Positions 1 through 64,000 of a stretch of DNA of 64,000 nt are shown in pieces. The translations under genes were made by a program, and so were the position numbers. The notes beneath the pieces are model-generated. The model worked only from the letters and a program-made list of their open reading frames with translations, searched no databases and was not told the origin of the DNA. Every line of letters starts with the position of its first letter. Position 1 is the first letter of the stretch. The stretch is taken from NCBI RefSeq assembly GCF_025639805.1, contig NZ_CP106735.1, positions 2,327,501 to 2,391,500 of the forward strand, read 5' to 3'. The DNA comes from Reichenbachiella carrageenanivorans. GTDB taxonomy: Bacteria > Bacteroidota > Bacteroidia > Cytophagales > Cyclobacteriaceae.

Positions 1-1450
<1,450 letters not shown>

Positions 1451-1583
1451 CTATAACAGTGTTATATCATTCTTTCTTTCACAATATTCATGTCAAGTTT
1501 ACTTTGTTAAGCATGAACTTTAAGACATTAAATGAGTAGGCAAAAGAGTCTAAGATCTATTTAGATAGATGCTCATTAAGATT

Positions 1584-1695
1584 TTATGGTGATTATTGCG
1601 AGTGTGTCCACCTCTTCCCATTCCGAACAGAGCAGTTAAGCCACTCAGCGCCGATGGTACTACGGTAATACGCGGGAGAGTAGGTCGTCGCCAGT
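1584..1695 (+). rRNA. 5S ribosomal RNA
   Basis: The segment has the conserved 5S features CCCATTCCGAACAG and the loop E/helix IV part GATGGTACTACG, and its ends (GGTGATTATTGCGAG and CGTCGCCA) can form the closing helix. It lies about 135 bases after the 23S gene, the usual Bacteroidota order. The spacer (1451-1583) has no tRNA that I can see. The ends are approximate within a few bases. Confidence 0.95.
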
Positions 1696-1705
1696 TTTTA
1701 TCAAG

Positions 1706-1737
1706 ACCCTGATTATAAATATAGTCAGGGTTTTTTT
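1706..1737 (+). terminator. Rho-independent terminator of the rRNA operon
   Basis: A stem formed by 1706-1716 and 1721-1731 (core ACCCTGA / TCAGGGT) with a 4-base loop is followed by a run of seven T. It lies about 10 bases after the 5S gene and closes the ribosomal operon. Confidence 0.85.
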
Positions 1738-1848
1738 ATGCCCTCTTTTATCCAATTAATAAAAATAACACAAGAGAAGATGGGTAATATAGTGCAGGAT
1801 AGAGGTAAGCTGTGTTGGTTGTTCATAAATGGATTCTGCTAAGATTGC

Positions 1849-1885
1849 ATCTGTACCTTAAAAAGATACTTTTTAAGGTACAGAT
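1849..1885. promoter_or_regulatory. Perfect 17-bp inverted repeat upstream of sulfatase gene
   Basis: The arm ATCTGTACCTTAAAAAG (1849-1865) is followed by a 3-base loop ATA and its exact reverse complement (1869-1885). The repeat ends 22 bases before the sulfatase start at 1908. No T-run follows on the plus strand, so a simple terminator is unlikely. It may be a protein-binding palindrome or an RNA hairpin in the 5' leader of the sulfatase mRNA. Confidence 0.6.
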
Positions 1886-1907
1886 TAAGCCGAATACATT
1901 TTAAGCT

Positions 1908-3293
1908 ATGAAAAACAGGAAATACATCCTCTTGCTACTCACATTTTTTAGTGTCCGAGTCGGGCTAAGCCAATCAAGTGATCAACCCAATATTATCTTG
2001 CTGTTCTCAGATGATGCTGGGTTTGCAGATTTCGGGTTTCAAGGAAGTACAGATATGAAAACGCCATATCTGGATAAGCTAGCTAAAGATGGTGTCGTTT
2101 TTTCACAAGGTTATGTATCAGATGCAACTTGCGGCCCTTCTAGGGCAGGTTTAGTTACTGGTAAATATCAACAGAGGTTTGGTTATGAAGAAATCAATGT
2201 TCCAGGCTATATGAGTAAAAATTCGGGGCTGCTTGGTGATGATATGGGTTTGCCTCTTGATCAAATAACCATGGCGGATTATTTGAAAAAACTAGGTTAT
2301 AAAACAGCACTTTATGGTAAGTGGCACTTGGGTGACGCAGATCGTTTTCACCCACTCAATAGAGGATTTGACGAATTTTATGGCTTTAGAGGGGGCGATC
2401 GCAGTTACTTCAATTACAAAGACATGTCTAAAGTTTACCATGACAAGCAAATGGAACGAGGTTTTGGTCAGTTTGAAGAACCTGAGAAATATGCCACTGA
2501 TGCTTTCGCAGACGAAGCTGTAGATTTTATCGAGCGCAATAGGGACAATCCATTTTTCATTATGCTATCTTTTAACGCGGTGCATACGCCAATGGAAGCC
2601 ACTGAAGAAGACCTTGCCCTATTTCCTGAGCTTACTGGTAAACGCAAAGAATTAGCGGCTATGACATTGGCATTGGATAGAGCCTGTGGTCGAGTGTTGG
2701 ACAAACTTGAAGAATTAAAATTAGACAAAAACACGATTGTGGTATTTACAAACGACAATGGAGGTCCAACTGATAAGAATGCTTCTAGCAATAAGCCTTT
2801 GAGTGGTACCAAATCTAATCACTTAGAAGGCGGTATCCGAGTGCCATTTGTGATGAAGTGGCCAGATGAGGTAAAGAAAAAATCAATATATGACTTACCA
2901 GTAAGCACGTTAGATCTACTTCCAACCTTTTATGTCGCAGGAGGCGGTGATTTGGCTGACCTCAAAGATATAGATGGGGTTGACCTACTGCCATACATTA
3001 CTGGGGCTCATGAGGGGAGGCCTCATGAGCAGATGTATTGGAAAAAAGAAACACGAGCAGTGTATAGAGAAGGAGATTGGAAATTGATCAGGATGCCAGA
3101 CAGACCTGCAGAGTTGTATGATTTGTCGAAAGACATTGCAGAGCACAATAATTTAGCGGAAGCTAATCCTGAAAGAGTGAGAGAGATGTTTAAAAAACTG
3201 TTTGAGTGGGAGCTGACTCTCGAAAGACCCTTGTGGCTATTGGATAGAAAATACGAGAAGTACGATGTCGATCGTATGGACAAATACAGGTAA
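1908..3293 (+). CDS. Secreted sulfatase, family S1 (formylglycine-dependent)
   Basis: The 461-residue protein would hydrolyse sulfate esters from a sulfated glycan outside the cytoplasm. An N-terminal signal peptide (about residues 1-22, ending VGLSQ) is followed by the metal-binding SDD at 34-36, the formylglycine motif C75-G-P-S-R79, a GKWH motif at 137-140 and TNDNGG at 281-286, all in the usual S1 order. The length fits the family. Cys75 needs oxidation by a maturation enzyme not encoded here. The gene is preceded by a perfect hairpin (1849-1885) and followed by an MFS transporter in the same direction after a 177-bp gap holding a long inverted repeat, so co-transcription is possible but not certain. 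Subfamily and exact sulfate position cannot be read from the sequence. Confidence 0.93.
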
Positions 3294-3323
3294 ACAGAGA
3301 ATAGATTTAGTATGTTTAGTTGA

Positions 3324-3427
3324 ATAAAGTGAGAGAGGGAAAGGAGAAGAGTTTTTGTGATGTCCTATTAAAGTTCGCCCGGATAGAGACTGGATGAAGA
3401 CAAAAACTCTCTTCTCTTTCACTTTAT
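3324..3427. repeat. Long imperfect inverted repeat between sulfatase and MFS genes
   Basis: The left arm (3324-3358, beginning ATAAAGTGA and ending GAGTTTTTGT) pairs imperfectly with the right arm (3400-3427, ACAAAAACTCT to CACTTTAT). The end segments are exact and the middle carries bulges. The loop is about 41 bases. As RNA it would form a long stem between the two genes and could act as a processing site, a weak terminator or a leader for the downstream gene. Confidence 0.55.
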
Positions 3428-3470
3428 ATAGCAGTAGCTAGTCTTTGTAAGAACAAAACACAAAACCTTC

Positions 3471-4724
3471 ATGAAAACACACACTACATCAAGAGCTGCC
3501 TGGGTTGTATTCAGTGCTGGTGCATTCTTTTTCTATAGTTTCATTCAGATGACACTATTTAGTACGGAGGCTATGAAGACCCATTTTATGGGTAAACTTG
3601 CTCTGGAATCAGCTGCGGACTTTGGGAGTTTTGCTGGTACATTTTTGTATGGCACGGTGTTACTGCTCTTACCTATAGGTGTATTGCTGGACAAAATATC
3701 TGTTCGAAAAACCATTATAGCGACGCTGCTACTTATGGTTGTTTGTACATTCGCTACCGCCTTTACTTCTGATGTGAAAGTTGCTATGGCTTTGAGATTT
3801 CTCATGGGAGTAGCCCATTGTGTGGCATTTATGGCGCCATTTAGACTAGCACCTCGATGGTTCCCATCTAGTCAATTGGCTTTAGTAGCAGGGCTGGTTG
3901 TGACTTTTGCTGTCTTTGGGGGATGGGTTTCTGGAGCTCCTATGCTGATGCTGATTACTGCTTTGGGTGGACATTCCACACTTTTAGTTAATGGACTCTT
4001 AGGAGTGCTGATACTAATAATCATTCTGATTTTCGTGAAAGATAGCCCTGAAGTAGAAACTAACGAATCCTCAACTGGAAGCCTTTCTTTAGCCGAAGGA
4101 TTGAAATTGGCTGCTGCCAATAAACAAAACTGGTTAGCAGGTTTGTTTATTGGTTTCCTCAATTTATCCGTATTGTTACTAGGTGCTATTTGGGGCACAA
4201 CTTATCTCAAATTTGTAAACCCAGATTTTAGTGAATCGACCTATACGGGCATCATAGGTATGATTTTTATCGGTACCATGATCGGTTCGCCAGCGTGTGG
4301 GTGGCTGTCGGATAAACTTCAGTCCCGTAAAAAAGCCATGATCGGTGGTGCGGTAATGTCATTAATCGTTATGTTGTTGATTATGTTTCCGTTGGATACA
4401 TCTGCAGGGTATTTCTATTTTATTTTCCTTCTTTTAGGCTTGATTACGTCTGCCCAAAGCATAGGCTACCCTGTGATCGGTGAGTCGAATGAAGATCGAG
4501 TGCTCGGTACTGCCAATGGCTTGTCAGCAGTAGTTTTGATGGGGATGGGAGCTATTGGTCAGCCGTTGTTTGGCTGGTTCGTAGCTCAATTTGGGGGTGC
4601 GGCTGGGGCTACTCCTATTCAGTTGCAAGGAGCTTTTCAGACGGCTATTTGGATGATGCCGGTTGCATTTGTAGGAGCTATCCTATGTGCTGTGTTTTTG
4701 CGAGAAACTTTTCATAAAGCATAA
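3471..4724 (+). CDS. Major facilitator superfamily (MFS) transporter
   Basis: The 417-residue protein is highly hydrophobic, with about 12 predicted membrane segments and a central hydrophilic linker near residues 185-215 (KDSPEVETNESS). The loop-2 signature region GVLLDKISVRKTI (about residues 75-87) and an equivalent motif in the second half (GWLSDKLQSRKKA, about 278-290) fit the MFS double-domain fold. It sits after a sulfatase and before a SusC/SusD pair, so import of a mono- or disaccharide or uronate from polysaccharide breakdown is the natural guess. The substrate is not determinable. It ends just before a strong bidirectional terminator. Confidence 0.9.
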   Translation: MKTHTTSRAAWVVFSAGAFFFYSFIQMTLFSTEAMKTHFMGKLALESAADFGSFAGTFLYGTVLLLLPIGVLLDKISVRKTIIATLLLMVVCTFATAFTSDVKVAMALRFLMGVAHCVAFMAPFRLAPRWFPSSQLALVAGLVVTFAVFGGWVSGAPMLMLITALGGHSTLLVNGLLGVLILIIILIFVKDSPEVETNESSTGSLSLAEGLKLAAANKQNWLAGLFIGFLNLSVLLLGAIWGTTYLKFVNPDFSESTYTGIIGMIFIGTMIGSPACGWLSDKLQSRKKAMIGGAVMSLIVMLLIMFPLDTSAGYFYFIFLLLGLITSAQSIGYPVIGESNEDRVLGTANGLSAVVLMGMGAIGQPLFGWFVAQFGGAAGATPIQLQGAFQTAIWMMPVAFVGAILCAVFLRETFHKA

Positions 4725-4762
4725 CCCCCTTTTTCTAGTTTGTAAATAAGGCCTAAAAAAAA

Positions 4763-4798
4763 GGTGCCATCAATTTTTATTGATGGCACCTTTTTTTT
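4763..4798. terminator. Bidirectional Rho-independent terminator
   Basis: An 11-bp perfect stem (GGTGCCATCAA at 4763-4773 and its complement at 4780-4790) has a 6-base loop and is flanked by an A-run on the left and eight T on the right. It terminates the sulfatase/MFS transcript. Confidence 0.92.
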
Positions 4799-5153
4799 GC
4801 TCTTTCAGTGACTTGTTCAGCAAAAGGTTACCCTAGAGTAGGTCGAGGTATAATAGTTTCAGTGCATAGCTACACCTACACTAAATACACACTAAACAAT
4901 AATTAGTTGTAATAGTTGGGGTAAAATAGGTTAGGTGATGGGTAAATATTATCATTTCTTGAGCTATTAGCTCATTTACATTTGTTAATAAGTAAAGTGA
5001 AGAAGACCCGAAAGGCGAGCACTTTGCTGGAATAAAAGCAAAAAATGAAGAGACCAATTGTGTGATCTAATTAGTGTTTTATGACCAGATACTACACTAA
5101 TCAAACAATCCAGACAATTGACTCTCCATTGGATAACAAACTAAAATTAACGT
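4799..5153 (+). other. Intergenic leader region of first SusC gene
   Basis: No credible gene lies in these 355 bases. A hairpin at 4994-5025 has outer stem AAAGTG/CACTTT and an inner CC-GAAA-GG tetraloop, and may be part of the 5' leader RNA. A promoter candidate with an adjoining palindrome is listed separately at 4961-4984. The rest is AT-rich sequence. Confidence 0.5.
4961..4984 (+). promoter_or_regulatory. Candidate Bacteroidota -7 box with adjoining palindrome
   Basis: TACATTTG at 4977-4984 matches the Bacteroidota -7 consensus TAnnTTTG. Just upstream lies the perfect palindrome GAGCTA-T-TAGCTC (4961-4973), where an activator or repressor could sit. No clear -33 TTTG is present at normal spacing, which suits an activated promoter. 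It lies 170 bases upstream of the SusC start. Confidence 0.45.
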
Positions 5154-8100
5154 ATGAAATTAAAATTACTCTTAAAAAGGAGGACAAACTTTAAAAAACT
5201 AATGACAGCCATGGTGCTTACATTGAGTTTTGGGTTTGTTCAGGCCCAGAGTCACACAGTCAAAGGCGTCGTGACAGGAGAAGGCGATGCGCTACCAGGT
5301 GTAAATGTAATCATCAAGGGTAGCACAGTAGGTACAGTGACCGATATAGACGGTCAGTTTCGGATAGAAGCAAGCCCAGAAGATGTGCTAATCTTTAGTT
5401 TTGTAGGGTTTCTCACCCAAGAAGCATCTGTGCAAAATAGAAGTACAATAGATGTAATACTAGAGTCAGATGCACAGTCGCTAGATGAAGTGGTCGTTGT
5501 GGGTTATGGTACACAGAGCAAAAAGGAAGTAACAGGAGCGGTGAACAATGTAAGTGGCGAAGCTATTTCTAGAATACCTACTCCAGATTTAGGAACTGCT
5601 CTTCAAGGGCAAGTTGCTGGAGTCAATGTGCAAGCATCGAGCGGGAGTCCAGGGGAGCCCGCTAATATTCAGATTAGAGGAGTAGGCTCATTGGGCGCGG
5701 GATCTCTTTCGCCGCTGTATGTGGTAGATGGTATCCCTTATCAAGGTAATCCTGATATTCCGCCAAGTCAGATCAAGTCTATTGATGTGTTGAAAGATGG
5801 AGCTGCAGCCGCTGTTTATGGGGTTAGAGCTTCCAATGGAGTCATTATCATTACCACAAAAACAGGAGAAGCAGGAAGACTCAGAGTGGACTTCAATGCA
5901 TGGGGTGGTGTACAAAATATTACTTCTGGTACAGCTTTGATGAATGCTGAAGATCAATTTTACTTTGACGAAGTTAAAAGTGAAGGTTTGGGAATCGAGT
6001 CGACCGTATTGGCAGTAAACCCACGTGCATTAGAAAACGATACTGATTTTGTAGGTGCCATTCAAAATGACAACGCAGCGATACAAAACTATGAGATGAA
6101 TGTCTCTGGTGGGCAAGGCGATGTGACTTTCAATACCAATGTAAATTACTTTAATCAGGAAGGTGTTTTGATCAATTCAGGATTTGAGCGTTTGTCTACA
6201 AGACTTACAGGCCAGATCAAAAAGGAAAGGTTTAAAATGTACGCTAGTGTGGGAGTAACCAACGAAAATAGACAACGTGAGCCATGGGCACTCTATGAAA
6301 ATGCGATTCGTCAGATGCCTTGGAATACTCCCATTGAAGACCTGCCAACCAATGGAGATATCATTCAGGTTCCAGATCAAAACGAAATTACATATAGCTA
6401 TTTATCTGGAATCCTAGAGAATACCGATGAGCAAAATACACGTCGAGTAAATGTTGCCATGAATGCTTCTTATGAAATATTGAAAGGGTTGTCTTATCAG
6501 GCAAGAGTAGGGTACAATACTACCAGCTCTATACGAAAGCAATTTCAACCAAAGTATATCATTCTGGATTCGAAGGGAAATTACAACCCTACAGCTTCTA
6601 GACCACAAGCTAGATTGAACGAAGATTATACATGGAATAATAGAAGTGTGCTAGAGAATATTTTGTCTTATAATAAGGATATAGGAAAGCACAACATAGG
6701 ATTGACAGGTGTACTCTCGTATGAAAAATTTGAAAGTAAAGTGGCTGGTATAGGAGTGACGCATTCAGAGAGTGGAAATAACGACATACAAACACTTGGT
6801 GCAGCTGTATCCTCGTCCAATCCTACAAGTTTCAATTACAACAATACATCTATAGGGATGATGTTTAGAGCGCAGTATAGCTACGATAGTAGATACTTGT
6901 TGTCTGCAAGTTTGAGACGAGATGGTTCATCGGTATTTAATGAAGATAATTATTGGGAGTTTTTCCCAGGTGTGTCTGCTGGGTGGAATATTAGTGAAGA
7001 AGCATTCTGGAATGTAGATCCTATCGATGGTTTTAAACTTCGAGCGAGCTACGCAGGAGTGGGTAATAACCGTGTGGGCAATGAATATGTAGCTAACTCG
7101 ACTGTAGATGGAGGGATCAACTACCTATATGGAAGTGCTCAGACACTTACACCAGGTTTGATACAGAGAAGTATGGCGAACCCAGACATTAGATGGGAAA
7201 CGCAAACCTCTACCAACATTGGTATCGACTTGGCGATGTTAAACAACAGATTAGAATTTACTGCTGATGTGTATGAGAATAAGAAAAATGATATGATCCT
7301 AGCCAAGCAATTGCCTCCGTCATCAGGTACGGAAGTGACTGGCGCTGCAAACAGCTACAATAGAGTAACTGTTAATGGGGGTGAAATGATCAACCGAGGA
7401 TTAGAATTGGCTCTTTCATATAGAAATCAGACAAGTTCTGGCTTGAGATATAGCTTCTCTGCGACTTTTACTAAGAACAACAATGAAGTAACGGATCTAA
7501 ACGGTATTGAGAGAGGATATGCTGATGGAAGACCGTTGTTGACGCACAACTGGGCGGATAATGTGACTTATCTAGCTGTAGGTCATGAGGCTGGTGCATT
7601 CTTTCTTGTTAAAACAGACGGAATCATCAAAACAGATGAAGAACTAGAGGCTTATCAAAAATATGATCCTAATGCGAGGAAAGGTGATGTTCGGTATGTC
7701 GATCAGTTGACAATAGACTCTAATGATGATGGTATCCTAGATCTAGGAGATAGTACGATTAATGATGGTGACAAAATCTATTATGGCTCAGGACAAGCAG
7801 ACTTCGAAATGGGGCTCGTATCTACTGTAGAATTCAAAAATTTCGATTTCTTTATCCAAGGCTACTATTCTCATGGTGCTGAAATATACAATGGATCTAG
7901 ACTATATGCTTATGCCGAAGGTAGACATCAAGAGCAAATGGGAATGTGGAGTCCACAAAATCCTGATTCTGATATACCTACATATAGAAACAGACAAGAT
8001 GAAAATGTACGAGCACAGTCAGACTTGTTTTTAGAAGATGGCACTTACTTCCGTATTCGCACCATTACCCTAGGGTATAATTTCAAGATGCTAGAAAAAC

Positions 8101-8273
8101 ATGGACTCACTAAAGCTAGAGTTTATGTGTCAGCAGTCAACCCTTTCACATTCACCAAGTACACGGGATATGATCCAGAAGTGGGTGGTGATGGCCTATT
8201 CTTTAGGGGTGTAGATAGAGGAAACTACCCAGTTTCGCGTCAGTTTCTCATAGGTGCCCAATTAAGTTTCTAA
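5154..8273 (+). CDS. SusC/RagA-family TonB-linked outer-membrane transporter
   Basis: This 1039-residue protein forms the outer-membrane barrel that imports oligosaccharides with the SusD lipoprotein encoded next. A long N-region and signal peptide (about 1-32, ending VQAQ) precede a carboxypeptidase-regulatory-like domain (about 33-105), then the conserved DEVVVVGYG segment (111-119) that opens the plug, and a beta-barrel with a typical C-terminus ending in Phe. The length is standard for SusC. It is the first gene of a susC-susD-lipoprotein unit with a 20-bp gap to susD. A second SusC (20418-23555) is a diverged paralogue, so the locus can take up two oligosaccharide classes or one class with two affinities. 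Substrate is inferred from neighbours only. Confidence 0.96.
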   Translation: MKLKLLLKRRTNFKKLMTAMVLTLSFGFVQAQSHTVKGVVTGEGDALPGVNVIIKGSTVGTVTDIDGQFRIEASPEDVLIFSFVGFLTQEASVQNRSTIDVILESDAQSLDEVVVVGYGTQSKKEVTGAVNNVSGEAISRIPTPDLGTALQGQVAGVNVQASSGSPGEPANIQIRGVGSLGAGSLSPLYVVDGIPYQGNPDIPPSQIKSIDVLKDGAAAAVYGVRASNGVIIITTKTGEAGRLRVDFNAWGGVQNITSGTALMNAEDQFYFDEVKSEGLGIESTVLAVNPRALENDTDFVGAIQNDNAAIQNYEMNVSGGQGDVTFNTNVNYFNQEGVLINSGFERLSTRLTGQIKKERFKMYASVGVTNENRQREPWALYENAIRQMPWNTPIEDLPTNGDIIQVPDQNEITYSYLSGILENTDEQNTRRVNVAMNASYEILKGLSYQARVGYNTTSSIRKQFQPKYIILDSKGNYNPTASRPQARLNEDYTWNNRSVLENILSYNKDIGKHNIGLTGVLSYEKFESKVAGIGVTHSESGNNDIQTLGAAVSSSNPTSFNYNNTSIGMMFRAQYSYDSRYLLSASLRRDGSSVFNEDNYWEFFPGVSAGWNISEEAFWNVDPIDGFKLRASYAGVGNNRVGNEYVANSTVDGGINYLYGSAQTLTPGLIQRSMANPDIRWETQTSTNIGIDLAMLNNRLEFTADVYENKKNDMILAKQLPPSSGTEVTGAANSYNRVTVNGGEMINRGLELALSYRNQTSSGLRYSFSATFTKNNNEVTDLNGIERGYADGRPLLTHNWADNVTYLAVGHEAGAFFLVKTDGIIKTDEELEAYQKYDPNARKGDVRYVDQLTIDSNDDGILDLGDSTINDGDKIYYGSGQADFEMGLVSTVEFKNFDFFIQGYYSHGAEIYNGSRLYAYAEGRHQEQMGMWSPQNPDSDIPTYRNRQDENVRAQSDLFLEDGTYFRIRTITLGYNFKMLEKHGLTKARVYVSAVNPFTFTKYTGYDPEVGGDGLFFRGVDRGNYPVSRQFLIGAQLSF

Positions 8274-8293
8274 TCAGATAAGATCTAAGAATT

Positions 8294-9997
8294 ATGAAAA
8301 AGATAAAAAATACGATACTGTCTGTGATCGTCTTGAGTGTCCTGATACTTTCAGGTTGTGATCACGATGATTTTTTGACAGAAGTCAATCCGAATGCAAT
8401 TACATCGGATACTTTTTGGAAAACCCAGTCTGATGCTCATGCAGCATTGACGACTGTGTACGCTGCTCTTCAGTTTCAAGCAGTGAGTGGTGGCCAATTA
8501 CAATATGAAATGGCTAAAAGTGACTTAGGAGGTACCAACGATTGGACTCGTCATTATCCATATACTGAATTTTCGGTGTCTGATAGCGAAACGCCAGTAT
8601 TACAAAGATGGTCTGAGTTATATATGGGTGTATATCGTGCCAATCAAGTCATCAACAATATCCCAACTATGGATGTTTTAGAAGATGATGAAAAAGAGTT
8701 GATCGTAGCGCAGGCAAGGTTTTTACGAGCTTTCTTTTATTTTGATTTGGTGCACACTTTTGGTGAAGCCGTGTTGACTACAGCTTCATCAGGTAAGGAA
8801 GAAGATGTTCAAGTAGGCTTGTCTACAATAAAACAAGTGACTGATTCTGTCATTGTTCCAGATCTGATATTTGCTAGAACAATACTCCCTAATACATGGG
8901 AAGATGCTGAACTCGGTAGAGTGACTTGGGGCGCCGCTACGGCATTACTAGGCAAATCATACCTATACAATGAAGATTGGGACAATGCTTCCAAGATGTT
9001 TTTGGAAGTGATAAATTCAGGGTTATATAGCCTAGTTTCTGACCCTTTGGACAATTTCAATGATGTTACTTTCAATAGCGAGTCAATATTTGAAGTGCCA
9101 TTTGATGGATCAGTTAACGCAGGTACGCCCAATTCTCATTATGTTGATGACAATCAGTTTAATTCTGGAGGAGAATCTACCTCTATGTCTAGATGGTTTG
9201 CTCCCTATTCATTGGGTGGCTGGCAAGTAGTAATGCCCACTTATTGGTTGCATGAATTGATGACAGCAGATTCTATCCCTGGCTCCACAGGACACTCGAG
9301 TAGATATACAGCAAGTGTTGCTGGTAGAGATGCTGAAGGCCTGTACTATGGAGAAACAGCAGCAGACCTAAAAGTAGCTGTACCTAGACGATGGACATTT
9401 GGAGAGAGCTCTTATGTGAAAAAGTACACCAATTGGTATCACTTAGGGGTAGAAAGCAACGAATGGAGATCATCTATCAACTTTAAGCATATTCGCCTGG
9501 CGGATGTATACTTGATGTATGCCGAGGCAGTTTTGCAGAAAGACGGGAGTGCTGGTGTGGCCACTGCTATTGATTATATCGATAGGGTGAGAGCGAGAGC
9601 TGGGGTCGTCTTGCTCCAAGATTATATAGATGCCAACAACACCATTCCTCAACTACACATAAGTATGGAATTGTATGGTACCAGACCAGAAGTAGCACCG
9701 ACTGCGGACAATATCATGACTCATCTCCGTATGGTAGAAAGACCTACAGAACTTTGCTATGAAAATCTAAGATGGAAAGATTTGGTGAGATGGGGTATTG
9801 TAGCGTCTGTCTTCGATATGCACCATAAAGATGAGGTAGCAAGAACGGCTTTAGGCCCTGACCCTGCTCGCGCTCCATTATTTATAGAGCAACGTATTCG
9901 TCCTGATTTTGTGAATAATTATGCGTTTTATAATTCAGATGCACATGATTACTTCCCAATTCCAGCGACTGAAGTACAGACGAATGAAGCATTTTAA
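8294..9997 (+). CDS. SusD/RagB-family outer-membrane glycan-binding lipoprotein
   Basis: The 567-residue protein is the substrate-binding lid of the SusC encoded directly upstream. It has a lipoprotein signal (lipobox LSGC, Cys22) and SusD hallmarks: NPNAITSDTFWKT near 32, a TPR-rich body with RANQVINNIP and ARFLRAFFYFDLV, and the C-terminal segments KHIRLADVYLMYAEA and ENLRWKDLVRWG, followed by a YFPIP motif. Length is in the normal range. Spacing to susC is 20 bp and to the next lipoprotein gene 14 bp, consistent with one operon. Confidence 0.95.
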   Translation: MKKIKNTILSVIVLSVLILSGCDHDDFLTEVNPNAITSDTFWKTQSDAHAALTTVYAALQFQAVSGGQLQYEMAKSDLGGTNDWTRHYPYTEFSVSDSETPVLQRWSELYMGVYRANQVINNIPTMDVLEDDEKELIVAQARFLRAFFYFDLVHTFGEAVLTTASSGKEEDVQVGLSTIKQVTDSVIVPDLIFARTILPNTWEDAELGRVTWGAATALLGKSYLYNEDWDNASKMFLEVINSGLYSLVSDPLDNFNDVTFNSESIFEVPFDGSVNAGTPNSHYVDDNQFNSGGESTSMSRWFAPYSLGGWQVVMPTYWLHELMTADSIPGSTGHSSRYTASVAGRDAEGLYYGETAADLKVAVPRRWTFGESSYVKKYTNWYHLGVESNEWRSSINFKHIRLADVYLMYAEAVLQKDGSAGVATAIDYIDRVRARAGVVLLQDYIDANNTIPQLHISMELYGTRPEVAPTADNIMTHLRMVERPTELCYENLRWKDLVRWGIVASVFDMHHKDEVARTALGPDPARAPLFIEQRIRPDFVNNYAFYNSDAHDYFPIPATEVQTNEAF

Positions 9998-10011
9998 TAA
10001 TAAAAAGAGAA

Positions 10012-11637
10012 ATGATGATAACGCATATATATAAAGAAATGAAAAAGTACGGAGTGCTTATGGTGCTGGTACTTTTAGTAATCAGTTCGTGTGGAGAAGA
10101 GTTTAATACTCCAGTAGTGATCGAGCCGAGTCATAGTGTAATCAAGGTCTCTCAGTCGAGTAATGGAAACATACTTAATGTGGGTGGTAGTATTGATTTT
10201 GCAGATGTATCTCAAGGTATTTCAAGTAGAGAATGGGTATTTCCGAGTACTGATGTAGAGATTGAAGGAGAAATCACAGATTCAAAAGTGAAAGTAACCT
10301 TTCTTAAAGTAGGTAGCTATGAAGTAGAATTGCATCAGGAGTTTATGGATTCTGCCTATGTAGAACGAGGTGATGATAAAATAGGAATGATGTATGATAC
10401 CACTATCGCTGTGACAGTAATGCCTGCAGTAGAGGTATCAGCACTGAAAGCCAATTTGCTAGATGGAGCAGGCGTAGTAGGAACTGAGATCGACCTTGAT
10501 GCAGATACTCCTACTGAAATTCCTTTTGGTAGTATTATCCGTTATGCATACACTGCAACAGGAAATCCTACTGAAGTTATTGGTGATTTTGATGGAGCTG
10601 AACTAGTGGCAAATGACTCTGAAAATAGTACGTTTGATGTGAAGTACAACGGGCTAGATAAAGTGTTTAGCATATTTCCAGTTTTTCGAAGACCACAGCC
10701 AGAAAGTAGAGATACCTTATACTATACTGATATTGTGAAATGTGTAAGGTCGACAGAACCCGTTACATTGATTGAGGTGTATGCTAAGGATAGTGACCTA
10801 GGAATAGAATTCTCTAGAGGTTTGGATAAATCTTCTGTAAAAACAGACCAATTCAGCGTTACGATCACAACAGCAGGAAGTGGAGATATTACACCAGAGT
10901 TTGAGGCCAAAGTTGATCCGAATAATTCGAGTGTGGTTTTATTAACCATGACAAATGATGAATTCTACAGCGATGATATGGTGAAAGTGACTTATAGTGG
11001 TGCATCACTTGAAACGGCAGATAAAGCTCCAATTGATCCTTTTGCAGACGAAGAAGCAACTATTATTGAGACCAATTTGCTAGAGGAAGCTAGTTACGAT
11101 TACGACATGGAAGATGCAGGCGTGACTTGGGTCGCTGGTACTACCGGTTGGCTAGGGGGTGATTTCACCAATACATTAGAAAAAACTACTGTGAGAGCCA
11201 CAAAAGGAACTACTAGTCTCAAAATATCTGTAGACCCATATAGTTCGGGGGCTTGGGGCAATGGTACCATCGTAGAGCCGACCATAGGTGGAGCACTCCA
11301 AAGGTTTCCATATACTTCGGAAGGAGACAATAAAGTGAAAGTGGCGTATGATGTATTTTTAGAAGCCAACGGAGGGGGTATTGACCCATCGGTACCTAAT
11401 CAGTTTGCGACTAATATGAGGATGTATATCAACTGGGGAGCAGGAGGTACAGAAACCGCCCAATCTCTAGGAGGATCAGCTACGGGCGCATGGCAGGAAC
11501 TCACTGATATTGTGACGATTTCAGATCCTGGCAATGCTCCATTTAGTATGGCCATTAAAATTGCTCAAACGGGCGAGGAAGTATTTACGGCATATATAGA
11601 CAATATTAGAGTGACTAGATGGAACCCTAGACCATAG
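10012..11637 (+). CDS. Surface lipoprotein, probable glycan-binding protein of the first SusCD unit
   Basis: The 541-residue lipoprotein has lipobox ISSC (Cys27). A second possible start, ATG at 10039 (MKKYGVLM), would give a more typical signal peptide; the short 14-bp gap to susD favours 10012. After the anchor there is a PKD-like region (about 45-140, with REWVFPSTDVEIEGE), then further beta-sandwich domains, and a C-terminal segment (about 365-541) that resembles a carbohydrate-binding jelly roll with a conserved end (AYIDNIRVTRWNP). Its position after susCD matches SusE/SusF or SGBP proteins that hold polysaccharide on the cell surface. No catalytic motif is visible. I do not recognise a named family. 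Confidence 0.75.
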   Translation: MMITHIYKEMKKYGVLMVLVLLVISSCGEEFNTPVVIEPSHSVIKVSQSSNGNILNVGGSIDFADVSQGISSREWVFPSTDVEIEGEITDSKVKVTFLKVGSYEVELHQEFMDSAYVERGDDKIGMMYDTTIAVTVMPAVEVSALKANLLDGAGVVGTEIDLDADTPTEIPFGSIIRYAYTATGNPTEVIGDFDGAELVANDSENSTFDVKYNGLDKVFSIFPVFRRPQPESRDTLYYTDIVKCVRSTEPVTLIEVYAKDSDLGIEFSRGLDKSSVKTDQFSVTITTAGSGDITPEFEAKVDPNNSSVVLLTMTNDEFYSDDMVKVTYSGASLETADKAPIDPFADEEATIIETNLLEEASYDYDMEDAGVTWVAGTTGWLGGDFTNTLEKTTVRATKGTTSLKISVDPYSSGAWGNGTIVEPTIGGALQRFPYTSEGDNKVKVAYDVFLEANGGGIDPSVPNQFATNMRMYINWGAGGTETAQSLGGSATGAWQELTDIVTISDPGNAPFSMAIKIAQTGEEVFTAYIDNIRVTRWNPRP

Positions 11638-11669
11638 TCTTACCAGCCAACGTTCATTTAAATAAGTAG

Positions 11670-11712
11670 AAGCCTCCCTTATTCTGCATAGTAGGATAGG
11701 GGAGGCTTTTGT
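11670..11712 (+). terminator. Rho-independent terminator after first SusCD unit
   Basis: AAGCCTCCC (11670-11678) pairs with GGGAGGCTT, and the stem extends with weaker pairs. A TTTTGTTTT run follows. It closes the susCD-lipoprotein operon, 33 bases after its last stop codon, between genes that converge. Confidence 0.85.
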
Positions 11713-11795
11713 TTTATAACTTTTGAGGCTGAACAGTTTTCTACATCCGCAGTTCTGTTTTGAACTTGTACGAAGCAAACAAAAACTATTTCAGC

Positions 11796-14700
11796 TTACT
11801 CCAAATACTTAGAAGGAGATTTTCCAAAGTGTTTCTTAAAGCTTCGGCTAAAATAATGAGGGTTAGAAAAACCACAGGAATAAGCGATTTCGGCAATAGT
11901 TGCCTCAGGTTGTGTGGCGATCAGATGTGCTGCTTTTTTTAGCCGCATGGTCATGATAAGCTCATTGGGAGTCTGACCCGTGATGGCTTTTATTTTGGCA
12001 AACAAGTTGGTGCGGCCTAGCATCATATCTCTGGAGAAGGCCGCCACATCATACTTCGTGTTGCTCAGGTTTTCATTTATTGTTGTTTCCATCTTCTCCA
12101 AAAACTCTCTGTCAATCCTATTTTTGGCCATTTTTGATGTAGTAGATACAGGGTCTACGGCAAATTTCTTCTGTATGGCTCGGTGATTATTGAGGATGTT
12201 GTTGATTCGCGCTACCAGTATTTTAGTGTTGAATGGTTTGGTGATATAATCGTCGGCACCTGTTTCCAGTCCCTCTATTTTGTGTTCTACGGCAGTACGG
12301 GCAGTGAGCAAGACTACTGGTATGTGAGAGGTCGTAAGATTAGTCTTTAGTTTACTGCACATTTCAGTACCACTCATTACAGGCATCAGCACATCGCTGA
12401 GAATCAGATCTGGCTGTAGGGTTTGTGCTCTTTCAAAACCTTCTTGTCCATTGCAGGCTACATGTACCTCGAAGGATACCTGCATCAGTTCTTGTAAAAA
12501 TTGGCGTACCTCATCGTTGTCTTCTACGACTAGTATGGTAGAAGTTGCATGTGTTTTTACAACCGTTTCTGTATCGGGGACATCCTGGGTTATTACCGCA
12601 GGGGCAAACTCAAGTTCCTCCGAAATGATCGGAGTGTCCAAGTCTTCAGTGTGCAATTCAGAAGCATCAAAATGGATATGCCCAGTAGGAATATGTACGG
12701 TGAATGACGTGTGGTCATTTTTCTCACTCATCACAGATATACTGCCTTTGTGTGCCGTGATAATGCCTTTGGATAGGGCTAGACCAATGCCTGTACCTTG
12801 CTTGCTTTCGGTGGATAAGTGATCCAATTGGTAGAACCTGTCAAATATTCTATCTAGGCTTTCTTGTGGCATGCCTACGCCAGTATTGATGATTTCGACA
12901 GCCATTTCAGTGTCCTGAAAATAGAGCTTAATAGTGATCTTTCCTTTTTTTGGAGTGAATTTGAAGGCATTTGAAAGCAAATTGTAAAAGACTTTTTCAA
13001 GTTGGGGTTTGTCATACCAGAGTTCTACAGTAGGTAGGTCGTTTTCTAAGGTATAGTCAATCTCTGCGTGCTGAGCCAATTCGACAAAGCTCAAATAGAT
13101 CTCCTCAATGAATGGAATAAAATCATGCTTCGATGCTTTGATTTTAAGATGACCTTGCTCTTGTTTTCTAAAATCTAGAAGCTCCGAAATGAGGGTCTTC
13201 AGTCGTAAAGTGTTTTTATGAATATTGAGCACTTTCTTGTAAGTAGATGGGGATAGGTTTTGTTTTTCGAGCAGTAGGTCTATCTGTCCAGCTATGAGCG
13301 TGAGTGGCGTTCTGAATTCATGAGAGATGTCTGTAAAGAATCGAAGCTTAGATTGGTTGAGTTGTACATTCTGATCTAGTTTTTGATGCTCCATTTCTAG
13401 TTCATCTTCAAGCCTTTTCCTAGATAGGTATTGTTGATTGAAGAGAAAAAGGATACCAATGGCTACCAATAAATATATGATATAAGCTGTTCTTGAGAGA
13501 TAAAACGGCGGATTCATCTTGATTTCCAATCGTGCTTCCAAGGTAGGTGCGTTGATGTTTCTTACACGGAAGACGTACTTACCATCGTCCAAGCTGGTAT
13601 AGGTGGCTTCGCTATTCTGTGAGGCAGTCACCCATTTTTGATCAAACCCCTCTAGTTTAAATTCTAATGCTTGCTTTTCTGATTTGGAGAAAGCCATATC
13701 CGTAAAGCGGATAGTGATCGCTGAGTGAAAATGACTAAGGTCTATACTTTTGGTTTTGAAAATACTCTGACTCAGAATTTCGGGATGAGTCGTAGGATCT
13801 ACTTTTTCGTTGTTGATGAATAGCTCACTTATTTGTGGCGTTTTCTTGCTCGATTTGTTGAGTACAGCTTGTTCGTTGAACGAGGCCATGCCATTGAAGC
13901 CACTGACAAAAACTTCCCCGTCGGAGGTGATAAATAGCCCGCCTTCGTTGAGCTCATTGAGGGGAAGTCCATTGGCGTAAGTGATGTTTTTGAAAGTCTT
14001 CTTGTCTACGTTGAAAAAGCTCACCCCTTTATTGGTGGCGAGAATAAGCCCTCCAAACCTGGAAGCAGCTATGCTAAATACAATATTGCCAGGGAGCCCT
14101 TGGTCTGTGTAGTATTTGATGAAATCATTGCTTTTAGGAAGAAATTGGTTGAGGCCATTGGCCGTGGCAATCCAAATCCTGGAATAGTGATCTTCGAATA
14201 TTTGATAGACAAAATTATTGGCCAGACTTCGCTCATCATCTGGTTTGTGAGCAAACGATAAAAATTCGCCATTGCGCATAGAATAACGGAAGAGCCCCGA
14301 ATATTCCGTGCCGATCCAGAGGTATTCTTCGGAGTCTATAAATAGACTGATGATACGCTCGTTGATACGCTCATTGATATAATCGGGTAGAAACTTTGAG
14401 AAGGTTTGATGCTCAGGATCAAAGTGAATGACTCCGTAAATCGTACCAAGGATAAACCCGTTTTTGTATGAAATGAGTGTGGATATGTCTCCTACAGGTA
14501 GTGAATCTGGATTGTATTTGGCATCGAGATAGGAGGTGAATTTTTTCGTTTCCAAATCCATCTTATTCAATCCTCCACGGTGAGTACCGATCCACAATAT
14601 CGAATCTCCTTGGTTGAGAAGCCCTTTTACATTGTTGTGAGAGATACTGTTTTTGCCTGGTGTGTACTTGTAGTATTCAAATTTGTTTTGTTTTCGGTCG

Positions 14701-15764
14701 AAGAAGTTGAGGCCTCCACCATCGGTACAGATCCATAGGTTGTGGTTTTTGTCTTCGATCATGCGGCCTACTACTCTGAAGTTGATACTTTCATGGTTGG
14801 TCGTGTTTTCGGGGTAGAAGGAGAAGATGTTTCGAGTAGGATTAAAAAGATTAGCACCACCATAATAAGTGCCTGCCCACATGGCACCACTTTGATCTTT
14901 AAACAACGACCAGATAGAATTGTGAGACAGTCCATAAGGACGGCTTTTATCCACTGCGTAGTGCTTGATTTGTCCCTCTTTGGTGATTTCGTCTAGCCCA
15001 TAAAATGTACCGACCCAAATATTGCCGTGATCATCTTCTTGGATGCATCTTACAAACTCATGACTCAGTTGATCGCCACTGAGGTGCTTTATCAGACCTG
15101 AGGGGTCGCGTTTGAGCAGGCCGTTGTTGTCAGTGCCTATCCAGATGTTTTGTTCGGAGTCTATGAAAATGCTTTTGACCTGCACATGGTTCATAAGTGT
15201 GGTCTGTGCAGTTGCATTTAGTACCAATAGACGATGGTTAGTACCTATCAGTAGTTGGTCTCCATGAGGTTCTATTTCAGAGATGATTTCATCGGCTCTG
15301 AGAACTAATTTTTTGGGAATGTATTGTTTGGAATCTTGATCTAGTAGATAGGCATCTTTTTCTGTGATTACCCAAATCCCTCCATGATATATACCAAACG
15401 ATTTGAGACCAGGCTGTGGATAGTTGGTTATTTGCTCTGTGTGGGTATCAAAGCGATTCATTGCATTAGGAGTGAGTATCCACACATCATCACCATGCGT
15501 TTTTATTCTTTTGATTTGATTTTCAAAAAGTGAATTTTTAGAGTCACTGCCAGTAGAATAGGTCGTCATGGTAGTGCCATTGTATCTATTCAGACCATTG
15601 CGTGTACCTAACCAGATATTGCCTAGTGCATCTTGGGAGATGGCCATCACCGAGATCTGGCTCAGACCATCTTCTAGATCGATGTGTTCGAAGTTGATGA
15701 CTTGGGCTTGAAGGTGGGTGATTGACCCGATCAGGGTCGCAAATAGTACAAAAAAAATCCTCAT
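11796..15764 (-). CDS. Hybrid two-component system (HTCS) regulator: sensor kinase, receiver and AraC-type DNA-binding domain in one chain
   Basis: This 1322-residue protein senses a periplasmic oligosaccharide and activates the surrounding genes. Order of parts: signal peptide (1-20), two beta-propellers made of regulator-propeller repeats (about 25-630, many NIWLGT/LWIGT strands), a Y_Y_Y-type domain (about 690-755), a membrane segment (about 757-777), HisKA with the phospho-acceptor in ISHEFRTP (His about 815), HATPase_c (NLLSNAFKF and GTGIGLALSKG), a receiver domain with LVVEDND and the phospho-acceptor in LILSDVLMP, and a C-terminal AraC HTH (IAEIAYSCGFSNPHYFSRSF). It is transcribed away from the GH88-lyase-susCD genes. 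In Bacteroides thetaiotaomicron, regulators of this type respond to unsaturated disaccharides from chondroitin; the same ligand class is an inference here. Confidence 0.95.
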   Translation of the reverse strand: MRIFFVLFATLIGSITHLQAQVINFEHIDLEDGLSQISVMAISQDALGNIWLGTRNGLNRYNGTTMTTYSTGSDSKNSLFENQIKRIKTHGDDVWILTPNAMNRFDTHTEQITNYPQPGLKSFGIYHGGIWVITEKDAYLLDQDSKQYIPKKLVLRADEIISEIEPHGDQLLIGTNHRLLVLNATAQTTLMNHVQVKSIFIDSEQNIWIGTDNNGLLKRDPSGLIKHLSGDQLSHEFVRCIQEDDHGNIWVGTFYGLDEITKEGQIKHYAVDKSRPYGLSHNSIWSLFKDQSGAMWAGTYYGGANLFNPTRNIFSFYPENTTNHESINFRVVGRMIEDKNHNLWICTDGGGLNFFDRKQNKFEYYKYTPGKNSISHNNVKGLLNQGDSILWIGTHRGGLNKMDLETKKFTSYLDAKYNPDSLPVGDISTLISYKNGFILGTIYGVIHFDPEHQTFSKFLPDYINERINERIISLFIDSEEYLWIGTEYSGLFRYSMRNGEFLSFAHKPDDERSLANNFVYQIFEDHYSRIWIATANGLNQFLPKSNDFIKYYTDQGLPGNIVFSIAASRFGGLILATNKGVSFFNVDKKTFKNITYANGLPLNELNEGGLFITSDGEVFVSGFNGMASFNEQAVLNKSSKKTPQISELFINNEKVDPTTHPEILSQSIFKTKSIDLSHFHSAITIRFTDMAFSKSEKQALEFKLEGFDQKWVTASQNSEATYTSLDDGKYVFRVRNINAPTLEARLEIKMNPPFYLSRTAYIIYLLVAIGILFLFNQQYLSRKRLEDELEMEHQKLDQNVQLNQSKLRFFTDISHEFRTPLTLIAGQIDLLLEKQNLSPSTYKKVLNIHKNTLRLKTLISELLDFRKQEQGHLKIKASKHDFIPFIEEIYLSFVELAQHAEIDYTLENDLPTVELWYDKPQLEKVFYNLLSNAFKFTPKKGKITIKLYFQDTEMAVEIINTGVGMPQESLDRIFDRFYQLDHLSTESKQGTGIGLALSKGIITAHKGSISVMSEKNDHTSFTVHIPTGHIHFDASELHTEDLDTPIISEELEFAPAVITQDVPDTETVVKTHATSTILVVEDNDEVRQFLQELMQVSFEVHVACNGQEGFERAQTLQPDLILSDVLMPVMSGTEMCSKLKTNLTTSHIPVVLLTARTAVEHKIEGLETGADDYITKPFNTKILVARINNILNNHRAIQKKFAVDPVSTTSKMAKNRIDREFLEKMETTINENLSNTKYDVAAFSRDMMLGRTNLFAKIKAITGQTPNELIMTMRLKKAAHLIATQPEATIAEIAYSCGFSNPHYFSRSFKKHFGKSPSKYLE

Positions 15765-16078
15765 TTGATTAACTGCTATAAATACTTTTCTTTTGCATTT
15801 CCTTCATGTAAATGAATAGTCTGAAAAGTGGCTTTCATTTCAATAGCCAATCTAATTCCTTTTTTTAATATGATGAATCAGAATGATTTGACAGATGTCA
15901 ATATCGTTCGGAATGCTTGTACAAATGTACAGATTGACCAAAGATTTAAACTCCTACCTTTTCTGATGCCTGAACTAACCTATTGTACGAAAGTGCAAGA
16001 GGTATGGATGATTGTGTACAGACTTGCTTAGTGCTCAAAGTAGTTTTGGGTTAGGAATTTTTAGAATAATCACAAATA
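15765..16078. promoter_or_regulatory. Divergent regulatory region between HTCS and GH88 genes
   Basis: No credible gene occupies these 314 bases. Two inverted repeats stand out: TTGACA-GA-TGTCAA (15888-15901) and TGTACA-AA-TGTACA (15918-15931), with centres exactly 30 bp apart, and a weaker match TTGTAC-GAAA-GTGCAA at 15985-16000. A promoter-like TAGTTTTG (matches TAnnTTTG) lies at 16041-16048, 31 bases before the GH88 start. The repeats are candidate HTCS binding sites; this is inference from position and symmetry. Confidence 0.5.
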
Positions 16079-17302
16079 ATGAAAACAATGAATTGGTTAG
16101 CCATCATATCTTTCGCAGTTGTCGTCGCAGGATGTACCAGTAGTACTGGCAAAAACAGCGAGCGAGTAGAAGACCATACACTACAGAGTGTAGAGCAGCA
16201 GCTGAGCTTACTACTTGCCACGGCAGAGGAAGCAAATAAAAATCCACGTACTATAGACGAAGACGGTGAAATCCACTGGGCGACTAAAGCACCTACTTCC
16301 AATCGTCTTGGTGGTTTCGATTGGACCTTAGGTTTCTTCCCTGGTAGCTGTTGGTATATGTATGAGTATACCCAAGATGAAAAATGGAAAGATGCGGCGA
16401 TCAAATTTCAAAGCCTTCATGAAAATTTTAAAGACCTAACAGGGTCTCACGATATGGGCTTTGTGTTCAACTGCTCTTATGGCAATGCCTATCGCCTGAC
16501 CAAAGAAGACAAGTACAAGGAAGTGATGATTGATGCTGGTGATGCCTTGATTCAGAGATTCAACCCTACAGTAGGCTGCATCCAAAGCTGGGATGTAGAC
16601 AAAGGATGGCAAGCCACTAGAGGTTGGAGGTATCCTGTCATTATAGACAATATGATGAACCTAGAGTTGTTATTCGAGCTAACCAAACTGACAGGCGATT
16701 CAAAATACAAGGAAGTGGCGATATCTCATGCCGATAAGACTTTACAAAATCATTTTAGAGCAGACTACAGCTCCTACCATGTGGTAGATTATGATCCAGA
16801 GACAGGCGCTGTGCGCAAAAAAAACACCGCTCAAGGTTATGCACATGAGAGCGCATGGGCGAGAGGACAGGCATGGGGGTTGTATGGATATGTAGTATGC
16901 TATCGATACACCAAAGACCCAAGGTATTTGGAACAGGCCATAAAAATCGCAGATTTTATTCAGTCATTTGATGGCACGCCTAAGGATGGGATTCCGTATT
17001 GGGACTATCAGGCACCTGAGATTCCAAACGAACCAAGAGATGTGTCGGCAGCAGCGATTACCGCCTCGGCCTTGGTCGAACTCAATGGGTACACGAAAGA
17101 TGCTTACAAGCCTTTTGAAAATAAGTTGATGACCTCATTGGCTTCTCCTGCATATACGGCCAAAGCAGGCGAAATCCACAACTTTGTGCTGAAGCACAGC
17201 GTGGGTAGCATCCCGCACAACAACGAAATAGACGTGCCTCTCAACTACGCAGACTATTATTATATAGAGGCACTTGTACGTCAATACGAATTAAGTAAAT
17301 AA
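16079..17302 (+). CDS. Unsaturated glucuronyl hydrolase, glycoside hydrolase family 88
   Basis: The 407-residue enzyme would hydrate the 4,5-double bond of the unsaturated uronate at the non-reducing end of lyase products, releasing the keto-uronate and N-acetylhexosamine. It is a lipoprotein (lipobox VAGC, Cys19), so it acts in the periplasm or at a membrane. GH88 hallmarks are SHDMGF (Asp125) and IIDNMMNLELL (Asp190), which correspond to the two catalytic Asp of the Bacillus enzyme (Asp88, Asp149), together with HESAWARGQAWG near 258-269 and DVSAAAITASAL. The length is typical. It is the first gene of the long plus-strand run behind the HTCS promoter region, 16 bp ahead of a lyase candidate. 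Confidence 0.95.
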   Translation: MKTMNWLAIISFAVVVAGCTSSTGKNSERVEDHTLQSVEQQLSLLLATAEEANKNPRTIDEDGEIHWATKAPTSNRLGGFDWTLGFFPGSCWYMYEYTQDEKWKDAAIKFQSLHENFKDLTGSHDMGFVFNCSYGNAYRLTKEDKYKEVMIDAGDALIQRFNPTVGCIQSWDVDKGWQATRGWRYPVIIDNMMNLELLFELTKLTGDSKYKEVAISHADKTLQNHFRADYSSYHVVDYDPETGAVRKKNTAQGYAHESAWARGQAWGLYGYVVCYRYTKDPRYLEQAIKIADFIQSFDGTPKDGIPYWDYQAPEIPNEPRDVSAAAITASALVELNGYTKDAYKPFENKLMTSLASPAYTAKAGEIHNFVLKHSVGSIPHNNEIDVPLNYADYYYIEALVRQYELSK

Positions 17303-17318
17303 TACAAAACACACAACG

Positions 17319-18869
17319 ATGAAAAACTACTTAGCATTAATAGGCTTACTAGTAAGTGCTCAGTTGGTGGCACAAGAATCTCCTCTGTGGGAAGATTTTG
17401 TGCAGGCCAAGAAGGACGGGACAGAAGCCATTTTGCCAGACTTTTCTTATGCGGGATACCATAGGGGAGAGAAAGAAGTACCCGATGTCAATCATAAAGT
17501 ATTCAATGTACAGGATTTTGGTGCTGTGGCCAACGACGGAAAGTCTGATCGGCAGGCAGTAGAAGAGGCCATAGCCGCTGCCAAGGCTAACAAATCTGGG
17601 GTGATATTTTTCCCTAAAGGAAGATATGATTTCAATACAGCAGGAGAAGAAAAGAAATCCATTCTAGTGAATGCAAGCAATATTGTGTTCAGAGGCGAAG
17701 GTTCAGGAGCTGGTGGTACTTTGCTTTTTATGAACGAAGACATGCCTCCCGCAGATCCAGATAAGATGTGGACGTGTCCGCCCATGTTCAAATTTGCAGG
17801 AAGTGGAAAAGATGAGAAAGTAGCCAATGTGGTAGCCGATGCTGGCAGAGGTACTTTCAGTGTCGATGTAAATAATGCCAAATCTATTAAACCTGGTACG
17901 TGGGTGAGGCTGGCCGTCAAAAATGCAGACCCTGAGTTTGTGAAAGAAGAGATGGCTCCTTATCCGATTTATGAAGAATGGACCAAACTCAACGAGGGGG
18001 GTGTCATTATAAACGAATACCACGAAGTAGACAAAGTAAAAGGCAATACAGTCTTTTTCAAAGAACCGATACTTAGGGCTGTGAGTGCCAAGTATGGATG
18101 GAAAATCTATACCTATGGTCATGGAGAAGAAGTAGGAGTGGAAGATATCGCCTTCGAGGGCAACTGGCACGAAGATTTTGTGCACCACAAATCTGCACTG
18201 CACGACACCGGCTACACCCTGATGCAGTTTAGCCGATTGACCAACTCATGGATGAGAAACTGTAAGTTCACCAACTTCAATAGTGTATTTAGCACTGGGC
18301 TTTCGGCCAATATCTCCGTCTATAATTGTGACCTCACGGGTACGCCAGGGCATAGTGCCATGAGTGCCAATGGGTCTAGCCGCGTGTTTTTTGGTAAGAT
18401 CAATGACACAGCCGAGCACTGGCATGCTACGGGTATATCTAATGAATCTATCGGCACAGTGATCTGGCGCAATACCTTTTCGGCCAATAGCTGCTTCAAT
18501 AGCCATGCTTCACAACCTAGAACTACATTGTTTGATTGTACTGAAGGAGGCTTTTTCTTAGGTCGTGCAGGTGGTGCTAAGTTCAACCTGCCCAACCACT
18601 TGAGAGAGCTGGTTTTGTGGAATTTTAAAGAAACGGATGAGGCTGAAGAAAACTTCGAATTTTGGTCTTCCCAAACGTGGTATTGGAAAATAATACCACC
18701 GATAGTTGTCGGCTTTCACGGAAGTGGGACTACTTTTTTGCCCGAACAAGTCGGCATATTAGAGAGCGTGGGTACACCAGTGAAGCCTGAATCGCTCTAC
18801 GAAGAACAACTTAAATTGAGGTTGGGTAGTTTGCCCAACTGGCTTGTTACATTAAAAACTACTAATTAA
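17319..18869 (+). CDS. Right-handed beta-helix polysaccharide lyase candidate (pectate-lyase superfamily, PL29/DUF4955-like)
   Basis: The 516-residue protein has a signal peptide (1-18, ending LVAQ) and a pectate-lyase-type N-terminal strand region (KVFNVQDFGAVANDGKSD, about 63-80) followed by beta-helix turns rich in Asn and Gly (IVFRGEGSG, NISVYNCDLTGTPGHS, GTVIWRNTFSANSCF). A C-terminal block NLPNHLRELVLWNF ... LYEEQLKLRLGSLPNWL is shared with the larger protein at 30277-33027. In B. thetaiotaomicron a DUF4955-type beta-helix protein founded family PL29, active on chondroitin, dermatan and hyaluronan; assignment here rests on memory of that family and on genome context (GH88 just upstream, PL8 downstream). 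A start codon directly after its stop begins the next gene. Function is probable; the exact family needs a profile search. Confidence 0.7.
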   Translation: MKNYLALIGLLVSAQLVAQESPLWEDFVQAKKDGTEAILPDFSYAGYHRGEKEVPDVNHKVFNVQDFGAVANDGKSDRQAVEEAIAAAKANKSGVIFFPKGRYDFNTAGEEKKSILVNASNIVFRGEGSGAGGTLLFMNEDMPPADPDKMWTCPPMFKFAGSGKDEKVANVVADAGRGTFSVDVNNAKSIKPGTWVRLAVKNADPEFVKEEMAPYPIYEEWTKLNEGGVIINEYHEVDKVKGNTVFFKEPILRAVSAKYGWKIYTYGHGEEVGVEDIAFEGNWHEDFVHHKSALHDTGYTLMQFSRLTNSWMRNCKFTNFNSVFSTGLSANISVYNCDLTGTPGHSAMSANGSSRVFFGKINDTAEHWHATGISNESIGTVIWRNTFSANSCFNSHASQPRTTLFDCTEGGFFLGRAGGAKFNLPNHLRELVLWNFKETDEAEENFEFWSSQTWYWKIIPPIVVGFHGSGTTFLPEQVGILESVGTPVKPESLYEEQLKLRLGSLPNWLVTLKTTN

Positions 18870-20405
18870 ATGAGAAAAATTTTACCAATTGTTGCCATTT
18901 TCAGCTGGCTGTTTATGCTTGGCTGTGTGGAGGACACATTTATGGATGATGCCTCCAGTGTGAAAACGCCCGAAGCACCTAGTGGACTGACGTACACGCC
19001 AGTGATCAATGCGCGGGAGTTTACCAGAATTTTATCTGGCCCACCAGTAATGAATACGGCTGGTTTGATTCCGACTTTCGAAGTCGTAGAAATCAAAGAT
19101 GCCGACAAAAATACGCTCGACGAGAGTTATACCCAGTTTGTAAGTGTAATAGATACCTCTATGGTTGTAACCAATCTGACAGAAGATGATTGGTTTGTCG
19201 ACGCGAGTGGAGATACTGTCAAACAAACGACTTCAATCAATTTCCAAGACATTGGCACGATAGTCATCGGAGATGGCAACACTTTCGCTAATGGCACTTA
19301 TTATTTTACTGTAAAGGTGACTACCCAAGATGGTGAGCAGTTGTACTCTTCTGTTTTCGAAGATGTTTTCGAATTGCAGGTAGGTCCTAAGCTAGCCACA
19401 GACTTGTTGTATATCCCTACTACGCAAAACTTGCTAATCGGTCAGGATCAGAAAACGACAGAGCCGATCGTGTATAATGCGAACAGCGACATCAGGTTTG
19501 AGCTGGCCAATTACAAAGACACACTGGAGATAGACCCAGTCACTGGTAAGATATCGGTAGCAGACAATTATATCTCTATTTCTGGAGCGGATGAGTTTTC
19601 TCCAACTGTCAATGTGGTGAGTAATATATCTGAGGAAGTAGTTTCTTTTGATGATGCGATCACCGTTTGGGTGTCTAATTTTCCGGTGTATATACCTAAG
19701 GATACAGTGATGATCTATTACCCTACTTTCCAAGCAGAAAGTACGCTATATGGCTATCAAGTAGAGATCGAAGAACTAGGCTTGGTAAGCGAGCCATGGA
19801 AACGAGTAGGAGCTACTGCACAGACAGCTGAAGACCGTCCAGATGAAAATACCGCTCAGCGTATGCTGAAACTACAGGTCAACTCAGGTACTGCTTCACA
19901 GCCTCATACTTCGTGGTTGATTATCAACTCTCAAGATTTAAGTAAGTATGAATTAGGTTTTAACCTAGAAGCTAAATTTTATATTCTTAATCAGTACGTA
20001 GAGTATTTGCCAGATGGTACTACACCCTCTGAGCTTGGGATATTTATTTCTACCGATTTCTCCAATGACTTTGCATCAGCTAGCTGGACTAGAGTAGACG
20101 ACCAAGTAGAGAGTATCATATACGACGGTAGCGGATACCCAGAGGCCAATGCCTTTATGGGATTGCCATATCCTGGAGATCAAACAGGCGTAGATCCTGA
20201 TGGCCGCAAGGACTTGACTAAAAACGCAGATGGTACATGGACGAAGTGCCGCCTAGACTTGGCGCCATATAAGAGTGAGACTAATGTGACTTTAGCATTC
20301 AAATTCATTTCCAATTTTGAAGGTGAAATAGTCTTTACAGACGGGCACTCAAGAGGAGGGTCTCACAATGTAGCAGATGTGCATTTTATGGCTTACGAAC
20401 AATAA
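18870..20405 (+). CDS. Surface lipoprotein, probable glycan-binding protein of the second SusCD unit
   Basis: The 511-residue protein has a lipoprotein signal (lipobox MLGC, Cys19), a linker, and several beta-rich domains. An Ig-like region lies at about 30-180 and a C-terminal jelly-roll-like region at about 285-511, which includes DLSKYELGFNLEAKFYI and ends in IVFTDGHSRGGSHNVADVHF. No catalytic motif is seen. Its ATG begins immediately after the stop of the lyase gene and its stop is 12 bp before the second susC, so it is translated from the same mRNA. The position before susC is less usual than after susD. It is unlike the lipoprotein at 10012-11637 by eye. I do not recognise a named family. 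Confidence 0.7.
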   Translation: MRKILPIVAIFSWLFMLGCVEDTFMDDASSVKTPEAPSGLTYTPVINAREFTRILSGPPVMNTAGLIPTFEVVEIKDADKNTLDESYTQFVSVIDTSMVVTNLTEDDWFVDASGDTVKQTTSINFQDIGTIVIGDGNTFANGTYYFTVKVTTQDGEQLYSSVFEDVFELQVGPKLATDLLYIPTTQNLLIGQDQKTTEPIVYNANSDIRFELANYKDTLEIDPVTGKISVADNYISISGADEFSPTVNVVSNISEEVVSFDDAITVWVSNFPVYIPKDTVMIYYPTFQAESTLYGYQVEIEELGLVSEPWKRVGATAQTAEDRPDENTAQRMLKLQVNSGTASQPHTSWLIINSQDLSKYELGFNLEAKFYILNQYVEYLPDGTTPSELGIFISTDFSNDFASASWTRVDDQVESIIYDGSGYPEANAFMGLPYPGDQTGVDPDGRKDLTKNADGTWTKCRLDLAPYKSETNVTLAFKFISNFEGEIVFTDGHSRGGSHNVADVHFMAYEQ

Positions 20406-20417
20406 GAATCAGAGAAC

Positions 20418-23400
20418 ATGAAGAAATTTATAATAACAATACTAGCACTATCTTTCTCATTGGTCGGCTGGGCACAGCAGCATCAGGTGAGTGGTAAGGT
20501 AGTAGACGAAAGAGGAGAGGGTTTGCCAGGTTCTTATATCCTTGTCAAAGGAGGAAATGTAGGCGTAGTCACAGATGTAGATGGTAATTACAGGTTAGAT
20601 AAGTTATCAGACACAGACGTACTCATTTTTAGCTTTTTGGGATACAAATCTCAGGAAATAGCGATTGCTGGACGTAGCGTAGTTGATGTGAATTTAGAAC
20701 CAGAGGCTACCAGCCTACAGGAAGTGGTCGTGGTAGGCTACTCAGAGGTGAAAAAGAGAGATGTCACAGGTGCAGTAGGACAGGTAGATACAGAAGATAT
20801 CATGAAGACTGCCACCTCCAATTTCGATCAGGCACTTGCCGGTCGGATAGCAGGGGTACAGGTGACTGCTTCTGATGGTACGCCAGGGGGAGCAGCTCAG
20901 ATTGTGATCAGAGGAGGAAACTCCATTACTGGAGACAACTCACCACTATATGTGATAGATGGAGTGCCTTACGAAGGATTCGATCCAGCCAGTTTAAGTT
21001 CACAAGATATCAAGTCATTTGACGTACTGAAAGATGCATCTGCTACAGCTATTTATGGATCTAGAGGTGCCAATGGAGTGATCGTGATTACGACCAAAGG
21101 AGGACGAACAGACGGCAAAACCGATGTGCACTTAGGGATTTCTCAAGGGGTTCAATACATACCTAAAAGATTAGAAGTCCTTAGCCCATATCAGTATGCT
21201 AAGTATCAAGAAAACGTAGCTTATGCCAAAGACGGCTATGGCGTGGGTACATACACTAATCAGTATAGAAAAAACTGGGGAGACCCAGAAGCCTACAAAG
21301 GAATGGAAGGTACTAGCTGGCAAGATGAAATTTTCAGAGAAGCCTCTCTGAAAAAATACAGCTTGTCTATGAACGGAGGTAATAAAACTACCTCGATCTA
21401 CTACAGTGGAGAGTATGTGGACCAAGAAGGTACGTTGGTCAATACAGGGTTTAAGAAAATCATAAACAACCTCAAGTTTACCCACAAGCTCAATGATAAA
21501 CTACAAGTACGTGGGGCTTTGCAGTACAGCTATATCAACAGAAGCGGTATCAATATTTCAGGTAACACTTACACCAGTATCATTAGAGATGCGATTCAGT
21601 TTAGACCGATAGACCCGATCAATGATGATGGGTTGATCGATGGGTATGACGAAAACGACCCTCAGTTTCAGTACCTTTTCAATCCTTTGAAAAACTTGCA
21701 GAATACGACCAGAAACTATCGTTACGATGTGATCAGAGGTAATGTAGATTTAATTTATAAAATCATCAAAGGGCTTACTTTTAAAGCATCTGGTGGTTTT
21801 CAGTCTGACAACAGAAAAGAGAATGTATTTTATGGTGCAGAGACGCAGCAAGGATTCAGAGGCAATGATCACGTGAATGGTACCATTACCAATCGTCGTT
21901 ATCAGACACTCACTACGTCAAACACATTAAACTACAAGGTCCCACTATCTAAAGCACATGATTTGCAGGTGTTAGGTGGATTCGAAGGACAGGCCAGATT
22001 GTATGATTACGCTTGGTTGAAAAGTTCAGAAATCCCTACCGATGCCTTTGGTATAGACAACCTCGGTTTGGGTACTTCGCCAGCTATTCCACAGACCTTC
22101 AGATCAGAAAACACACTATTGTCGTACTTCGGTAGAGTGAGCTATTCGCTTAACGATAAGTACTTGTTGACAGCCAATTTCAGAGCGGATGGATCATCCA
22201 AGTTTTTAGAAGAAAATCGATGGGGTTACTTCCCGTCATTTGCAATGGCTTGGAGATTGGGTGACGAAGAGTTTATGAAACCTGTAGGTATCATTTCAGA
22301 CTTGAAAGTGAGAGCTGGTTGGGGACTTACAGGAAACAACCGAATCGGAGATTACGATGCCTACAACTTGCTCGGAGTCACTACCAGTAGTGGATATGTG
22401 TGGGGTACAGGTGAAACCTACGTGCCAGGTGCACAGCAGACTAACTTGGGTGTGCCAGATTTGAGATGGGAGACTACAGCTCAGTCTAATATTGGGGTTG
22501 ATTTCGGCTTTATGGCACAGCGAGTCCAAGGTTCCGTTGACGTCTATCTCAAGCGTACCAAAGATCTATTGCTGAATGCAGAAATGTCGTTGAGCACTGG
22601 GTTCGACAAGGTAAGACAAAACATCGGAGAGGTAGAAAACAAAGGTTTGGAGATCAGCCTGACGAGCACCAATGTGAGGTCTGGCAAATTTGAATGGCGA
22701 TCTAATTTCAACATTGCTTTCAATAGAAACAAAGTAATTCAACTCAACGAAGGCCAAGAAGCGATATATACAGATCCTGAATGGAACAACGGGTTTGCAG
22801 AATATCAGTACATCACCAAGGTAGGCGAGCCAGTAGGTCAGGTCTTTGGGTTGGTCTACGATGGCCTTTATCAAATGGACGACTTTGTATGGGATGCACA
22901 GACGAACAACTACATACTCAAAGAGGATATACCAGACAACGGTACTTCGCCTGTAGCTCCTGGTAGTATCAAGTATGTCGATGTAAACGGTGACGGTACC
23001 ATCAATATCGACGACAGACAGATCATAGGAAATACCCAAGCCAAGCATACAGGTGGATTCTCCAACGATTTCAGACTTGGAGGATTCGACTTGCAAGTAT
23101 TCTTTCAGTGGTCGTATGGTGCAGAGATACTTAATGGTAACCAAGCAGCTTTTGCTACACCTAGTGGCTCTTCGTTGAGTGGCTTCCCAGAGTTGCTCGA
23201 TGCATGGACTCCTCTCAATACCGATACAGATGTCAATACCGTAGTATATAACCTGGTCTATGGTGCACCGCCAAAAGGCAACCAAATAAGTGATAGATAT
23301 ATTGAGGACGGGTCATTCATTCGACTAAAAACGGTATCGTTGGGTTACAACTTGCCAGCTTCTTTGCTGGAAAGAATCAAAGTGAAATCTTGTAGAATTT

Positions 23401-23555
23401 CTGTGTCTGCACAAAATCTCAAGACTTGGACCAACTATTCTGGCTACGATCCAGAAGTATCAGTGGGTAAGTTCGGAGCGCTCACGCCCAATTTAGATTA
23501 TTCAGCATACCCTCAGAGTGTTACTATTTCTGGTGGCTTGGATATTACATTTTAA
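20418..23555 (+). CDS. SusC/RagA-family TonB-linked outer-membrane transporter (second copy)
   Basis: The 1045-residue protein has a signal peptide (1-20, ending VGWAQ), a carboxypeptidase-regulatory-like domain (about 22-95), the plug-opening QEVVVVGYS (101-109), and a full-length barrel. It carries the SusC features RAADGSS-like strand (NFRADGSSKF) and a calcium-type segment VDVNGDGTINIDDRQ late in the barrel. It is 12 bp upstream of its susD partner. Divergence from the first SusC is clear along the barrel, so the two probably accept different oligosaccharides (for example differing in sulfation or length). Confidence 0.96.
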   Translation: MKKFIITILALSFSLVGWAQQHQVSGKVVDERGEGLPGSYILVKGGNVGVVTDVDGNYRLDKLSDTDVLIFSFLGYKSQEIAIAGRSVVDVNLEPEATSLQEVVVVGYSEVKKRDVTGAVGQVDTEDIMKTATSNFDQALAGRIAGVQVTASDGTPGGAAQIVIRGGNSITGDNSPLYVIDGVPYEGFDPASLSSQDIKSFDVLKDASATAIYGSRGANGVIVITTKGGRTDGKTDVHLGISQGVQYIPKRLEVLSPYQYAKYQENVAYAKDGYGVGTYTNQYRKNWGDPEAYKGMEGTSWQDEIFREASLKKYSLSMNGGNKTTSIYYSGEYVDQEGTLVNTGFKKIINNLKFTHKLNDKLQVRGALQYSYINRSGINISGNTYTSIIRDAIQFRPIDPINDDGLIDGYDENDPQFQYLFNPLKNLQNTTRNYRYDVIRGNVDLIYKIIKGLTFKASGGFQSDNRKENVFYGAETQQGFRGNDHVNGTITNRRYQTLTTSNTLNYKVPLSKAHDLQVLGGFEGQARLYDYAWLKSSEIPTDAFGIDNLGLGTSPAIPQTFRSENTLLSYFGRVSYSLNDKYLLTANFRADGSSKFLEENRWGYFPSFAMAWRLGDEEFMKPVGIISDLKVRAGWGLTGNNRIGDYDAYNLLGVTTSSGYVWGTGETYVPGAQQTNLGVPDLRWETTAQSNIGVDFGFMAQRVQGSVDVYLKRTKDLLLNAEMSLSTGFDKVRQNIGEVENKGLEISLTSTNVRSGKFEWRSNFNIAFNRNKVIQLNEGQEAIYTDPEWNNGFAEYQYITKVGEPVGQVFGLVYDGLYQMDDFVWDAQTNNYILKEDIPDNGTSPVAPGSIKYVDVNGDGTINIDDRQIIGNTQAKHTGGFSNDFRLGGFDLQVFFQWSYGAEILNGNQAAFATPSGSSLSGFPELLDAWTPLNTDTDVNTVVYNLVYGAPPKGNQISDRYIEDGSFIRLKTVSLGYNLPASLLERIKVKSCRISVSAQNLKTWTNYSGYDPEVSVGKFGALTPNLDYSAYPQSVTISGGLDITF

Positions 23556-23567
23556 GACAGCGACAAG

Positions 23568-25268
23568 ATGAAAAAGATAAAAGAACATAAAGCAAATTGG
23601 CTGAAGCACATAGGAGTGATGGTACTCCTGATGATAAGTGCGAGTAGCTGTAAAGAATACCTCGAAGTAGAACCTTATTCTGATTGGAATGCAGATGAAT
23701 TTTACTCCAACGAGGACGAAATAGAAATAGCACTGGCAGGGATATATTCTATTCTTGCTTCTGATGAAGTGTATGGACAAGCGATGACAATCATCATGGA
23801 GTCAGGTACTGATGAGGGCTATTACAACCGTAGATACAATGAAAACTGGACGGTAGGGCTCTACCGTCATACTGCTGCCGATAATTATGTGGCAGGCTTG
23901 TGGAAAACGCTCTATTCCTGTATCAATCAAGTCAATCTATTCGAAGAAAAAATGGATAGGTCGGCATTTGAAGAAGAAGTGGCTAATCAATATTTAGCAG
24001 AAGTGAGATTTCTTAGAGCGTTGGCTTATGCCAATCTTACCAACTGGTATGGCGAAGTGCCTTTGAAATTGACTCCAGTCACAGATCAGAGCGACAATGA
24101 TCAGGCTGTAGCTACATTGGGTGAGTTGTATGCGCAAATTATCGCAGATTATACTTTTGCCACTGAACATTTGCTGAGAGCAAGCGATCCAAATTATATC
24201 CCAGGCAGAGCCAACAAAGCGGCTGCTCATGGTTTACTCGCTAGAGTGTATTTGAAAATGTCGGGTTATCCGTTATTCGAAAATCACTACGAAGACGTAA
24301 TGGCGCAGTGTGATAGTGTATTTGCAGACGGTTATCACGGTCTTACTCAGGCTACTGGTACCAACGACGGCTATCGCGAGCATTTCCTCAATTACATAGA
24401 GAATACGTACAGCCCACAAGAAAGCTTGTTCGAAGTCTCATTTTCTTATTTAGGAGAATTGGGTCTTACAGTACACGGCAGATTGGGTGGATTGAACGGC
24501 GTAGTATTTGGTTATGGTGGAGGTCAGGAAGGATACCCTTCGGCCTATGCGATGTACAATGCCTCACCAGTGATGGATAACATCTATGATGATCCTGACG
24601 ATGTAAGGTTGGCTTGGAATGTGGCTAGTTACCAGTATACAAATGGTGGTGATATCAAACGAGTTACTGGGCCATTGGCTACACAGCATTGCCCTGCCAA
24701 ATACCGAAGATGGGAGCCATTGGATTGGGCTGATCTCGATATTACACCAGCTTCGGGAACATTAGAGCCCTACAAAATACTAGAGACGGCATCTACACTC
24801 AATAGAAACTTTACCTCGATCAATTTCCCTGTGTTGAGATATTCGGATGTGTTGCTCATGTATGCCGAAGCTGCCAACGAGCACAACGGTACACCTACAG
24901 TCAAAGCTTTGGAATCACTCAACCAAGTGAGAAACAGAGCAGGGTTAGCCAATATCGAAACCATAGCACCAGTAGTAGCGACTAATCATGACTTGTTCTT
25001 CAAAGAGATCGTAGATGAGCGTTTGCGCGAATTGTGTTTCGAAGGTGTGCGTAAGCACGATTTGATTCGCTGGGAATTACTAGATGATAAATTGGCTGAA
25101 ACAGCCGCTGCTATCAAGGCCAGTCCAGACTATAATCCAGGAAACGAAGATCAAAACGCTTTCTTGAGAGCGTCCAACAACTTTGATCCGTCTAAGCACC
25201 TCTCGTTGCCTTACCCGCTACAAGAAGTGACCATCAATAAGCTCTTGGCTCAAAAGACAGGGTGGTAA
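23568..25268 (+). CDS. SusD/RagB-family outer-membrane glycan-binding lipoprotein (second copy)
   Basis: The 566-residue protein has a long N-region before a lipobox SASSC (Cys28), then SusD features: EVEPYSDWNADEFYSNEDEIEIALAG near the start, AEVRFLRALAYANLTNWYG, a TPR body (AHGLLARVYLKM), and the C-terminal blocks LRYSDVLLMYAEAAN, ERLRELCFEGVRKHDLIRW and PYPLQEVTINK. It pairs with the SusC encoded 12 bp upstream. A perfect hairpin 42 bp after its stop probably attenuates transcription into the sulfatase genes. Confidence 0.95.
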   Translation: MKKIKEHKANWLKHIGVMVLLMISASSCKEYLEVEPYSDWNADEFYSNEDEIEIALAGIYSILASDEVYGQAMTIIMESGTDEGYYNRRYNENWTVGLYRHTAADNYVAGLWKTLYSCINQVNLFEEKMDRSAFEEEVANQYLAEVRFLRALAYANLTNWYGEVPLKLTPVTDQSDNDQAVATLGELYAQIIADYTFATEHLLRASDPNYIPGRANKAAAHGLLARVYLKMSGYPLFENHYEDVMAQCDSVFADGYHGLTQATGTNDGYREHFLNYIENTYSPQESLFEVSFSYLGELGLTVHGRLGGLNGVVFGYGGGQEGYPSAYAMYNASPVMDNIYDDPDDVRLAWNVASYQYTNGGDIKRVTGPLATQHCPAKYRRWEPLDWADLDITPASGTLEPYKILETASTLNRNFTSINFPVLRYSDVLLMYAEAANEHNGTPTVKALESLNQVRNRAGLANIETIAPVVATNHDLFFKEIVDERLRELCFEGVRKHDLIRWELLDDKLAETAAAIKASPDYNPGNEDQNAFLRASNNFDPSKHLSLPYPLQEVTINKLLAQKTGW

Positions 25269-25309
25269 TTGGTTCTAGGTTATTGAAATAATTCACAACA
25301 ACAATTCAT

Positions 25310-25344
25310 ACAACGACCGAAAGCATATTTCGGTCGTTGTTTTA
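25310..25344 (+). terminator. Perfect 13-bp hairpin, terminator or attenuator inside the gene run
   Basis: ACAACGACCGAAA (25310-25322) and its exact complement (25328-25340) enclose a 5-base loop, followed by TTTTA. It lies between susD and the DUF1961 gene, with all genes on the plus strand. It may end the surface-protein operon or reduce expression of the downstream enzymes. Confidence 0.8.
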
Positions 25345-25358
25345 CTATATCACACCAA

Positions 25359-26159
25359 ATGAAAGTAATTAGACCTCAATGGATCATGGCTTTGATGGGC
25401 TTGATATTCTTTCTAGAGACTTATGGCCAAAGTCAAAAAGCACAGACTTTCGATAGACTCCTATCGGCCAACTGGAAAGAGGTCTTGGTAGAGGAGGGTA
25501 CTAGCCCTTGGCAGGACCAATGGTTTTTGGATGGTCTGGAGGCTAGGGTAGAGCAGACGCCAGGTGGTTTTTCATTCTATGCTGGTCCAGATCAGTTCAA
25601 TGACAGTAGCCATGCTGTACTTTGGACCAAAAAATCATTCAAAGGAGATATCAAGATCGAATATGATTTCACTAAACTCGACGATCGTTTGGTCAATGTA
25701 AACATCCTCTATATTCAGGCCATGGGGCATAGCCCAAAACCTAAAGACATTCGCAAATGGGCAGACCAGCGTACCGTACCTGCTATGCGCTTATATTTCG
25801 ACCATATGGACGCATATCACATCAGTTATGCTGCCTTTCATACGGTCAACTCAGATGAGCAAGCTGATTACCTACAAGCTCGACGATATATGCCCGAGTG
25901 GGAGCAAGGGCTTAAAAATACAGCATACGGACAACGCTACGAAAAGACAGGCCTTTTTCAAACAGGCGTAACGTATCACCTAGTAGTAATAAAAAAAGGC
26001 AATGACCTGTATATGCAAGTGACGGGTAAGGACGAAGATCGTTTGTTCCATTGGCAGGACAACAGTTTTCCTTTGATTAACGAAGGGCGTATAGGACTCA
26101 GACAGATGTATACACGGCATTCAAAATATAGAAATTTTAAGATCTCAACAGCTAAATAA
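25359..26159 (+). CDS. Secreted DUF1961 (YesU-like) protein
   Basis: The 266-residue protein has a signal peptide (about 1-23, ending ETYGQ) and a single domain resembling DUF1961, a concanavalin-like beta-sandwich family that includes Bacillus YesU from a pectin cluster. Recognisable parts are WFLDGLEARVEQTPGGFSFYAGP, the acidic IKIEYDFTKLD strand, and the end segment GRIGLRQMYTRHSKYRNFKI. The biochemical role of this family is not known to me; a carbohydrate-binding or lyase-assisting job is possible. It lies 13 bp ahead of a sulfatase gene and after the attenuator-like hairpin. Confidence 0.75.
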   Translation: MKVIRPQWIMALMGLIFFLETYGQSQKAQTFDRLLSANWKEVLVEEGTSPWQDQWFLDGLEARVEQTPGGFSFYAGPDQFNDSSHAVLWTKKSFKGDIKIEYDFTKLDDRLVNVNILYIQAMGHSPKPKDIRKWADQRTVPAMRLYFDHMDAYHISYAAFHTVNSDEQADYLQARRYMPEWEQGLKNTAYGQRYEKTGLFQTGVTYHLVVIKKGNDLYMQVTGKDEDRLFHWQDNSFPLINEGRIGLRQMYTRHSKYRNFKISTAK

Positions 26160-26172
26160 TTAATACAAAAAC

Positions 26173-27744
26173 ATGAAACTATTTACATACCTATTGTTGA
26201 TCTCTACCTGTATCAGTTTTCAGAGCCGAGCCACTGAGCCGGCCGATGGAGAGAAGAAAAAGAAACCCAATGTATTGATCATCTTTCCAGACCAATTGCG
26301 CAGGTATAGCGCTGGTTTTTGGTCTGAGGAACCTTATAGAGATCAAGTGATAGGCAAGCCAGATCCTGTGGTCACGCCCAACATAGACAAGCTCGCTAAA
26401 AATGGTGTAGTGTTTACTCAGGCAGTGAGCAACTTCCCGCTTTGTAGCCCATACCGAGGCATGATGCTGTCGGGCAGGTACCCTGAGCAAAATGGTATTT
26501 GGAACAACTGTAGACAAGACAGAAACGAAAGTCTAAGAGATGATATTCCCACCATTACGGATTTGTTTTATGATGCTGGATACAACACTTCCTATTTCGG
26601 AAAATGTCATTGGCTGAAAAACGACCCGCTTTTCGACGAAAACGGCAACTATAAGGGAACCACAGAGGCACCTGGCGGGCACTATGCCAATCAGTACGAT
26701 ACTTACATCCCCAATGGCCCATCACGGCACAGTATTGAGTATTTCTACCAGTCTGTGAAAGATGAACACTACAACCCTATGGTGTATGCTAGTGACCCAG
26801 CGGCAGTAGGTGGCAAGTCTGATGGTGAGTTGTATCTGCCCAAGACATTTTCAGCTAAAAACGAAGCGGATCTTATCGTCGATTACTTAAAAAATCAAAA
26901 CAAACAAAGAGATAACGACAAGCCGTTTTGCATGATTTGGTCGCTAAACCCCCCACACAATCCATGGACGGATGAAAGTACAGACATGGAAGCGCTACAT
27001 GAGCATTACGACACAGACAAATTCCCTAAAGTAGATCAGTCGTTGGTAGTAAGAGAAAATGCAGACTTAGAAGTAGCCAATTACGCCAGACACTACTTTG
27101 CCAATGTGACGAGCGTAGATACCTACATTGGCCAAGTATTGGATCAGCTTAGCGCAATGGGAGAACTGGACAATACGATTGTGATCTTCAGCTCAGATCA
27201 CGGCGAAATGCTCGGTAGTCATGGAAAAGAAGGTAAAAACACAGTAGAATTAGAGGCTATGGCCATTCCATTTATCGTGCATTACCCTGATAGACTCAAA
27301 GGAGAATCTATCACAGATTTGCTCATCAGTGTGCCAGATGTATTGCCTACCACTATGGGATTAGCTGGTTTGAATAAGCAAATACCCAAAGGAATAGAAG
27401 GGTACGATTTTTCTGATTACCTAGAAAACCCTGCCAAGAGCAAAGTGAAAAAGCCAGAAGCAGTATTGGTGATGCTAGGCAATGCCAGAGGCGTACTGTC
27501 GGATAGATACACGTTATGCCTAAGAGAAAACAAAAAAGCATGGGCAAAAAAGCAAGGAACAGATTTGGCGGAATCTTTTATGTATGACAATGTAGAAGAT
27601 CCTTATCAGCTCAATAAAATTCCTTTGGATCAAAAGCCAACAGAGTCCAAAGCGCTATTAAAAATATTAGCCGAAGAGCTCAAACGCACCAACGATCCTT
27701 GGTACCAAAAGAAAAAATACAGCGAAGTCATCCCTTACAACTAA
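26173..27744 (+). CDS. Secreted sulfatase, family S1, with variant CSPYR motif
   Basis: The 523-residue protein has a signal peptide (about 1-20) and an S1 sulfatase fold: NVLIIFPDQ (33-41), TPNIDKLAKNGVVF, the formylglycine motif C91-S-P-Y-R95, GRYPEQNGIW and SSDHGEMLGSHGKEGK. Two points differ from its neighbours. The fourth motif position is Tyr instead of Ser, and the first metal site reads PDQ instead of DD, as in choline-sulfatase-like and some glycan sulfatase branches. Cys at the first position and the Pro and Arg are kept, so maturation to formylglycine remains plausible. It lies 4 bp upstream of another sulfatase, so the two are co-translated. Substrate position on the glycan cannot be told. 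Confidence 0.9.
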   Translation: MKLFTYLLLISTCISFQSRATEPADGEKKKKPNVLIIFPDQLRRYSAGFWSEEPYRDQVIGKPDPVVTPNIDKLAKNGVVFTQAVSNFPLCSPYRGMMLSGRYPEQNGIWNNCRQDRNESLRDDIPTITDLFYDAGYNTSYFGKCHWLKNDPLFDENGNYKGTTEAPGGHYANQYDTYIPNGPSRHSIEYFYQSVKDEHYNPMVYASDPAAVGGKSDGELYLPKTFSAKNEADLIVDYLKNQNKQRDNDKPFCMIWSLNPPHNPWTDESTDMEALHEHYDTDKFPKVDQSLVVRENADLEVANYARHYFANVTSVDTYIGQVLDQLSAMGELDNTIVIFSSDHGEMLGSHGKEGKNTVELEAMAIPFIVHYPDRLKGESITDLLISVPDVLPTTMGLAGLNKQIPKGIEGYDFSDYLENPAKSKVKKPEAVLVMLGNARGVLSDRYTLCLRENKKAWAKKQGTDLAESFMYDNVEDPYQLNKIPLDQKPTESKALLKILAEELKRTNDPWYQKKKYSEVIPYN

Positions 27745-27748
27745 GCCG

Positions 27749-29236
27749 ATGAGTATCCTTCGAACAACCTGTATACTGGCATTACTTGTAGTGGCTTTGG
27801 TCGCTTGCAAACAGCACAAACCAGAGGTGAAACCGCCCAATGTGCTCTTTATCGCAGTAGATGATCTCAATGATTGGGTGGGAGCACTAGGGGGACACCC
27901 TGATGCACTCACCCCCAACATAGACAGGCTGGCAGCTCGTGGCGTTTTGTTTGAAAATGCCAATTGTCAGGCACCATTGTGTGGCCCATCTCGGGCATCT
28001 ATCATGACGGGTCTATTGCCATCTACTACAGGTATCTATCAGCACATTGCAGACGATCAGATCAAAAAAAGCAGTACATCATTGGCGCAAGCTCAGTTGC
28101 TTCCAGAATACTTTGCCTCGCATGGCTACAAAACTATGGGAGTAGGCAAGCTCTTGCATAGTGGAGATGAAGCAGGTGCTTTTCAGCAATTCGGAGGAAC
28201 CTTCGGTATGTTTGGTCCTTATCCAGAGCGGAGATTTAAGTTCGACCCAGAGTGGTTTGGTCAGCCCAAAGGCACGGTTACCGACTGGGGAGCTTTTCCG
28301 AGTCAGGACGAATCTATGCCAGATTACAACATTGCCCAGTGGGCGATAGATCAGCTTCAGCAGTCGCACAAAGATCCATTCTTTTTAGGTGTAGGGTTTG
28401 TGCGTCCGCATGTGCCGTGGTATGTGCCACAGCAGTGGCTGGACAAGTTCGAACTAGACAGTATCGATCTGCCGCCTTATTTGGCTACTGATTTTGAGGA
28501 CATCCCTGCGATAGGTCAGGCCATAGCAGAAGTGCCCATGATGCCAACTGCCGAATGGGCCAAGCAGTCTGGAGAATGGAAAGCCGCAGTACGCGCCTAT
28601 TTGGCTTGTATGGCTTTCACGGATCATTATGTGGGCGAGGTGCTAAAGGCCTTGGCGCAAAGCGAGTATGCCAACAACACGATAGTGGTGTTGTGGTCGG
28701 ATCATGGATATCACTTGGGTGAAAAAAATCGCTTTGCTAAGCATTCGCTATGGCAACGCTCCACACATGTGCCGCTTATTTTTGCAGGTCAAAATCTACC
28801 TCAAAACAAGAAGGTAGAGGCCGCAGTAGGGCTGATCGATATGTACCCAACACTCGCCGATCTGTGTGGATTGCCTGTAGTAGATCAGCTAGACGGACAC
28901 AGTCTACGACCTTTGATCGATCAACCCAACCAGGCGTGGCCTTATGCTGCCATTACGACCTACGGAGAAAACAATCACAGCATAAAACTAGGAGCATACA
29001 ACTATATCAGTTATGAAGATGGTACAGCAGAACTCTACGATCATCAGACAGACCCAAACGAATGGTACAATGTGGCTTCTGATACTGCCTATGCATCGGT
29101 GGTAGCCGAACTGAAAAAGCAACTGCCTCAAGTAAACGCAGCACAGGTAGAGCACAGCCTGAGCAAGGTCAATGCCTACTTTCGGAATAAGAAACTGGTA
29201 GAATACCCCAATGCCTTCGACGAGCCAAAGGAATGA
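27749..29236 (+). CDS. Lipoprotein sulfatase, iduronate-2-sulfatase-like (S1_7-type)
   Basis: The 495-residue lipoprotein (lipobox LVAC, Cys20) carries NVLFIAVDDLNDWVGALGG (31-49), TPNIDRLAARGVLF, and the formylglycine motif C78-G-P-S-R82, the pattern of the iduronate-2-sulfatase branch. Further features are GVGFVRPHVPWYVPQQW and LWSDHGYHLGEKNRFAKHSLW. Enzymes of this branch remove 2-O-sulfate from uronic acids or act on related glycans, which would fit dermatan or 2-sulfated chondroitin. The branch also includes enzymes for other marine polysaccharides, so specificity is tentative. It lies 4 bp after the CSPYR sulfatase. Confidence 0.9.
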   Translation: MSILRTTCILALLVVALVACKQHKPEVKPPNVLFIAVDDLNDWVGALGGHPDALTPNIDRLAARGVLFENANCQAPLCGPSRASIMTGLLPSTTGIYQHIADDQIKKSSTSLAQAQLLPEYFASHGYKTMGVGKLLHSGDEAGAFQQFGGTFGMFGPYPERRFKFDPEWFGQPKGTVTDWGAFPSQDESMPDYNIAQWAIDQLQQSHKDPFFLGVGFVRPHVPWYVPQQWLDKFELDSIDLPPYLATDFEDIPAIGQAIAEVPMMPTAEWAKQSGEWKAAVRAYLACMAFTDHYVGEVLKALAQSEYANNTIVVLWSDHGYHLGEKNRFAKHSLWQRSTHVPLIFAGQNLPQNKKVEAAVGLIDMYPTLADLCGLPVVDQLDGHSLRPLIDQPNQAWPYAAITTYGENNHSIKLGAYNYISYEDGTAELYDHQTDPNEWYNVASDTAYASVVAELKKQLPQVNAAQVEHSLSKVNAYFRNKKLVEYPNAFDEPKE

Positions 29237-29273
29237 ATAGGGTAAAGCATACGAAAACAAAAGTGATCGTTCG

Positions 29274-30110
29274 ATGAGACGAATAGCAACCGTAGTATTA
29301 TTGGTACTTGTAGGTGTGAAAGTTGGTTTGTGGGCTGCGCCAGACAAAATTTTGAAAAATAATAATGACATGACACAAAGCAAATCGCAGCGAGATACTT
29401 TGATTCAACTTTATGATTCATCATTAGTTCAGGAGCCAGAGATATTGAGGGATACGGAGCATCGAGTGCTCAAGTATACGAAAGTGTCAAGCCCCGTTGT
29501 AGAGCTTTTTATACCAAATCCAGCGAAGGACAATGGGAAAACGCTGATTGTGTGCCCTGGAGGAGGCTATCAGCTATTGGCGATGGATCTCGAAGGCTAT
29601 GAGGTCGTAGATTGGCTCACTGGCCTTGGGTATTCAGTTGGCTTGCTGCAATACAGTGTGCCTCAGCAAAAAGATCGGGCCATGCAGGATCTGAAAAAGG
29701 CAGTAGATCAGGTACGCCAATGGATGGCCGTACAAGGCAAGTCTAAACTGGGAGTGATGGGTTTTTCTGCAGGAGCACACCTTTCCCTTCGGTCGAGTAG
29801 TAGCACCAAAGAGGCGACGCCAGTTGCTGATGTAGATTTTGTGTTGGCAATCTATCCAGCCTATTTGGATCACGAAACGCCGATTGAATGGGGTATAAAT
29901 AAAAACATGCCTGATACTTTTATATTCAGTACGGCAGACGATGGATACGGGCAAAAGATACCTGCATTTGTAGATGCCTTGTCGAAAATTGGAATAAATC
30001 CATTTGTTAGAATACTGCCAGACGGAGGACACGGCTATGGCCTAAGAAAGGGCAATGTAGCAGCAGAGACTTGGCCCAAATTGGCAGAAGCTTGGATGGC
30101 CAAGCAATAG
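29274..30110 (+). CDS. Secreted alpha/beta-hydrolase, acetyl-esterase-like
   Basis: The 278-residue protein has a signal peptide (about 1-22) and an alpha/beta-hydrolase fold of the Axe/BD-FAE kind: oxyanion-side motif CPGGGY (94-99), nucleophile elbow GFSAG with Ser165, acid Asp222 or Asp223 (STADDGY) and His253 (DGGHGYGL). All members of the triad are in normal order and distance. It may remove acetyl or other acyl groups from the glycan before lyases or sulfatases act. It follows the sulfatase pair by 37 bp. The 147-bp gap after it holds no gene that I can support. Confidence 0.85.
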   Translation: MRRIATVVLLVLVGVKVGLWAAPDKILKNNNDMTQSKSQRDTLIQLYDSSLVQEPEILRDTEHRVLKYTKVSSPVVELFIPNPAKDNGKTLIVCPGGGYQLLAMDLEGYEVVDWLTGLGYSVGLLQYSVPQQKDRAMQDLKKAVDQVRQWMAVQGKSKLGVMGFSAGAHLSLRSSSSTKEATPVADVDFVLAIYPAYLDHETPIEWGINKNMPDTFIFSTADDGYGQKIPAFVDALSKIGINPFVRILPDGGHGYGLRKGNVAAETWPKLAEAWMAKQ

Positions 30111-30276
30111 CTTGTTTTGTAGCACTTTGGGCTCTTGCCAGCCATTCTGAACTATTGTTCATCAAATCTGAACGTATCTGCAAAGCCTCACAGGTCGCTT
30201 TAGCTAGTTTTACCTCATGCAACACAAGTGTTTCGAAAGTACATGTGTGTAGAAAGCTATGGTAAAAAGAAAGAAT

Positions 30277-33027
30277 ATGAAACTAACGAAAATACTAATA
30301 CTGGTCTTGGTTTGGTTGCCAGTGGGCTCATCTATGGGTCAAAATCCAAGTGCTCTTTGGGAGGCTTATGTGAACGCAAGAGCCAACGATACAGAACCAG
30401 AATTACCTGATTTTTCTTATGCTGGATATCACAACGGTGAAGATCCAATACCTACCACTTTTTCTTATAAGGTCTTTGATGTAACAGACTACGGGGCTAT
30501 CCCCAATGACAATATTTCGGACAAAAACGCTTTTATGCAAGCCATTCAAGCAGCGGAGGCCAATGGGGAAGGCGTTGTGTATTTTCCAGCAGGCGATTTT
30601 TTGATTAACGAGTCGTCGGACGACATCAATCAAATTATTTATATCAAAAAAAGCAAGATCGTAATCCGAGGAGCAGGCTCTGGCCCTGATGGTACCAAAC
30701 TGATCCAAAACAGCTATACCGAGCCGTCTAATCCCAGTCAGATGTGGACTTCTCCCTTTTTGATCCAGTTTGTGCCAGCGAGTAAAAGCACTTCAAAAAT
30801 ATCCGACGTGACGGCCAATGCTACACGAGAAACTTTCAGTGTACAACTCGCCAATGCATCCAATGTTTCTGTAGGGCAGTGGGTGCGATTGGTACTTTCG
30901 GACAATGATCCCGATCTGATCGAAGAAGAATTTTCGCCCTATGATATAGATCCTCTATTTACAGGAATCAATACTAAAGTAGAGCTCAAAGAAGTACATC
31001 AGGTAGCTGCTGTAAATGGCAACACGGTCACCTTCAAAGAACCCATTCACCGTTCTGTCAATACTCAATACAATTGGTATTTGGAAACCTTCCCTCATTT
31101 GGAAGAAGTAGGCGTGATGGATTTGGCTTATCAAGGAGGGTTTAATGTCACCTTCGTACACCATAGAAGCTGGCAAGACGATTCTGGATGGAGTGGCATT
31201 CAGCTCAATCAAGTAGTGAATGGTTGGATCTACAACGTAGAATATTCGAACATGAGTCAGGCAGGTCAGTTCAAACTCTCTGGTTATTGTTCTGGGTTGA
31301 ACAACAGATACGTAGGCAATCCAGGACACGACTTTGTAACCTCCAATGCCAGTACGGGTACAGTGATTGGTCTCAATGCCGACTATACCACGGGTGTGTG
31401 GCATGGTTGCGGATTGGCGGCAGCGGCCATTGGCAATGTCATTTGGAAAAACTACCAACCAGCGTCTAGCGGTGTGGAAATTCACTCTTCTCAGCCTAGA
31501 GCCAATTTGCTAGATGGTGTAGTAGGTGGGTTTGGGTTCAATATGGGCGGAGCTGTAGGCAGTTTGCCCAATCACCTCAGGCACTTAGTTGTTTGGAATG
31601 TTGACGCTACGGGTGCTCAGGTGGACAAAGATCCTTATTATGTGTATTGGGAGCCAGGGACGGGTGCTGGGCACAAGCTGGTGATGCCTATCGTATCTGG
31701 TCTCAAAGGTTTCGAATCGATGCCAGGACAGACACAAGTAAACGAATCACCAGGAGAGCATGTAGATGAAGCCTCGCTGTACGAGCATCAGCTTACTCAC
31801 AGGGTAGGTTCACTGCCTTCCTGGATCAGTAGCTCATCCAATAGCCTCTTGTCGATCAAGGTAGATGGCAAAGCATTGGACAATTTCGATCAGCGTCTCA
31901 TGCGATATCCTATAGTGGCATCTACTATACCAGAGGTAACTGTAGTGCCAGAGGTAGCAGAAGCTATTGTAGATATCCAATACCCATCTACATTACCTGG
32001 TAGTATAGAGATCAAAGTCACCTCTACTACAGGGATAGATAGAATTTACATGCTGGATTTAGAATTGTTTTCTTACACAGAGACGCTCGATAAAATACCA
32101 ACCGAAGGCTGGCAAGAGACTACTTATACTGGAGACAATGACTTCAAGTGGACTGTAGATGGTCGAGTGATCGATGGATATCTGGATGGCTTTAGTCGTT
32201 CGATGTATTTTAACTCAGGTGAAACAGGCCTTACTTCAGAGGCCATTGCTGGAGGGATTCGCTCATTCAGCGCACGCTGTCTTAATAAATGGGACGAGGG
32301 GAGTGTTAGAAAACTAGAGTTGCTAGTGAATGGTAATGTAGTAGGCTCTCAGACACACTCGGATGATGCTAAGTATGATTTTGTGGTGGAAGATATTTTT
32401 ATAGAAGGCGATGTAGTGATAGCCATCAGGAATGCCTCAGCAACTAGTAGCAACAATGCCGTGGCCATTGATGATATCTCATGGGTGCCTATGGAAGGTG
32501 ATTTCGCTTCTGGCAATAACTACCTGTCTGATATTCTGGTAGACGGCAAATCATTGGAGGTATTCATTAGGCAAGTAACGGAATATACAGTACCTGTGTC
32601 CGAAGTGCCTGAAGTGACTGCTGTGGCAGAAGACACTAAAGCTGAGGTACAGATCAAGCAAGCAGCATCTTTGTCGGATAAATCCATCATTACAGTTGTG
32701 GCAGAGAACGGAACAAAGCGAACATATGAACTGTCGTTTTTTTATAGAGAGGCCTTGACGGTAAATGAGCGAGAAGCAGCGTCTTTGGTTGTTTTTCCTA
32801 ATCCAGTAGCCATCGGGCAAACCTTGTTTTTACAAACGAAAATACAGAGAGGAGAAAAGCCTATTGTGATGCTTACCACCCTTTCGGGAGAACAAATACC
32901 TTTGACGGTAGCCCTTTCGTCTAGCGGCTATGGGCTCACATTGCCGAGTACTTTGCGATCAGGTATGTATTTTCTGACTGTGAGCGAGGGCGCATCAAGG
33001 CAAGTCACGAAGCTGCTTGTGCACTAA
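30277..33027 (+). CDS. Large type IX-secreted beta-helix polysaccharide lyase candidate (PL29/DUF4955-like, multidomain)
   Basis: From this start the protein has 916 residues; an in-frame ATG at 30259 adds six, but MKLTKILILVLVWLPVGSSMG makes the better signal peptide. Residues about 25-515 are a paralogue of the protein at 17319-18869: both carry LPDFSYAGYH, a pectate-lyase-type start (FDVTDYGAIPNDN), IVIRGAGSG, NHLRHLVVWN and a block ending LYEHQLTHRVGSLPSWI. Then follow Ig-like segments (about 525-595 and 750-825), a beta-sandwich that could bind carbohydrate (about 605-745), and a C-terminal type IX sorting domain (about 835-916: VVFPNPV ... SGMYFLTVS). So it is exported to the cell surface or medium, while its shorter relative lacks that signal. 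Lyase activity is inferred. Confidence 0.72.
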   Translation: MKLTKILILVLVWLPVGSSMGQNPSALWEAYVNARANDTEPELPDFSYAGYHNGEDPIPTTFSYKVFDVTDYGAIPNDNISDKNAFMQAIQAAEANGEGVVYFPAGDFLINESSDDINQIIYIKKSKIVIRGAGSGPDGTKLIQNSYTEPSNPSQMWTSPFLIQFVPASKSTSKISDVTANATRETFSVQLANASNVSVGQWVRLVLSDNDPDLIEEEFSPYDIDPLFTGINTKVELKEVHQVAAVNGNTVTFKEPIHRSVNTQYNWYLETFPHLEEVGVMDLAYQGGFNVTFVHHRSWQDDSGWSGIQLNQVVNGWIYNVEYSNMSQAGQFKLSGYCSGLNNRYVGNPGHDFVTSNASTGTVIGLNADYTTGVWHGCGLAAAAIGNVIWKNYQPASSGVEIHSSQPRANLLDGVVGGFGFNMGGAVGSLPNHLRHLVVWNVDATGAQVDKDPYYVYWEPGTGAGHKLVMPIVSGLKGFESMPGQTQVNESPGEHVDEASLYEHQLTHRVGSLPSWISSSSNSLLSIKVDGKALDNFDQRLMRYPIVASTIPEVTVVPEVAEAIVDIQYPSTLPGSIEIKVTSTTGIDRIYMLDLELFSYTETLDKIPTEGWQETTYTGDNDFKWTVDGRVIDGYLDGFSRSMYFNSGETGLTSEAIAGGIRSFSARCLNKWDEGSVRKLELLVNGNVVGSQTHSDDAKYDFVVEDIFIEGDVVIAIRNASATSSNNAVAIDDISWVPMEGDFASGNNYLSDILVDGKSLEVFIRQVTEYTVPVSEVPEVTAVAEDTKAEVQIKQAASLSDKSIITVVAENGTKRTYELSFFYREALTVNEREAASLVVFPNPVAIGQTLFLQTKIQRGEKPIVMLTTLSGEQIPLTVALSSSGYGLTLPSTLRSGMYFLTVSEGASRQVTKLLVH

Positions 33028-33087
33028 GCCGTTTCGAACCAAGGAATCCAAACCAACCATTTTTAGCACGAATTTTTTTAAAGGAAT

Positions 33088-36000
33088 ATGAAGGGATTAT
33101 TTAATAATGTAAGGGTTTGGGTGAGGGGAGCGATTCTCGCAGGTTTGGGTACGGTGGCTATACACAGCTTAGAAGCACAGGTTATAGCATCGTTCGAATC
33201 TACTTCGGACTTGGAGAAGTACAGCTCTAGCGGAGGCAGCCGCTTGTCTCTGAGTGGAGATAGGTACAAGTTTGGTAGTCATGCGTTGCATTGGGAATGG
33301 ACAGGACAAAGCACGATCAGTACCGAGGATTTCTTGATCTTGTCTCACGACGAGAGTCCTCTTAAATACGGCGATCATTTCCCTGCTAGTCCTACTTTTT
33401 GTTTCTCTATTTACAATGAAAAAGCACAAGAGACTCCGCTCAAATTTACTTTTAGCAAAGGGGTACAATCAGAGGTTTGGTTCTCGATAAACTTGGACTT
33501 TACAGGGTGGCGTACACTTTGGGTGCCGTTTCATGAAATGGAAGGCCAAGCTCCTCAGCGAGGAGAAGAAATCGCCTACGATGGTCTTACGATGTCAGTA
33601 GATGAGACAACTAGTTCGGGTAGCATTTACTTCGATGATATCATCTATTCGCAGTTTATCGACGATAGACATGCCTATCCAGATCAGTTAGTGCCTTTTA
33701 TCAAAAGAGACAAAGAGCCAGGGGCAGATCATTGGATGCCACTCATCAGAGATATAAACAGAATTAACCATGTCGAGTTGGTTCCTCTGGAGCCGAATAC
33801 CCTTGCTGAGTTGGCTAAAATAGAATCACGTATGAGTAGCTACACCGCATTAGCTCCTAGATACAAAATCTATATGGATCGTTTGGAGAGTGATTTTGAT
33901 AAACTAGAACTTAAAGAAATTGATGGGCGAGTAGTAGGGCCTCCGCTCACATTTAGTCATTCAGAATTTTCATATGGCAAAAATGAAGTAAACAACGGCA
34001 AGCACAACGACATCATGGACTTTGGAAAGACGATGAAGTCCTTGGGTACCTACTATGATCGGGCAGATGCTGGTCAGCGTACTAAAATCGAGGAGATGTT
34101 TGTGCTCGGTACTAAATACTACTTAGATCAAGGCTGGCAAGAAGGGGCCTCTGGTGGTACCAGGCATCACATCGGGTACAACACTCGTGAGTTGGCATTG
34201 GGCTTCTTTGTGATGCGGGAGGCACTTGAAGACAACGGCTTGATCAATGAAGTAGGCGCAAGCCTCATGTGGCTGTTCAATCTAGGTAAAATACTAGGGG
34301 ACGAAAGTGAGTTTCACGCCAATATAGATTATCTCAATACACAGGCTTTTTATCACCTGATGCTCATATTCTTGACCGATGACAAAGCCAAGCAACAGGC
34401 TCTTCTGCTTGCCTATTCCAATTATATGTCGATTGTACTCGCGCAAGACGATGAAAAGGGCGTGTTTAAAGTAGATGGCACGGGTTGGCATCACAATGGA
34501 CACTATCCAGCCTATGCACTGGGTGCTTATCGCAATGTGCCATCTATCATCCAGGCACTATCGAGTACTTCGTTTTCCATTAGCCCTGAAGGGCATGCCA
34601 ATTTCCGAAAGGCATTTATGGCTACCAGACTTTATAGTCATGGGTATGATATCGGATTCGGTAATGCTGGTCGTCATCCATTAGGCACAGATATTCGATC
34701 GCTTCGTGAGGCTTATTTGCAAATGACTAATGCGGGAGCGCCAGGGAGCACATCTGGTATAGACAAGGAGGTGGCAGCGGCTTATTTGAGTCTTTGGGGT
34801 GAGGAAGATCCCATTTCGGCACGTGTATTTGCAGCCCTCAATGGCGTAGAGAAAGAGGAGCTGTCAGGTTATTATACCTTCCCCTATGCGGCCACTGCTG
34901 TGCAAAAGAAAAACAACTGGGCGGCCATAATCAAGGGCTATAGCAAATATGTGTGGGCTTCTGAGATTTATGTGACTGACAATCGCTACGGGAGATACCC
35001 CGCCAATGGCACCATCCAGCTCTACAACGAAGGAGGCAATGAAGGCAGTGGTTTTGCTCACGACGGGTGGGACTGGAATCGCTACCCTGGAGCTACAGTG
35101 ATCAATCTGCCCTTCGAAGAACTCGAACCCGAAGCAGCACTGATCATGTATCGATCTGGAGAGACCTTTGCTGGAGCAGTAGAGCAAGATGGCAACGGTG
35201 TGTTTGGAATGATACTGAGTGAAACGAAGGGGTCGAATGCCGATGGTCCAGAGGTTAATATCGGTTACCCTGGACATCTGAAAGCTAAAAAATCAGTCTT
35301 TTCATTTGGCGATAAATTGATATGTATTGGTACAGATATCTCTAGTATAGATGCTGAGCACCCTACCCAGACCAACTTGTTTCAAGTGGCGCTGCCAGAT
35401 CAGAAAATGAAAATCTTGTCGTCCGAAACAGATCTTGGCTCTTTTCCAGAGACCCATCAGCTAGAAGAATCCAAGCAGGCCTGGGTGATCGATCCTTATG
35501 GTAATGGCTATCACTTATTAAGCGCACGAAAAGTGCATTTGCAAAAGAAACACCAGCAGTCTTATCACAATAAGTACTCCGTGAGAACGGGAAAGGCTTC
35601 TGGTAAAACAAAAGGGCAAAACGAAACCGAAGGGGATTTTGCTACGGCATGGATCGATCATGGCTTGGCGCCAAAGGGAGCGTCTTACCAGTATGTGATC
35701 TACCCATCGCTACCAGAAGACCAGTGGAAAAAATTTGGGGGCGCTTTGAAAAAAGAGAAAAGTTACGAAGTGCTACAAGCCAATGGTCAGGCGCATATTG
35801 TAAGAGATAAGAACAATCGTACGACGGGGTATGTGATCTATGAAGCGAGTGAGAACCTAACACATGGGCCGCTCACGGCTACGACTGATCCTCTGCTCAT
35901 GATGATCAAAGAAGCGAAGGGGCAACTCCTAATTCAGGTGGTACAACCCGATCTGAATTTTGAAGGCCATGGCAATAAATATGAGAACATGAGTAGGCCA

Positions 36001-36144
36001 GTGACGACCACATTTTCAGTGTCTGGCGTATGGAAAAAAGCCAATGATTCGGACGATGTGCAGGTAAAAGTAGAAGGGAGTTTTACCCACGTGACCGTGA
36101 CTTGTGTGCACGGCTTAGCAACTAAGGTACGATTAGTACGATAA
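33088..36144 (+). CDS. Chondroitin sulfate ABC-type lyase, polysaccharide lyase family 8
   Basis: The 1018-residue enzyme matches the size and domain order of Proteus vulgaris chondroitinase ABC I (1021 residues): signal peptide (1-30), N-terminal jelly roll (about 35-190, with LDFTGWRTLWVPF), alpha/alpha toroid catalytic domain (about 215-600), central beta-sandwich and C-terminal beta domain. Catalytic residues align by motif: His469 (HNGHYPAY) with His501, Tyr476 with Tyr508, Arg529 (NAGRHP) with Arg560, and Glu626 (VWASEIY..DNRYGRY) with Glu653. Such lyases cut chondroitin and dermatan sulfate and hyaluronan by beta-elimination, leaving unsaturated uronate for GH88. It has no type IX signal, so it may act in the periplasm on imported oligosaccharides. 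This is the strongest evidence for the substrate of the locus. Confidence 0.95.
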   Translation: MKGLFNNVRVWVRGAILAGLGTVAIHSLEAQVIASFESTSDLEKYSSSGGSRLSLSGDRYKFGSHALHWEWTGQSTISTEDFLILSHDESPLKYGDHFPASPTFCFSIYNEKAQETPLKFTFSKGVQSEVWFSINLDFTGWRTLWVPFHEMEGQAPQRGEEIAYDGLTMSVDETTSSGSIYFDDIIYSQFIDDRHAYPDQLVPFIKRDKEPGADHWMPLIRDINRINHVELVPLEPNTLAELAKIESRMSSYTALAPRYKIYMDRLESDFDKLELKEIDGRVVGPPLTFSHSEFSYGKNEVNNGKHNDIMDFGKTMKSLGTYYDRADAGQRTKIEEMFVLGTKYYLDQGWQEGASGGTRHHIGYNTRELALGFFVMREALEDNGLINEVGASLMWLFNLGKILGDESEFHANIDYLNTQAFYHLMLIFLTDDKAKQQALLLAYSNYMSIVLAQDDEKGVFKVDGTGWHHNGHYPAYALGAYRNVPSIIQALSSTSFSISPEGHANFRKAFMATRLYSHGYDIGFGNAGRHPLGTDIRSLREAYLQMTNAGAPGSTSGIDKEVAAAYLSLWGEEDPISARVFAALNGVEKEELSGYYTFPYAATAVQKKNNWAAIIKGYSKYVWASEIYVTDNRYGRYPANGTIQLYNEGGNEGSGFAHDGWDWNRYPGATVINLPFEELEPEAALIMYRSGETFAGAVEQDGNGVFGMILSETKGSNADGPEVNIGYPGHLKAKKSVFSFGDKLICIGTDISSIDAEHPTQTNLFQVALPDQKMKILSSETDLGSFPETHQLEESKQAWVIDPYGNGYHLLSARKVHLQKKHQQSYHNKYSVRTGKASGKTKGQNETEGDFATAWIDHGLAPKGASYQYVIYPSLPEDQWKKFGGALKKEKSYEVLQANGQAHIVRDKNNRTTGYVIYEASENLTHGPLTATTDPLLMMIKEAKGQLLIQVVQPDLNFEGHGNKYENMSRPVTTTFSVSGVWKKANDSDDVQVKVEGSFTHVTVTCVHGLATKVRLVR

Positions 36145-36147
36145 GCT

Positions 36148-36170
36148 AGCACGATCGTTCAAATCGTGCT
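36148..36170. repeat. Short hairpin after PL8 gene
   Basis: AGCACGAT (36148-36155) pairs exactly with ATCGTGCT (36163-36170) over a 7-base loop, 4 bases after the PL8 stop. No T-run follows, so it is more likely an mRNA 3' stabiliser or a weak terminator than a strong one. A second small repeat, AATGAC with GTCATT, lies about 36226-36250 in the leader of the next gene. Confidence 0.45.
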
Positions 36171-36270
36171 CCTGGGCTTTGTATGAGCATTATTAGTCTG
36201 TTAATTACACTGCTGATAATGAAGAAATGACTCGCTTTTTTCCGGTCATTGAAAAATAAAAACATAGCTT

Positions 36271-38874
36271 ATGAAACATTTTACAAGAAGAATTATAGCC
36301 TTGATACTGCCAGTTTTATTGGCCACAGGAGCTAGTGCACAAGATGAGATAAGATGGGATGGAGGAGGAACTTCTACCGACTGGGATGATGCTGCCAACT
36401 GGGCTGGCGATGTCCTTCCTACTGCAGAACAGATCGCAGTTTTTTACTTAGGAGGAGTAGTAACCGAATATACGGTGACAGGCTCGAATGCTACCGCTCC
36501 AGCAGGACTAAAGGTCAATACTGACGTGACCGATGATAGTAAAGCCGTTTATTTGAATGGTAATTTTAATATTGGAAACGCTAACCCTACGCTGGCGACT
36601 AAAGGAACGGTTATTATAGACCCTAAAGGTAAATTGGTAGTAGGTGATGGCGGTACACTTACTATTCAATCTACTACTGGTGTTTTGCCTGCCATCGATT
36701 TGGATGGTACTTTGGAAGTGTCTGGTACGATCAATATTCCAGGTACAACAGACCAAATAGGAGTAGATGCTCGAAATGTAGGCTCTCTAGTCACGATCAA
36801 GAATGGAGGAGTTATCAATGTGTCAGGTGGTAAATTAGGTTTCTCGTGTTACTTAAATGGGGGATTTACTCAAGCTGCAGATTTTCTTATAGAAGCTGGT
36901 GGCGAATTCAATGTCTCAGGCACGACTGATCACGCCATTTTCTTGCAAGATGGTTATACTATGGTGAACTATGGTGAAATAAATATCAGCTCAGATGGAA
37001 TGACCGACGTAGATAAGTATGCCATGGAAATTGCAGATGAAACATCCTCTTTCAAAAACATGGCAGGCGGTGAGTTATCCATTGTTAATACAGGGGAAGC
37101 TAGATCGATTAGTCTGAAGTCTGGCGCGATTACCAATGCTGGTGTGATGAACATGACAGGAGGGGCTTCTTATAAAAACAGTTTGATTCTTGATGATTTC
37201 ACCAATGAAGTAGGAGGAATTATTAACCTAAATGGAGATAATCAAATTAGACTAAACGATGCAGCTAATGCTGTATTTACTAACAATGGCTATATCAAAT
37301 CTAATGGAGAGGGCTCGGTATTTAATCTAGTGGCAGAGTCGGGTGCTGCGATCAACAATGCCTTTTATTACTATGCAAACAAAGATTGGCCAAGTACTGA
37401 CAATGGTTCGCTCCATCAAGACAATGGCGTGGAGGTAGATGCCAATGGTGATTTTGAGGTTGACCCATCTGGATCAGCTACTTTCAATGTAGGCATCAAG
37501 ACCGCCTACGATTGGTTTGAGGAGGCAGCTAATACCACGGCGATCGGCTCCAACGACGCCAGTGGTGCAGTCACGCTCACACCTACGGCGGATTGTGACT
37601 TTACTTTCTACACAAGTTATGGAGACCTAATCACCATGACTGTAGTCGAATACGAATTTGGATCTACTTGCACAGGAATAATTACCATGGCAGCGACCAA
37701 TGGTAGCGTGACCTTAGCGGGAACTACCGTAGGTACTTCGGGCATCAGGTATCCGCTCAATCAAGTCAATGCTTACACGGCAGTGCCAGAGGTTGGATAT
37801 GAATTTAAAGATTGGACTTTCAGCAATGGTACGGCGACTACTACAGCTAATCCATTGAACTACACCATTACAAAAGACGAAACAATTACGGCTAACTTCC
37901 GATTGTTGAATTATGACATCACTGTGGCTACGCCTGCCAATGGCACAGTAGAGTTGAGCGGGAGTACAATAGACAATACGCCAAATAATTATGACGCCAA
38001 TACACAAAATGTGTACACAGCCGTGTCAGCGTCTGGCTATAGATTTGTGTCATGGGCATTTAGTGGTGCTACGGCAGAGAGTACTGCCAATCCGTTGACC
38101 TACACTGTATTGGAAGACGAAACCATCACTGCTGTGTTCGAATTAGTTCCTGAGCAATTCGATATTTCTGTAGTGAGCGACAATGGTCTAGTGACTAAAG
38201 ATGGTGTGACAGCAGCGAGTGGCCCAGTCGTGACCGACAAAGACGCCATGAGTGAGTACGAGGCTACGCCTGCCTTTGGCTACGAGTTTGTCAATTGGAC
38301 ATTTAGCGGAAGCACAGAGACAACCACAGACAATCCGATGACCTATACGGCCAAGGAAGATGAAGTAATTACGGCTAATTTTTCGTCGATTATGTTCACT
38401 ATTGTGGCCAAAGCGGTGAACGGTACCGTGACACCTGAGGCAGGGCAGTACGCTAAAGGCGTGCCGCAGACATTTACCGCCACACCTGCAGCAGATGCGA
38501 AATTTGTTGGCTGGTTTGGTGATGTAGAAGGTACAGAGCTGAGTATCACAGTGACGCCAAACCAAAACATGACGCTCACTGCGTTGTTTGAAATTCCACT
38601 AAGCACCGAAGACCTAACGATCGATCATCAGTCGAGCATCTACCCAGTACCTGTGCGTAACGAAGGTTTTAACATTGATCTATCTAACGTGCAAGCCAAA
38701 GGTGATTTGGAGGTAAAGCTTTTTTCTACCCAAGGACAAGTGGTCTATCAAAAGCGAGCAAAAGCAGGGCAGAAATTGTTTGTGCAGCGAGCAGCTGCTT
38801 GGCAAACAGGTCTTTATTTGGTAAGTATCACGGGTAAAGATCATCAAGAAGTAAAGCGAATCACCATCCAGTGA
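36271..38874 (+). CDS. Type IX-secreted surface protein with beta-helix region and four InlB-type repeats
   Basis: The 867-residue protein has a signal peptide (1-23, ending GASAQ). Residues about 25-460 are built of short Gly/Asn-rich strands typical of a beta-helix (for example GTLEVSGTINIPGT, GGELSIVNTGE). Residues about 470-780 hold four copies of a roughly 75-residue unit with the pattern (Y/F)xIxVxxxNGxV ... GYxFxxWxFSG ... NPxTYTxxxDExITAxF, similar to divergent InlB B-repeats. The C-terminus (about 790-867: SSIYPVPVRNEGF ... GLYLVSITG) is a type IX sorting domain. It is probably a surface or released adhesin that holds the polysaccharide or attaches cells to it. No enzymatic motif is seen. 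It closes the plus-strand degradative run. Confidence 0.82.
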   Translation: MKHFTRRIIALILPVLLATGASAQDEIRWDGGGTSTDWDDAANWAGDVLPTAEQIAVFYLGGVVTEYTVTGSNATAPAGLKVNTDVTDDSKAVYLNGNFNIGNANPTLATKGTVIIDPKGKLVVGDGGTLTIQSTTGVLPAIDLDGTLEVSGTINIPGTTDQIGVDARNVGSLVTIKNGGVINVSGGKLGFSCYLNGGFTQAADFLIEAGGEFNVSGTTDHAIFLQDGYTMVNYGEINISSDGMTDVDKYAMEIADETSSFKNMAGGELSIVNTGEARSISLKSGAITNAGVMNMTGGASYKNSLILDDFTNEVGGIINLNGDNQIRLNDAANAVFTNNGYIKSNGEGSVFNLVAESGAAINNAFYYYANKDWPSTDNGSLHQDNGVEVDANGDFEVDPSGSATFNVGIKTAYDWFEEAANTTAIGSNDASGAVTLTPTADCDFTFYTSYGDLITMTVVEYEFGSTCTGIITMAATNGSVTLAGTTVGTSGIRYPLNQVNAYTAVPEVGYEFKDWTFSNGTATTTANPLNYTITKDETITANFRLLNYDITVATPANGTVELSGSTIDNTPNNYDANTQNVYTAVSASGYRFVSWAFSGATAESTANPLTYTVLEDETITAVFELVPEQFDISVVSDNGLVTKDGVTAASGPVVTDKDAMSEYEATPAFGYEFVNWTFSGSTETTTDNPMTYTAKEDEVITANFSSIMFTIVAKAVNGTVTPEAGQYAKGVPQTFTATPAADAKFVGWFGDVEGTELSITVTPNQNMTLTALFEIPLSTEDLTIDHQSSIYPVPVRNEGFNIDLSNVQAKGDLEVKLFSTQGQVVYQKRAKAGQKLFVQRAAAWQTGLYLVSITGKDHQEVKRITIQ

Positions 38875-38922
38875 TAGCGAATATAGCAGATTAAAAACAC
38901 TACTCGTAAAGTAGATTTGGTT

Positions 38923-38955
38923 AAACTCCACGGATTAGTTTCGTGGAGTTTTTTC
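38923..38955 (+). terminator. Rho-independent terminator at end of degradative run
   Basis: AAACTCCACG (38923-38932) pairs with CGTGGAGTTT (38942-38951), with further pairs closing a small loop, and TTTTCTTTT follows. It lies 49 bases after the stop of the type IX surface protein. Confidence 0.88.
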
Positions 38956-39400
38956 TTTTGTAGAAGTTGGATTCGCCAGCAGTGGCTGGGTATGGATCAG
39001 TCTGTAAAGTTGGGGAATTACTACTTCGATAATTGATGTCCAATTTAAAAACGATCCTTTTTATCAAGAAAAAGGACGAGTCTCCATGGCTTTAATGGTG
39101 GTAATCAAAATTAGTTTAACCTGCATGATGGATTAGGACTTGGTAATGAGCGGTTAAAAAGTGATAAATCAGGAGGTTTCACCGCTATGGTGATGAGTAA
39201 AACGAAACGAAGTGTCTGATTTGAAGCTGTTTAATCTCGGAATAGATTTCTTAATGCATCATGCAGGTTAAACTGGATATATATTCAGGTCTCCCCAGAA
39301 ATACGGAGTGATTCCTGAGTCTTGGTGAGCCAAAAGATAGATGTTGATGCTGGCTTTGTAGTCTATAGTCCCTTCATCAAATGCTTCTGGATTTCACCAA
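38956..39400. other. Intergenic region without genes
   Basis: Apart from the composite repeat (39053-39316) I see no gene or RNA. The two flanking genes converge here (surface protein on plus, sulfatase on minus). No clear terminator is visible for the minus-strand sulfatase gene unless the repeat hairpins serve that role. Confidence 0.6.
39053..39316 (+). repeat. Composite dispersed repeat, copy 1 (modules A-B-C)
   Basis: Three modules follow each other. A (39053-39120) holds a small hairpin with a T-rich and an A-rich arm. B (39113-39274) is bounded by perfect 18-bp inverted repeats, AGTTTAACCTGCATGATG and its complement. C (39275-39316) begins GGATATATATTCAG. All three occur again, in inverted orientation and with A and B in a different order, at 54740-55035. 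No transposase is present; it resembles a non-autonomous or palindromic intergenic element. Confidence 0.75.
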
Positions 39401-40936
39401 TTACCATTGAATGGGCTGGTAGTCTAAATAGTCTTCCCCTCTGATTTCTACAAATGCATCAAGCATTTGCTTTAGCCTTTCAGGTTCTGTTTCAGCGAGG
39501 TTGTGTTGCTGAGCTACATCCTCTTTTAGGTTGTAAAGCTGGAATGTGGTGTCGTTGCCAATTTCAATATTCACATCAGTCAATAATTTTCGTCCACCAT
39601 AAGGAGGAATCATGATCCAATCACCTTCACGGTAGGCGGTGCGAGTGGTTGCTTCTATTACAAGTGCTTTTCTGCCCGTATGAGTTTGTCCCAGCAAAGC
39701 ACTCAAGAGATCCTGACTGTCGCTAGTGGCTACTTCAGTGCCCACCAATCTAGCCAAAGAGGCTAAGAGGTCCATTTGGCATACGAGTGCTTCTGATACT
39801 GTAGGTTTTATTTTCCCTTTCCAGTAGGTAGCTAGTGGTACGCGAGCACCAGCGTCGAATAGACTGTATTTGCCCCCGCGCAAACCGCCAGTAGGTGTGT
39901 GGTCGCCCAGCAGCTCCACGGCTTGATCGTCATATCCATCATTGAGTACCGGGCCATTGTCGCTAGAGAATATAAGCAGGGTGTTTTCGAGTAAATCTTC
40001 TTCTTCCAATGTTTTCATCAATTCACCTATACACCAATCGGCCTCTAGAATTACATCACCACGAGGCCCTAGTTTAGATTTTCCTGCAAATCGAGGGTGA
40101 GGAATGCGTGGTACATGAGGCTGTTGCATGGCGTAGTAGAGGAAAAACGGCTCGGTTTTATGTGCTTGGATAAATGCCTGAGATTTGGCTAGAAAATGAT
40201 CGGCCATGTCTACATCTTTCCATCGGGCAGTAGCTCCTCCTTTCATGTAGCCGATACGAGGTACGCCATTTACTATTGTGTTTTGATGGCCAATGAGCGG
40301 TTTCATCGTGAGTTTTTCTGGGTGAGATACTGCTGTGGGTACATCTGCCAATGGCTGCTTGTAGCTCACCGTTATTGGATTGTTTGGGTCAAGGTTGGCT
40401 ACATAGCCATTGTCGATATAGACAGTAGGTACTCGATCTTGCGTAGCGGCCATGTAGTAGGCATCGTCAAACCCTACCTCATTCGGCCCCGGAGTAATCT
40501 GCTCATTCCAATCTACCGAGCCATCTCCTAAGCCCAAATGCCATTTGCCTACAAGGCCAGTGGCATATCCGCCTTTTTTTAGCATTTTAGGTAGCGTCAT
40601 TTGAGCGGTATCGATGATTAGTGGTGCGGTACCTGAGAGTATTTTAGCATTTTTCCGCCAAGGGTACCTGCCAGTGAGTATTGCATATCTACTGGGTGTG
40701 CATGTTGCCGAGGAGGCATAACCGTTGATAAACTTGACCCCACCATGGACCAATCTATCGATATGTGGGGTTTGAAGTTCGGTAGCTCCATAGCTACTAA
40801 GGTCACCATATCCCAGATCGTCTAAGTAGATCAGGATGATGTTGGGTTTGATCACATCATGTGTGGCTTCTTTTTGGGAGGTACAGCCCAAAAGGAGACT
40901 CAGGCCGACAAGGTAGAAGAATGGAAATCTATTCAT
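39401..40936 (-). CDS. Lipoprotein sulfatase, family S1 (arylsulfatase A / N-acetylgalactosamine-sulfatase-like)
   Basis: The 511-residue lipoprotein (lipobox LLLGC, Cys18) has NIILIYLDDLGYGDLSSYG (32-50), TPHIDRLVHGGVKF, formylglycine motif C79-T-P-S-R83, VGKWHLG, FSSDNGPV and the segment GGLRGGKYSLFDAGARVP, features of the arylsulfatase A/GalNAc-6-sulfatase type. A role in removing sulfate from the N-acetylgalactosamine of chondroitin is attractive because the gene is the last of an operon with a hexosamine-phosphate mutase (10-bp gap) and a LacI regulator rather than sitting with the other sulfatases. That link is inference. The metal-binding residues are complete. Confidence 0.9.
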   Translation of the reverse strand: MNRFPFFYLVGLSLLLGCTSQKEATHDVIKPNIILIYLDDLGYGDLSSYGATELQTPHIDRLVHGGVKFINGYASSATCTPSRYAILTGRYPWRKNAKILSGTAPLIIDTAQMTLPKMLKKGGYATGLVGKWHLGLGDGSVDWNEQITPGPNEVGFDDAYYMAATQDRVPTVYIDNGYVANLDPNNPITVSYKQPLADVPTAVSHPEKLTMKPLIGHQNTIVNGVPRIGYMKGGATARWKDVDMADHFLAKSQAFIQAHKTEPFFLYYAMQQPHVPRIPHPRFAGKSKLGPRGDVILEADWCIGELMKTLEEEDLLENTLLIFSSDNGPVLNDGYDDQAVELLGDHTPTGGLRGGKYSLFDAGARVPLATYWKGKIKPTVSEALVCQMDLLASLARLVGTEVATSDSQDLLSALLGQTHTGRKALVIEATTRTAYREGDWIMIPPYGGRKLLTDVNIEIGNDTTFQLYNLKEDVAQQHNLAETEPERLKQMLDAFVEIRGEDYLDYQPIQW

Positions 40937-40946
40937 GGTTGTAGGA

Positions 40947-42332
40947 TTATGATAAATGTTTCTGAATGTATGAGGAAGCTAGATCAAACAAAGCAATGGC
41001 TTTGCTTTCATTTTCCGACTCACTATAGATACGGATGATCGGTTCTGTGTTGGATTTTCGTATGTGAATCCACTCATTGCCATAGTAAACTTTGAGTCCA
41101 TCCTCCGTGTTGATCGGTTGGTCTGCAAAATCTTTCTGTAGTTTGGAGAGTAGAGTATCTACATCTATTTTAGGTGTCAGTGTGATTTTATTCTTTGCGA
41201 TAAATGAAGCAGGAGCATCTGCGCGGAGCTGCGAGACGGTGCTTTTGCATTTAGCTAGATAGGTCAAAAACAGGGCAATGCCTACCAGTGAGTCGCGACC
41301 ATAATGTAATTCGGGATAGATGATACCGCCATTGCCTTCGCCTCCGATTACGGCATTTACGGCTTTCATTTTGGCAACTACGTTCACTTCGCCTACAGCA
41401 GAATCGTGCCGTGTTTGTCCATGTTTTTCGGCTACTTGTGCCAGTCCAGCCGAGGACGACATGTTGGATACTACATCGCCAGGAGTCTCCTGCAGTACGT
41501 AATCGGCCACAAGTATAAGCGTATATTCTTCTCCTATAAAATGGCCTTTCTCATCGATGATTGCCAGGCGATCTACGTCTGGATCCACCACAAATCCTAC
41601 GTCATACTGCCCCTTTTTGATCAAATCGCAAAGATCTGTCAGGTGCTCAGGCAATGGCTCTGGGTTGTGAGGAAAGTGGCCTGTAGGCTCACAGTAGAGC
41701 TGCTCTACGGTAGTCACGCCCAGTGCTTCTAGTAGTGGAGGAATAGATATTCCGCCAGTAGAGTTGACTGCGTCTATGGCTACGCGAAGGTTGCTTTTTC
41801 GGATCAGGTCGGCATCTACGAGGGGTAGTGCCAGGATATCGTCTATATGCGATGCGATGTGTCGATCCGATTTAGTGATTTTGCCCAGGTCCATCACATC
41901 GGCAAAGTCGAACTGATTGGCTTCAGCCAAGGCGATGATCTGTTCTCCTTCTGCGCCTGAGAGAAATTCTCCCCATTGGTTTAGGAGTTTGAGGGCATTC
42001 CATTGTTTGGGGTTGTGACTGGCGGTGATGATGATACCACCGCCAGCATTTTCTTTGGGTACTGCTACTTCTACAGTGGGGGTGGTAGTGAGACCGATAT
42101 CAATGACTTCTATTCCCATGCCTACGAGTGTTTGGGCGATCAGCTGGCTGATCATCTCTCCTGAAATTCGGGCATCTCGTCCGATCACTATTTTTTTGTT
42201 GTTGGGAGACGCCTTGCAGACCCACTGGCCGTACGCTGCCGCAAACTTCACAGTGTCTATAGGAGTTAGGTTTTCTTCTGGCTTGCCGCCAATGGTGCCT
42301 CTGATGCCAGAGATAGATTTGATTAAAGTCAT
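40947..42332 (-). CDS. glmM: Phosphohexosamine mutase (GlmM-like, alpha-D-phosphohexomutase family)
   Basis: The 461-residue enzyme interconverts hexosamine 1- and 6-phosphates. All four family motifs are present: phosphoserine loop TASHNP (Ser105), metal-binding DPDVDR (250-255), the sugar-binding loop GEGNGG, and the phosphate-binding RKSNTEP near the C-terminus. Bacteroidota use this enzyme in peptidoglycan precursor synthesis, but here it lies between a LacI regulator and a sulfatase and across from nagB and a 1-kinase gene. A catabolic role, moving phosphate from C1 to C6 of N-acetylhexosamine, is therefore suggested. It could equally be the housekeeping gene; absence or presence of another copy in the genome would decide. 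Gaps of 10 bp on both sides show an operon. Confidence 0.88.
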   Translation of the reverse strand: MTLIKSISGIRGTIGGKPEENLTPIDTVKFAAAYGQWVCKASPNNKKIVIGRDARISGEMISQLIAQTLVGMGIEVIDIGLTTTPTVEVAVPKENAGGGIIITASHNPKQWNALKLLNQWGEFLSGAEGEQIIALAEANQFDFADVMDLGKITKSDRHIASHIDDILALPLVDADLIRKSNLRVAIDAVNSTGGISIPPLLEALGVTTVEQLYCEPTGHFPHNPEPLPEHLTDLCDLIKKGQYDVGFVVDPDVDRLAIIDEKGHFIGEEYTLILVADYVLQETPGDVVSNMSSSAGLAQVAEKHGQTRHDSAVGEVNVVAKMKAVNAVIGGEGNGGIIYPELHYGRDSLVGIALFLTYLAKCKSTVSQLRADAPASFIAKNKITLTPKIDVDTLLSKLQKDFADQPINTEDGLKVYYGNEWIHIRKSNTEPIIRIYSESENESKAIALFDLASSYIQKHLS

Positions 42333-42342
42333 GGTGTACTTT

Positions 42343-43389
42343 TTATTTTATGGTATCTAGGTTTTCTTTTATGATAATATCTAAGGGTAAAAAAGTGATG
42401 GCTGGCATCTCTTTGTTTAGAATGAGGTGATCGGCTAGGTTTTTTGCTGCTAGGCTCACCTGCATTTTTGGATTTTGATAAATCAGGTAGTCGATTGTGC
42501 TTTTGGTCAGATATGTTCTATTTTCCTGTATCAGATCATACCCAATCAGTAAGCAATCAATGTCGTTGTTGGCTAGGTACTGTGCCACTTTGTAGCACTT
42601 GGAGTTGGTCACATAGACCGCTACGATTCCTTTCTGTGTTTGAAAGACTTCATCAAAGTAAGAGAATAGCTCAGAGGCATCGTCTTTCTGAATATTGACT
42701 GTAGTGAGTTTGTAGCCTGCGTTTTCGGGTTTGCTGTAAAAATCGAAAAACCCAGCTTCTTTCTTTTGCATATGCAGTGCATTAGATACACTTTCATCGA
42801 AGTGTACGATCAGGATGTCTCCTTTTGTAGCGGTCGATTTTTTTATTAGACTGGCTGCTACCTGTCCGCTTTGAAATAGATCTTGCCCGATAAACGGCTG
42901 TGCACATTCTTTGAGTTGCGTGTTGAAAGTCACACATGGAATGTCTTGTTCTTTGCATTGCGTAAGGAATGCAATAGACTCTTGATAGAAAAATGGAGCG
43001 AAGATCACGCCATCAGGATGGGCATCGAGTAGTGCCTGGCTTTGATTGATAAAATCCTCCTTGTCCTTGGGGTCGAAGTAATAGCTGGCTACCTCGATGC
43101 TAAATAAGTCCATGGCGTCTACTGCTTGCTCCAGACCTTGCTGAGCAAACTGCCAATATTCATCAAGTTCGGGCGATGGAATTAAAAAAGCCATGACAGT
43201 TATTTTATTGGCTTGTAAAGCCTTAGCAAGCTTATTTGGTTTATAGTCTTGCTCTTCCAATACCTTCATCACCTTCTCTCGGGCTTTGTCCGAGACCTTG
43301 CCACGCCCATGCAATACCCGATCTACAGTGCCACGCGATACATCGGCCAACTTGGCGATGTCTTTGGTAGTGAGTCTTTCTTTTTTCAT
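42343..43389 (-). CDS. LacI-family transcriptional regulator (hexosamine module)
   Basis: I place the start at 43389 (ATG, MKKERLTTKD), since the helix-turn-helix begins there; an upstream frame would add 25 unlikely residues. The 348-residue protein has a LacI HTH (TTKDIAKLADVSRGTVDRVLHGRGKVS) and a periplasmic-binding-protein-like effector domain (about 65-348). The TVDRVLH recognition helix marks a Bacteroidota sublineage with a ribose-binding-like sensor. It heads the operon lacI-mutase-sulfatase and faces nagB across 241 bp that contain two operator-like palindromes at 43475-43509. It probably represses both units and responds to a hexosamine or its phosphate. Confidence 0.92.
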   Translation of the reverse strand: MKKERLTTKDIAKLADVSRGTVDRVLHGRGKVSDKAREKVMKVLEEQDYKPNKLAKALQANKITVMAFLIPSPELDEYWQFAQQGLEQAVDAMDLFSIEVASYYFDPKDKEDFINQSQALLDAHPDGVIFAPFFYQESIAFLTQCKEQDIPCVTFNTQLKECAQPFIGQDLFQSGQVAASLIKKSTATKGDILIVHFDESVSNALHMQKKEAGFFDFYSKPENAGYKLTTVNIQKDDASELFSYFDEVFQTQKGIVAVYVTNSKCYKVAQYLANNDIDCLLIGYDLIQENRTYLTKSTIDYLIYQNPKMQVSLAAKNLADHLILNKEMPAITFLPLDIIIKENLDTIK

Positions 43390-43474
43390 ATGCTTCGTCT
43401 TGTCTGAAGGTAAAAGTAAATACCCGCAGTGGAGGATTCTAAATGATTGTGCAAGTATAGTCAATATTTATAAA

Positions 43475-43515
43475 TGTTCATGTGAACAATATTAATGTGC
43501 ACGTGAACAAAACTA
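43475..43515. promoter_or_regulatory. Tandem operator-like palindromes between lacI and nagB
   Basis: TGTTCATGTGAACA (43475-43488) has perfect 6-base arms, and TGTGCACGTGAACA (43496-43509) is a close copy with one arm changed. Their starts are 21 bp apart, two helical turns, so two repressor dimers would sit on the same face. On the minus strand TAGTTTTG (43508-43515) matches the -7 consensus for the lacI gene and overlaps the second palindrome, which would allow autorepression. This is inferred from symmetry and position. Confidence 0.72.
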
Positions 43516-43630
43516 AATTATTTCTTGTTTTTAATCTTCGAATGTGTCAGGTTTGTAATCAATTAGAGAAGATTGGTGTCTATGACCCGTCTCTGTTTTA
43601 GTAAAAAAGTAACCCCAAATAGCAAGTCGT

Positions 43631-45550
43631 ATGATATCTGAAAAAGTAGATTATGGAAAAGGGAGTGTTGAAAGACTGCCTGTTAGTGTATTTAAATCCA
43701 ATCAGATTGGGAGTATAGCTGTAGCGGAGCAGATCGCCCGAATTATTCGTAGCAAAGCAGCCAAAGGCCAGCAGGCTGTTTTGGGGCTGGCTACTGGATC
43801 TAGCCCGATCAAAGTGTATGATGAGCTGATACGAATGCACCGCGAAGAGGACCTTTCTTTTGAGCATGTAGTTACATTCAACTTAGATGAATATTATCCC
43901 ATGAGCAATCGCTCGACCAAGGGGTATAATTATTTTATGCACGAGCAATTGTTTAATCATGTAGATATCAAACCAGAGAATATACACATTCCTAATGGTG
44001 AAATTTCGATACAAGAAGTGCATGACTATTGTGCCGACTATGAACGAAAAATAGACGAAGCGGGAGGTTTGGATGTGCAATTGTTGGGTATCGGGCGTAC
44101 AGGTCATATCGGGTTCAATGAGCCAGGGTCACATTTGGAGTCTCGTACTCGTCTGGTCAAGTTGGCTTCGCTTACTATACAAGATGCCGTCAATGATTTT
44201 GGGCGAGAAGAGCTTGTGCCCAGTCGTGCCATTACCATGGGAGTTCATAGCGTGTTTAAAGCCAAAAAAATTATAATGCTCGCTTGGGGTGAGAAAAAAG
44301 CACCAATCGTAAAAGAAGCTGTAGAAGGCGAAGTGAATGAAAAAGTGCCTGCTACTTTCTTGCAAAAGCATCCAGATGTAGAGGTGGTCCTCGATGAGCA
44401 TGCCGCTTTACATTTGTCGAGAGTCAAGACCCCTTGGGTTTCTTCTGTATGTGATTGGGACGCTCGACTTACCAAGTCTGCCGTGATTTGGTTGAGCAGA
44501 AAACTCAACAAGCCTATTCTAAAATTGACAGACGAAGACTATCGACTCAATGATCTCAATGATTTGCTGGCACTCTATACCGACAGTCAGGCTCTCAATG
44601 TCGAGATTTTCAACGCCTTGCAACGTACCATCACAGGTTGGCCGGGAGGTAAGCCAGGTGTAGACGATAAAAACAGGCCTGAACGAGCAGAGCCACAGCG
44701 TAAGCGTTCGATTGTATTTAGTCCTCACCCAGACGACGATGTGATCTCTATGGGAGGGACATTTCTCAAACTGGCTGAGCAAGGGCATGACGTGCATGTT
44801 GCTTATCAGACCTCTGGCAACATCGCTGTATTCGATGACGATGCTCGCCGATTTATGGAATTTTATAAGGACTTAAATCATGTATTGTCAGAAGACACCA
44901 AGGCCGCAGATCAGCATTTTGATGAGGTAGTCGCAGGGCTAGCCAACAAAGAAAATGAATACACAGATTTGCCGCTAGTCCGTACCATCAAAGGACTTAT
45001 TCGCAAAGGAGAAGCTGCGGCAGGTGCTCGATTTGTAGGCTTGGCAGATGATCATATGCATTTTCTCAATATGCCTTTTTATGAAACAGGAAAAGTGGAT
45101 AAAAAAGGGCTCGGAGAGGAAGATATCGACATCATCGTGCAGTTGCTCAGAGAGGTAAAACCTCATCAGGTATTTGCTGCAGGAGATTTGAGAGACCCGC
45201 ACGGGACGCACAAAGTTTGTCTGGATGCGATATTGGCGGCATTGGCCATTGTAAAAAAAGACGATTGGGCCAAGGACTGTTACCTATGGCTCTACCGTGG
45301 GGCATGGCAAGAGTGGGATATAGAAGAGATAGAAATGGCCGTGCCGCTCAGTCCAGTAGACTTGATGAAAAAACGAAAGGCCATTTTCAAACATCAATCT
45401 CAAAAAGATTCTCCAGTTTTCCCAGGTGACGACAAGCGGGAGTTTTGGCAGCGATCAGAAGATAGAAATAGGGAAACTGCCCGAGGGTATGATCAATTGG
45501 GCTTGACCGAATACGAAGCCATGGAGGCCTTTGTTCGATACGAATTCTAA
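43631..45550 (+). CDS. nagB: Glucosamine-6-phosphate deaminase fused to an LmbE/PIG-L deacetylase-like domain
   Basis: The 639-residue fusion has an N-terminal NagB domain (about 15-270) and a C-terminal LmbE-like domain (about 355-600). NagB motifs are LGLATGSSP, NLDEYY (Asp86, like Asp72 of E. coli), and GRTGHIGFNEPGS (His159 and Glu164, like His143 and Glu148). At the place of E. coli Asp141 there is Thr157. The LmbE part has the zinc motif SPHPDDD (His366, Asp368, Asp369) and a second metal segment DPHGTHK (His524, His527). Bacteroidota often have this fusion. It could deacetylate GlcNAc-6-phosphate and deaminate the product to fructose-6-phosphate; no separate nagA is seen here. It starts the module nagB-nucleotidyltransferase-kinase. 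Confidence 0.9.
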   Translation: MISEKVDYGKGSVERLPVSVFKSNQIGSIAVAEQIARIIRSKAAKGQQAVLGLATGSSPIKVYDELIRMHREEDLSFEHVVTFNLDEYYPMSNRSTKGYNYFMHEQLFNHVDIKPENIHIPNGEISIQEVHDYCADYERKIDEAGGLDVQLLGIGRTGHIGFNEPGSHLESRTRLVKLASLTIQDAVNDFGREELVPSRAITMGVHSVFKAKKIIMLAWGEKKAPIVKEAVEGEVNEKVPATFLQKHPDVEVVLDEHAALHLSRVKTPWVSSVCDWDARLTKSAVIWLSRKLNKPILKLTDEDYRLNDLNDLLALYTDSQALNVEIFNALQRTITGWPGGKPGVDDKNRPERAEPQRKRSIVFSPHPDDDVISMGGTFLKLAEQGHDVHVAYQTSGNIAVFDDDARRFMEFYKDLNHVLSEDTKAADQHFDEVVAGLANKENEYTDLPLVRTIKGLIRKGEAAAGARFVGLADDHMHFLNMPFYETGKVDKKGLGEEDIDIIVQLLREVKPHQVFAAGDLRDPHGTHKVCLDAILAALAIVKKDDWAKDCYLWLYRGAWQEWDIEEIEMAVPLSPVDLMKKRKAIFKHQSQKDSPVFPGDDKREFWQRSEDRNRETARGYDQLGLTEYEAMEAFVRYEF

Positions 45551-45554
45551 AAAC

Positions 45555-45662
45555 ATGTTGTTGAAAGGGTCGATCCTTGCCGCGGTGTTTGCAGGCTTGG
45601 TGTATTTACTAATTAGACTTTGGTCAAAATTGAATATTGAAGAAAATGAAGAAGGAAAATAA
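45555..45662 (+). CDS. Possible 35-residue single-span membrane peptide
   Basis: A short open frame begins 4 bases after the nagB stop. It encodes a peptide with one hydrophobic segment (LAAVFAGLVYLLI) followed by a basic stretch (RLWSKL) and an acidic tail (IEENEEGK). It overlaps the first 17 bases of the nucleotidyltransferase gene, which suggests either translational coupling or a leader peptide. The frame is too short for statistical support and could be chance; the clean membrane-span and charge pattern is the only positive sign. Confidence 0.4.
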   Translation: MLLKGSILAAVFAGLVYLLIRLWSKLNIEENEEGK

Positions 45663-46587
45663 ACCTGTATTGGTCGTGTTGGCTGCTGGCCTAGGAAGTA
45701 GATATGGTAGCCTCAAGCAAATGGATCATTTTGGTCCATCAGGGGAGACTATTGTAGATTATGCGATATATGATGCGATAGCCGCGGGGTTCGACAAGAT
45801 CGTTTTTGTGATAAGAAAAAATTTCGAAGAAGAATTCAAAGAAATATTTGGACCCAAGATGGAAGGGCGAATCAAAGTAGCCTATGTCTATCAGGAGCTA
45901 GAAAACTTGCCAGCAGGACTGGATGTGCCAGCTGGGAGAGAAAAACCATGGGGTACTGGGCATGCTGTGATGATGGCCGCTTCAGAGGTAGATCAGCCTT
46001 TTGCGATTGTGAATGCAGATGATTTTTATGGACGTACGTCTTTTGATAAGATTATTGACCAATTGAAAGCCATGGACAATAGTAAGTTGGATGCTTGCTT
46101 AGTTGGGTTTGTACTGAAAAATACGCTTTCAGATCATGGGCGTGTGTCCCGAGGGGTTTGCAAAGTGAATGATGCAGGGTGTTTGGATACCATTACCGAA
46201 AGGACACATATTTACAAGAAAACAGAAGGTGGAGCTTATTATGAGGAACAGGGGCAGCGCACAGATTTGACAGGAGAGGAATGCGTGTCTATGAATTTGA
46301 TGGGCTTTACTTCCAAAGTGTTTGATGATATGGAAGACGCTTTTGTGGACTTTTATCATGTACAAGTTGGAGACCTAAAGGCTGAGTTTTTCATTCCCAC
46401 GGTGTTGGACAATGTGAGAAAATCTCAAATTCCTGTTACCGTACTGACGAGTACTGAGCAGTGGTTTGGAGTGACTTACAAAGAAGATAAACCGATCGCG
46501 CAAGCCAATTTGAAGGCATTGGTACAGAAAGGAGTTTACCCAAACAACTTGTGGGCAACTACAGGGGAGGAATTAGAAAAGAACTAA
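45646..46587 (+). CDS. Sugar-phosphate nucleotidyltransferase
   Basis: I choose ATG at 45646; a TTG three codons upstream is less likely. The 313-residue protein has the nucleotidyltransferase signature LAAGLGSRYGSLKQ, a WGTGHAV segment and the metal-binding NADDFYG. The product would couple a sugar 1-phosphate with a nucleotide, giving for example UDP-GalNAc or UDP-GlcNAc, or run in reverse. It lies between nagB-LmbE and a NahK-like kinase (10-bp gap), so a role in the hexosamine 1-phosphate route is likely. The sugar and the nucleotide are not determinable from sequence alone. The family also includes proteins annotated only as NDP-sugar pyrophosphorylases. Confidence 0.85.
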   Translation: MKKENKPVLVVLAAGLGSRYGSLKQMDHFGPSGETIVDYAIYDAIAAGFDKIVFVIRKNFEEEFKEIFGPKMEGRIKVAYVYQELENLPAGLDVPAGREKPWGTGHAVMMAASEVDQPFAIVNADDFYGRTSFDKIIDQLKAMDNSKLDACLVGFVLKNTLSDHGRVSRGVCKVNDAGCLDTITERTHIYKKTEGGAYYEEQGQRTDLTGEECVSMNLMGFTSKVFDDMEDAFVDFYHVQVGDLKAEFFIPTVLDNVRKSQIPVTVLTSTEQWFGVTYKEDKPIAQANLKALVQKGVYPNNLWATTGEELEKN

Positions 46588-46597
46588 AATCAAAAAC

Positions 46598-47671
46598 ATG
46601 AAAGAGATCATATCGCAGTTTTTTGGTGACAAAAAATTTAGTAAGGCCATTCCATTTGGTTCGGGACATATCAACGATACCTATAGAATAGTGGGAGTAG
46701 AAGGGGTGCAAGAGGATTTTTTGCTGCAGCGGATCAATCATCATGTTTTTCAGGACGTCCCCTTGCTTATGGGCAACATGGTGGCTGTCACGGATCACCT
46801 CAACAGAAAGATCGTAACTTCAGCTGAGTTGTCAAGTACTACACAGACGATTGATATTATACCTGCGATCAACGGGCAAAGCTTTATTGAGGATGGTTCT
46901 GGGGATTTTTGGAGAGTGATGGTTTTCCTCAAAGGGTATGAGTCTTACGATCTAGTTGAAACACCCGAACAGGCTTATTATGGTGCTCGTGCTTTTGGGC
47001 AGTTCATGATGATGCTGGATGATTTCGATGCGAGTACATTGGGAGATGTGATTCCTGATTTTCACAATATCATCAGTCGATTGACTGCTTTTCAATCGGC
47101 TGTATCTCAAGATGTTGCTGGTCGGGTAGCCAGATGCCAAGATGAGATCAAGTATGTGCTTTCATTGGCAGATCAAATGTGTGGCATCGAAAAGCTGAAA
47201 CAATCGGGTGCTATTAGGCAAAGAGTCACTCACAACGACACCAAGTTCAACAATGTACTGTTGTCTGCCGACCACCAGCGCAGCTGTGTGATCGATCTGG
47301 ATACTGTGATGCCCGGAGTGGTGCATTATGATTTTGGCGATGGGGTACGTACGAGTACAGGCACCGCAGCAGAAGATGAGCTTAATTTGGATAAAATACA
47401 GTTCGATATGGAGAAGTTTGAGGCCTTCGCTCATGGTTATTTAGAAATGACCCGAGAGGTGTTGCAGCCAATTGAGCTCGCCCATTTGGCCTTGTCAGGT
47501 CCCTTGCTCGCATATATTATGGGGGTACGTTTTCTTACGGATTACCTCAGTGGAGATCATTATTACAAAATCGCCTACGAGCAGCATAACTATGATCGAG
47601 CCCGAAACCAGCTGACATTTACTAAAAGAATGATGGAACGCCTCCCAGACATGGCTGCTATTCTAGCATAG
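46598..47671 (+). CDS. N-acetylhexosamine 1-kinase-like (NahK-type aminoglycoside phosphotransferase fold)
   Basis: The 357-residue protein has an APH-type kinase fold: N-terminal lobe with GSGHINDTY (21-29), the catalytic loop THNDTKFNNVL (Asp214 as probable base, Asn218/219 for metal) and the DFG-like VIDLDTVMPG (Asp233, Asp235), followed by YDFGDGVR. These match NahK of bifidobacteria, which phosphorylates GlcNAc and GalNAc at C1. Here it closes the operon nagB-nucleotidyltransferase-kinase. It would trap free N-acetylhexosamine released by GH88. The identification is by motifs recalled from NahK, so an activity test or close-homologue search is needed for certainty. Confidence 0.8.
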   Translation: MKEIISQFFGDKKFSKAIPFGSGHINDTYRIVGVEGVQEDFLLQRINHHVFQDVPLLMGNMVAVTDHLNRKIVTSAELSSTTQTIDIIPAINGQSFIEDGSGDFWRVMVFLKGYESYDLVETPEQAYYGARAFGQFMMMLDDFDASTLGDVIPDFHNIISRLTAFQSAVSQDVAGRVARCQDEIKYVLSLADQMCGIEKLKQSGAIRQRVTHNDTKFNNVLLSADHQRSCVIDLDTVMPGVVHYDFGDGVRTSTGTAAEDELNLDKIQFDMEKFEAFAHGYLEMTREVLQPIELAHLALSGPLLAYIMGVRFLTDYLSGDHYYKIAYEQHNYDRARNQLTFTKRMMERLPDMAAILA

Positions 47672-47906
47672 TGGCCTTAGGAGGCACAAGGTCAAATCGG
47701 TACTATATGACTTGCTTGGTGGCTTCTCTGTGTCAGTGTTTGGCTTTTCTGTACCAGCCGTTGGACAATGTTTTAATCTCTTAGGGCTTCATGGGGCACA
47801 AGAGGAATTTGAAACTATACCCTTTGTGCATTTCGCTTTAGCTTCTACAAACCTCTAGTGTCTAGCCATCTTGCGTCATGACCTCATACGCTTGCGCTGA
47901 TAGAGT

Positions 47907-48923
47907 TCACCCTTTTTTAAGAGACGAAGCTCTCACTACCAGATGAGCTGGCACCAAGCGGTCTGTGTCGGGCGACGGCTTAGTCGACAATTCGCCCAGT
48001 AGGGTTTGCATTGCTACTTTTCCTATTTCTTTTGGGTTTTGATTGACAGAGGTGAGGGCAGGGCTAAGGTAGTTGCCCAGCGGCTCGTTGCTAAAGCCCA
48101 CGAAGGCGATGTCCTCAGGTATCTTCACACCCTTTTCTATGAGCAACTGCATAGCAGAAATAGCCGTGAGGTCATTGGCACAAAAGATACCATCTGGTCG
48201 CAGGGGCATATCCAAGACCTGCTGAGCGAGTAGTTTGCCATCTGCTTCTTTCAGTGCACTGGTCAGTATTAGCTCTTCAGACACCACAAGGCCGTGGTCT
48301 TTTAGGGCTTGACAATAGCCTTGTTTTCGATCGTGGTAGATGCTGATTTGGTCCGATCCAGTAAAATGTACAATGCGTCTGCATCCTTGATCGATCAGAT
48401 GTTTGGTGGCTTCATAGCCCATCTGAAAATCATCAATATGGATGGTTGGCAAGCTCAGCCCATTGCATTTTCTGTCAAAAAGCACAAGTGGTACTTCCTG
48501 ATTCAATACATGCTTGAGGTGATCCGTGTTTTCGGTTTCCATAGAAATAGATACCAGCAGCCCATCTACCTGATATGAGAGTAGCGTTTGTATCATCTGC
48601 TGCTCGCGCTCGATCTGGTCGTGCGACTGACAAATAATGACTTGATAGCCGTTTTCAGTCGCGTGCTCTTCTATTCCTGCTATCACAGTAGAGAAAAAAT
48701 ACCGAGAAATATAAGGAACTACCACCCCAATGGTTAGTGTGCGCTTGGAGCGCAAATTAGAAGCCACCACATTTCTAGAATAGCCCAGTTCTTTGGCTTT
48801 CGCCTGAATGAGGTCACGTGTTTTTTGTTTTACACGTGGGCTATTAGCCAATGCTCTAGACACCGTAGAACTGTCAATGTTCAGCATTTTGGCTAAGTCA
48901 TGGATGGTTACTTTTTTTTTCAT
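47907..48923 (-). CDS. LacI-family transcriptional regulator (uronate module)
   Basis: The 338-residue protein has a LacI HTH at its N-terminus (VTIHDLAKMLNIDSSTVSRAL) with hinge and a sugar-binding domain (from about 60: LTIGVVVPYISRYFF). It faces the DUF4861-kduI-kduD-TRAP operon. A 22-bp perfect palindrome lies 30 bp upstream of its start and against the promoter of the divergent operon, so it is likely to repress both. The effector could be a keto-deoxy-uronate such as KDG; this is inference from gene neighbours. The 235-bp gap on its other side has no gene that I can support. Confidence 0.92.
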   Translation of the reverse strand: MKKKVTIHDLAKMLNIDSSTVSRALANSPRVKQKTRDLIQAKAKELGYSRNVVASNLRSKRTLTIGVVVPYISRYFFSTVIAGIEEHATENGYQVIICQSHDQIEREQQMIQTLLSYQVDGLLVSISMETENTDHLKHVLNQEVPLVLFDRKCNGLSLPTIHIDDFQMGYEATKHLIDQGCRRIVHFTGSDQISIYHDRKQGYCQALKDHGLVVSEELILTSALKEADGKLLAQQVLDMPLRPDGIFCANDLTAISAMQLLIEKGVKIPEDIAFVGFSNEPLGNYLSPALTSVNQNPKEIGKVAMQTLLGELSTKPSPDTDRLVPAHLVVRASSLKKG

Positions 48924-48952
48924 GTAGCGAATTTATTTAAAAAATTTCCCAT

Positions 48953-48989
48953 AAAATACAATCGATTGTATTTTTTATCAATACTTTTG
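48953..48989. promoter_or_regulatory. 22-bp perfect palindrome (LacI-type operator) and overlapping promoter
   Basis: The half-site AAAATACAATC (48953-48963) is followed directly by its complement to 48974, with central CG as in LacI-family operators. Eight bases further, TACTTTTG (48982-48989) matches the -7 consensus TAnnTTTG for the DUF4861 gene. The palindrome covers where the -33 element would lie, so bound repressor would block the promoter. Confidence 0.82.
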
Positions 48990-49041
48990 AGGATAGTTAG
49001 ACTATTAGTGATGAACCCTAACATAAAAAAACACAACAGTT

Positions 49042-50223
49042 ATGATTAAAAATATTGCATACTTGATGAGTCTATTTTTGTCAGTGTCGGCCTGTGTGCA
49101 GCAGCCACAAGGCATAGAAGTGGTCGTGACCAACGCACTAGACGAAGATAGAACTAGTGAGGTCGTCACCATTTCGATAGACCAATTGAAATTGGAGGAA
49201 GGCCAGTCTTTGACCGACTTTGGTGTATTCGACGAGTTGGGTAGCCAGCTCATCGTGCAGCCTGTAGACAGCGACGAAGATGGGCAAGTCGATGGGCTTT
49301 TGTTTCAGCCATCTGTAAAAGCACAATCTAGCAGCACCTATGTGTTGAAGCCCATAGGTGCTATTAATCAACAAGTCGCAGACTCTACGTGCTTTGCGAG
49401 GTTTGTACCAGAGCGTACAGATGATTACGCATGGGAAAACGACCGAGTGGCCTTTAGAACATATGGGCCTACGGCGCAGCGCATGATCGAAGAAGACATT
49501 CCAGGTGGTACACTATCTAGTGGTATCGATTGCTGGTTGAAAAAAGTAGATTACCCGATCATCAACAAGTGGTACAAAGCCAACGACGAAGAGCCAGGCG
49601 CCTATCATAAGGATAGAGGCGAAGGACTTGATAATTTTCACGTAGGGTCTAGTAGAGGCTGTGGAGGTATCGCAGTGCGAGACAGTGGGGCGTATTTCAT
49701 TTCCAAAAATTTTATCGCTTGGGAAACCAAAGCTATTGGGCCATTGAGCACGTCATTCGATTTGGAATATGAAGATTGGACGGCTGGAGAAAAGGTGATT
49801 TCTGAAGTGAAGCATATTTCGCTAGACAAGGGGAGCAACCTGTCTAAGTTTACAATAGAAGTGGGAGGCACGGCCGAGATCTCGGCTGGGTTGACTTTGC
49901 ATGAAAATGACGGCGAGGTGACCATCAACGATGCGTACGGATGGGTGAGCTACTGGCAGCCACATGCGGACAGCTATTTGGCGACAGCCCTGATCGCTGC
50001 CCCAGATGCTTATATAGGTGCCGAGACATATCTGACAGACGAAAAGGATTTGAGCAATGCCTTTATGCATTTGAAAGTGGCTGATGGGTCTGTGACTTAC
50101 TACACAGGGTTTGCTTGGCAAGAAAGTGGACAATTTGCCAACAAAGAGGCTTGGGAAAACTACCTAACGGCATTTGCCAAGCGTCTCAAACAACCATTGA
50201 AAGTAGAAATTAAAAAGAATTAA
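49042..50223 (+). CDS. DUF4861-family lipoprotein
   Basis: The 393-residue protein has a signal with lipobox SVSAC (Cys18). Most of the chain matches DUF4861: an N-terminal beta-sandwich with VVVTNALDEDR, the VAFRTYGPTAQRM strand, GIDCWLKKVDYPIINKWY, YHKDRGEGLDNFHVGSSRGCGG and a C-terminal WQESGQF. DUF4861 genes often stand in uronate-polysaccharide loci of marine Bacteroidota; their function is not established as far as I know. The conserved Cys, His and charged residues in the central segment may mark a metal or sugar site. It is the first gene of the operon with kduI and kduD (21-bp gap to kduI). Confidence 0.82.
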   Translation: MIKNIAYLMSLFLSVSACVQQPQGIEVVVTNALDEDRTSEVVTISIDQLKLEEGQSLTDFGVFDELGSQLIVQPVDSDEDGQVDGLLFQPSVKAQSSSTYVLKPIGAINQQVADSTCFARFVPERTDDYAWENDRVAFRTYGPTAQRMIEEDIPGGTLSSGIDCWLKKVDYPIINKWYKANDEEPGAYHKDRGEGLDNFHVGSSRGCGGIAVRDSGAYFISKNFIAWETKAIGPLSTSFDLEYEDWTAGEKVISEVKHISLDKGSNLSKFTIEVGGTAEISAGLTLHENDGEVTINDAYGWVSYWQPHADSYLATALIAAPDAYIGAETYLTDEKDLSNAFMHLKVADGSVTYYTGFAWQESGQFANKEAWENYLTAFAKRLKQPLKVEIKKN

Positions 50224-50244
50224 GAATAAATAAATCATAGAAAA

Positions 50245-51084
50245 ATGAGTACAACATTCGAAACAAGATATGCTTCTAGCCCAGAGGCAGTAAGCAAATA
50301 TGGGACAACAGCTCTCAGAGACGAATTTTTGATAGATAACCTAATGGAAGCTGGTAAGGTAGTATGGGTATACACCCACTATGACCGCTACATGGCTGGT
50401 TCTGCAGTGCCTACTTCTGCCTTGAAGTTAGAAACCATAGATCCGTTAAAATCTGATACTTTTTTAGCACGTAGAGAGCTTGGAATTATCAATGTAGGCG
50501 GAAACGGTAGCGTGACGGTAGACGGCGAAAAGCATGAGTTGGGTTACAAAGACGCCCTATACATTGGCCAAGGAGCCAAAGACGTGGTATTCGAAAGCAA
50601 CGACGCGGCTAACCCTGCTAAGTTTTACCTAAATTCAGCACCTGCACATCACGCATTTCCTACTAAGAAAGTGACATTGGCGGAAGCCAGCAAACTAGAC
50701 CTAGGTACACCAGAAACGGCCAACGCTCGTACGGTAAATCAAATGCTGATCGGTGGTGTGGTAGATACTTGCCAGTTACAAATGGGAATGACTGAATTGA
50801 AATCAGGAAGCGTATGGAATACCATGCCAGCTCACGTACACGACAGAAGAATGGAAGTATACTTCTACATCGAAGTGCCTGAAGGTCAGTCGGTATGTCA
50901 CTTCATGGGACAGCCACAGGAGACCAGACACATCTGGATGCAAAACGAAGAGGCGGTGATCTCTCCCCCTTGGTCTATCCACTCAGGCGCAGGTACGTCT
51001 AACTACACTTTCATCTGGGGAATGGCTGGAGAAAACCTCGACTACGGCGATATGGACGTAGCAGCAATCAACGATTTGAAATAA
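50245..51084 (+). CDS. kduI: 5-dehydro-4-deoxy-D-glucuronate isomerase (4-deoxy-L-threo-5-hexosulose-uronate ketol-isomerase)
   Basis: KduI converts 5-keto-4-deoxyuronate, formed from the 4,5-unsaturated uronate, to 2,5-diketo-3-deoxygluconate. The 279-residue length matches E. coli KduI (278). The zinc ligands are present in order: His197 and His199 (PAHVHDRRMEVYFY), Glu204 and His246 (WSIHSGAGT), exactly one residue shifted from E. coli His196, His198, Glu203, His245. It is 13 bp upstream of kduD. The pair shows that unsaturated uronate from lyase action is the main carbon entering this operon. Confidence 0.96.
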   Translation: MSTTFETRYASSPEAVSKYGTTALRDEFLIDNLMEAGKVVWVYTHYDRYMAGSAVPTSALKLETIDPLKSDTFLARRELGIINVGGNGSVTVDGEKHELGYKDALYIGQGAKDVVFESNDAANPAKFYLNSAPAHHAFPTKKVTLAEASKLDLGTPETANARTVNQMLIGGVVDTCQLQMGMTELKSGSVWNTMPAHVHDRRMEVYFYIEVPEGQSVCHFMGQPQETRHIWMQNEEAVISPPWSIHSGAGTSNYTFIWGMAGENLDYGDMDVAAINDLK

Positions 51085-51097
51085 AAAAATTAGAACA

Positions 51098-51889
51098 ATG
51101 TCAATTAAATTATTCGATACCAGTGGAAAAGTGGCGCTCGTGACGGGCGGCACGCACGGATTAGGGATGGCTATGGCCAAAGGCATAGGCCTATCAGGTG
51201 CGACGATCATAGTAAATGGCAGATCTCAAGACACAGTAGATGAGGCAGTAGCCCAATACCAATCTTGGGGCATCACGGCGCATGGATATGCCTTCGACGT
51301 GACCGACGAAAAAGCAGTAGATGCAGCCCTTACTAAAATAGAAAACGAAGTAGCACCAGTAGATATCCTAGTCAACAATGCAGGGATCATCAAGCGTACG
51401 CCTTTGTTGGAAATGGAGTTGGAAGATTGGAATGCAGTGATCGAAGTGGATCTGACTGCTCCATTCATCGTGTCTAAGCGAGTGGTGAAAGGCATGATCG
51501 AGCGTGGTCATGGCAAGGTGATCAATATCTGCTCTATGATGAGCGAATTGGGTAGAAATACCGTGGGCGCTTATGCAGCGGCCAAAGGTGGCCTGAAGAT
51601 GTTGACCAGAAACATGGCGACCGAGTGGGCGCGTCACAACATCCAAATCAACGGCATCGGGCCAGGTTATTTTGCGACTTCGCAGACGGCTCCTATCAGA
51701 GTAGATGGTCATCCGTTCAATGATTTCATCATAGGCCGAACACCTGCAGCCAGATGGGGAGACCCTTCTGACCTCGAAGGTGCAGCAGTATTTTTGTCTT
51801 CGAAAGCGAGTGATTTTGTCAATGGGCAGATCGTATATGTAGACGGAGGTATTTTGGCTACTATTGGTAAACCTGCCAATGAGGCCTAA
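51098..51889 (+). CDS. kduD: 2-dehydro-3-deoxy-D-gluconate 5-dehydrogenase (KduD-type SDR)
   Basis: KduD reduces 2,5-diketo-3-deoxygluconate to KDG. The 263-residue short-chain dehydrogenase has the cofactor motif TGGTHGLG (16-23), NNAG (93-96) and the catalytic Ser146 with Tyr159-x-x-x-Lys163 (YAAAK). The C-terminus (YVDGGILATIG) is typical. Its last codons overlap the start of the TRAP binding-protein gene by 11 bp, so uptake and catabolism are translated together. Confidence 0.94.
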   Translation: MSIKLFDTSGKVALVTGGTHGLGMAMAKGIGLSGATIIVNGRSQDTVDEAVAQYQSWGITAHGYAFDVTDEKAVDAALTKIENEVAPVDILVNNAGIIKRTPLLEMELEDWNAVIEVDLTAPFIVSKRVVKGMIERGHGKVINICSMMSELGRNTVGAYAAAKGGLKMLTRNMATEWARHNIQINGIGPGYFATSQTAPIRVDGHPFNDFIIGRTPAARWGDPSDLEGAAVFLSSKASDFVNGQIVYVDGGILATIGKPANEA

Positions 51890-52883
51890 TCAGTATAAAA
51901 AGAAAACCCTTTCGGGTTTTGCCCAGTGGATGGGATGGTTTGGTGTCCTGTTGGTGCTTAGTATGGGGTGCACTTCTCGCAATGAGAAGGTACTCTTTCT
52001 TGCGCACAATTTGCCAGAGACCCATCCCGTTCACAAAGGGATACAGTTTTTTCAAAGCGAACTCAGCAAGCTGTCTTCTGGCACTTTAGAGGTTCATATC
52101 TTCCCCAATAGTCAGCTAGGGAGTGAGCGAGAAGCATTGGAACTACTCCAGATCGGTACCATCGCGATCACCAAAGTGAGCTCCGCTGTAATGGCCAACT
52201 TTTCGCCTGAATACAAAGTGCTCGGCGTGCCTTATCTCTTTAGAGACAAGCAGCACTTTTTCGATGTGCTCGAAGGCGAAGTAGGACAGCAGATGCTCGA
52301 TGGTAGCAGCGACTACTTGCTCAGAGGTTTGTGCTTTTATGATGCAGGCAGCCGTAGTTTTTATACCAAAAAACCGGTGAGAGTACCTGCGGATCTCGAA
52401 GGGCTGAAAATCCGAGTGATGAATCACCAGTTGTCCATAGATATGGTCAATAATTTTGGTGGATCGGCTACTCCCATGGCTTCGGGCGAACTCTATACCG
52501 CCTTGCAGCAAGGTGTAGTGGATGGTGCAGAAAACAATGCGCCTACTTTTGTTTCGTCTAATCAGTTTGAAGTATGCAAATACTTTACGCTGGATGAGCA
52601 CACCTCTATTCCTGATGTGATGGTGATTAGTACCAAGTTTTGGGACACACTCTCTGATCAGGAGAAAAAATGGGTAACTCAGGCAGCTAAAGCTTCGGCA
52701 CAGGCACAGAAAAAATACTGGGAAGAATCTGTGACAGCGTGTATGGAGATACTTGAAGAAAATCAAGTAGAAGTCATTCGGCCAGACAAAACCTTGTTTT
52801 ATGAAAAATCAATCCCTCTCATCGAGGAATTTGCTAAAGACAAGGATATGAAAATTATAATTGATAAAATCAAATCTTATTGA
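51879..52883 (+). CDS. TRAP transporter solute-binding protein, lipoprotein (DctP family)
   Basis: The start is ATG at 51879, overlapping the kduD stop; an upstream TTG (51864) is less likely. The 334-residue protein is membrane-anchored by a lipobox (SMGC, Cys31) in place of being freely soluble. DctP features are ETHPVHKGIQFFQSEL, FPNSQLGSERE, the carboxylate-binding Arg in LKIRVMNH (as in other DctP), and ALQQGVVDGAENN. It presents a uronate-type acid to the DctQM membrane proteins encoded next. Its paralogue at 62180-63199 shares the same architecture. Given the operon, the likely substrate is the unsaturated uronate or its keto form. Confidence 0.92.
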   Translation: MRPNQYKKKTLSGFAQWMGWFGVLLVLSMGCTSRNEKVLFLAHNLPETHPVHKGIQFFQSELSKLSSGTLEVHIFPNSQLGSEREALELLQIGTIAITKVSSAVMANFSPEYKVLGVPYLFRDKQHFFDVLEGEVGQQMLDGSSDYLLRGLCFYDAGSRSFYTKKPVRVPADLEGLKIRVMNHQLSIDMVNNFGGSATPMASGELYTALQQGVVDGAENNAPTFVSSNQFEVCKYFTLDEHTSIPDVMVISTKFWDTLSDQEKKWVTQAAKASAQAQKKYWEESVTACMEILEENQVEVIRPDKTLFYEKSIPLIEEFAKDKDMKIIIDKIKSY

Positions 52884-53358
52884 ATTGATACTACTCGGCA
52901 AAGCTTATCAGACGATCAATCGTGTACTTGAAAAGTTCATGGTCATCATTTTTTCGTTGTTGATTGTGGACGTACTCGCACAAGTATTTTCTAGATATTT
53001 ACTGTCCTATTCTCCTTCGTTTACCGAGGAGTTTGCACGGTTTTCATTGATCTGGCTCAGCTTGCTGGGCATGGCCTATCTCACGGGGCAGCGCGAGCAC
53101 CTCACGATGGACTATGTGTATCAAAAATTCTCTGAACAAAACAAAAAGAAAGCGACCATCTTTATAGAGTCTATCATCATCCTATTTGCTACAGTAGTGA
53201 TGCTGATCGGAGGAGGCAATTTGGTTTATATCACATTAGACTTGGGTCAATTGTCGTCTGCCTTGCAAATACCGCTAGGCTATGTCTATATGGTAGTGCC
53301 GGTGAGCGGACTACTTATCGTTTTCTATTCTATTCACAACATCTCTAAGGTATCCTGA
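52861..53358 (+). CDS. TRAP transporter small membrane subunit (DctQ family)
   Basis: The protein of up to 165 residues has four hydrophobic segments and the DctQ hallmark SRYLLSYSPSFTEEFARFSLIWLSLLG in its first half. No ATG is available at the N-terminus: the candidate starts are TTG at 52861 (inside the end of dctP) and TTG at 52885 (just after the dctP stop). The first ATG lies inside membrane segment 1 and is too late. So this is either a rare TTG start or a sequence that depends on coupling to dctP translation. It is 1 bp ahead of dctM. Confidence 0.9.
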   Translation: MIKSNLIELILLGKAYQTINRVLEKFMVIIFSLLIVDVLAQVFSRYLLSYSPSFTEEFARFSLIWLSLLGMAYLTGQREHLTMDYVYQKFSEQNKKKATIFIESIIILFATVVMLIGGGNLVYITLDLGQLSSALQIPLGYVYMVVPVSGLLIVFYSIHNISKVS

Positions 53359-53359
53359 T

Positions 53360-54664
53360 ATGGAAGTCGAAATTGCTGGTATTCTTTTCTTGTTTGTAAG
53401 CTTCTTCGGACTGCTGGCCTTGGGTGTGCCAGTCGTGTATGGTATTGGTATTTCTACCACCTGTACATTGCTACTCAGTGTGAGTGGTATGCCTGCGCTT
53501 ACTACTGTGGCTCAGCGGATGACCACAGGTATTGATAGCTTTTCGCTATTGGCTATACCGTTTTTCGTGTTGGCTGGTGAGCTGATGAAGCAGGGTGGTA
53601 TAGCCAATCGCTTGATCAATTTGGCCTATGCCTTGCTAGGGCGATTGCCTGGAGGGATGGCCTTTGTGAATGTGCTTTCTGCTATGATGTTTGGCGCCGT
53701 ATCGGGATCTGCTGTAGCGGCGGCTTCGGCCATAGGTGGCATCATGACCGATCGTATGGAAGACGAAGGGTACCCACGCGCCTTCAGCGCATCTGTCAAT
53801 ATTACCGCATCGACTACAGGACTGCTCATTCCTCCGAGTAATGTCTTAATTATTTATGCCCTAGCCAGTGGGGGGACAGCTTCTGTAGCTTCCTTGTTTT
53901 TGGCGGGCTATGTACCTGGTTTTTTAGTAGGCTTTGCGCTTATACTCACCGCAGCTTTTCAGGTACACAGAAAGAAATTGCCGAAAGGCGAAAAAGTAGG
54001 CTTTGCCAAAACACTGACTTATCTGAAAGAATCTTTTTTCAGTCTTATGCTTTTGGTTGTGGTGGTAGGTGGTATCGTAGCGGGTATATTCACCGCTACA
54101 GAGGCCGCAGCGATTGCGGTGTTATATGCGGGTATTTTGGCCTTTATCTACAAGACCGTGACGGTCAAAGACCTTCCTTCCATTATCCTCAATAGTGGCA
54201 AGACCACTGCGCTGGTCATGGCGGTGATTTGTACTTCGATGGCGATGTCTTGGTTGTTTTCGTTTCAGAGCATTCCGCAGTTTATTTCTAGTTTGCTCAT
54301 CGACAATCTGACCAATCCGATCGTGATCATTTTGATTATCAACCTGACCCTACTGATTGTAGGTACGTTCATGGATATGTCGCCAGCGATTCTGATATTC
54401 ACACCTATATTTTTGCCTGTAGTTACTTCATTGGGCATGGATCCTGTGCATTTCGGGATGGTCTTGGTACTCAACCTATGCATTGGTCTTTGTACGCCGC
54501 CGGTAGGTACTATTTTATTCGTAGGTAGTGGTGTAGCCAAAGTGAGTGTGTCGAGCGTCATCAAGCCCTTGATTCCTTTTTTGGTAACGATGATCGTGGT
54601 GCTGCTCCTCGTGACCTACATACCACAGATTTCGCTATGGTTGCCAGGTCTCTTCGGGATGTAA
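53360..54664 (+). CDS. TRAP transporter large membrane subunit (DctM family)
   Basis: The 434-residue protein has about 12 membrane segments and the DctM pattern: IDSFSLLAIPFFVLAGELM, the NVLSAMMFGAVSGSAVAAASAIGGIM segment, PPSNVLIIYA, and a repeat-related second half with FMDMSPAILIFTPIFLPV and LCIGLCTPPVG. It forms the sodium-driven channel with DctQ. It ends the kdu-TRAP operon; no strong hairpin terminator is seen directly after, but the composite repeat starts about 75 bp later. Confidence 0.95.
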   Translation: MEVEIAGILFLFVSFFGLLALGVPVVYGIGISTTCTLLLSVSGMPALTTVAQRMTTGIDSFSLLAIPFFVLAGELMKQGGIANRLINLAYALLGRLPGGMAFVNVLSAMMFGAVSGSAVAAASAIGGIMTDRMEDEGYPRAFSASVNITASTTGLLIPPSNVLIIYALASGGTASVASLFLAGYVPGFLVGFALILTAAFQVHRKKLPKGEKVGFAKTLTYLKESFFSLMLLVVVVGGIVAGIFTATEAAAIAVLYAGILAFIYKTVTVKDLPSIILNSGKTTALVMAVICTSMAMSWLFSFQSIPQFISSLLIDNLTNPIVIILIINLTLLIVGTFMDMSPAILIFTPIFLPVVTSLGMDPVHFGMVLVLNLCIGLCTPPVGTILFVGSGVAKVSVSSVIKPLIPFLVTMIVVLLLVTYIPQISLWLPGLFGM

Positions 54665-54739
54665 CTTAGCACAATACTAATAATAGCATTGGCTTTTCTG
54701 CACGCCGTGGGAGATTACCCGATAGCGCCTTTCTGCGTC

Positions 54740-55035
54740 TGACGCTTCGTATTTCTGAAGGGAATCTGAATGTATATTCAGTTTAACTAATTTCGATTAC
54801 CACCATTAAAGCCATGGAGGCTCATCCTTTTTCTTGATAAAAAGGATGCAAAAATCAAGAAAAATTTAACCTGCATGATGCATTAAGAAATCTATTCCGA
54901 GCTTAAACAGCTTCAAATCAGACACTTCGTTTCGTTTTTCTCATCACCATAGCGGTGCTATGCTTTCTTCGCAAAACTTCCTGATTTATCGCTTTTTAAC
55001 CTCTCATCACGAAGTCCTAATGCATCATGCAGGTT
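54740..55035 (-). repeat. Composite dispersed repeat, copy 2 (inverted, modules B-A-C read on minus)
   Basis: Read on the minus strand, module B comes first (55035 to 54868, with perfect 18-bp inverted ends AACCTGCATGATGCATTA), then A (54848 to 54781), then C (54780 to about 54740). Sequence identity with copy 1 (39053-39316) is high by eye in every module, but A and B have exchanged order. B is about 168 bp here and 162 bp in copy 1. There is no open frame of interest in it. Confidence 0.75.
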
Positions 55036-55320
55036 TAAAGGCGCAAGGCCATTACCCACATCGCCACCAATTTTTCGCCAGCCCACCGAAGGGACTAATA
55101 TTTAAATTGATGTTCTAATTTTCGTCGCCCCTGCTGTTCGTGTTGTCACCCACAGGCTGCTGGGGATGGGGTGTCTGGCGTGCCTCTCCCCCAGTCATAT
55201 CGCAGTGAGGCATGAGTGGAGATATCTCATGAGCGTGTCTGCCTCGCGATGGAGGCAGTGGCTACCGAGCGGGTGCTACAACCAGAGGAGGGGAGTCTTA
55301 GTACGTGTGTTATTGCGTGA
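55036..55320. other. Intergenic region without genes
   Basis: This stretch is more GC-rich than the rest of the neighbourhood and contains CACCGAAGGGAC, GGGGTGTCTGG and similar motifs but no frame, RNA or repeat that I can support. Together with the repeat copy 2 it separates the kdu-TRAP operon from the SGNH gene, a 656-bp gap in all. Confidence 0.5.
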
Positions 55321-56106
55321 ATGACAATCCATAAAACCATTCCTTTCGTATATCAATGCATGATGAGTTATTTTCATGTGATTAGGTCTTGGCTTTGGAT
55401 GGTCATTTGTTTGTTTTTGATGGCTTGTACGGAGGATGAGCCACCTAAAAATACTCCAGGATATAGCCCCAATGGAGGACTGGAAGGCACTACCGAAACG
55501 GGGTTTCATTACTTGGCACTGGGCGATTCTTACACCATCGGACATGGGGTGTCCAAGAGTCAGTCTTGGCCTGTGCTGTTGACAAAGGCACTACTGGAGG
55601 CAGAGGTGTCTATGGCTGATCCTGAAGTCATAGCGGCCACGGGATGGACAACTAGTGATCTGCTGCGTGCCATTAAGAGTAAAGACGATCTACGAGAGAC
55701 TTATGATCTCGTTTCTTTGTTGATAGGTGTAAACAATCAATTCCAAGGAAGATCATTGAGCCAGTTTGAGCAAGAATACAGGGCATTACTCAGCGAAGCT
55801 CTAGCGTTTGCAGGTAATAATAAAAATAGAGTCTTTGTTTTATCTATCCCCGACTATAGCGTGACCCCTGTGGGAGCAAGTAGGGATGTTGAACAAATCC
55901 GTCAGGAGATCGACGCCTTCAACGCCTCTAAAAAACGGATCACAGAAGAGATGGGTGTGCAGTATTTCAACATTACTGGCATATCGCGAGATGCTGCCAA
56001 CAACCCTGCTCTTATCGCTAGTGATGGTTTGCATCCATCTGGCAAGATGTATCAGTTTTGGATGGAATCTATTTTCTCTAGAATAAAGAATATGCTCATG
56101 AGCTAA
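55321..56106 (+). CDS. SGNH/GDSL-family lipoprotein esterase or hydrolase
   Basis: The 261-residue protein has a lipoprotein signal with lipobox LMAC (Cys36). The four SGNH blocks are visible: GDSYT with nucleophile Ser70, GWTTSD (Gly107), GVNNQ (Asn137) and DGLHPSG (Asp234, His237). Starts at 55360 or 55363 would give a shorter and more normal signal peptide, and may be correct. The substrate is unknown; SGNH proteins here could remove acetyl groups from glycans or act on lipids. It is separated from the polysaccharide genes by a repeat, so a link to the pathway is only possible. Confidence 0.88.
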   Translation: MTIHKTIPFVYQCMMSYFHVIRSWLWMVICLFLMACTEDEPPKNTPGYSPNGGLEGTTETGFHYLALGDSYTIGHGVSKSQSWPVLLTKALLEAEVSMADPEVIAATGWTTSDLLRAIKSKDDLRETYDLVSLLIGVNNQFQGRSLSQFEQEYRALLSEALAFAGNNKNRVFVLSIPDYSVTPVGASRDVEQIRQEIDAFNASKKRITEEMGVQYFNITGISRDAANNPALIASDGLHPSGKMYQFWMESIFSRIKNMLMS

Positions 56107-56192
56107 AACTGATTTGATCTCAATATTTCTGTTTCCAACAAATATTTATACTGTCATGATGTGTTAGATTTGATTAGAAATTTAATCCGATT

Positions 56193-57398
56193 ATGCTAGC
56201 AGTTATAGAGAGCAACCCTTACTTGCTCAAATTTGTATCCATGACACTCGCCGTGGTGATTGTGGGCTTTTTTTTGAAAATGCTCAAGCAAACGCACGTG
56301 ATCGTTTATATCATCACTGGAGTGGTGGTGGGGCCACATGTGTTGGGTGTATTTACTGACGCCGAACTGATCACTTCATTAGGCTCACTGGGTTTGATCC
56401 TGCTGCTTTTTTTCATTGGCATGGAGATTTCTCTACAGAAGCTCGTGGCCAATTGGAAGATATCTGTGATAGGCACCATCCTCCAAGTGATATTTAGCGT
56501 GCTAGCAGTATGGCTCATAGGCCAATATTATGACTGGTCTATGGCTAGAATATTGACCTTAGGGTTTGTGGTGAGCTTGAGTAGTACAGCCGTGATTGTG
56601 AAATTACTTCAAGACTCTGGAGAGATAGATCATCCCGTGGGGCAAAATGTACTGGGCGTATTGCTAGTGCAAGATGTACTGATTGTGCCTATGCTCATTT
56701 GTATGAGTTACTTGTCTGGCACAGAGACTTCCGTGTCAGAGATTGCTTTGCAGTTGGTCGGAGGGGTACTCCTGATTGGGTTCGTTCTGTTTTTGTTTTA
56801 CAAAAAGGAAATCAGACTGCCCTTTCACAAGACCTTGAAAAGTGACCACGAACTGCAAGTGTTTTTTGCCTTTGGCCTATGTTTCGGGTTTTCCACCATT
56901 TCGGGTTTTTTCGGACTGTCTACTGCCTTAGGAGCTTTCATTGCAGGTATTTTTGTAGCTACATCCAAGTCTACCAATTGGTTTCATAAAAGTCTATATT
57001 CCTTTAAGGTTCTTTTTGTGGCACTATTTTTCATCTCCATTGGCATGTTGATAGATATCCACTTTTTGTGGGAACATTTGGTTGTGATAGGCGCTTTGGT
57101 GATTGTAGTTTTTATTTCCAACAACCTGATCAATGCGTTAATTATGCGTGGATTTAAAATGAGCTGGAAAGACAGTCTCTATGCAGGTGCTTTGCTTTCG
57201 CAAATAGGGGAGTTCAGTTTTGTACTGGGGCAGTTGGCTTATTCCAATGAGATCATTACCAACTTTGGTTATCAGACCATTGTGGCAGTGATCTCATTGA
57301 CGCTTCTGCTCAGTCCGTTTTGGATCGGGCTGACGAAGCGTTTTACAAGTACAGCGGAGGTGTCTTCTACAGCGACACGCCACGCTTCCAAGGAATAA
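56193..57398 (+). CDS. Kef/CPA2-type monovalent cation:proton antiporter
   Basis: The 401-residue protein has about 12 membrane segments and the Na_H_Exchanger pattern: VYIITGVVVGPHVLG, GLILLLFFIGMEISL, VVSLSSTAVIVKLLQ, LLVQDVLIVPMLI and TALGAFIAGIFVATS. No soluble TrkA-N domain follows, so it is the membrane part only. Its final 32 bases overlap the end of uxaA on the opposite strand. It could respond to acid stress or sodium balance; there is no direct tie to the uronate pathway apart from position. Confidence 0.92.
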   Translation: MLAVIESNPYLLKFVSMTLAVVIVGFFLKMLKQTHVIVYIITGVVVGPHVLGVFTDAELITSLGSLGLILLLFFIGMEISLQKLVANWKISVIGTILQVIFSVLAVWLIGQYYDWSMARILTLGFVVSLSSTAVIVKLLQDSGEIDHPVGQNVLGVLLVQDVLIVPMLICMSYLSGTETSVSEIALQLVGGVLLIGFVLFLFYKKEIRLPFHKTLKSDHELQVFFAFGLCFGFSTISGFFGLSTALGAFIAGIFVATSKSTNWFHKSLYSFKVLFVALFFISIGMLIDIHFLWEHLVVIGALVIVVFISNNLINALIMRGFKMSWKDSLYAGALLSQIGEFSFVLGQLAYSNEIITNFGYQTIVAVISLTLLLSPFWIGLTKRFTSTAEVSSTATRHASKE

Positions 57399-59004
57399 AA
57401 TCCTCTTGGTTCATCAGTACAGCTTTAGCAGCTACCTGTCCACTGGCTATCTGAATGATTTGATTGAGCATTTCTTCTCCCATTTCTGCTATCGTCTTTT
57501 TGCCTTCGATCACCACACCTGCATTAATGTCGATGATATCGGGCATGTGCTCGGCCAGTTTGGTGTTGGACGATACTTTCAGTATTGGCGCGATCGGGTT
57601 ACCTGTAGGCGTACCCAGTCCTGTGGTAAACAAAACAACATTGGCACCAGAGCCCACTAGGCCAGTCGTAGACTCTACGTCATTGCCTGGGGTGCAGAGT
57701 AGGCTGAGGCCATTGTTGTTGGCATACTCGGTGTAGTCTAGTACATCCACTACGGGCGATGTACCGCCTTTTTTGGCTGCTCCGGCCGACTTCATGGCGT
57801 CCGTGATCAGGCCGTCTTTGATATTGCCGGGAGAGGGGTTCATGTCGAACCCAGAGCCTACATCCTCTGCCGATTTGGCGTAAGCCCGCATCAGGGAGAT
57901 GAATTTTTTGGCATGAGCTGGATCCTTCGTGCGGTTGATCAGCTCTTGCTCCACACCGCACAACTCTGGAAACTCTGACAAGATGGCTTTGCCGCCCAAG
58001 GCGGTGATCATGTCCGATACATGGCCTAGCGCAGGGTTTGCCGAAATACCCGAAAATCCATCCGATCCGCCGCATTCTAGCCCGATGGTGAGCTTAGAGA
58101 GCGGTGCCGGCTGGCGCGTGATTTTGTTGGCTTCGATCAGCCCTTTGAACGTGTCTTTGATTGCGTTCTCGATCAGGTCGGACTCCTTGCCCGTTTCCTG
58201 CTGATCAAAGATCAGGAGCGGTTTGGTGAGCGTACCCGACGTGTCGGCTATGGCGCTTTGTAGGATGCTTACTTGGGCATTCTGACAGCCCAGGCTGAGC
58301 ACAGTAGCCCCTGCTACGTTGGGGTTTTTGAGGTAGCCAGCGAGTAGTCGGCAGAGCGTGTCGCTGTCTTCGCGTGTGCCACCGCAGCCCGCTTGGTGCG
58401 TTATGAATTTTACTTTTACGTTTTCAAACAGCTCCTTTTTTTCTGCTTTGATAGCTGTCTCTAGTTTGATTTCGTCGAAAGACGCGCCGTTTTTATATTG
58501 GTCTACGAGGGTAGAGGCAAAGTCATTGTAGGCGTTGCTGTCTTCGTAGCCGAGGGCCTTTTCGAAGGCCTTTTTGATGGTGAGTATGTTTCTGTTTTCA
58601 CAGAAAACCAATGGAAAGACTAGCCAGACGTTGTCTGTGCCCACTTGGCCGTCGGCACGGTGGTAGCCGTCGAAGGTGCGCTGCTCGAAGCGGCTCACAT
58701 CCGGAGCCGCCCATTGGAAGTCGCTCGTGGCTTGGTCTGTAAAGGAGGTGGCTTTGTGTGCCGTGTTTTCGACTGTGATGGCTTGTCCTGCCAGGATGGC
58801 CACCTTGGCTGTGCCTACTACCAGACCGTACATGTACATTTCGTCGCCTATGGCGAGATCGTGCAGGGCAAACTTATGTTTGGCCTGTATGTCTTGCTTG
58901 AGGCTGACCTCGGCTCCGTTGATACTGATGGTAGCACCTGTTTGGAGGTCGGTCAGGGCTACGCCCAGATTGTCCGACTCGTTTATTGTGATGGCTTTTT
59001 TCAT
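57367..59004 (-). CDS. uxaA: Altronate dehydratase
   Basis: UxaA removes water from D-altronate to give KDG. The 545-residue protein has an N-terminal SAF domain (about 5-95, with HDLAIGDEMYMYGLVVG) fused to the catalytic UxaA_C part, which contains HQAGCGGTREDSDTLCRLL, a conserved LSLGCQNAQ, LECGGSDGFSGISANP and the SEFPELCG segment, with Cys residues in the iron-binding role known for the family. The length is somewhat above E. coli UxaA (495). Its ATG overlaps the uxaB stop as ATGA, so the two are translationally coupled. It is the last gene of the uxaC-TRAP-uxaB-uxaA operon and converges with the Kef gene. Confidence 0.95.
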   Translation of the reverse strand: MKKAITINESDNLGVALTDLQTGATISINGAEVSLKQDIQAKHKFALHDLAIGDEMYMYGLVVGTAKVAILAGQAITVENTAHKATSFTDQATSDFQWAAPDVSRFEQRTFDGYHRADGQVGTDNVWLVFPLVFCENRNILTIKKAFEKALGYEDSNAYNDFASTLVDQYKNGASFDEIKLETAIKAEKKELFENVKVKFITHQAGCGGTREDSDTLCRLLAGYLKNPNVAGATVLSLGCQNAQVSILQSAIADTSGTLTKPLLIFDQQETGKESDLIENAIKDTFKGLIEANKITRQPAPLSKLTIGLECGGSDGFSGISANPALGHVSDMITALGGKAILSEFPELCGVEQELINRTKDPAHAKKFISLMRAYAKSAEDVGSGFDMNPSPGNIKDGLITDAMKSAGAAKKGGTSPVVDVLDYTEYANNNGLSLLCTPGNDVESTTGLVGSGANVVLFTTGLGTPTGNPIAPILKVSSNTKLAEHMPDIIDINAGVVIEGKKTIAEMGEEMLNQIIQIASGQVAAKAVLMNQEDFIPWKRGVSL

Positions 59005-60428
59005 GCTTTTGTTGTTAGAAAGTCTGAAATAGTGGCGCCGTCGAGTAGTTGTTCAAACTGGGTTGTAACTAACTCGCCAAGCCCAGCGATTTGGTTCAGG
59101 TCTCGGTTCCAAAATTCTGTTTTAGCTAAGATTGACTGAATGATTTGCTCAGGGCTATGAGTGCTTTGTCTGAGGTATTTGAAATACTCCTTTACCCCTT
59201 CGTCGTCCTGTATCTCATAGGAGGAGAGGTAGAGCCTGATCAGATGAGTAAGTGCAAGTACCAGTCCTTGTGGCAATTCTCCATTGGCGGCTAGTGCATC
59301 CAATAGAGAAGGCAATACACGTACTTTGTATTTCGAAATAGAATTGAGTGAAATGCTTTTGAGTTCGTGTCTGATGTATGGGTTTCTGAATCTTTCGATC
59401 ACTTCCTCGGCGTAGGCTTCTAGCTCTGCTTTTGGGAGAGCTATCGTGGGAGCTATTTCGTCAAATATGATTTGCCGTACAAATGCCCCTACCACTTCGT
59501 CTTCTACGGTTTCTTTTACTGTTTCTAGGCTGTTGAGCAAGCCTACGGGTACCATAGACGTGTGGGCGCCGTTTAGGATTCTTACTTTTCGTACACGGTA
59601 GGGCGTCAGATCCTTGGTATAGATCACGTTGAGGCCGCACTGGTCGGCAGGGAATGCTGCTTGTATTTCTTTGCTGCCTTCGATTACCCACAGATGAAAA
59701 ACCTCAGAGGATACAATCAATTGATCGTCGAAGCCAATAGCCGCCTGAATGTCGGCCACTTCGTCTCGTGGATAGCCCGGTACGATTCGATCTACCAGCG
59801 TATTTGCAAAATAGTTGTGCGTATTTACCCATTCCGCGAAAGCGGCGGGCAAGTCCCAAAGACTAGCATAGTTTAATATCGCCTCTTTCAGCTTTTTACC
59901 ATTTTTGTCGATCAGTTCTACGGGGATAAACTTTAAGCCTTTGCTTGTATCTCCACTGTAGTGCTCATATCTCGCCCATAGGAGCTGGGTCACCTTGCCA
60001 GGAAATGTCTCGGCCAGTTGGCCCGCACTTGGCTGGTCGTCTGCTTTGTACACGATGCCCGCTTCGGTGGTATTGGAGATCACCACTTCTAGGTCTTCGG
60101 AGATAGCTAGTTGGTCGTATTCGGCTCTGGCCTCAAACGGGCTGATCGCTGTCTGAATACAGGAAATCAATCGAGTCTGGCTTGTAGCTTTTCCGTCTTG
60201 TAGGCCACGGTAGATGTGGTGATACAGGTTGTCTTGCTTGCGAAGCATGTCGGTCATGCCTTGGGCAATGGGCTGCACTACGGCTACACCGGCGTTGTAC
60301 CCATGGTTTTCGTTCATCAAGTCAATCATCCAATCGGCAAATGCACGTAGGAAGTTGCCTTCTCCGAATTGGAGAATTTTGATCGGTAAAGGTGTGGTGG
60401 GTACGGTTGTTCTATTTAGTGCTTTCAT
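59001..60428 (-). CDS. uxaB: Tagaturonate reductase (altronate oxidoreductase)
   Basis: UxaB reduces D-tagaturonate to D-altronate with NADH. The 475-residue protein resembles E. coli UxaB from end to end: LQFGEGNFLRAFADWMIDL (24-42), VVQPI, SNTTEAGI, LVDRIVPGYPRDE, VRILNGAHTSMVP and RFRNPYIRHELKSISLNS. These motifs separate it from the mannonate enzyme UxuB. It lies 6 bp downstream of dctM and overlaps uxaA by 4 bp. The presence of UxaB/UxaA and not UxuB/UxuA means the galacturonate branch is encoded here. Confidence 0.95.
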   Translation of the reverse strand: MKALNRTTVPTTPLPIKILQFGEGNFLRAFADWMIDLMNENHGYNAGVAVVQPIAQGMTDMLRKQDNLYHHIYRGLQDGKATSQTRLISCIQTAISPFEARAEYDQLAISEDLEVVISNTTEAGIVYKADDQPSAGQLAETFPGKVTQLLWARYEHYSGDTSKGLKFIPVELIDKNGKKLKEAILNYASLWDLPAAFAEWVNTHNYFANTLVDRIVPGYPRDEVADIQAAIGFDDQLIVSSEVFHLWVIEGSKEIQAAFPADQCGLNVIYTKDLTPYRVRKVRILNGAHTSMVPVGLLNSLETVKETVEDEVVGAFVRQIIFDEIAPTIALPKAELEAYAEEVIERFRNPYIRHELKSISLNSISKYKVRVLPSLLDALAANGELPQGLVLALTHLIRLYLSSYEIQDDEGVKEYFKYLRQSTHSPEQIIQSILAKTEFWNRDLNQIAGLGELVTTQFEQLLDGATISDFLTTKA

Positions 60429-60434
60429 AATTTC

Positions 60435-61727
60435 TTATTCAAATAATTGTGGTAAAAACAGACTGATCTGAGGGATGTAGGTGACCAAAAGCAAGACGAT
60501 GACCATGGCTATAAATAGCGGAATCAACGGCTTGATCACTTTGTCGAGCGAGATACCCGCCACACCGATCCCTACAAACAATACGGAACCTACGGGAGGC
60601 GTACAGAGTCCGATACATAAGTTCATCACCATGATGATCCCGAAATGAACGGGATCTATCCCAATCGCAGTGACTACAGGTAGGAATATGGGAGTGAAAA
60701 TCAAAACGGCGGGTGTCATGTCCATGAAAATACCTACGGCTAGTAGTAGCAGGTTGATCAATAATAGGATCACGATCGGATTGTCCGACACGCTGAGTAG
60801 ACCCGCTGTGACGGCCTGTGGGATATTGGCATACGCCATGACCCAAGACATGCTCATGGAGCAGGCGATCAGCAAGGCCACCACGGCAGTAGTGCCTATT
60901 GAGCTTACTGTGATATTTCTAATTTTATCGAGCGTCAGTTCTTTGTAGATGAGCGACAAGACGAAGGTATATAGTACGGCAATACCCGAGGCTTCGGTAG
61001 CGGTGAAGATCCCGACCACAATACCACCAATCACTACGACGAGCATCATCAGGCTAGGGAAAGCATGAATGAAGGTGATGAGAATGGTTTTGAGTGTTGA
61101 CTTTTCTCCTCTTGGATAATTTTTGATTTTGGCGTAGACCGCCGCTACTAGCATGAGCGCCAGCCCCATCAAAATGCCTGGAATATAGCCCGCCAAAAAC
61201 AGTGCGGCAATAGATACACCACCACTGGCGAGTGAATATACGATCAGAATATTGGATGGCGGAATGACCAGACCAGTCGTAGACGATGCGATGTTGACCG
61301 CTGCGCTGTAGGACTTTTCATATCCTTCTTTTTCCATGCGAGGCCCCAAAGTGCCGCCGATGGCAGACACTGCCGCCATGGCCGATCCAGAGATCGCACC
61401 AAAGAGCATCGCGCCGATGATATTGACATAGGCCAAGCCGCCAGGAAACGACCCCACGAGTGCCTTGGCAAAAGCGATGAGCCGCTGAGCGATACCGCCC
61501 TGGTTCATGATCTGGCCTGCCAGTATGAAAAATGGGATGGCCAACAGCGAAAAACTGTCTAGTCCTGTGGCCATGCGCTGTGCCATGGTCGTATAGGCAG
61601 GCATCTGATCGATATTGACTAGGATAGTCAATAAAGAAGACAGGCCTACGCTATAGGCTACAGGTACGCCTATGACTAGGAATACCAAAAAGCTGATGAC
61701 TAAAGTATATATCTCAAGATGCTCCAT
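60435..61727 (-). CDS. TRAP transporter large membrane subunit (DctM family, second system)
   Basis: The 430-residue membrane protein has the DctM pattern, with LDSFSLLAIPFFILAGQIM, AMLFGAISGSAMAAVSAIGG, PPSNILIVYSLASGG and FMDMTPAVLIFTPIFLPV. It is a clear paralogue of the protein at 53360-54664. It overlaps the DctQ gene by 14 bp. Expressed with uxaC and uxaB, it probably imports saturated hexuronates. Confidence 0.95.
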   Translation of the reverse strand: MEHLEIYTLVISFLVFLVIGVPVAYSVGLSSLLTILVNIDQMPAYTTMAQRMATGLDSFSLLAIPFFILAGQIMNQGGIAQRLIAFAKALVGSFPGGLAYVNIIGAMLFGAISGSAMAAVSAIGGTLGPRMEKEGYEKSYSAAVNIASSTTGLVIPPSNILIVYSLASGGVSIAALFLAGYIPGILMGLALMLVAAVYAKIKNYPRGEKSTLKTILITFIHAFPSLMMLVVVIGGIVVGIFTATEASGIAVLYTFVLSLIYKELTLDKIRNITVSSIGTTAVVALLIACSMSMSWVMAYANIPQAVTAGLLSVSDNPIVILLLINLLLLAVGIFMDMTPAVLIFTPIFLPVVTAIGIDPVHFGIIMVMNLCIGLCTPPVGSVLFVGIGVAGISLDKVIKPLIPLFIAMVIVLLLVTYIPQISLFLPQLFE

Positions 61728-62190
61728 GATTGTCTTTTAGCTGAGTGAAAAAATCTGAAAGGGCATAAAAACAGATGAGCAATCCGCTCAGCGGAAGTGC
61801 CAGATAGACATAGCCTAGCGACAAGTGCATGGCAGAAGAGGTCTGCCCGAGCTGAAACGAAATGATGACAAGTCGAGTGCCCCCAACAATCAAAGCGACG
61901 ATCGAAAAGGCCGATATGAGTATTCTGATGGTCAGTTGCTGTATGTGTTTTTGCTGCGTGGTGAGTTTTCGTTCGAGCAGTTCTATGGCTACGTGCATGC
62001 CTTTGCCGGAGGCATAGGCGGCACCGAGTAGCCCTACCCAGATGAGTAAATACCTAGACAGTTCGTCGGTAAATGCGCTAGGGTCGTTGAGCAAGTACCT
62101 GGAGGCTACCTGCCAGAGTACATTGAGTACCATCAGGCCTAATAATAGGCTGAGGCTGATCTCTAAAAATTTATCCAACTTATTTCTCAT
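61714..62190 (-). CDS. TRAP transporter small membrane subunit (DctQ family, second system)
   Basis: The 158-residue protein has four hydrophobic segments and the DctQ signature SRYLLNDPSAFTDELSRYLLIWVGLLGAAYA. It begins at a normal ATG, unlike its paralogue at 52861. It overlaps dctP by 11 bp and dctM by 14 bp. Confidence 0.93.
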   Translation of the reverse strand: MRNKLDKFLEISLSLLLGLMVLNVLWQVASRYLLNDPSAFTDELSRYLLIWVGLLGAAYASGKGMHVAIELLERKLTTQQKHIQQLTIRILISAFSIVALIVGGTRLVIISFQLGQTSSAMHLSLGYVYLALPLSGLLICFYALSDFFTQLKDNHGAS

Positions 62191-63199
62191 CTTCTTCTTC
62201 CGTTTTTAGGGTTTGCCCAATGGCGTCAATATCTTTTATGAGCTGATACAGTTCTGGCTCGGACTGATACTGCTCGTAGAGCGGTTCTACTTTTACCTGA
62301 AAGGGTAATTTTTCAGGGTAGTAAATCGTAACACCGGCTGCTTTTACTTTTTCGAGGCTTTCGGCTACCGATTTGGCCCATACCTGTTTTTGATAGATCA
62401 CGGCACGGTCTGCAGCTTCCTGTAGCCATTCTTTTTGCTGATCGGTGAGCCGATTCCAGAGGTAAGTGCTCACGATGAGTACATCGGGTATGGTGGTGTG
62501 CTCATCTATAGAGTAGTGCTTGCAAATCTCGTAGTGACGAGAAGTGTAAAAGCTTGGCGGATTGTTTTCTGCGGCGTCTACTACGCCCTGCTGCAGTGCC
62601 GTGTAGAGCTCTCCAAACGATACAGGCGTAGGAGTACCACCTAAGGCACTCACCATGTCGAAGGCCGATTGGCTATTCATCACGCGTACTTTCAATCCTG
62701 CCAGCTCTTCAGGAGACTGTATGGGGGCATCTTTGGAGTAAAAACTCCGGCTACCTGCATCAAAAAAGCATAGGCCGCGGAGCTTGTAGTTGCTGCCTTT
62801 CATTAGTAGTTTTTTGCCAATCGCTCCCTGTAGTACACCAGCTGCGTGAGCGGAGTCTCTAAACAAGTAGGGCAAGGTCAATACTTTGATTTCAGGCACG
62901 AAGTTTTCCAAGGCACCTGCCGACACTTTGGTCATATCTAAGCTGCCGATCTGAAGGAGCTCTAGCAAGTCTCTTTCTTTGCCGAGCTGCCCATTGGCGT
63001 ATATTTCCATGGTAAATGCTCCCTCCGAAATCTCGTCGAGCAGTCGGGCCATTTCTACCATCCCGATGTGTACGGGGTGGGTTTCGTTGAGTTCGTGGGC
63101 TAGCTTTAGCACGCGGCCTTCTTTCTTATTGGCACAAGAAAGAAGGCACGTACTAAATACAACTAAAACAAAACCTATCCATTTATTTTTTATTCTCAT
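62180..63199 (-). CDS. TRAP transporter solute-binding protein, lipoprotein (DctP family, second system)
   Basis: The 339-residue protein has a lipobox (CLLSC, Cys22) and the DctP features ELNETHPVHIGMVEMARLL, YANGQLGKERDLLELL, LKVRVMNSQ (binding Arg) and ALQQGVVDAAENNPPSF. It is a close paralogue of the protein at 51879-52883. It starts 3 bp after the uxaC stop. Likely ligand is a saturated uronate such as glucuronate or galacturonate, from operon context. Confidence 0.93.
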   Translation of the reverse strand: MRIKNKWIGFVLVVFSTCLLSCANKKEGRVLKLAHELNETHPVHIGMVEMARLLDEISEGAFTMEIYANGQLGKERDLLELLQIGSLDMTKVSAGALENFVPEIKVLTLPYLFRDSAHAAGVLQGAIGKKLLMKGSNYKLRGLCFFDAGSRSFYSKDAPIQSPEELAGLKVRVMNSQSAFDMVSALGGTPTPVSFGELYTALQQGVVDAAENNPPSFYTSRHYEICKHYSIDEHTTIPDVLIVSTYLWNRLTDQQKEWLQEAADRAVIYQKQVWAKSVAESLEKVKAAGVTIYYPEKLPFQVKVEPLYEQYQSEPELYQLIKDIDAIGQTLKTEEEDEK

Positions 63200-63202
63200 C
63201 AG

Positions 63203-64000
63203 CTATTCTTTAAGGTCAAAATCAAAGTAAGCCTTCGCGTTGTGATAGCATATGTCTTTTACCATCTGGCCGAGGAGGGGAATATCGTGTGGCAGTTCGC
63301 CGTTTGCTACATCTGTGCCGAGCAGATTGCAAAGGATACGGCGGAAGTACTCGTGTCTGGGGAAAGACAAGAAGCTGCGCGAGTCGGTGAGCATGCCTAC
63401 AAATCGGCTAAGCAAGCCCATGTTCGACAGGGAGTTCATTTGTGCTTCCATGCCAGTTTTTTGATCCAAAAACCACCAGCCCGTGCCGAACTGGATTTTG
63501 CCTACGGTCTCCCCGTCGTTGAAGTTGCCAGCCATAGTAGCCATCAGGTCGTTGTCGCGAGGATTGAGGTTATATAGTATCGTCTTGGCCAGTTGGTTGG
63601 AATCATCCAGTTTATTCAAAAACTTAGACAAAGCCACCGCATGGTTGAAGTCGCCAATAGAATCGAACCCCGTGTCTGGACCGAGCTCTCGGAGACCACG
63701 ATCGTTGTTGTTGCGAAGCGCACCTAGGTGAAACTGCTGTGTCCAGCCTTTGGCGTGGTACATTTTGCACAGTTCGAGTAGGAGGTGAGCTTGTAGTGCC
63801 GCCACATCGGCTTCCGCCAAATTTTGTCCACCTCTTACCTTAGCAAACAGGCGATCTACAGGAGCAGACTCGTCGAGTAGCGGTATGGTATTGAAGCCCA
63901 AGTCGGACAATCTGCCGCCCAACTGATGGAAATAGTCCACTCGGCTTTGTAGCGCGCTCAATAGATCGTCCAAATTCACGATCTGAGTATTACAGACACT
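63203..64000 (-). CDS. uxaC: Glucuronate/galacturonate isomerase, 5' part outside window
   Basis: About 265 C-terminal residues are present; the open frame continues through the right edge of the window, so the start is not seen (UxaC is normally about 470 residues). A GTG at 63979 is internal and should not be taken as the start. Diagnostic segments are GTGWWFLDQKTGM, NMGLLSRFVGMLTDSRSF and FPRHEYFRRILCNLLG. UxaC converts D-glucuronate to D-fructuronate and D-galacturonate to D-tagaturonate. It precedes TRAP, uxaB and uxaA on the same strand. Confidence 0.95.
   Translation of the reverse strand, partial: SVCNTQIVNLDDLLSALQSRVDYFHQLGGRLSDLGFNTIPLLDESAPVDRLFAKVRGGQNLAEADVAALQAHLLLELCKMYHAKGWTQQFHLGALRNNNDRGLRELGPDTGFDSIGDFNHAVALSKFLNKLDDSNQLAKTILYNLNPRDNDLMATMAGNFNDGETVGKIQFGTGWWFLDQKTGMEAQMNSLSNMGLLSRFVGMLTDSRSFLSFPRHEYFRRILCNLLGTDVANGELPHDIPLLGQMVKDICYHNAKAYFDFDLKE

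Follow-up and report, generated by a model that had tools for sequence, protein, structure and literature searches.

A candidate cytoplasmic route for GalNAc encoded beside a chondroitin PUL in Reichenbachiella carrageenanivorans

Introduction

GalNAc accounts for half of the sugar in chondroitin sulfate, and mucin O-glycans have it as their core sugar. The locus described here raises the question of which enzymes could act on GalNAc after its phosphorylation in Bacteroidota. A 2017 survey found the known GalNAc pathway only in Actinobacteria, Firmicutes and Proteobacteria (PMC5583593), and the majority of 17 Bacteroides strains have been reported to grow on GalNAc (PMC9745678). In work published in 2025, BT4240 of B. 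theta was described as a GalNAc kinase that strongly prefers this sugar (about 275-fold); the bacterium requires it to grow on GalNAc, and about half of its growth on chondroitin sulfate depends on it (PMC11992087). The chondroitin PUL of B. theta is described as encoding no kinase (PMC6994673). The original prediction presented a 1-phosphate salvage route fitted to glycosaminoglycans as not known to be described in Bacteroidota. Because the kinase step has already been published, this can no longer be said of the pathway as a whole, and novelty would be confined to the steps that follow; for these we found no description in the one open-access library searched. The present locus supplies candidate enzymes for each step after the GalNAc kinase, a gap in Bacteroidota.

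Results

Five intact genes adjoin a chondroitin PUL

The window, the whole 64,000-nucleotide stretch that was analysed, carries at 40947-47671 five intact ORFs adjoining a chondroitin PUL (Table 1), and the kinase, NTase, mutase, fusion and LacI regulator originally predicted there all matched their families. On the minus strand, gaps of 10 bp separate the LacI gene from the mutase gene and the mutase gene from the sulfatase gene, while on the plus strand 86 bp lie between NagB-LmbE and the NTase and 10 bp between the NTase and NahK. The mutase, NagB-LmbE and NTase of the cluster are extra copies in this genome, which has a second GlmM at C1:1130478-1131827 and a second NagB-LmbE at C1:3545563-3547491. 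Among 59 genomes, this one and G003 are the only two with two GlmM above the cut-off and two intact NTases; each also has two NagB-LmbE, and the extra copies sit with NahK.

Table 1. Features of the cluster and its surroundings, in window positions (the name KduD was given by position and similarity).
Feature	Position	Strand	Remarks
PL8 lyase of the adjoining PUL	33088..36144	+	1hn0, 387 bits
Sulfatase, following the mutase gene on the same strand	39401..40936	-	7ozc, 631 bits; 6s20, 543 bits
GlmM-type phosphohexosamine mutase	40947..42332	-	TIGR03990, 506 bits (cut-off 439); extra copy
LacI-family regulator	42343..43464	-	Pfam LacI and Peripla_BP_4; ORF listed from TTG
Probable tandem operator, two 14-bp palindromes	43475..43509		Divergent promoter gap
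NagB-LmbE fusion (glucosamine-6-phosphate deaminase and PIG-L type N-deacetylase domains)	43631..45550	+	Extra copy
Sugar-1-phosphate nucleotidyltransferase (NTase), proposed UTP:GalNAc-1-P/GlcNAc-1-P uridylyltransferase	45637..46587	+	
NahK-type N-acetylhexosamine 1-kinase	46598..47671	+	Homology to B. longum NahK
Second LacI-family regulator	47907..48923	-	Adjoins uronate genes
KduI and KduD-like short-chain dehydrogenase	50245..51889	+	Uronate half of the disaccharide

The kinase and the nucleotidyltransferase occur together

The kinase showed full-length homology to 4ocu, the N-acetylhexosamine 1-kinase of B. longum (E 4e-68, residues 6-357), and its HNDTKFNN stretch, which also aligned with 4ocu, was invariant in all 16 relatives aligned. 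An NTase homologue was present in 25/25 genomes with NahK compared to 10/34 without it (59 genomes; Fisher 9.6e-9), and in all 17 further NahK genomes, making 42 of 42 searched; in 12 of the first 25, the two genes lay less than 300 bp apart. The link between NahK and the NagB-LmbE fusion was weak (19/25 vs 16/34 genomes, p 0.033).

The NTase matched the solved structure 3pnn (310 bits), and its AlphaFold model (pLDDT 90) has the RmlA/GlmU/GalU fold, a match that leaves nucleotide and sugar specificity (UTP, HexNAc-1-P) undistinguished; a model built from the single sequence was not usable (mean pLDDT 44.7). Since the NTase is also found in genomes that lack NahK, and in all four species of the genus without NahK, it serves a further function as well. 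The NahK-adjacent NTases did not form a single group in the NTase tree (6 changes; 20/500 shuffles as low), in which L026, L036 and L057 were entered as non-adjacent although they lie just upstream of NahK. The idea that the NTase stands in for GalT, as proposed for GalY, was not supported: by hand counts over the 59 relatives, GalT was present in 14/35 genomes with the NTase and 7/24 without it. No recognised galactose gene lay near the other NTase of the genus.

The fusion and the mutase

The fusion carries Pfam Glucosamine_iso and PIG-L domains and scored 1014 bits against NF002557 (cut-off 384). The metal and catalytic motifs of the LmbE domain, HPDDD (366-370) and DPHGTH (522-527), were kept in 6/6 copies; the domain had four solved matches at E <=0.001, each covering about 50 residues, and two of these are named diacetylchitobiose deacetylases. 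Nine NagB-LmbE copies from clusters formed one clade (100/99). To regard the fusion as a plain replacement for NagA is too simple: 16 genomes had a NagA scoring at least 170 bits, and 13 of them carried the fusion as well. In hand counts over these 16, NagA lay about 2 kb or less from a separate NagB match in 10, and within 10 kb of the fusion in none. NagA was commoner among NahK genomes (12/25 vs 4/34 without NahK), and 3 of the 13 NahK genomes without NagA also had no NagB-LmbE above the cut-off.

The mutase shares the TASHNP motif (serine, at 103) and the GEGNGG loop with all other GlmM among the 12 copies compared. GlmM copies from clusters fell in two separate places in the tree, where the label test is weak by itself (57/500 shuffles as low).

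Other hexosamine and galactose routes in the genome

The predicted lack of a separate NagA and of AgaS held genome-wide: NagA gave three partial matches, none scoring above 37 bits (cut-off 225.65), and AgaS gave none. AgaA was judged through the NagA model only. Three of the five genus members searched have an AgaS-like gene scoring under the family cut-off. As predicted, an epimerase is encoded elsewhere, with two GalE above the cut-off, both outside the cluster. The single GalT (C1:6211-7248) lies far from the window, and a GH112-type LnpA had no Pfam match among the 37 of 44 window ORFs of at least 150 aa that were scanned.

A probable operator between the divergent genes

Two 14-bp palindromes, at 43475-43488 and 43496-43509 and thus spaced 21 bp, lie in the gap between the divergent LacI and NagB-LmbE genes; for LacI an internal ATG at about 43389 was judged by eye a likelier start than the TTG. 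We regard the pair as a putative LacI operator, and a probable one, on the strength of the repeated form and 21-bp spacing, both of which recur in R. faecimaris (L120); a pair with the same spacing also precedes an orphan gene elsewhere in the R. carrageenanivorans genome. At least two sites appeared in 6/100 shuffles, and genome-wide sites with at most two mismatches numbered 37, below the 59 of the reversed control. These predicted operators support the earlier suggestion of one LacI regulator for the cluster. Control of the whole PUL was not supported, as the only two sites of the window are those in this gap. The palindromes of L021 and L027 bear at most a loose resemblance to the operator.

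A proposed route for GalNAc

Two relatives place similar genes together. R. faecimaris has the same gene set plus GalE in the cluster, and a Pedobacter operon, beside KduI/KduD, reads LacI-NahK-NagP-like-NagB-LmbE-GlmM-GalE, its GlmM apparently recruited independently.

From the genes, families, linkage, co-occurrence and absences, which were observed directly, we infer substrates, directions and regulation. The cluster is likely to be a dedicated cytoplasmic route for GalNAc freed from chondroitin or dermatan sulfate. NahK would convert GalNAc to GalNAc-1-P, from which the NTase, with UTP, would form UDP-GalNAc; GalE, encoded elsewhere here and part of the corresponding clusters of R. faecimaris and Pedobacter, would yield UDP-GlcNAc, and the same NTase, or GlmU, running in reverse would release GlcNAc-1-P, which could also be the entry point for GlcNAc. 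The extra GlmM would then move the phosphate to C6 and the LmbE domain remove the acetyl group, in either order, before the NagB domain turned glucosamine-6-P into fructose-6-P and ammonia. The LacI protein may govern both divergent operons through the two operators.

Known substrates of PIG-L type deacetylases often bear a group on C1. A broader reading, which we put forward tentatively and think somewhat doubtful, is that GalNAc-using Bacteroidota generally reverse hexosamine biosynthesis: GalNAc-1-P would pass through UDP-GalNAc and UDP-GlcNAc to GlcNAc-1-P, which LmbE would deacetylate to glucosamine-1-P, and GlmM, acting on its usual substrate, would then provide glucosamine-6-P for the fused NagB, with no GlcNAc-6-P formed. 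If true, this would explain why GlmM was recruited instead of a mutase for GlcNAc-6-P, and a deacetylase of the PIG-L type instead of NagA.

Substrate and alternative readings

The original prediction of a 1-phosphate N-acetylhexosamine pathway is supported in part, by co-occurrence, adjacency, the extra copies and GalE in the clusters of relatives. GalNAc is likelier than GlcNAc as the main substrate because the PL8 lyase is nearest to chondroitin ABC lyases, because GalE joins such clusters in relatives, and because the other NagB-LmbE of the genome adjoins GlcNAc-type kinase genes. The solved relatives of the sulfatase include a GalNAc-6-O-sulfatase and S1_15 sulfatases. A route centred on GlcNAc, running from GlcNAc-1-P through GlmM and LmbE to glucosamine-6-P without need of GalE or UDP-sugars and with the NTase serving otherwise, would suit both a cluster without GalE and the B. 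longum NahK, which is stated to accept both sugars (PMC11992087). We find it unlikely, given that GalE lies inside the clusters of R. faecimaris and Pedobacter, that the NTase tracks NahK, that the PUL looks made for chondroitin, and that a separate GlcNAc-type set exists at L124.

It is rather improbable that the cluster serves anabolic salvage, in which NahK and the NTase would supply UDP-HexNAc for envelope polymers, NagB-LmbE and GlmM would merely balance the hexosamine pool, and little GalNAc would be catabolized on balance. The NTase and GlmM families do serve biosynthesis, and the NTase occurs without NahK in 10/34 genomes; against this stand the deaminase-deacetylase fusion in the same operon, adjoining a chondroitin PUL, and the reported failure of B. 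theta without BT4240 to grow on GalNAc (PMC11992087), which makes the 1-kinase catabolic in that species.

Neighbours at 80 NahK loci included genes for GalNAc or GlcNAc (NagP-like 24, GH109 13, GH20 13). In the stretches examined, many of them short, 71/80 loci had no NagB-LmbE and 79/80 no close GlmM; the mutase count of 2/80 includes L078, at 25% another phosphohexomutase by low identity, and of the GalE count of 4/80, L013 and L060 (25-30%) were left out of the argument. Two members of the genus, G002 and G005, have a NahK gene that is accompanied by none of the NTase, fusion and mutase in the stretch examined. The many loci lacking NagB-LmbE or GlmM fit a chance adjacency of hexosamine housekeeping copies, with GalNAc used via other enzymes, a reading made very improbable by the NTase in every NahK genome searched, the single clade of cluster NagB-LmbE, the cluster GlmM drawn from two families, and operator pairs common to relatives.

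Comparison with known systems

The bifidobacterial LNB/GNB pathway comprises the phosphorylase LnpA, NahK (LnpB), the GalT-type LnpC and GalE (LnpD). The proposed GalNAc route would resemble it in O1 phosphorylation by a NahK homologue followed by UDP-GalNAc/UDP-GlcNAc and GalE. It differs in that an NTase of RmlA/GlmU fold takes the place of the GalT-type transferase and an LmbE-type deacetylase, fused to NagB, that of NagA; it also has a dedicated GlmM and would draw its sugar from a chondroitin PUL. The cluster is probably a variant of this Leloir-like route in which the NTase replaces GalT and LmbE replaces NagA.

A precedent in Bacteroidota is BT4240, a kinase related to NahK that acts on GalNAc derived from chondroitin sulfate; its reported neighbours in the mucin PUL BT4240-50 are GH2, GH109 and a transporter (PMC11992087), whereas the kinase described here is accompanied by a full downstream set and adjoins a chondroitin PUL. 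The Aga pathway (AgaA, AgaS, tagatose route) likewise brings GalNAc into glycolysis, but through 6-phosphate intermediates, and this genome has no AgaS match. Finally, GalY (Amuc_0031), a predicted GalT replacement clustered with galE in 15 genomes, shares the Pfam family PF00483 with our NTase and was proposed to act on a hexose-1-P (PMC5583593); the likeness is at the level of the family, and GalY was proposed for galactose, whereas the NTase of this cluster would act on GalNAc-1-P.

The cluster and its own copies of three enzymes

The five genes are intact at the coordinates first assigned to them and belong to the families originally named, as an ORF check and family searches bore out, and this description of genes, places and families is solid. 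They form two diverging runs, LacI-mutase-sulfatase and NagB-LmbE-NTase-NahK, where NTase is a candidate sugar-1-phosphate nucleotidyltransferase and LmbE a PIG-L type deacetylase domain. The facts are, with fair likelihood, best accounted for by a 1-phosphate/nucleotide-sugar pathway in which GalNAc would pass through GalNAc-1-P, UDP-GalNAc, UDP-GlcNAc and GlcNAc-1-P to glucosamine-6-P and fructose-6-P.

Across 59 genomes, GlmM exceeded the TIGR03990 cut-off in 55, with two copies in the window's genome and Reichenbachiella faecimaris alone; among 18 further genomes, only Pedobacter G059 had two over the cut-off. NagB-LmbE exceeded its cut-off in 35/59 and was doubled in these two Reichenbachiella genomes and in G007, G016 and G021. 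NTase was likewise found in 35/59, with two intact copies only in the same Reichenbachiella pair (two NTase pieces in G036 are fragments and were not counted as intact copies). In this pair, the extra GlmM, NagB-LmbE and NTase copies sit with NahK.

The GlmM tree paired the cluster copies of the two Reichenbachiella genomes at 100/100 and put the Pedobacter cluster copy next to the other copy of its own genome (89/79, branch not starred); all three were grouped in 0/200 bootstrap trees, and a single origin is still compatible with the starred branches alone. Nine NagB-LmbE cluster copies formed one clade (100/99), its tenth row (L131) being a fragment of the window copy; the remaining two cluster copies, from Sphingobacteriaceae, fell in a separate group. 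The window NTase belonged to a five-row clade (100/100) whose every member lies beside NahK, and the other NTases of Reichenbachiella formed a distant clade.

Association of NTase and GalE with NahK

NahK was present in 25/59 genomes and 4/8 within Reichenbachiella. All 25 carried NTase, compared with 10 of the 34 lacking NahK (Fisher 9.6e-9); with one genome per genus, kinship above genus ignored, the counts were 22/22 and 6/29 (2.5e-9). The two genes lay less than 300 bp apart in 12 of the 25. Among 80 NahK loci of the genome collection, several of them stretches spanning less than 1 kb upstream, NTase was seen in 20, upstream on the same strand in 19 and, in L061, about 2 kb away on the opposite strand. 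In 17 NahK genomes chosen for its being missing from the NahK locus, an NTase homologue (43-52% identical) was found elsewhere in every one. Other neighbours in the 80 loci were a NagP-like transporter (24), GH109 (13), GH20 (13) and NagB-LmbE (9). Against the association, NahK of G002 and G005 had no cluster partner nearby in the stretch covered. NTase was also present in all four NahK-less Reichenbachiella members, and the family must therefore have a further task too.

GalE, which the original prediction placed outside the cluster, is indeed encoded elsewhere in the genome (a single contig of 4.81 Mb) by two genes over the cut-off; a whole-genome search also gave one GalT gene. In relatives GalE joins the set. 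One run in Pedobacter glucosidilyticus (L081) holds LacI, NahK, a NagP-like transporter, NagB-LmbE, GlmM and GalE, adjoined by KduI and KduD; NTase is not in this operon, and the genome carries one elsewhere. The R. faecimaris run (L120) consists of NagB-LmbE, a short NahK-like gene, NTase, NahK and GalE, and LacI and GlmM are read divergently from it. The L021 set comprises LacI, NagB-LmbE, a symporter, NTase and NahK, its LacI gene being about 1 kb away from GalE.

Positions of the features discussed (plain five-digit positions refer to the window; G000, genome of the window; G003, R. faecimaris)
Feature	Position	Remarks
Paired sites, LacI/NagB-LmbE gap	43475; 43496	TGTTCATGTGAACA; TGTGCACGTGAACA
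Paired sites, R. faecimaris LacI/NagB-LmbE gap		TGTTCACGTGAACA; TGTTCTCGTGAACA
Paired sites before orphan	G000:C1:1869838	TGTTCTCGAGAACA, twice
Orphan NahK-like gene	L140:6024-6728 (G000:C1, about 1870023-1870727)	234 aa
R. faecimaris homologue of orphan	L120:10113-10811	232 aa, within cluster
GalE genes (G000)	C1:2040341; C1:1679072	
AgaS-like region (G003)	L144:7379-10339	AgaS-like gene, then PfkB-like kinase, class II aldolase (by eye)
GlcNAc-type set with second NagB-LmbE (G000)	L124:6528-11596	NagB-LmbE followed by NagX-like, NagK/BadF-like, ROK-family genes
SusC/SusD pairs	window	n=2
Hybrid two-component regulator	window PUL	
GH88-like protein	window PUL	
Sulfatases	window PUL	
PL8 lyase	window PUL	nearest relatives chondroitin ABC lyases
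KduI and KduD-like dehydrogenase	window PUL	
TRAP transporters	window PUL	
Two DUF4955 proteins	17319-18869; 30259-33027	pectate-lyase-like domains; in chondroitin PUL
Two proteins, 511-541 aa	10012-11637; 18870-20405	zero Pfam matches; one after SusD gene, other before SusC gene
Uronate genes	57367-63199, minus strand	altronate dehydratase-like, mannitol dehydrogenase-like, second TRAP transporter

Paired sites and an orphan NahK-like gene

The paired sites of the window, of R. faecimaris and of G000:C1:1869838 are all spaced 21 bp, the last pair about 150 bp before the short NahK-like gene. These shared sites, and the homologue of the orphan inside the R. faecimaris cluster, indicate that one LacI probably serves both the GalNAc set and the orphan. 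The two short proteins match at 66% (dN/dS about 0.17), and the HND catalytic stretch is missing from the 234-aa protein. Among 5.8 billion proteins, the search with it listed, besides the query, only this homologue, a further match (44%) and an APH protein of full size (30%). The orphan is perhaps a regulatory half-kinase.

Deacetylation and the 6-phosphate route

The absences first noted for NagA and AgaS held across the whole genome: for NagA there were three matches, all partial and weak (at most 37 bits, cut-off 225.65), and for AgaS none. Because the genome lacks NagA, LmbE is the best candidate deacetylase. HPDDD and DPHGTH were kept in 6/6 LmbE copies aligned. Four solved matches at E <=0.001 covered about 50 residues, two of them named diacetylchitobiose deacetylases; MshB and BshB-type enzymes followed at E 0.2 to 0.6. 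NagA was commoner with NahK (12/25 genomes) than without (4/34), and of the 13 NahK genomes without NagA, 10 had NagB-LmbE over the cut-off and three lacked it. The second NagB-LmbE of the genome lies in a GlcNAc-type set without NagA, whose NagX-like, NagK/BadF-like and ROK genes all score below NCBIfam cut-offs, with ROK above Pfam's. These neighbours speak for GlcNAc-6-P as the substrate of that copy; for the cluster copy, GlcNAc-1-P is possible.

A 6-phosphate route gave no sign in the window's genome. AgaS-like genes (about 366 bits, under the cut-off of 529.2) occurred in three of five genus members searched (G001, G002 and G003), and together with the PfkB-like kinase and aldolase of G003 they indicate that this route probably exists in the genus. 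Reichenbachiella members appear either to vary in which GalNAc route they have, 1-phosphate or 6-phosphate, or to have both.

Genomic setting and a known kinase

The window (G000:C1:2327501-2391500) is treated as coming from the genus Reichenbachiella (Bacteroidota, Cytophagales). Judged by its gene content (37 of 44 listed ORFs scanned), the window looks like it holds a glycosaminoglycan PUL. The DUF4955 proteins are possible new lyases or uronate enzymes, the Pfam-less proteins possibly surface glycan-binding proteins, and the genes at the window's far end an additional uronate set adjoining the PUL.

The pathway steps after the kinase are unproven candidates, open to direct testing; nucleotidyltransferase, mutase, UDP-GalNAc and deacetylase occur nowhere in the main text of Ndeh et al. 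(2025; PMC11992087) on a word-start search. The kinase step is already known. According to that text, BT4240 of B. thetaiotaomicron is an N-acetylhexosamine kinase that prefers GalNAc about 275-fold, the O1 position having been determined with GlcNAc and taken to hold for GalNAc as well; it is required for growth on GalNAc, and growth on chondroitin sulfate is about half without it (PMC11992087).
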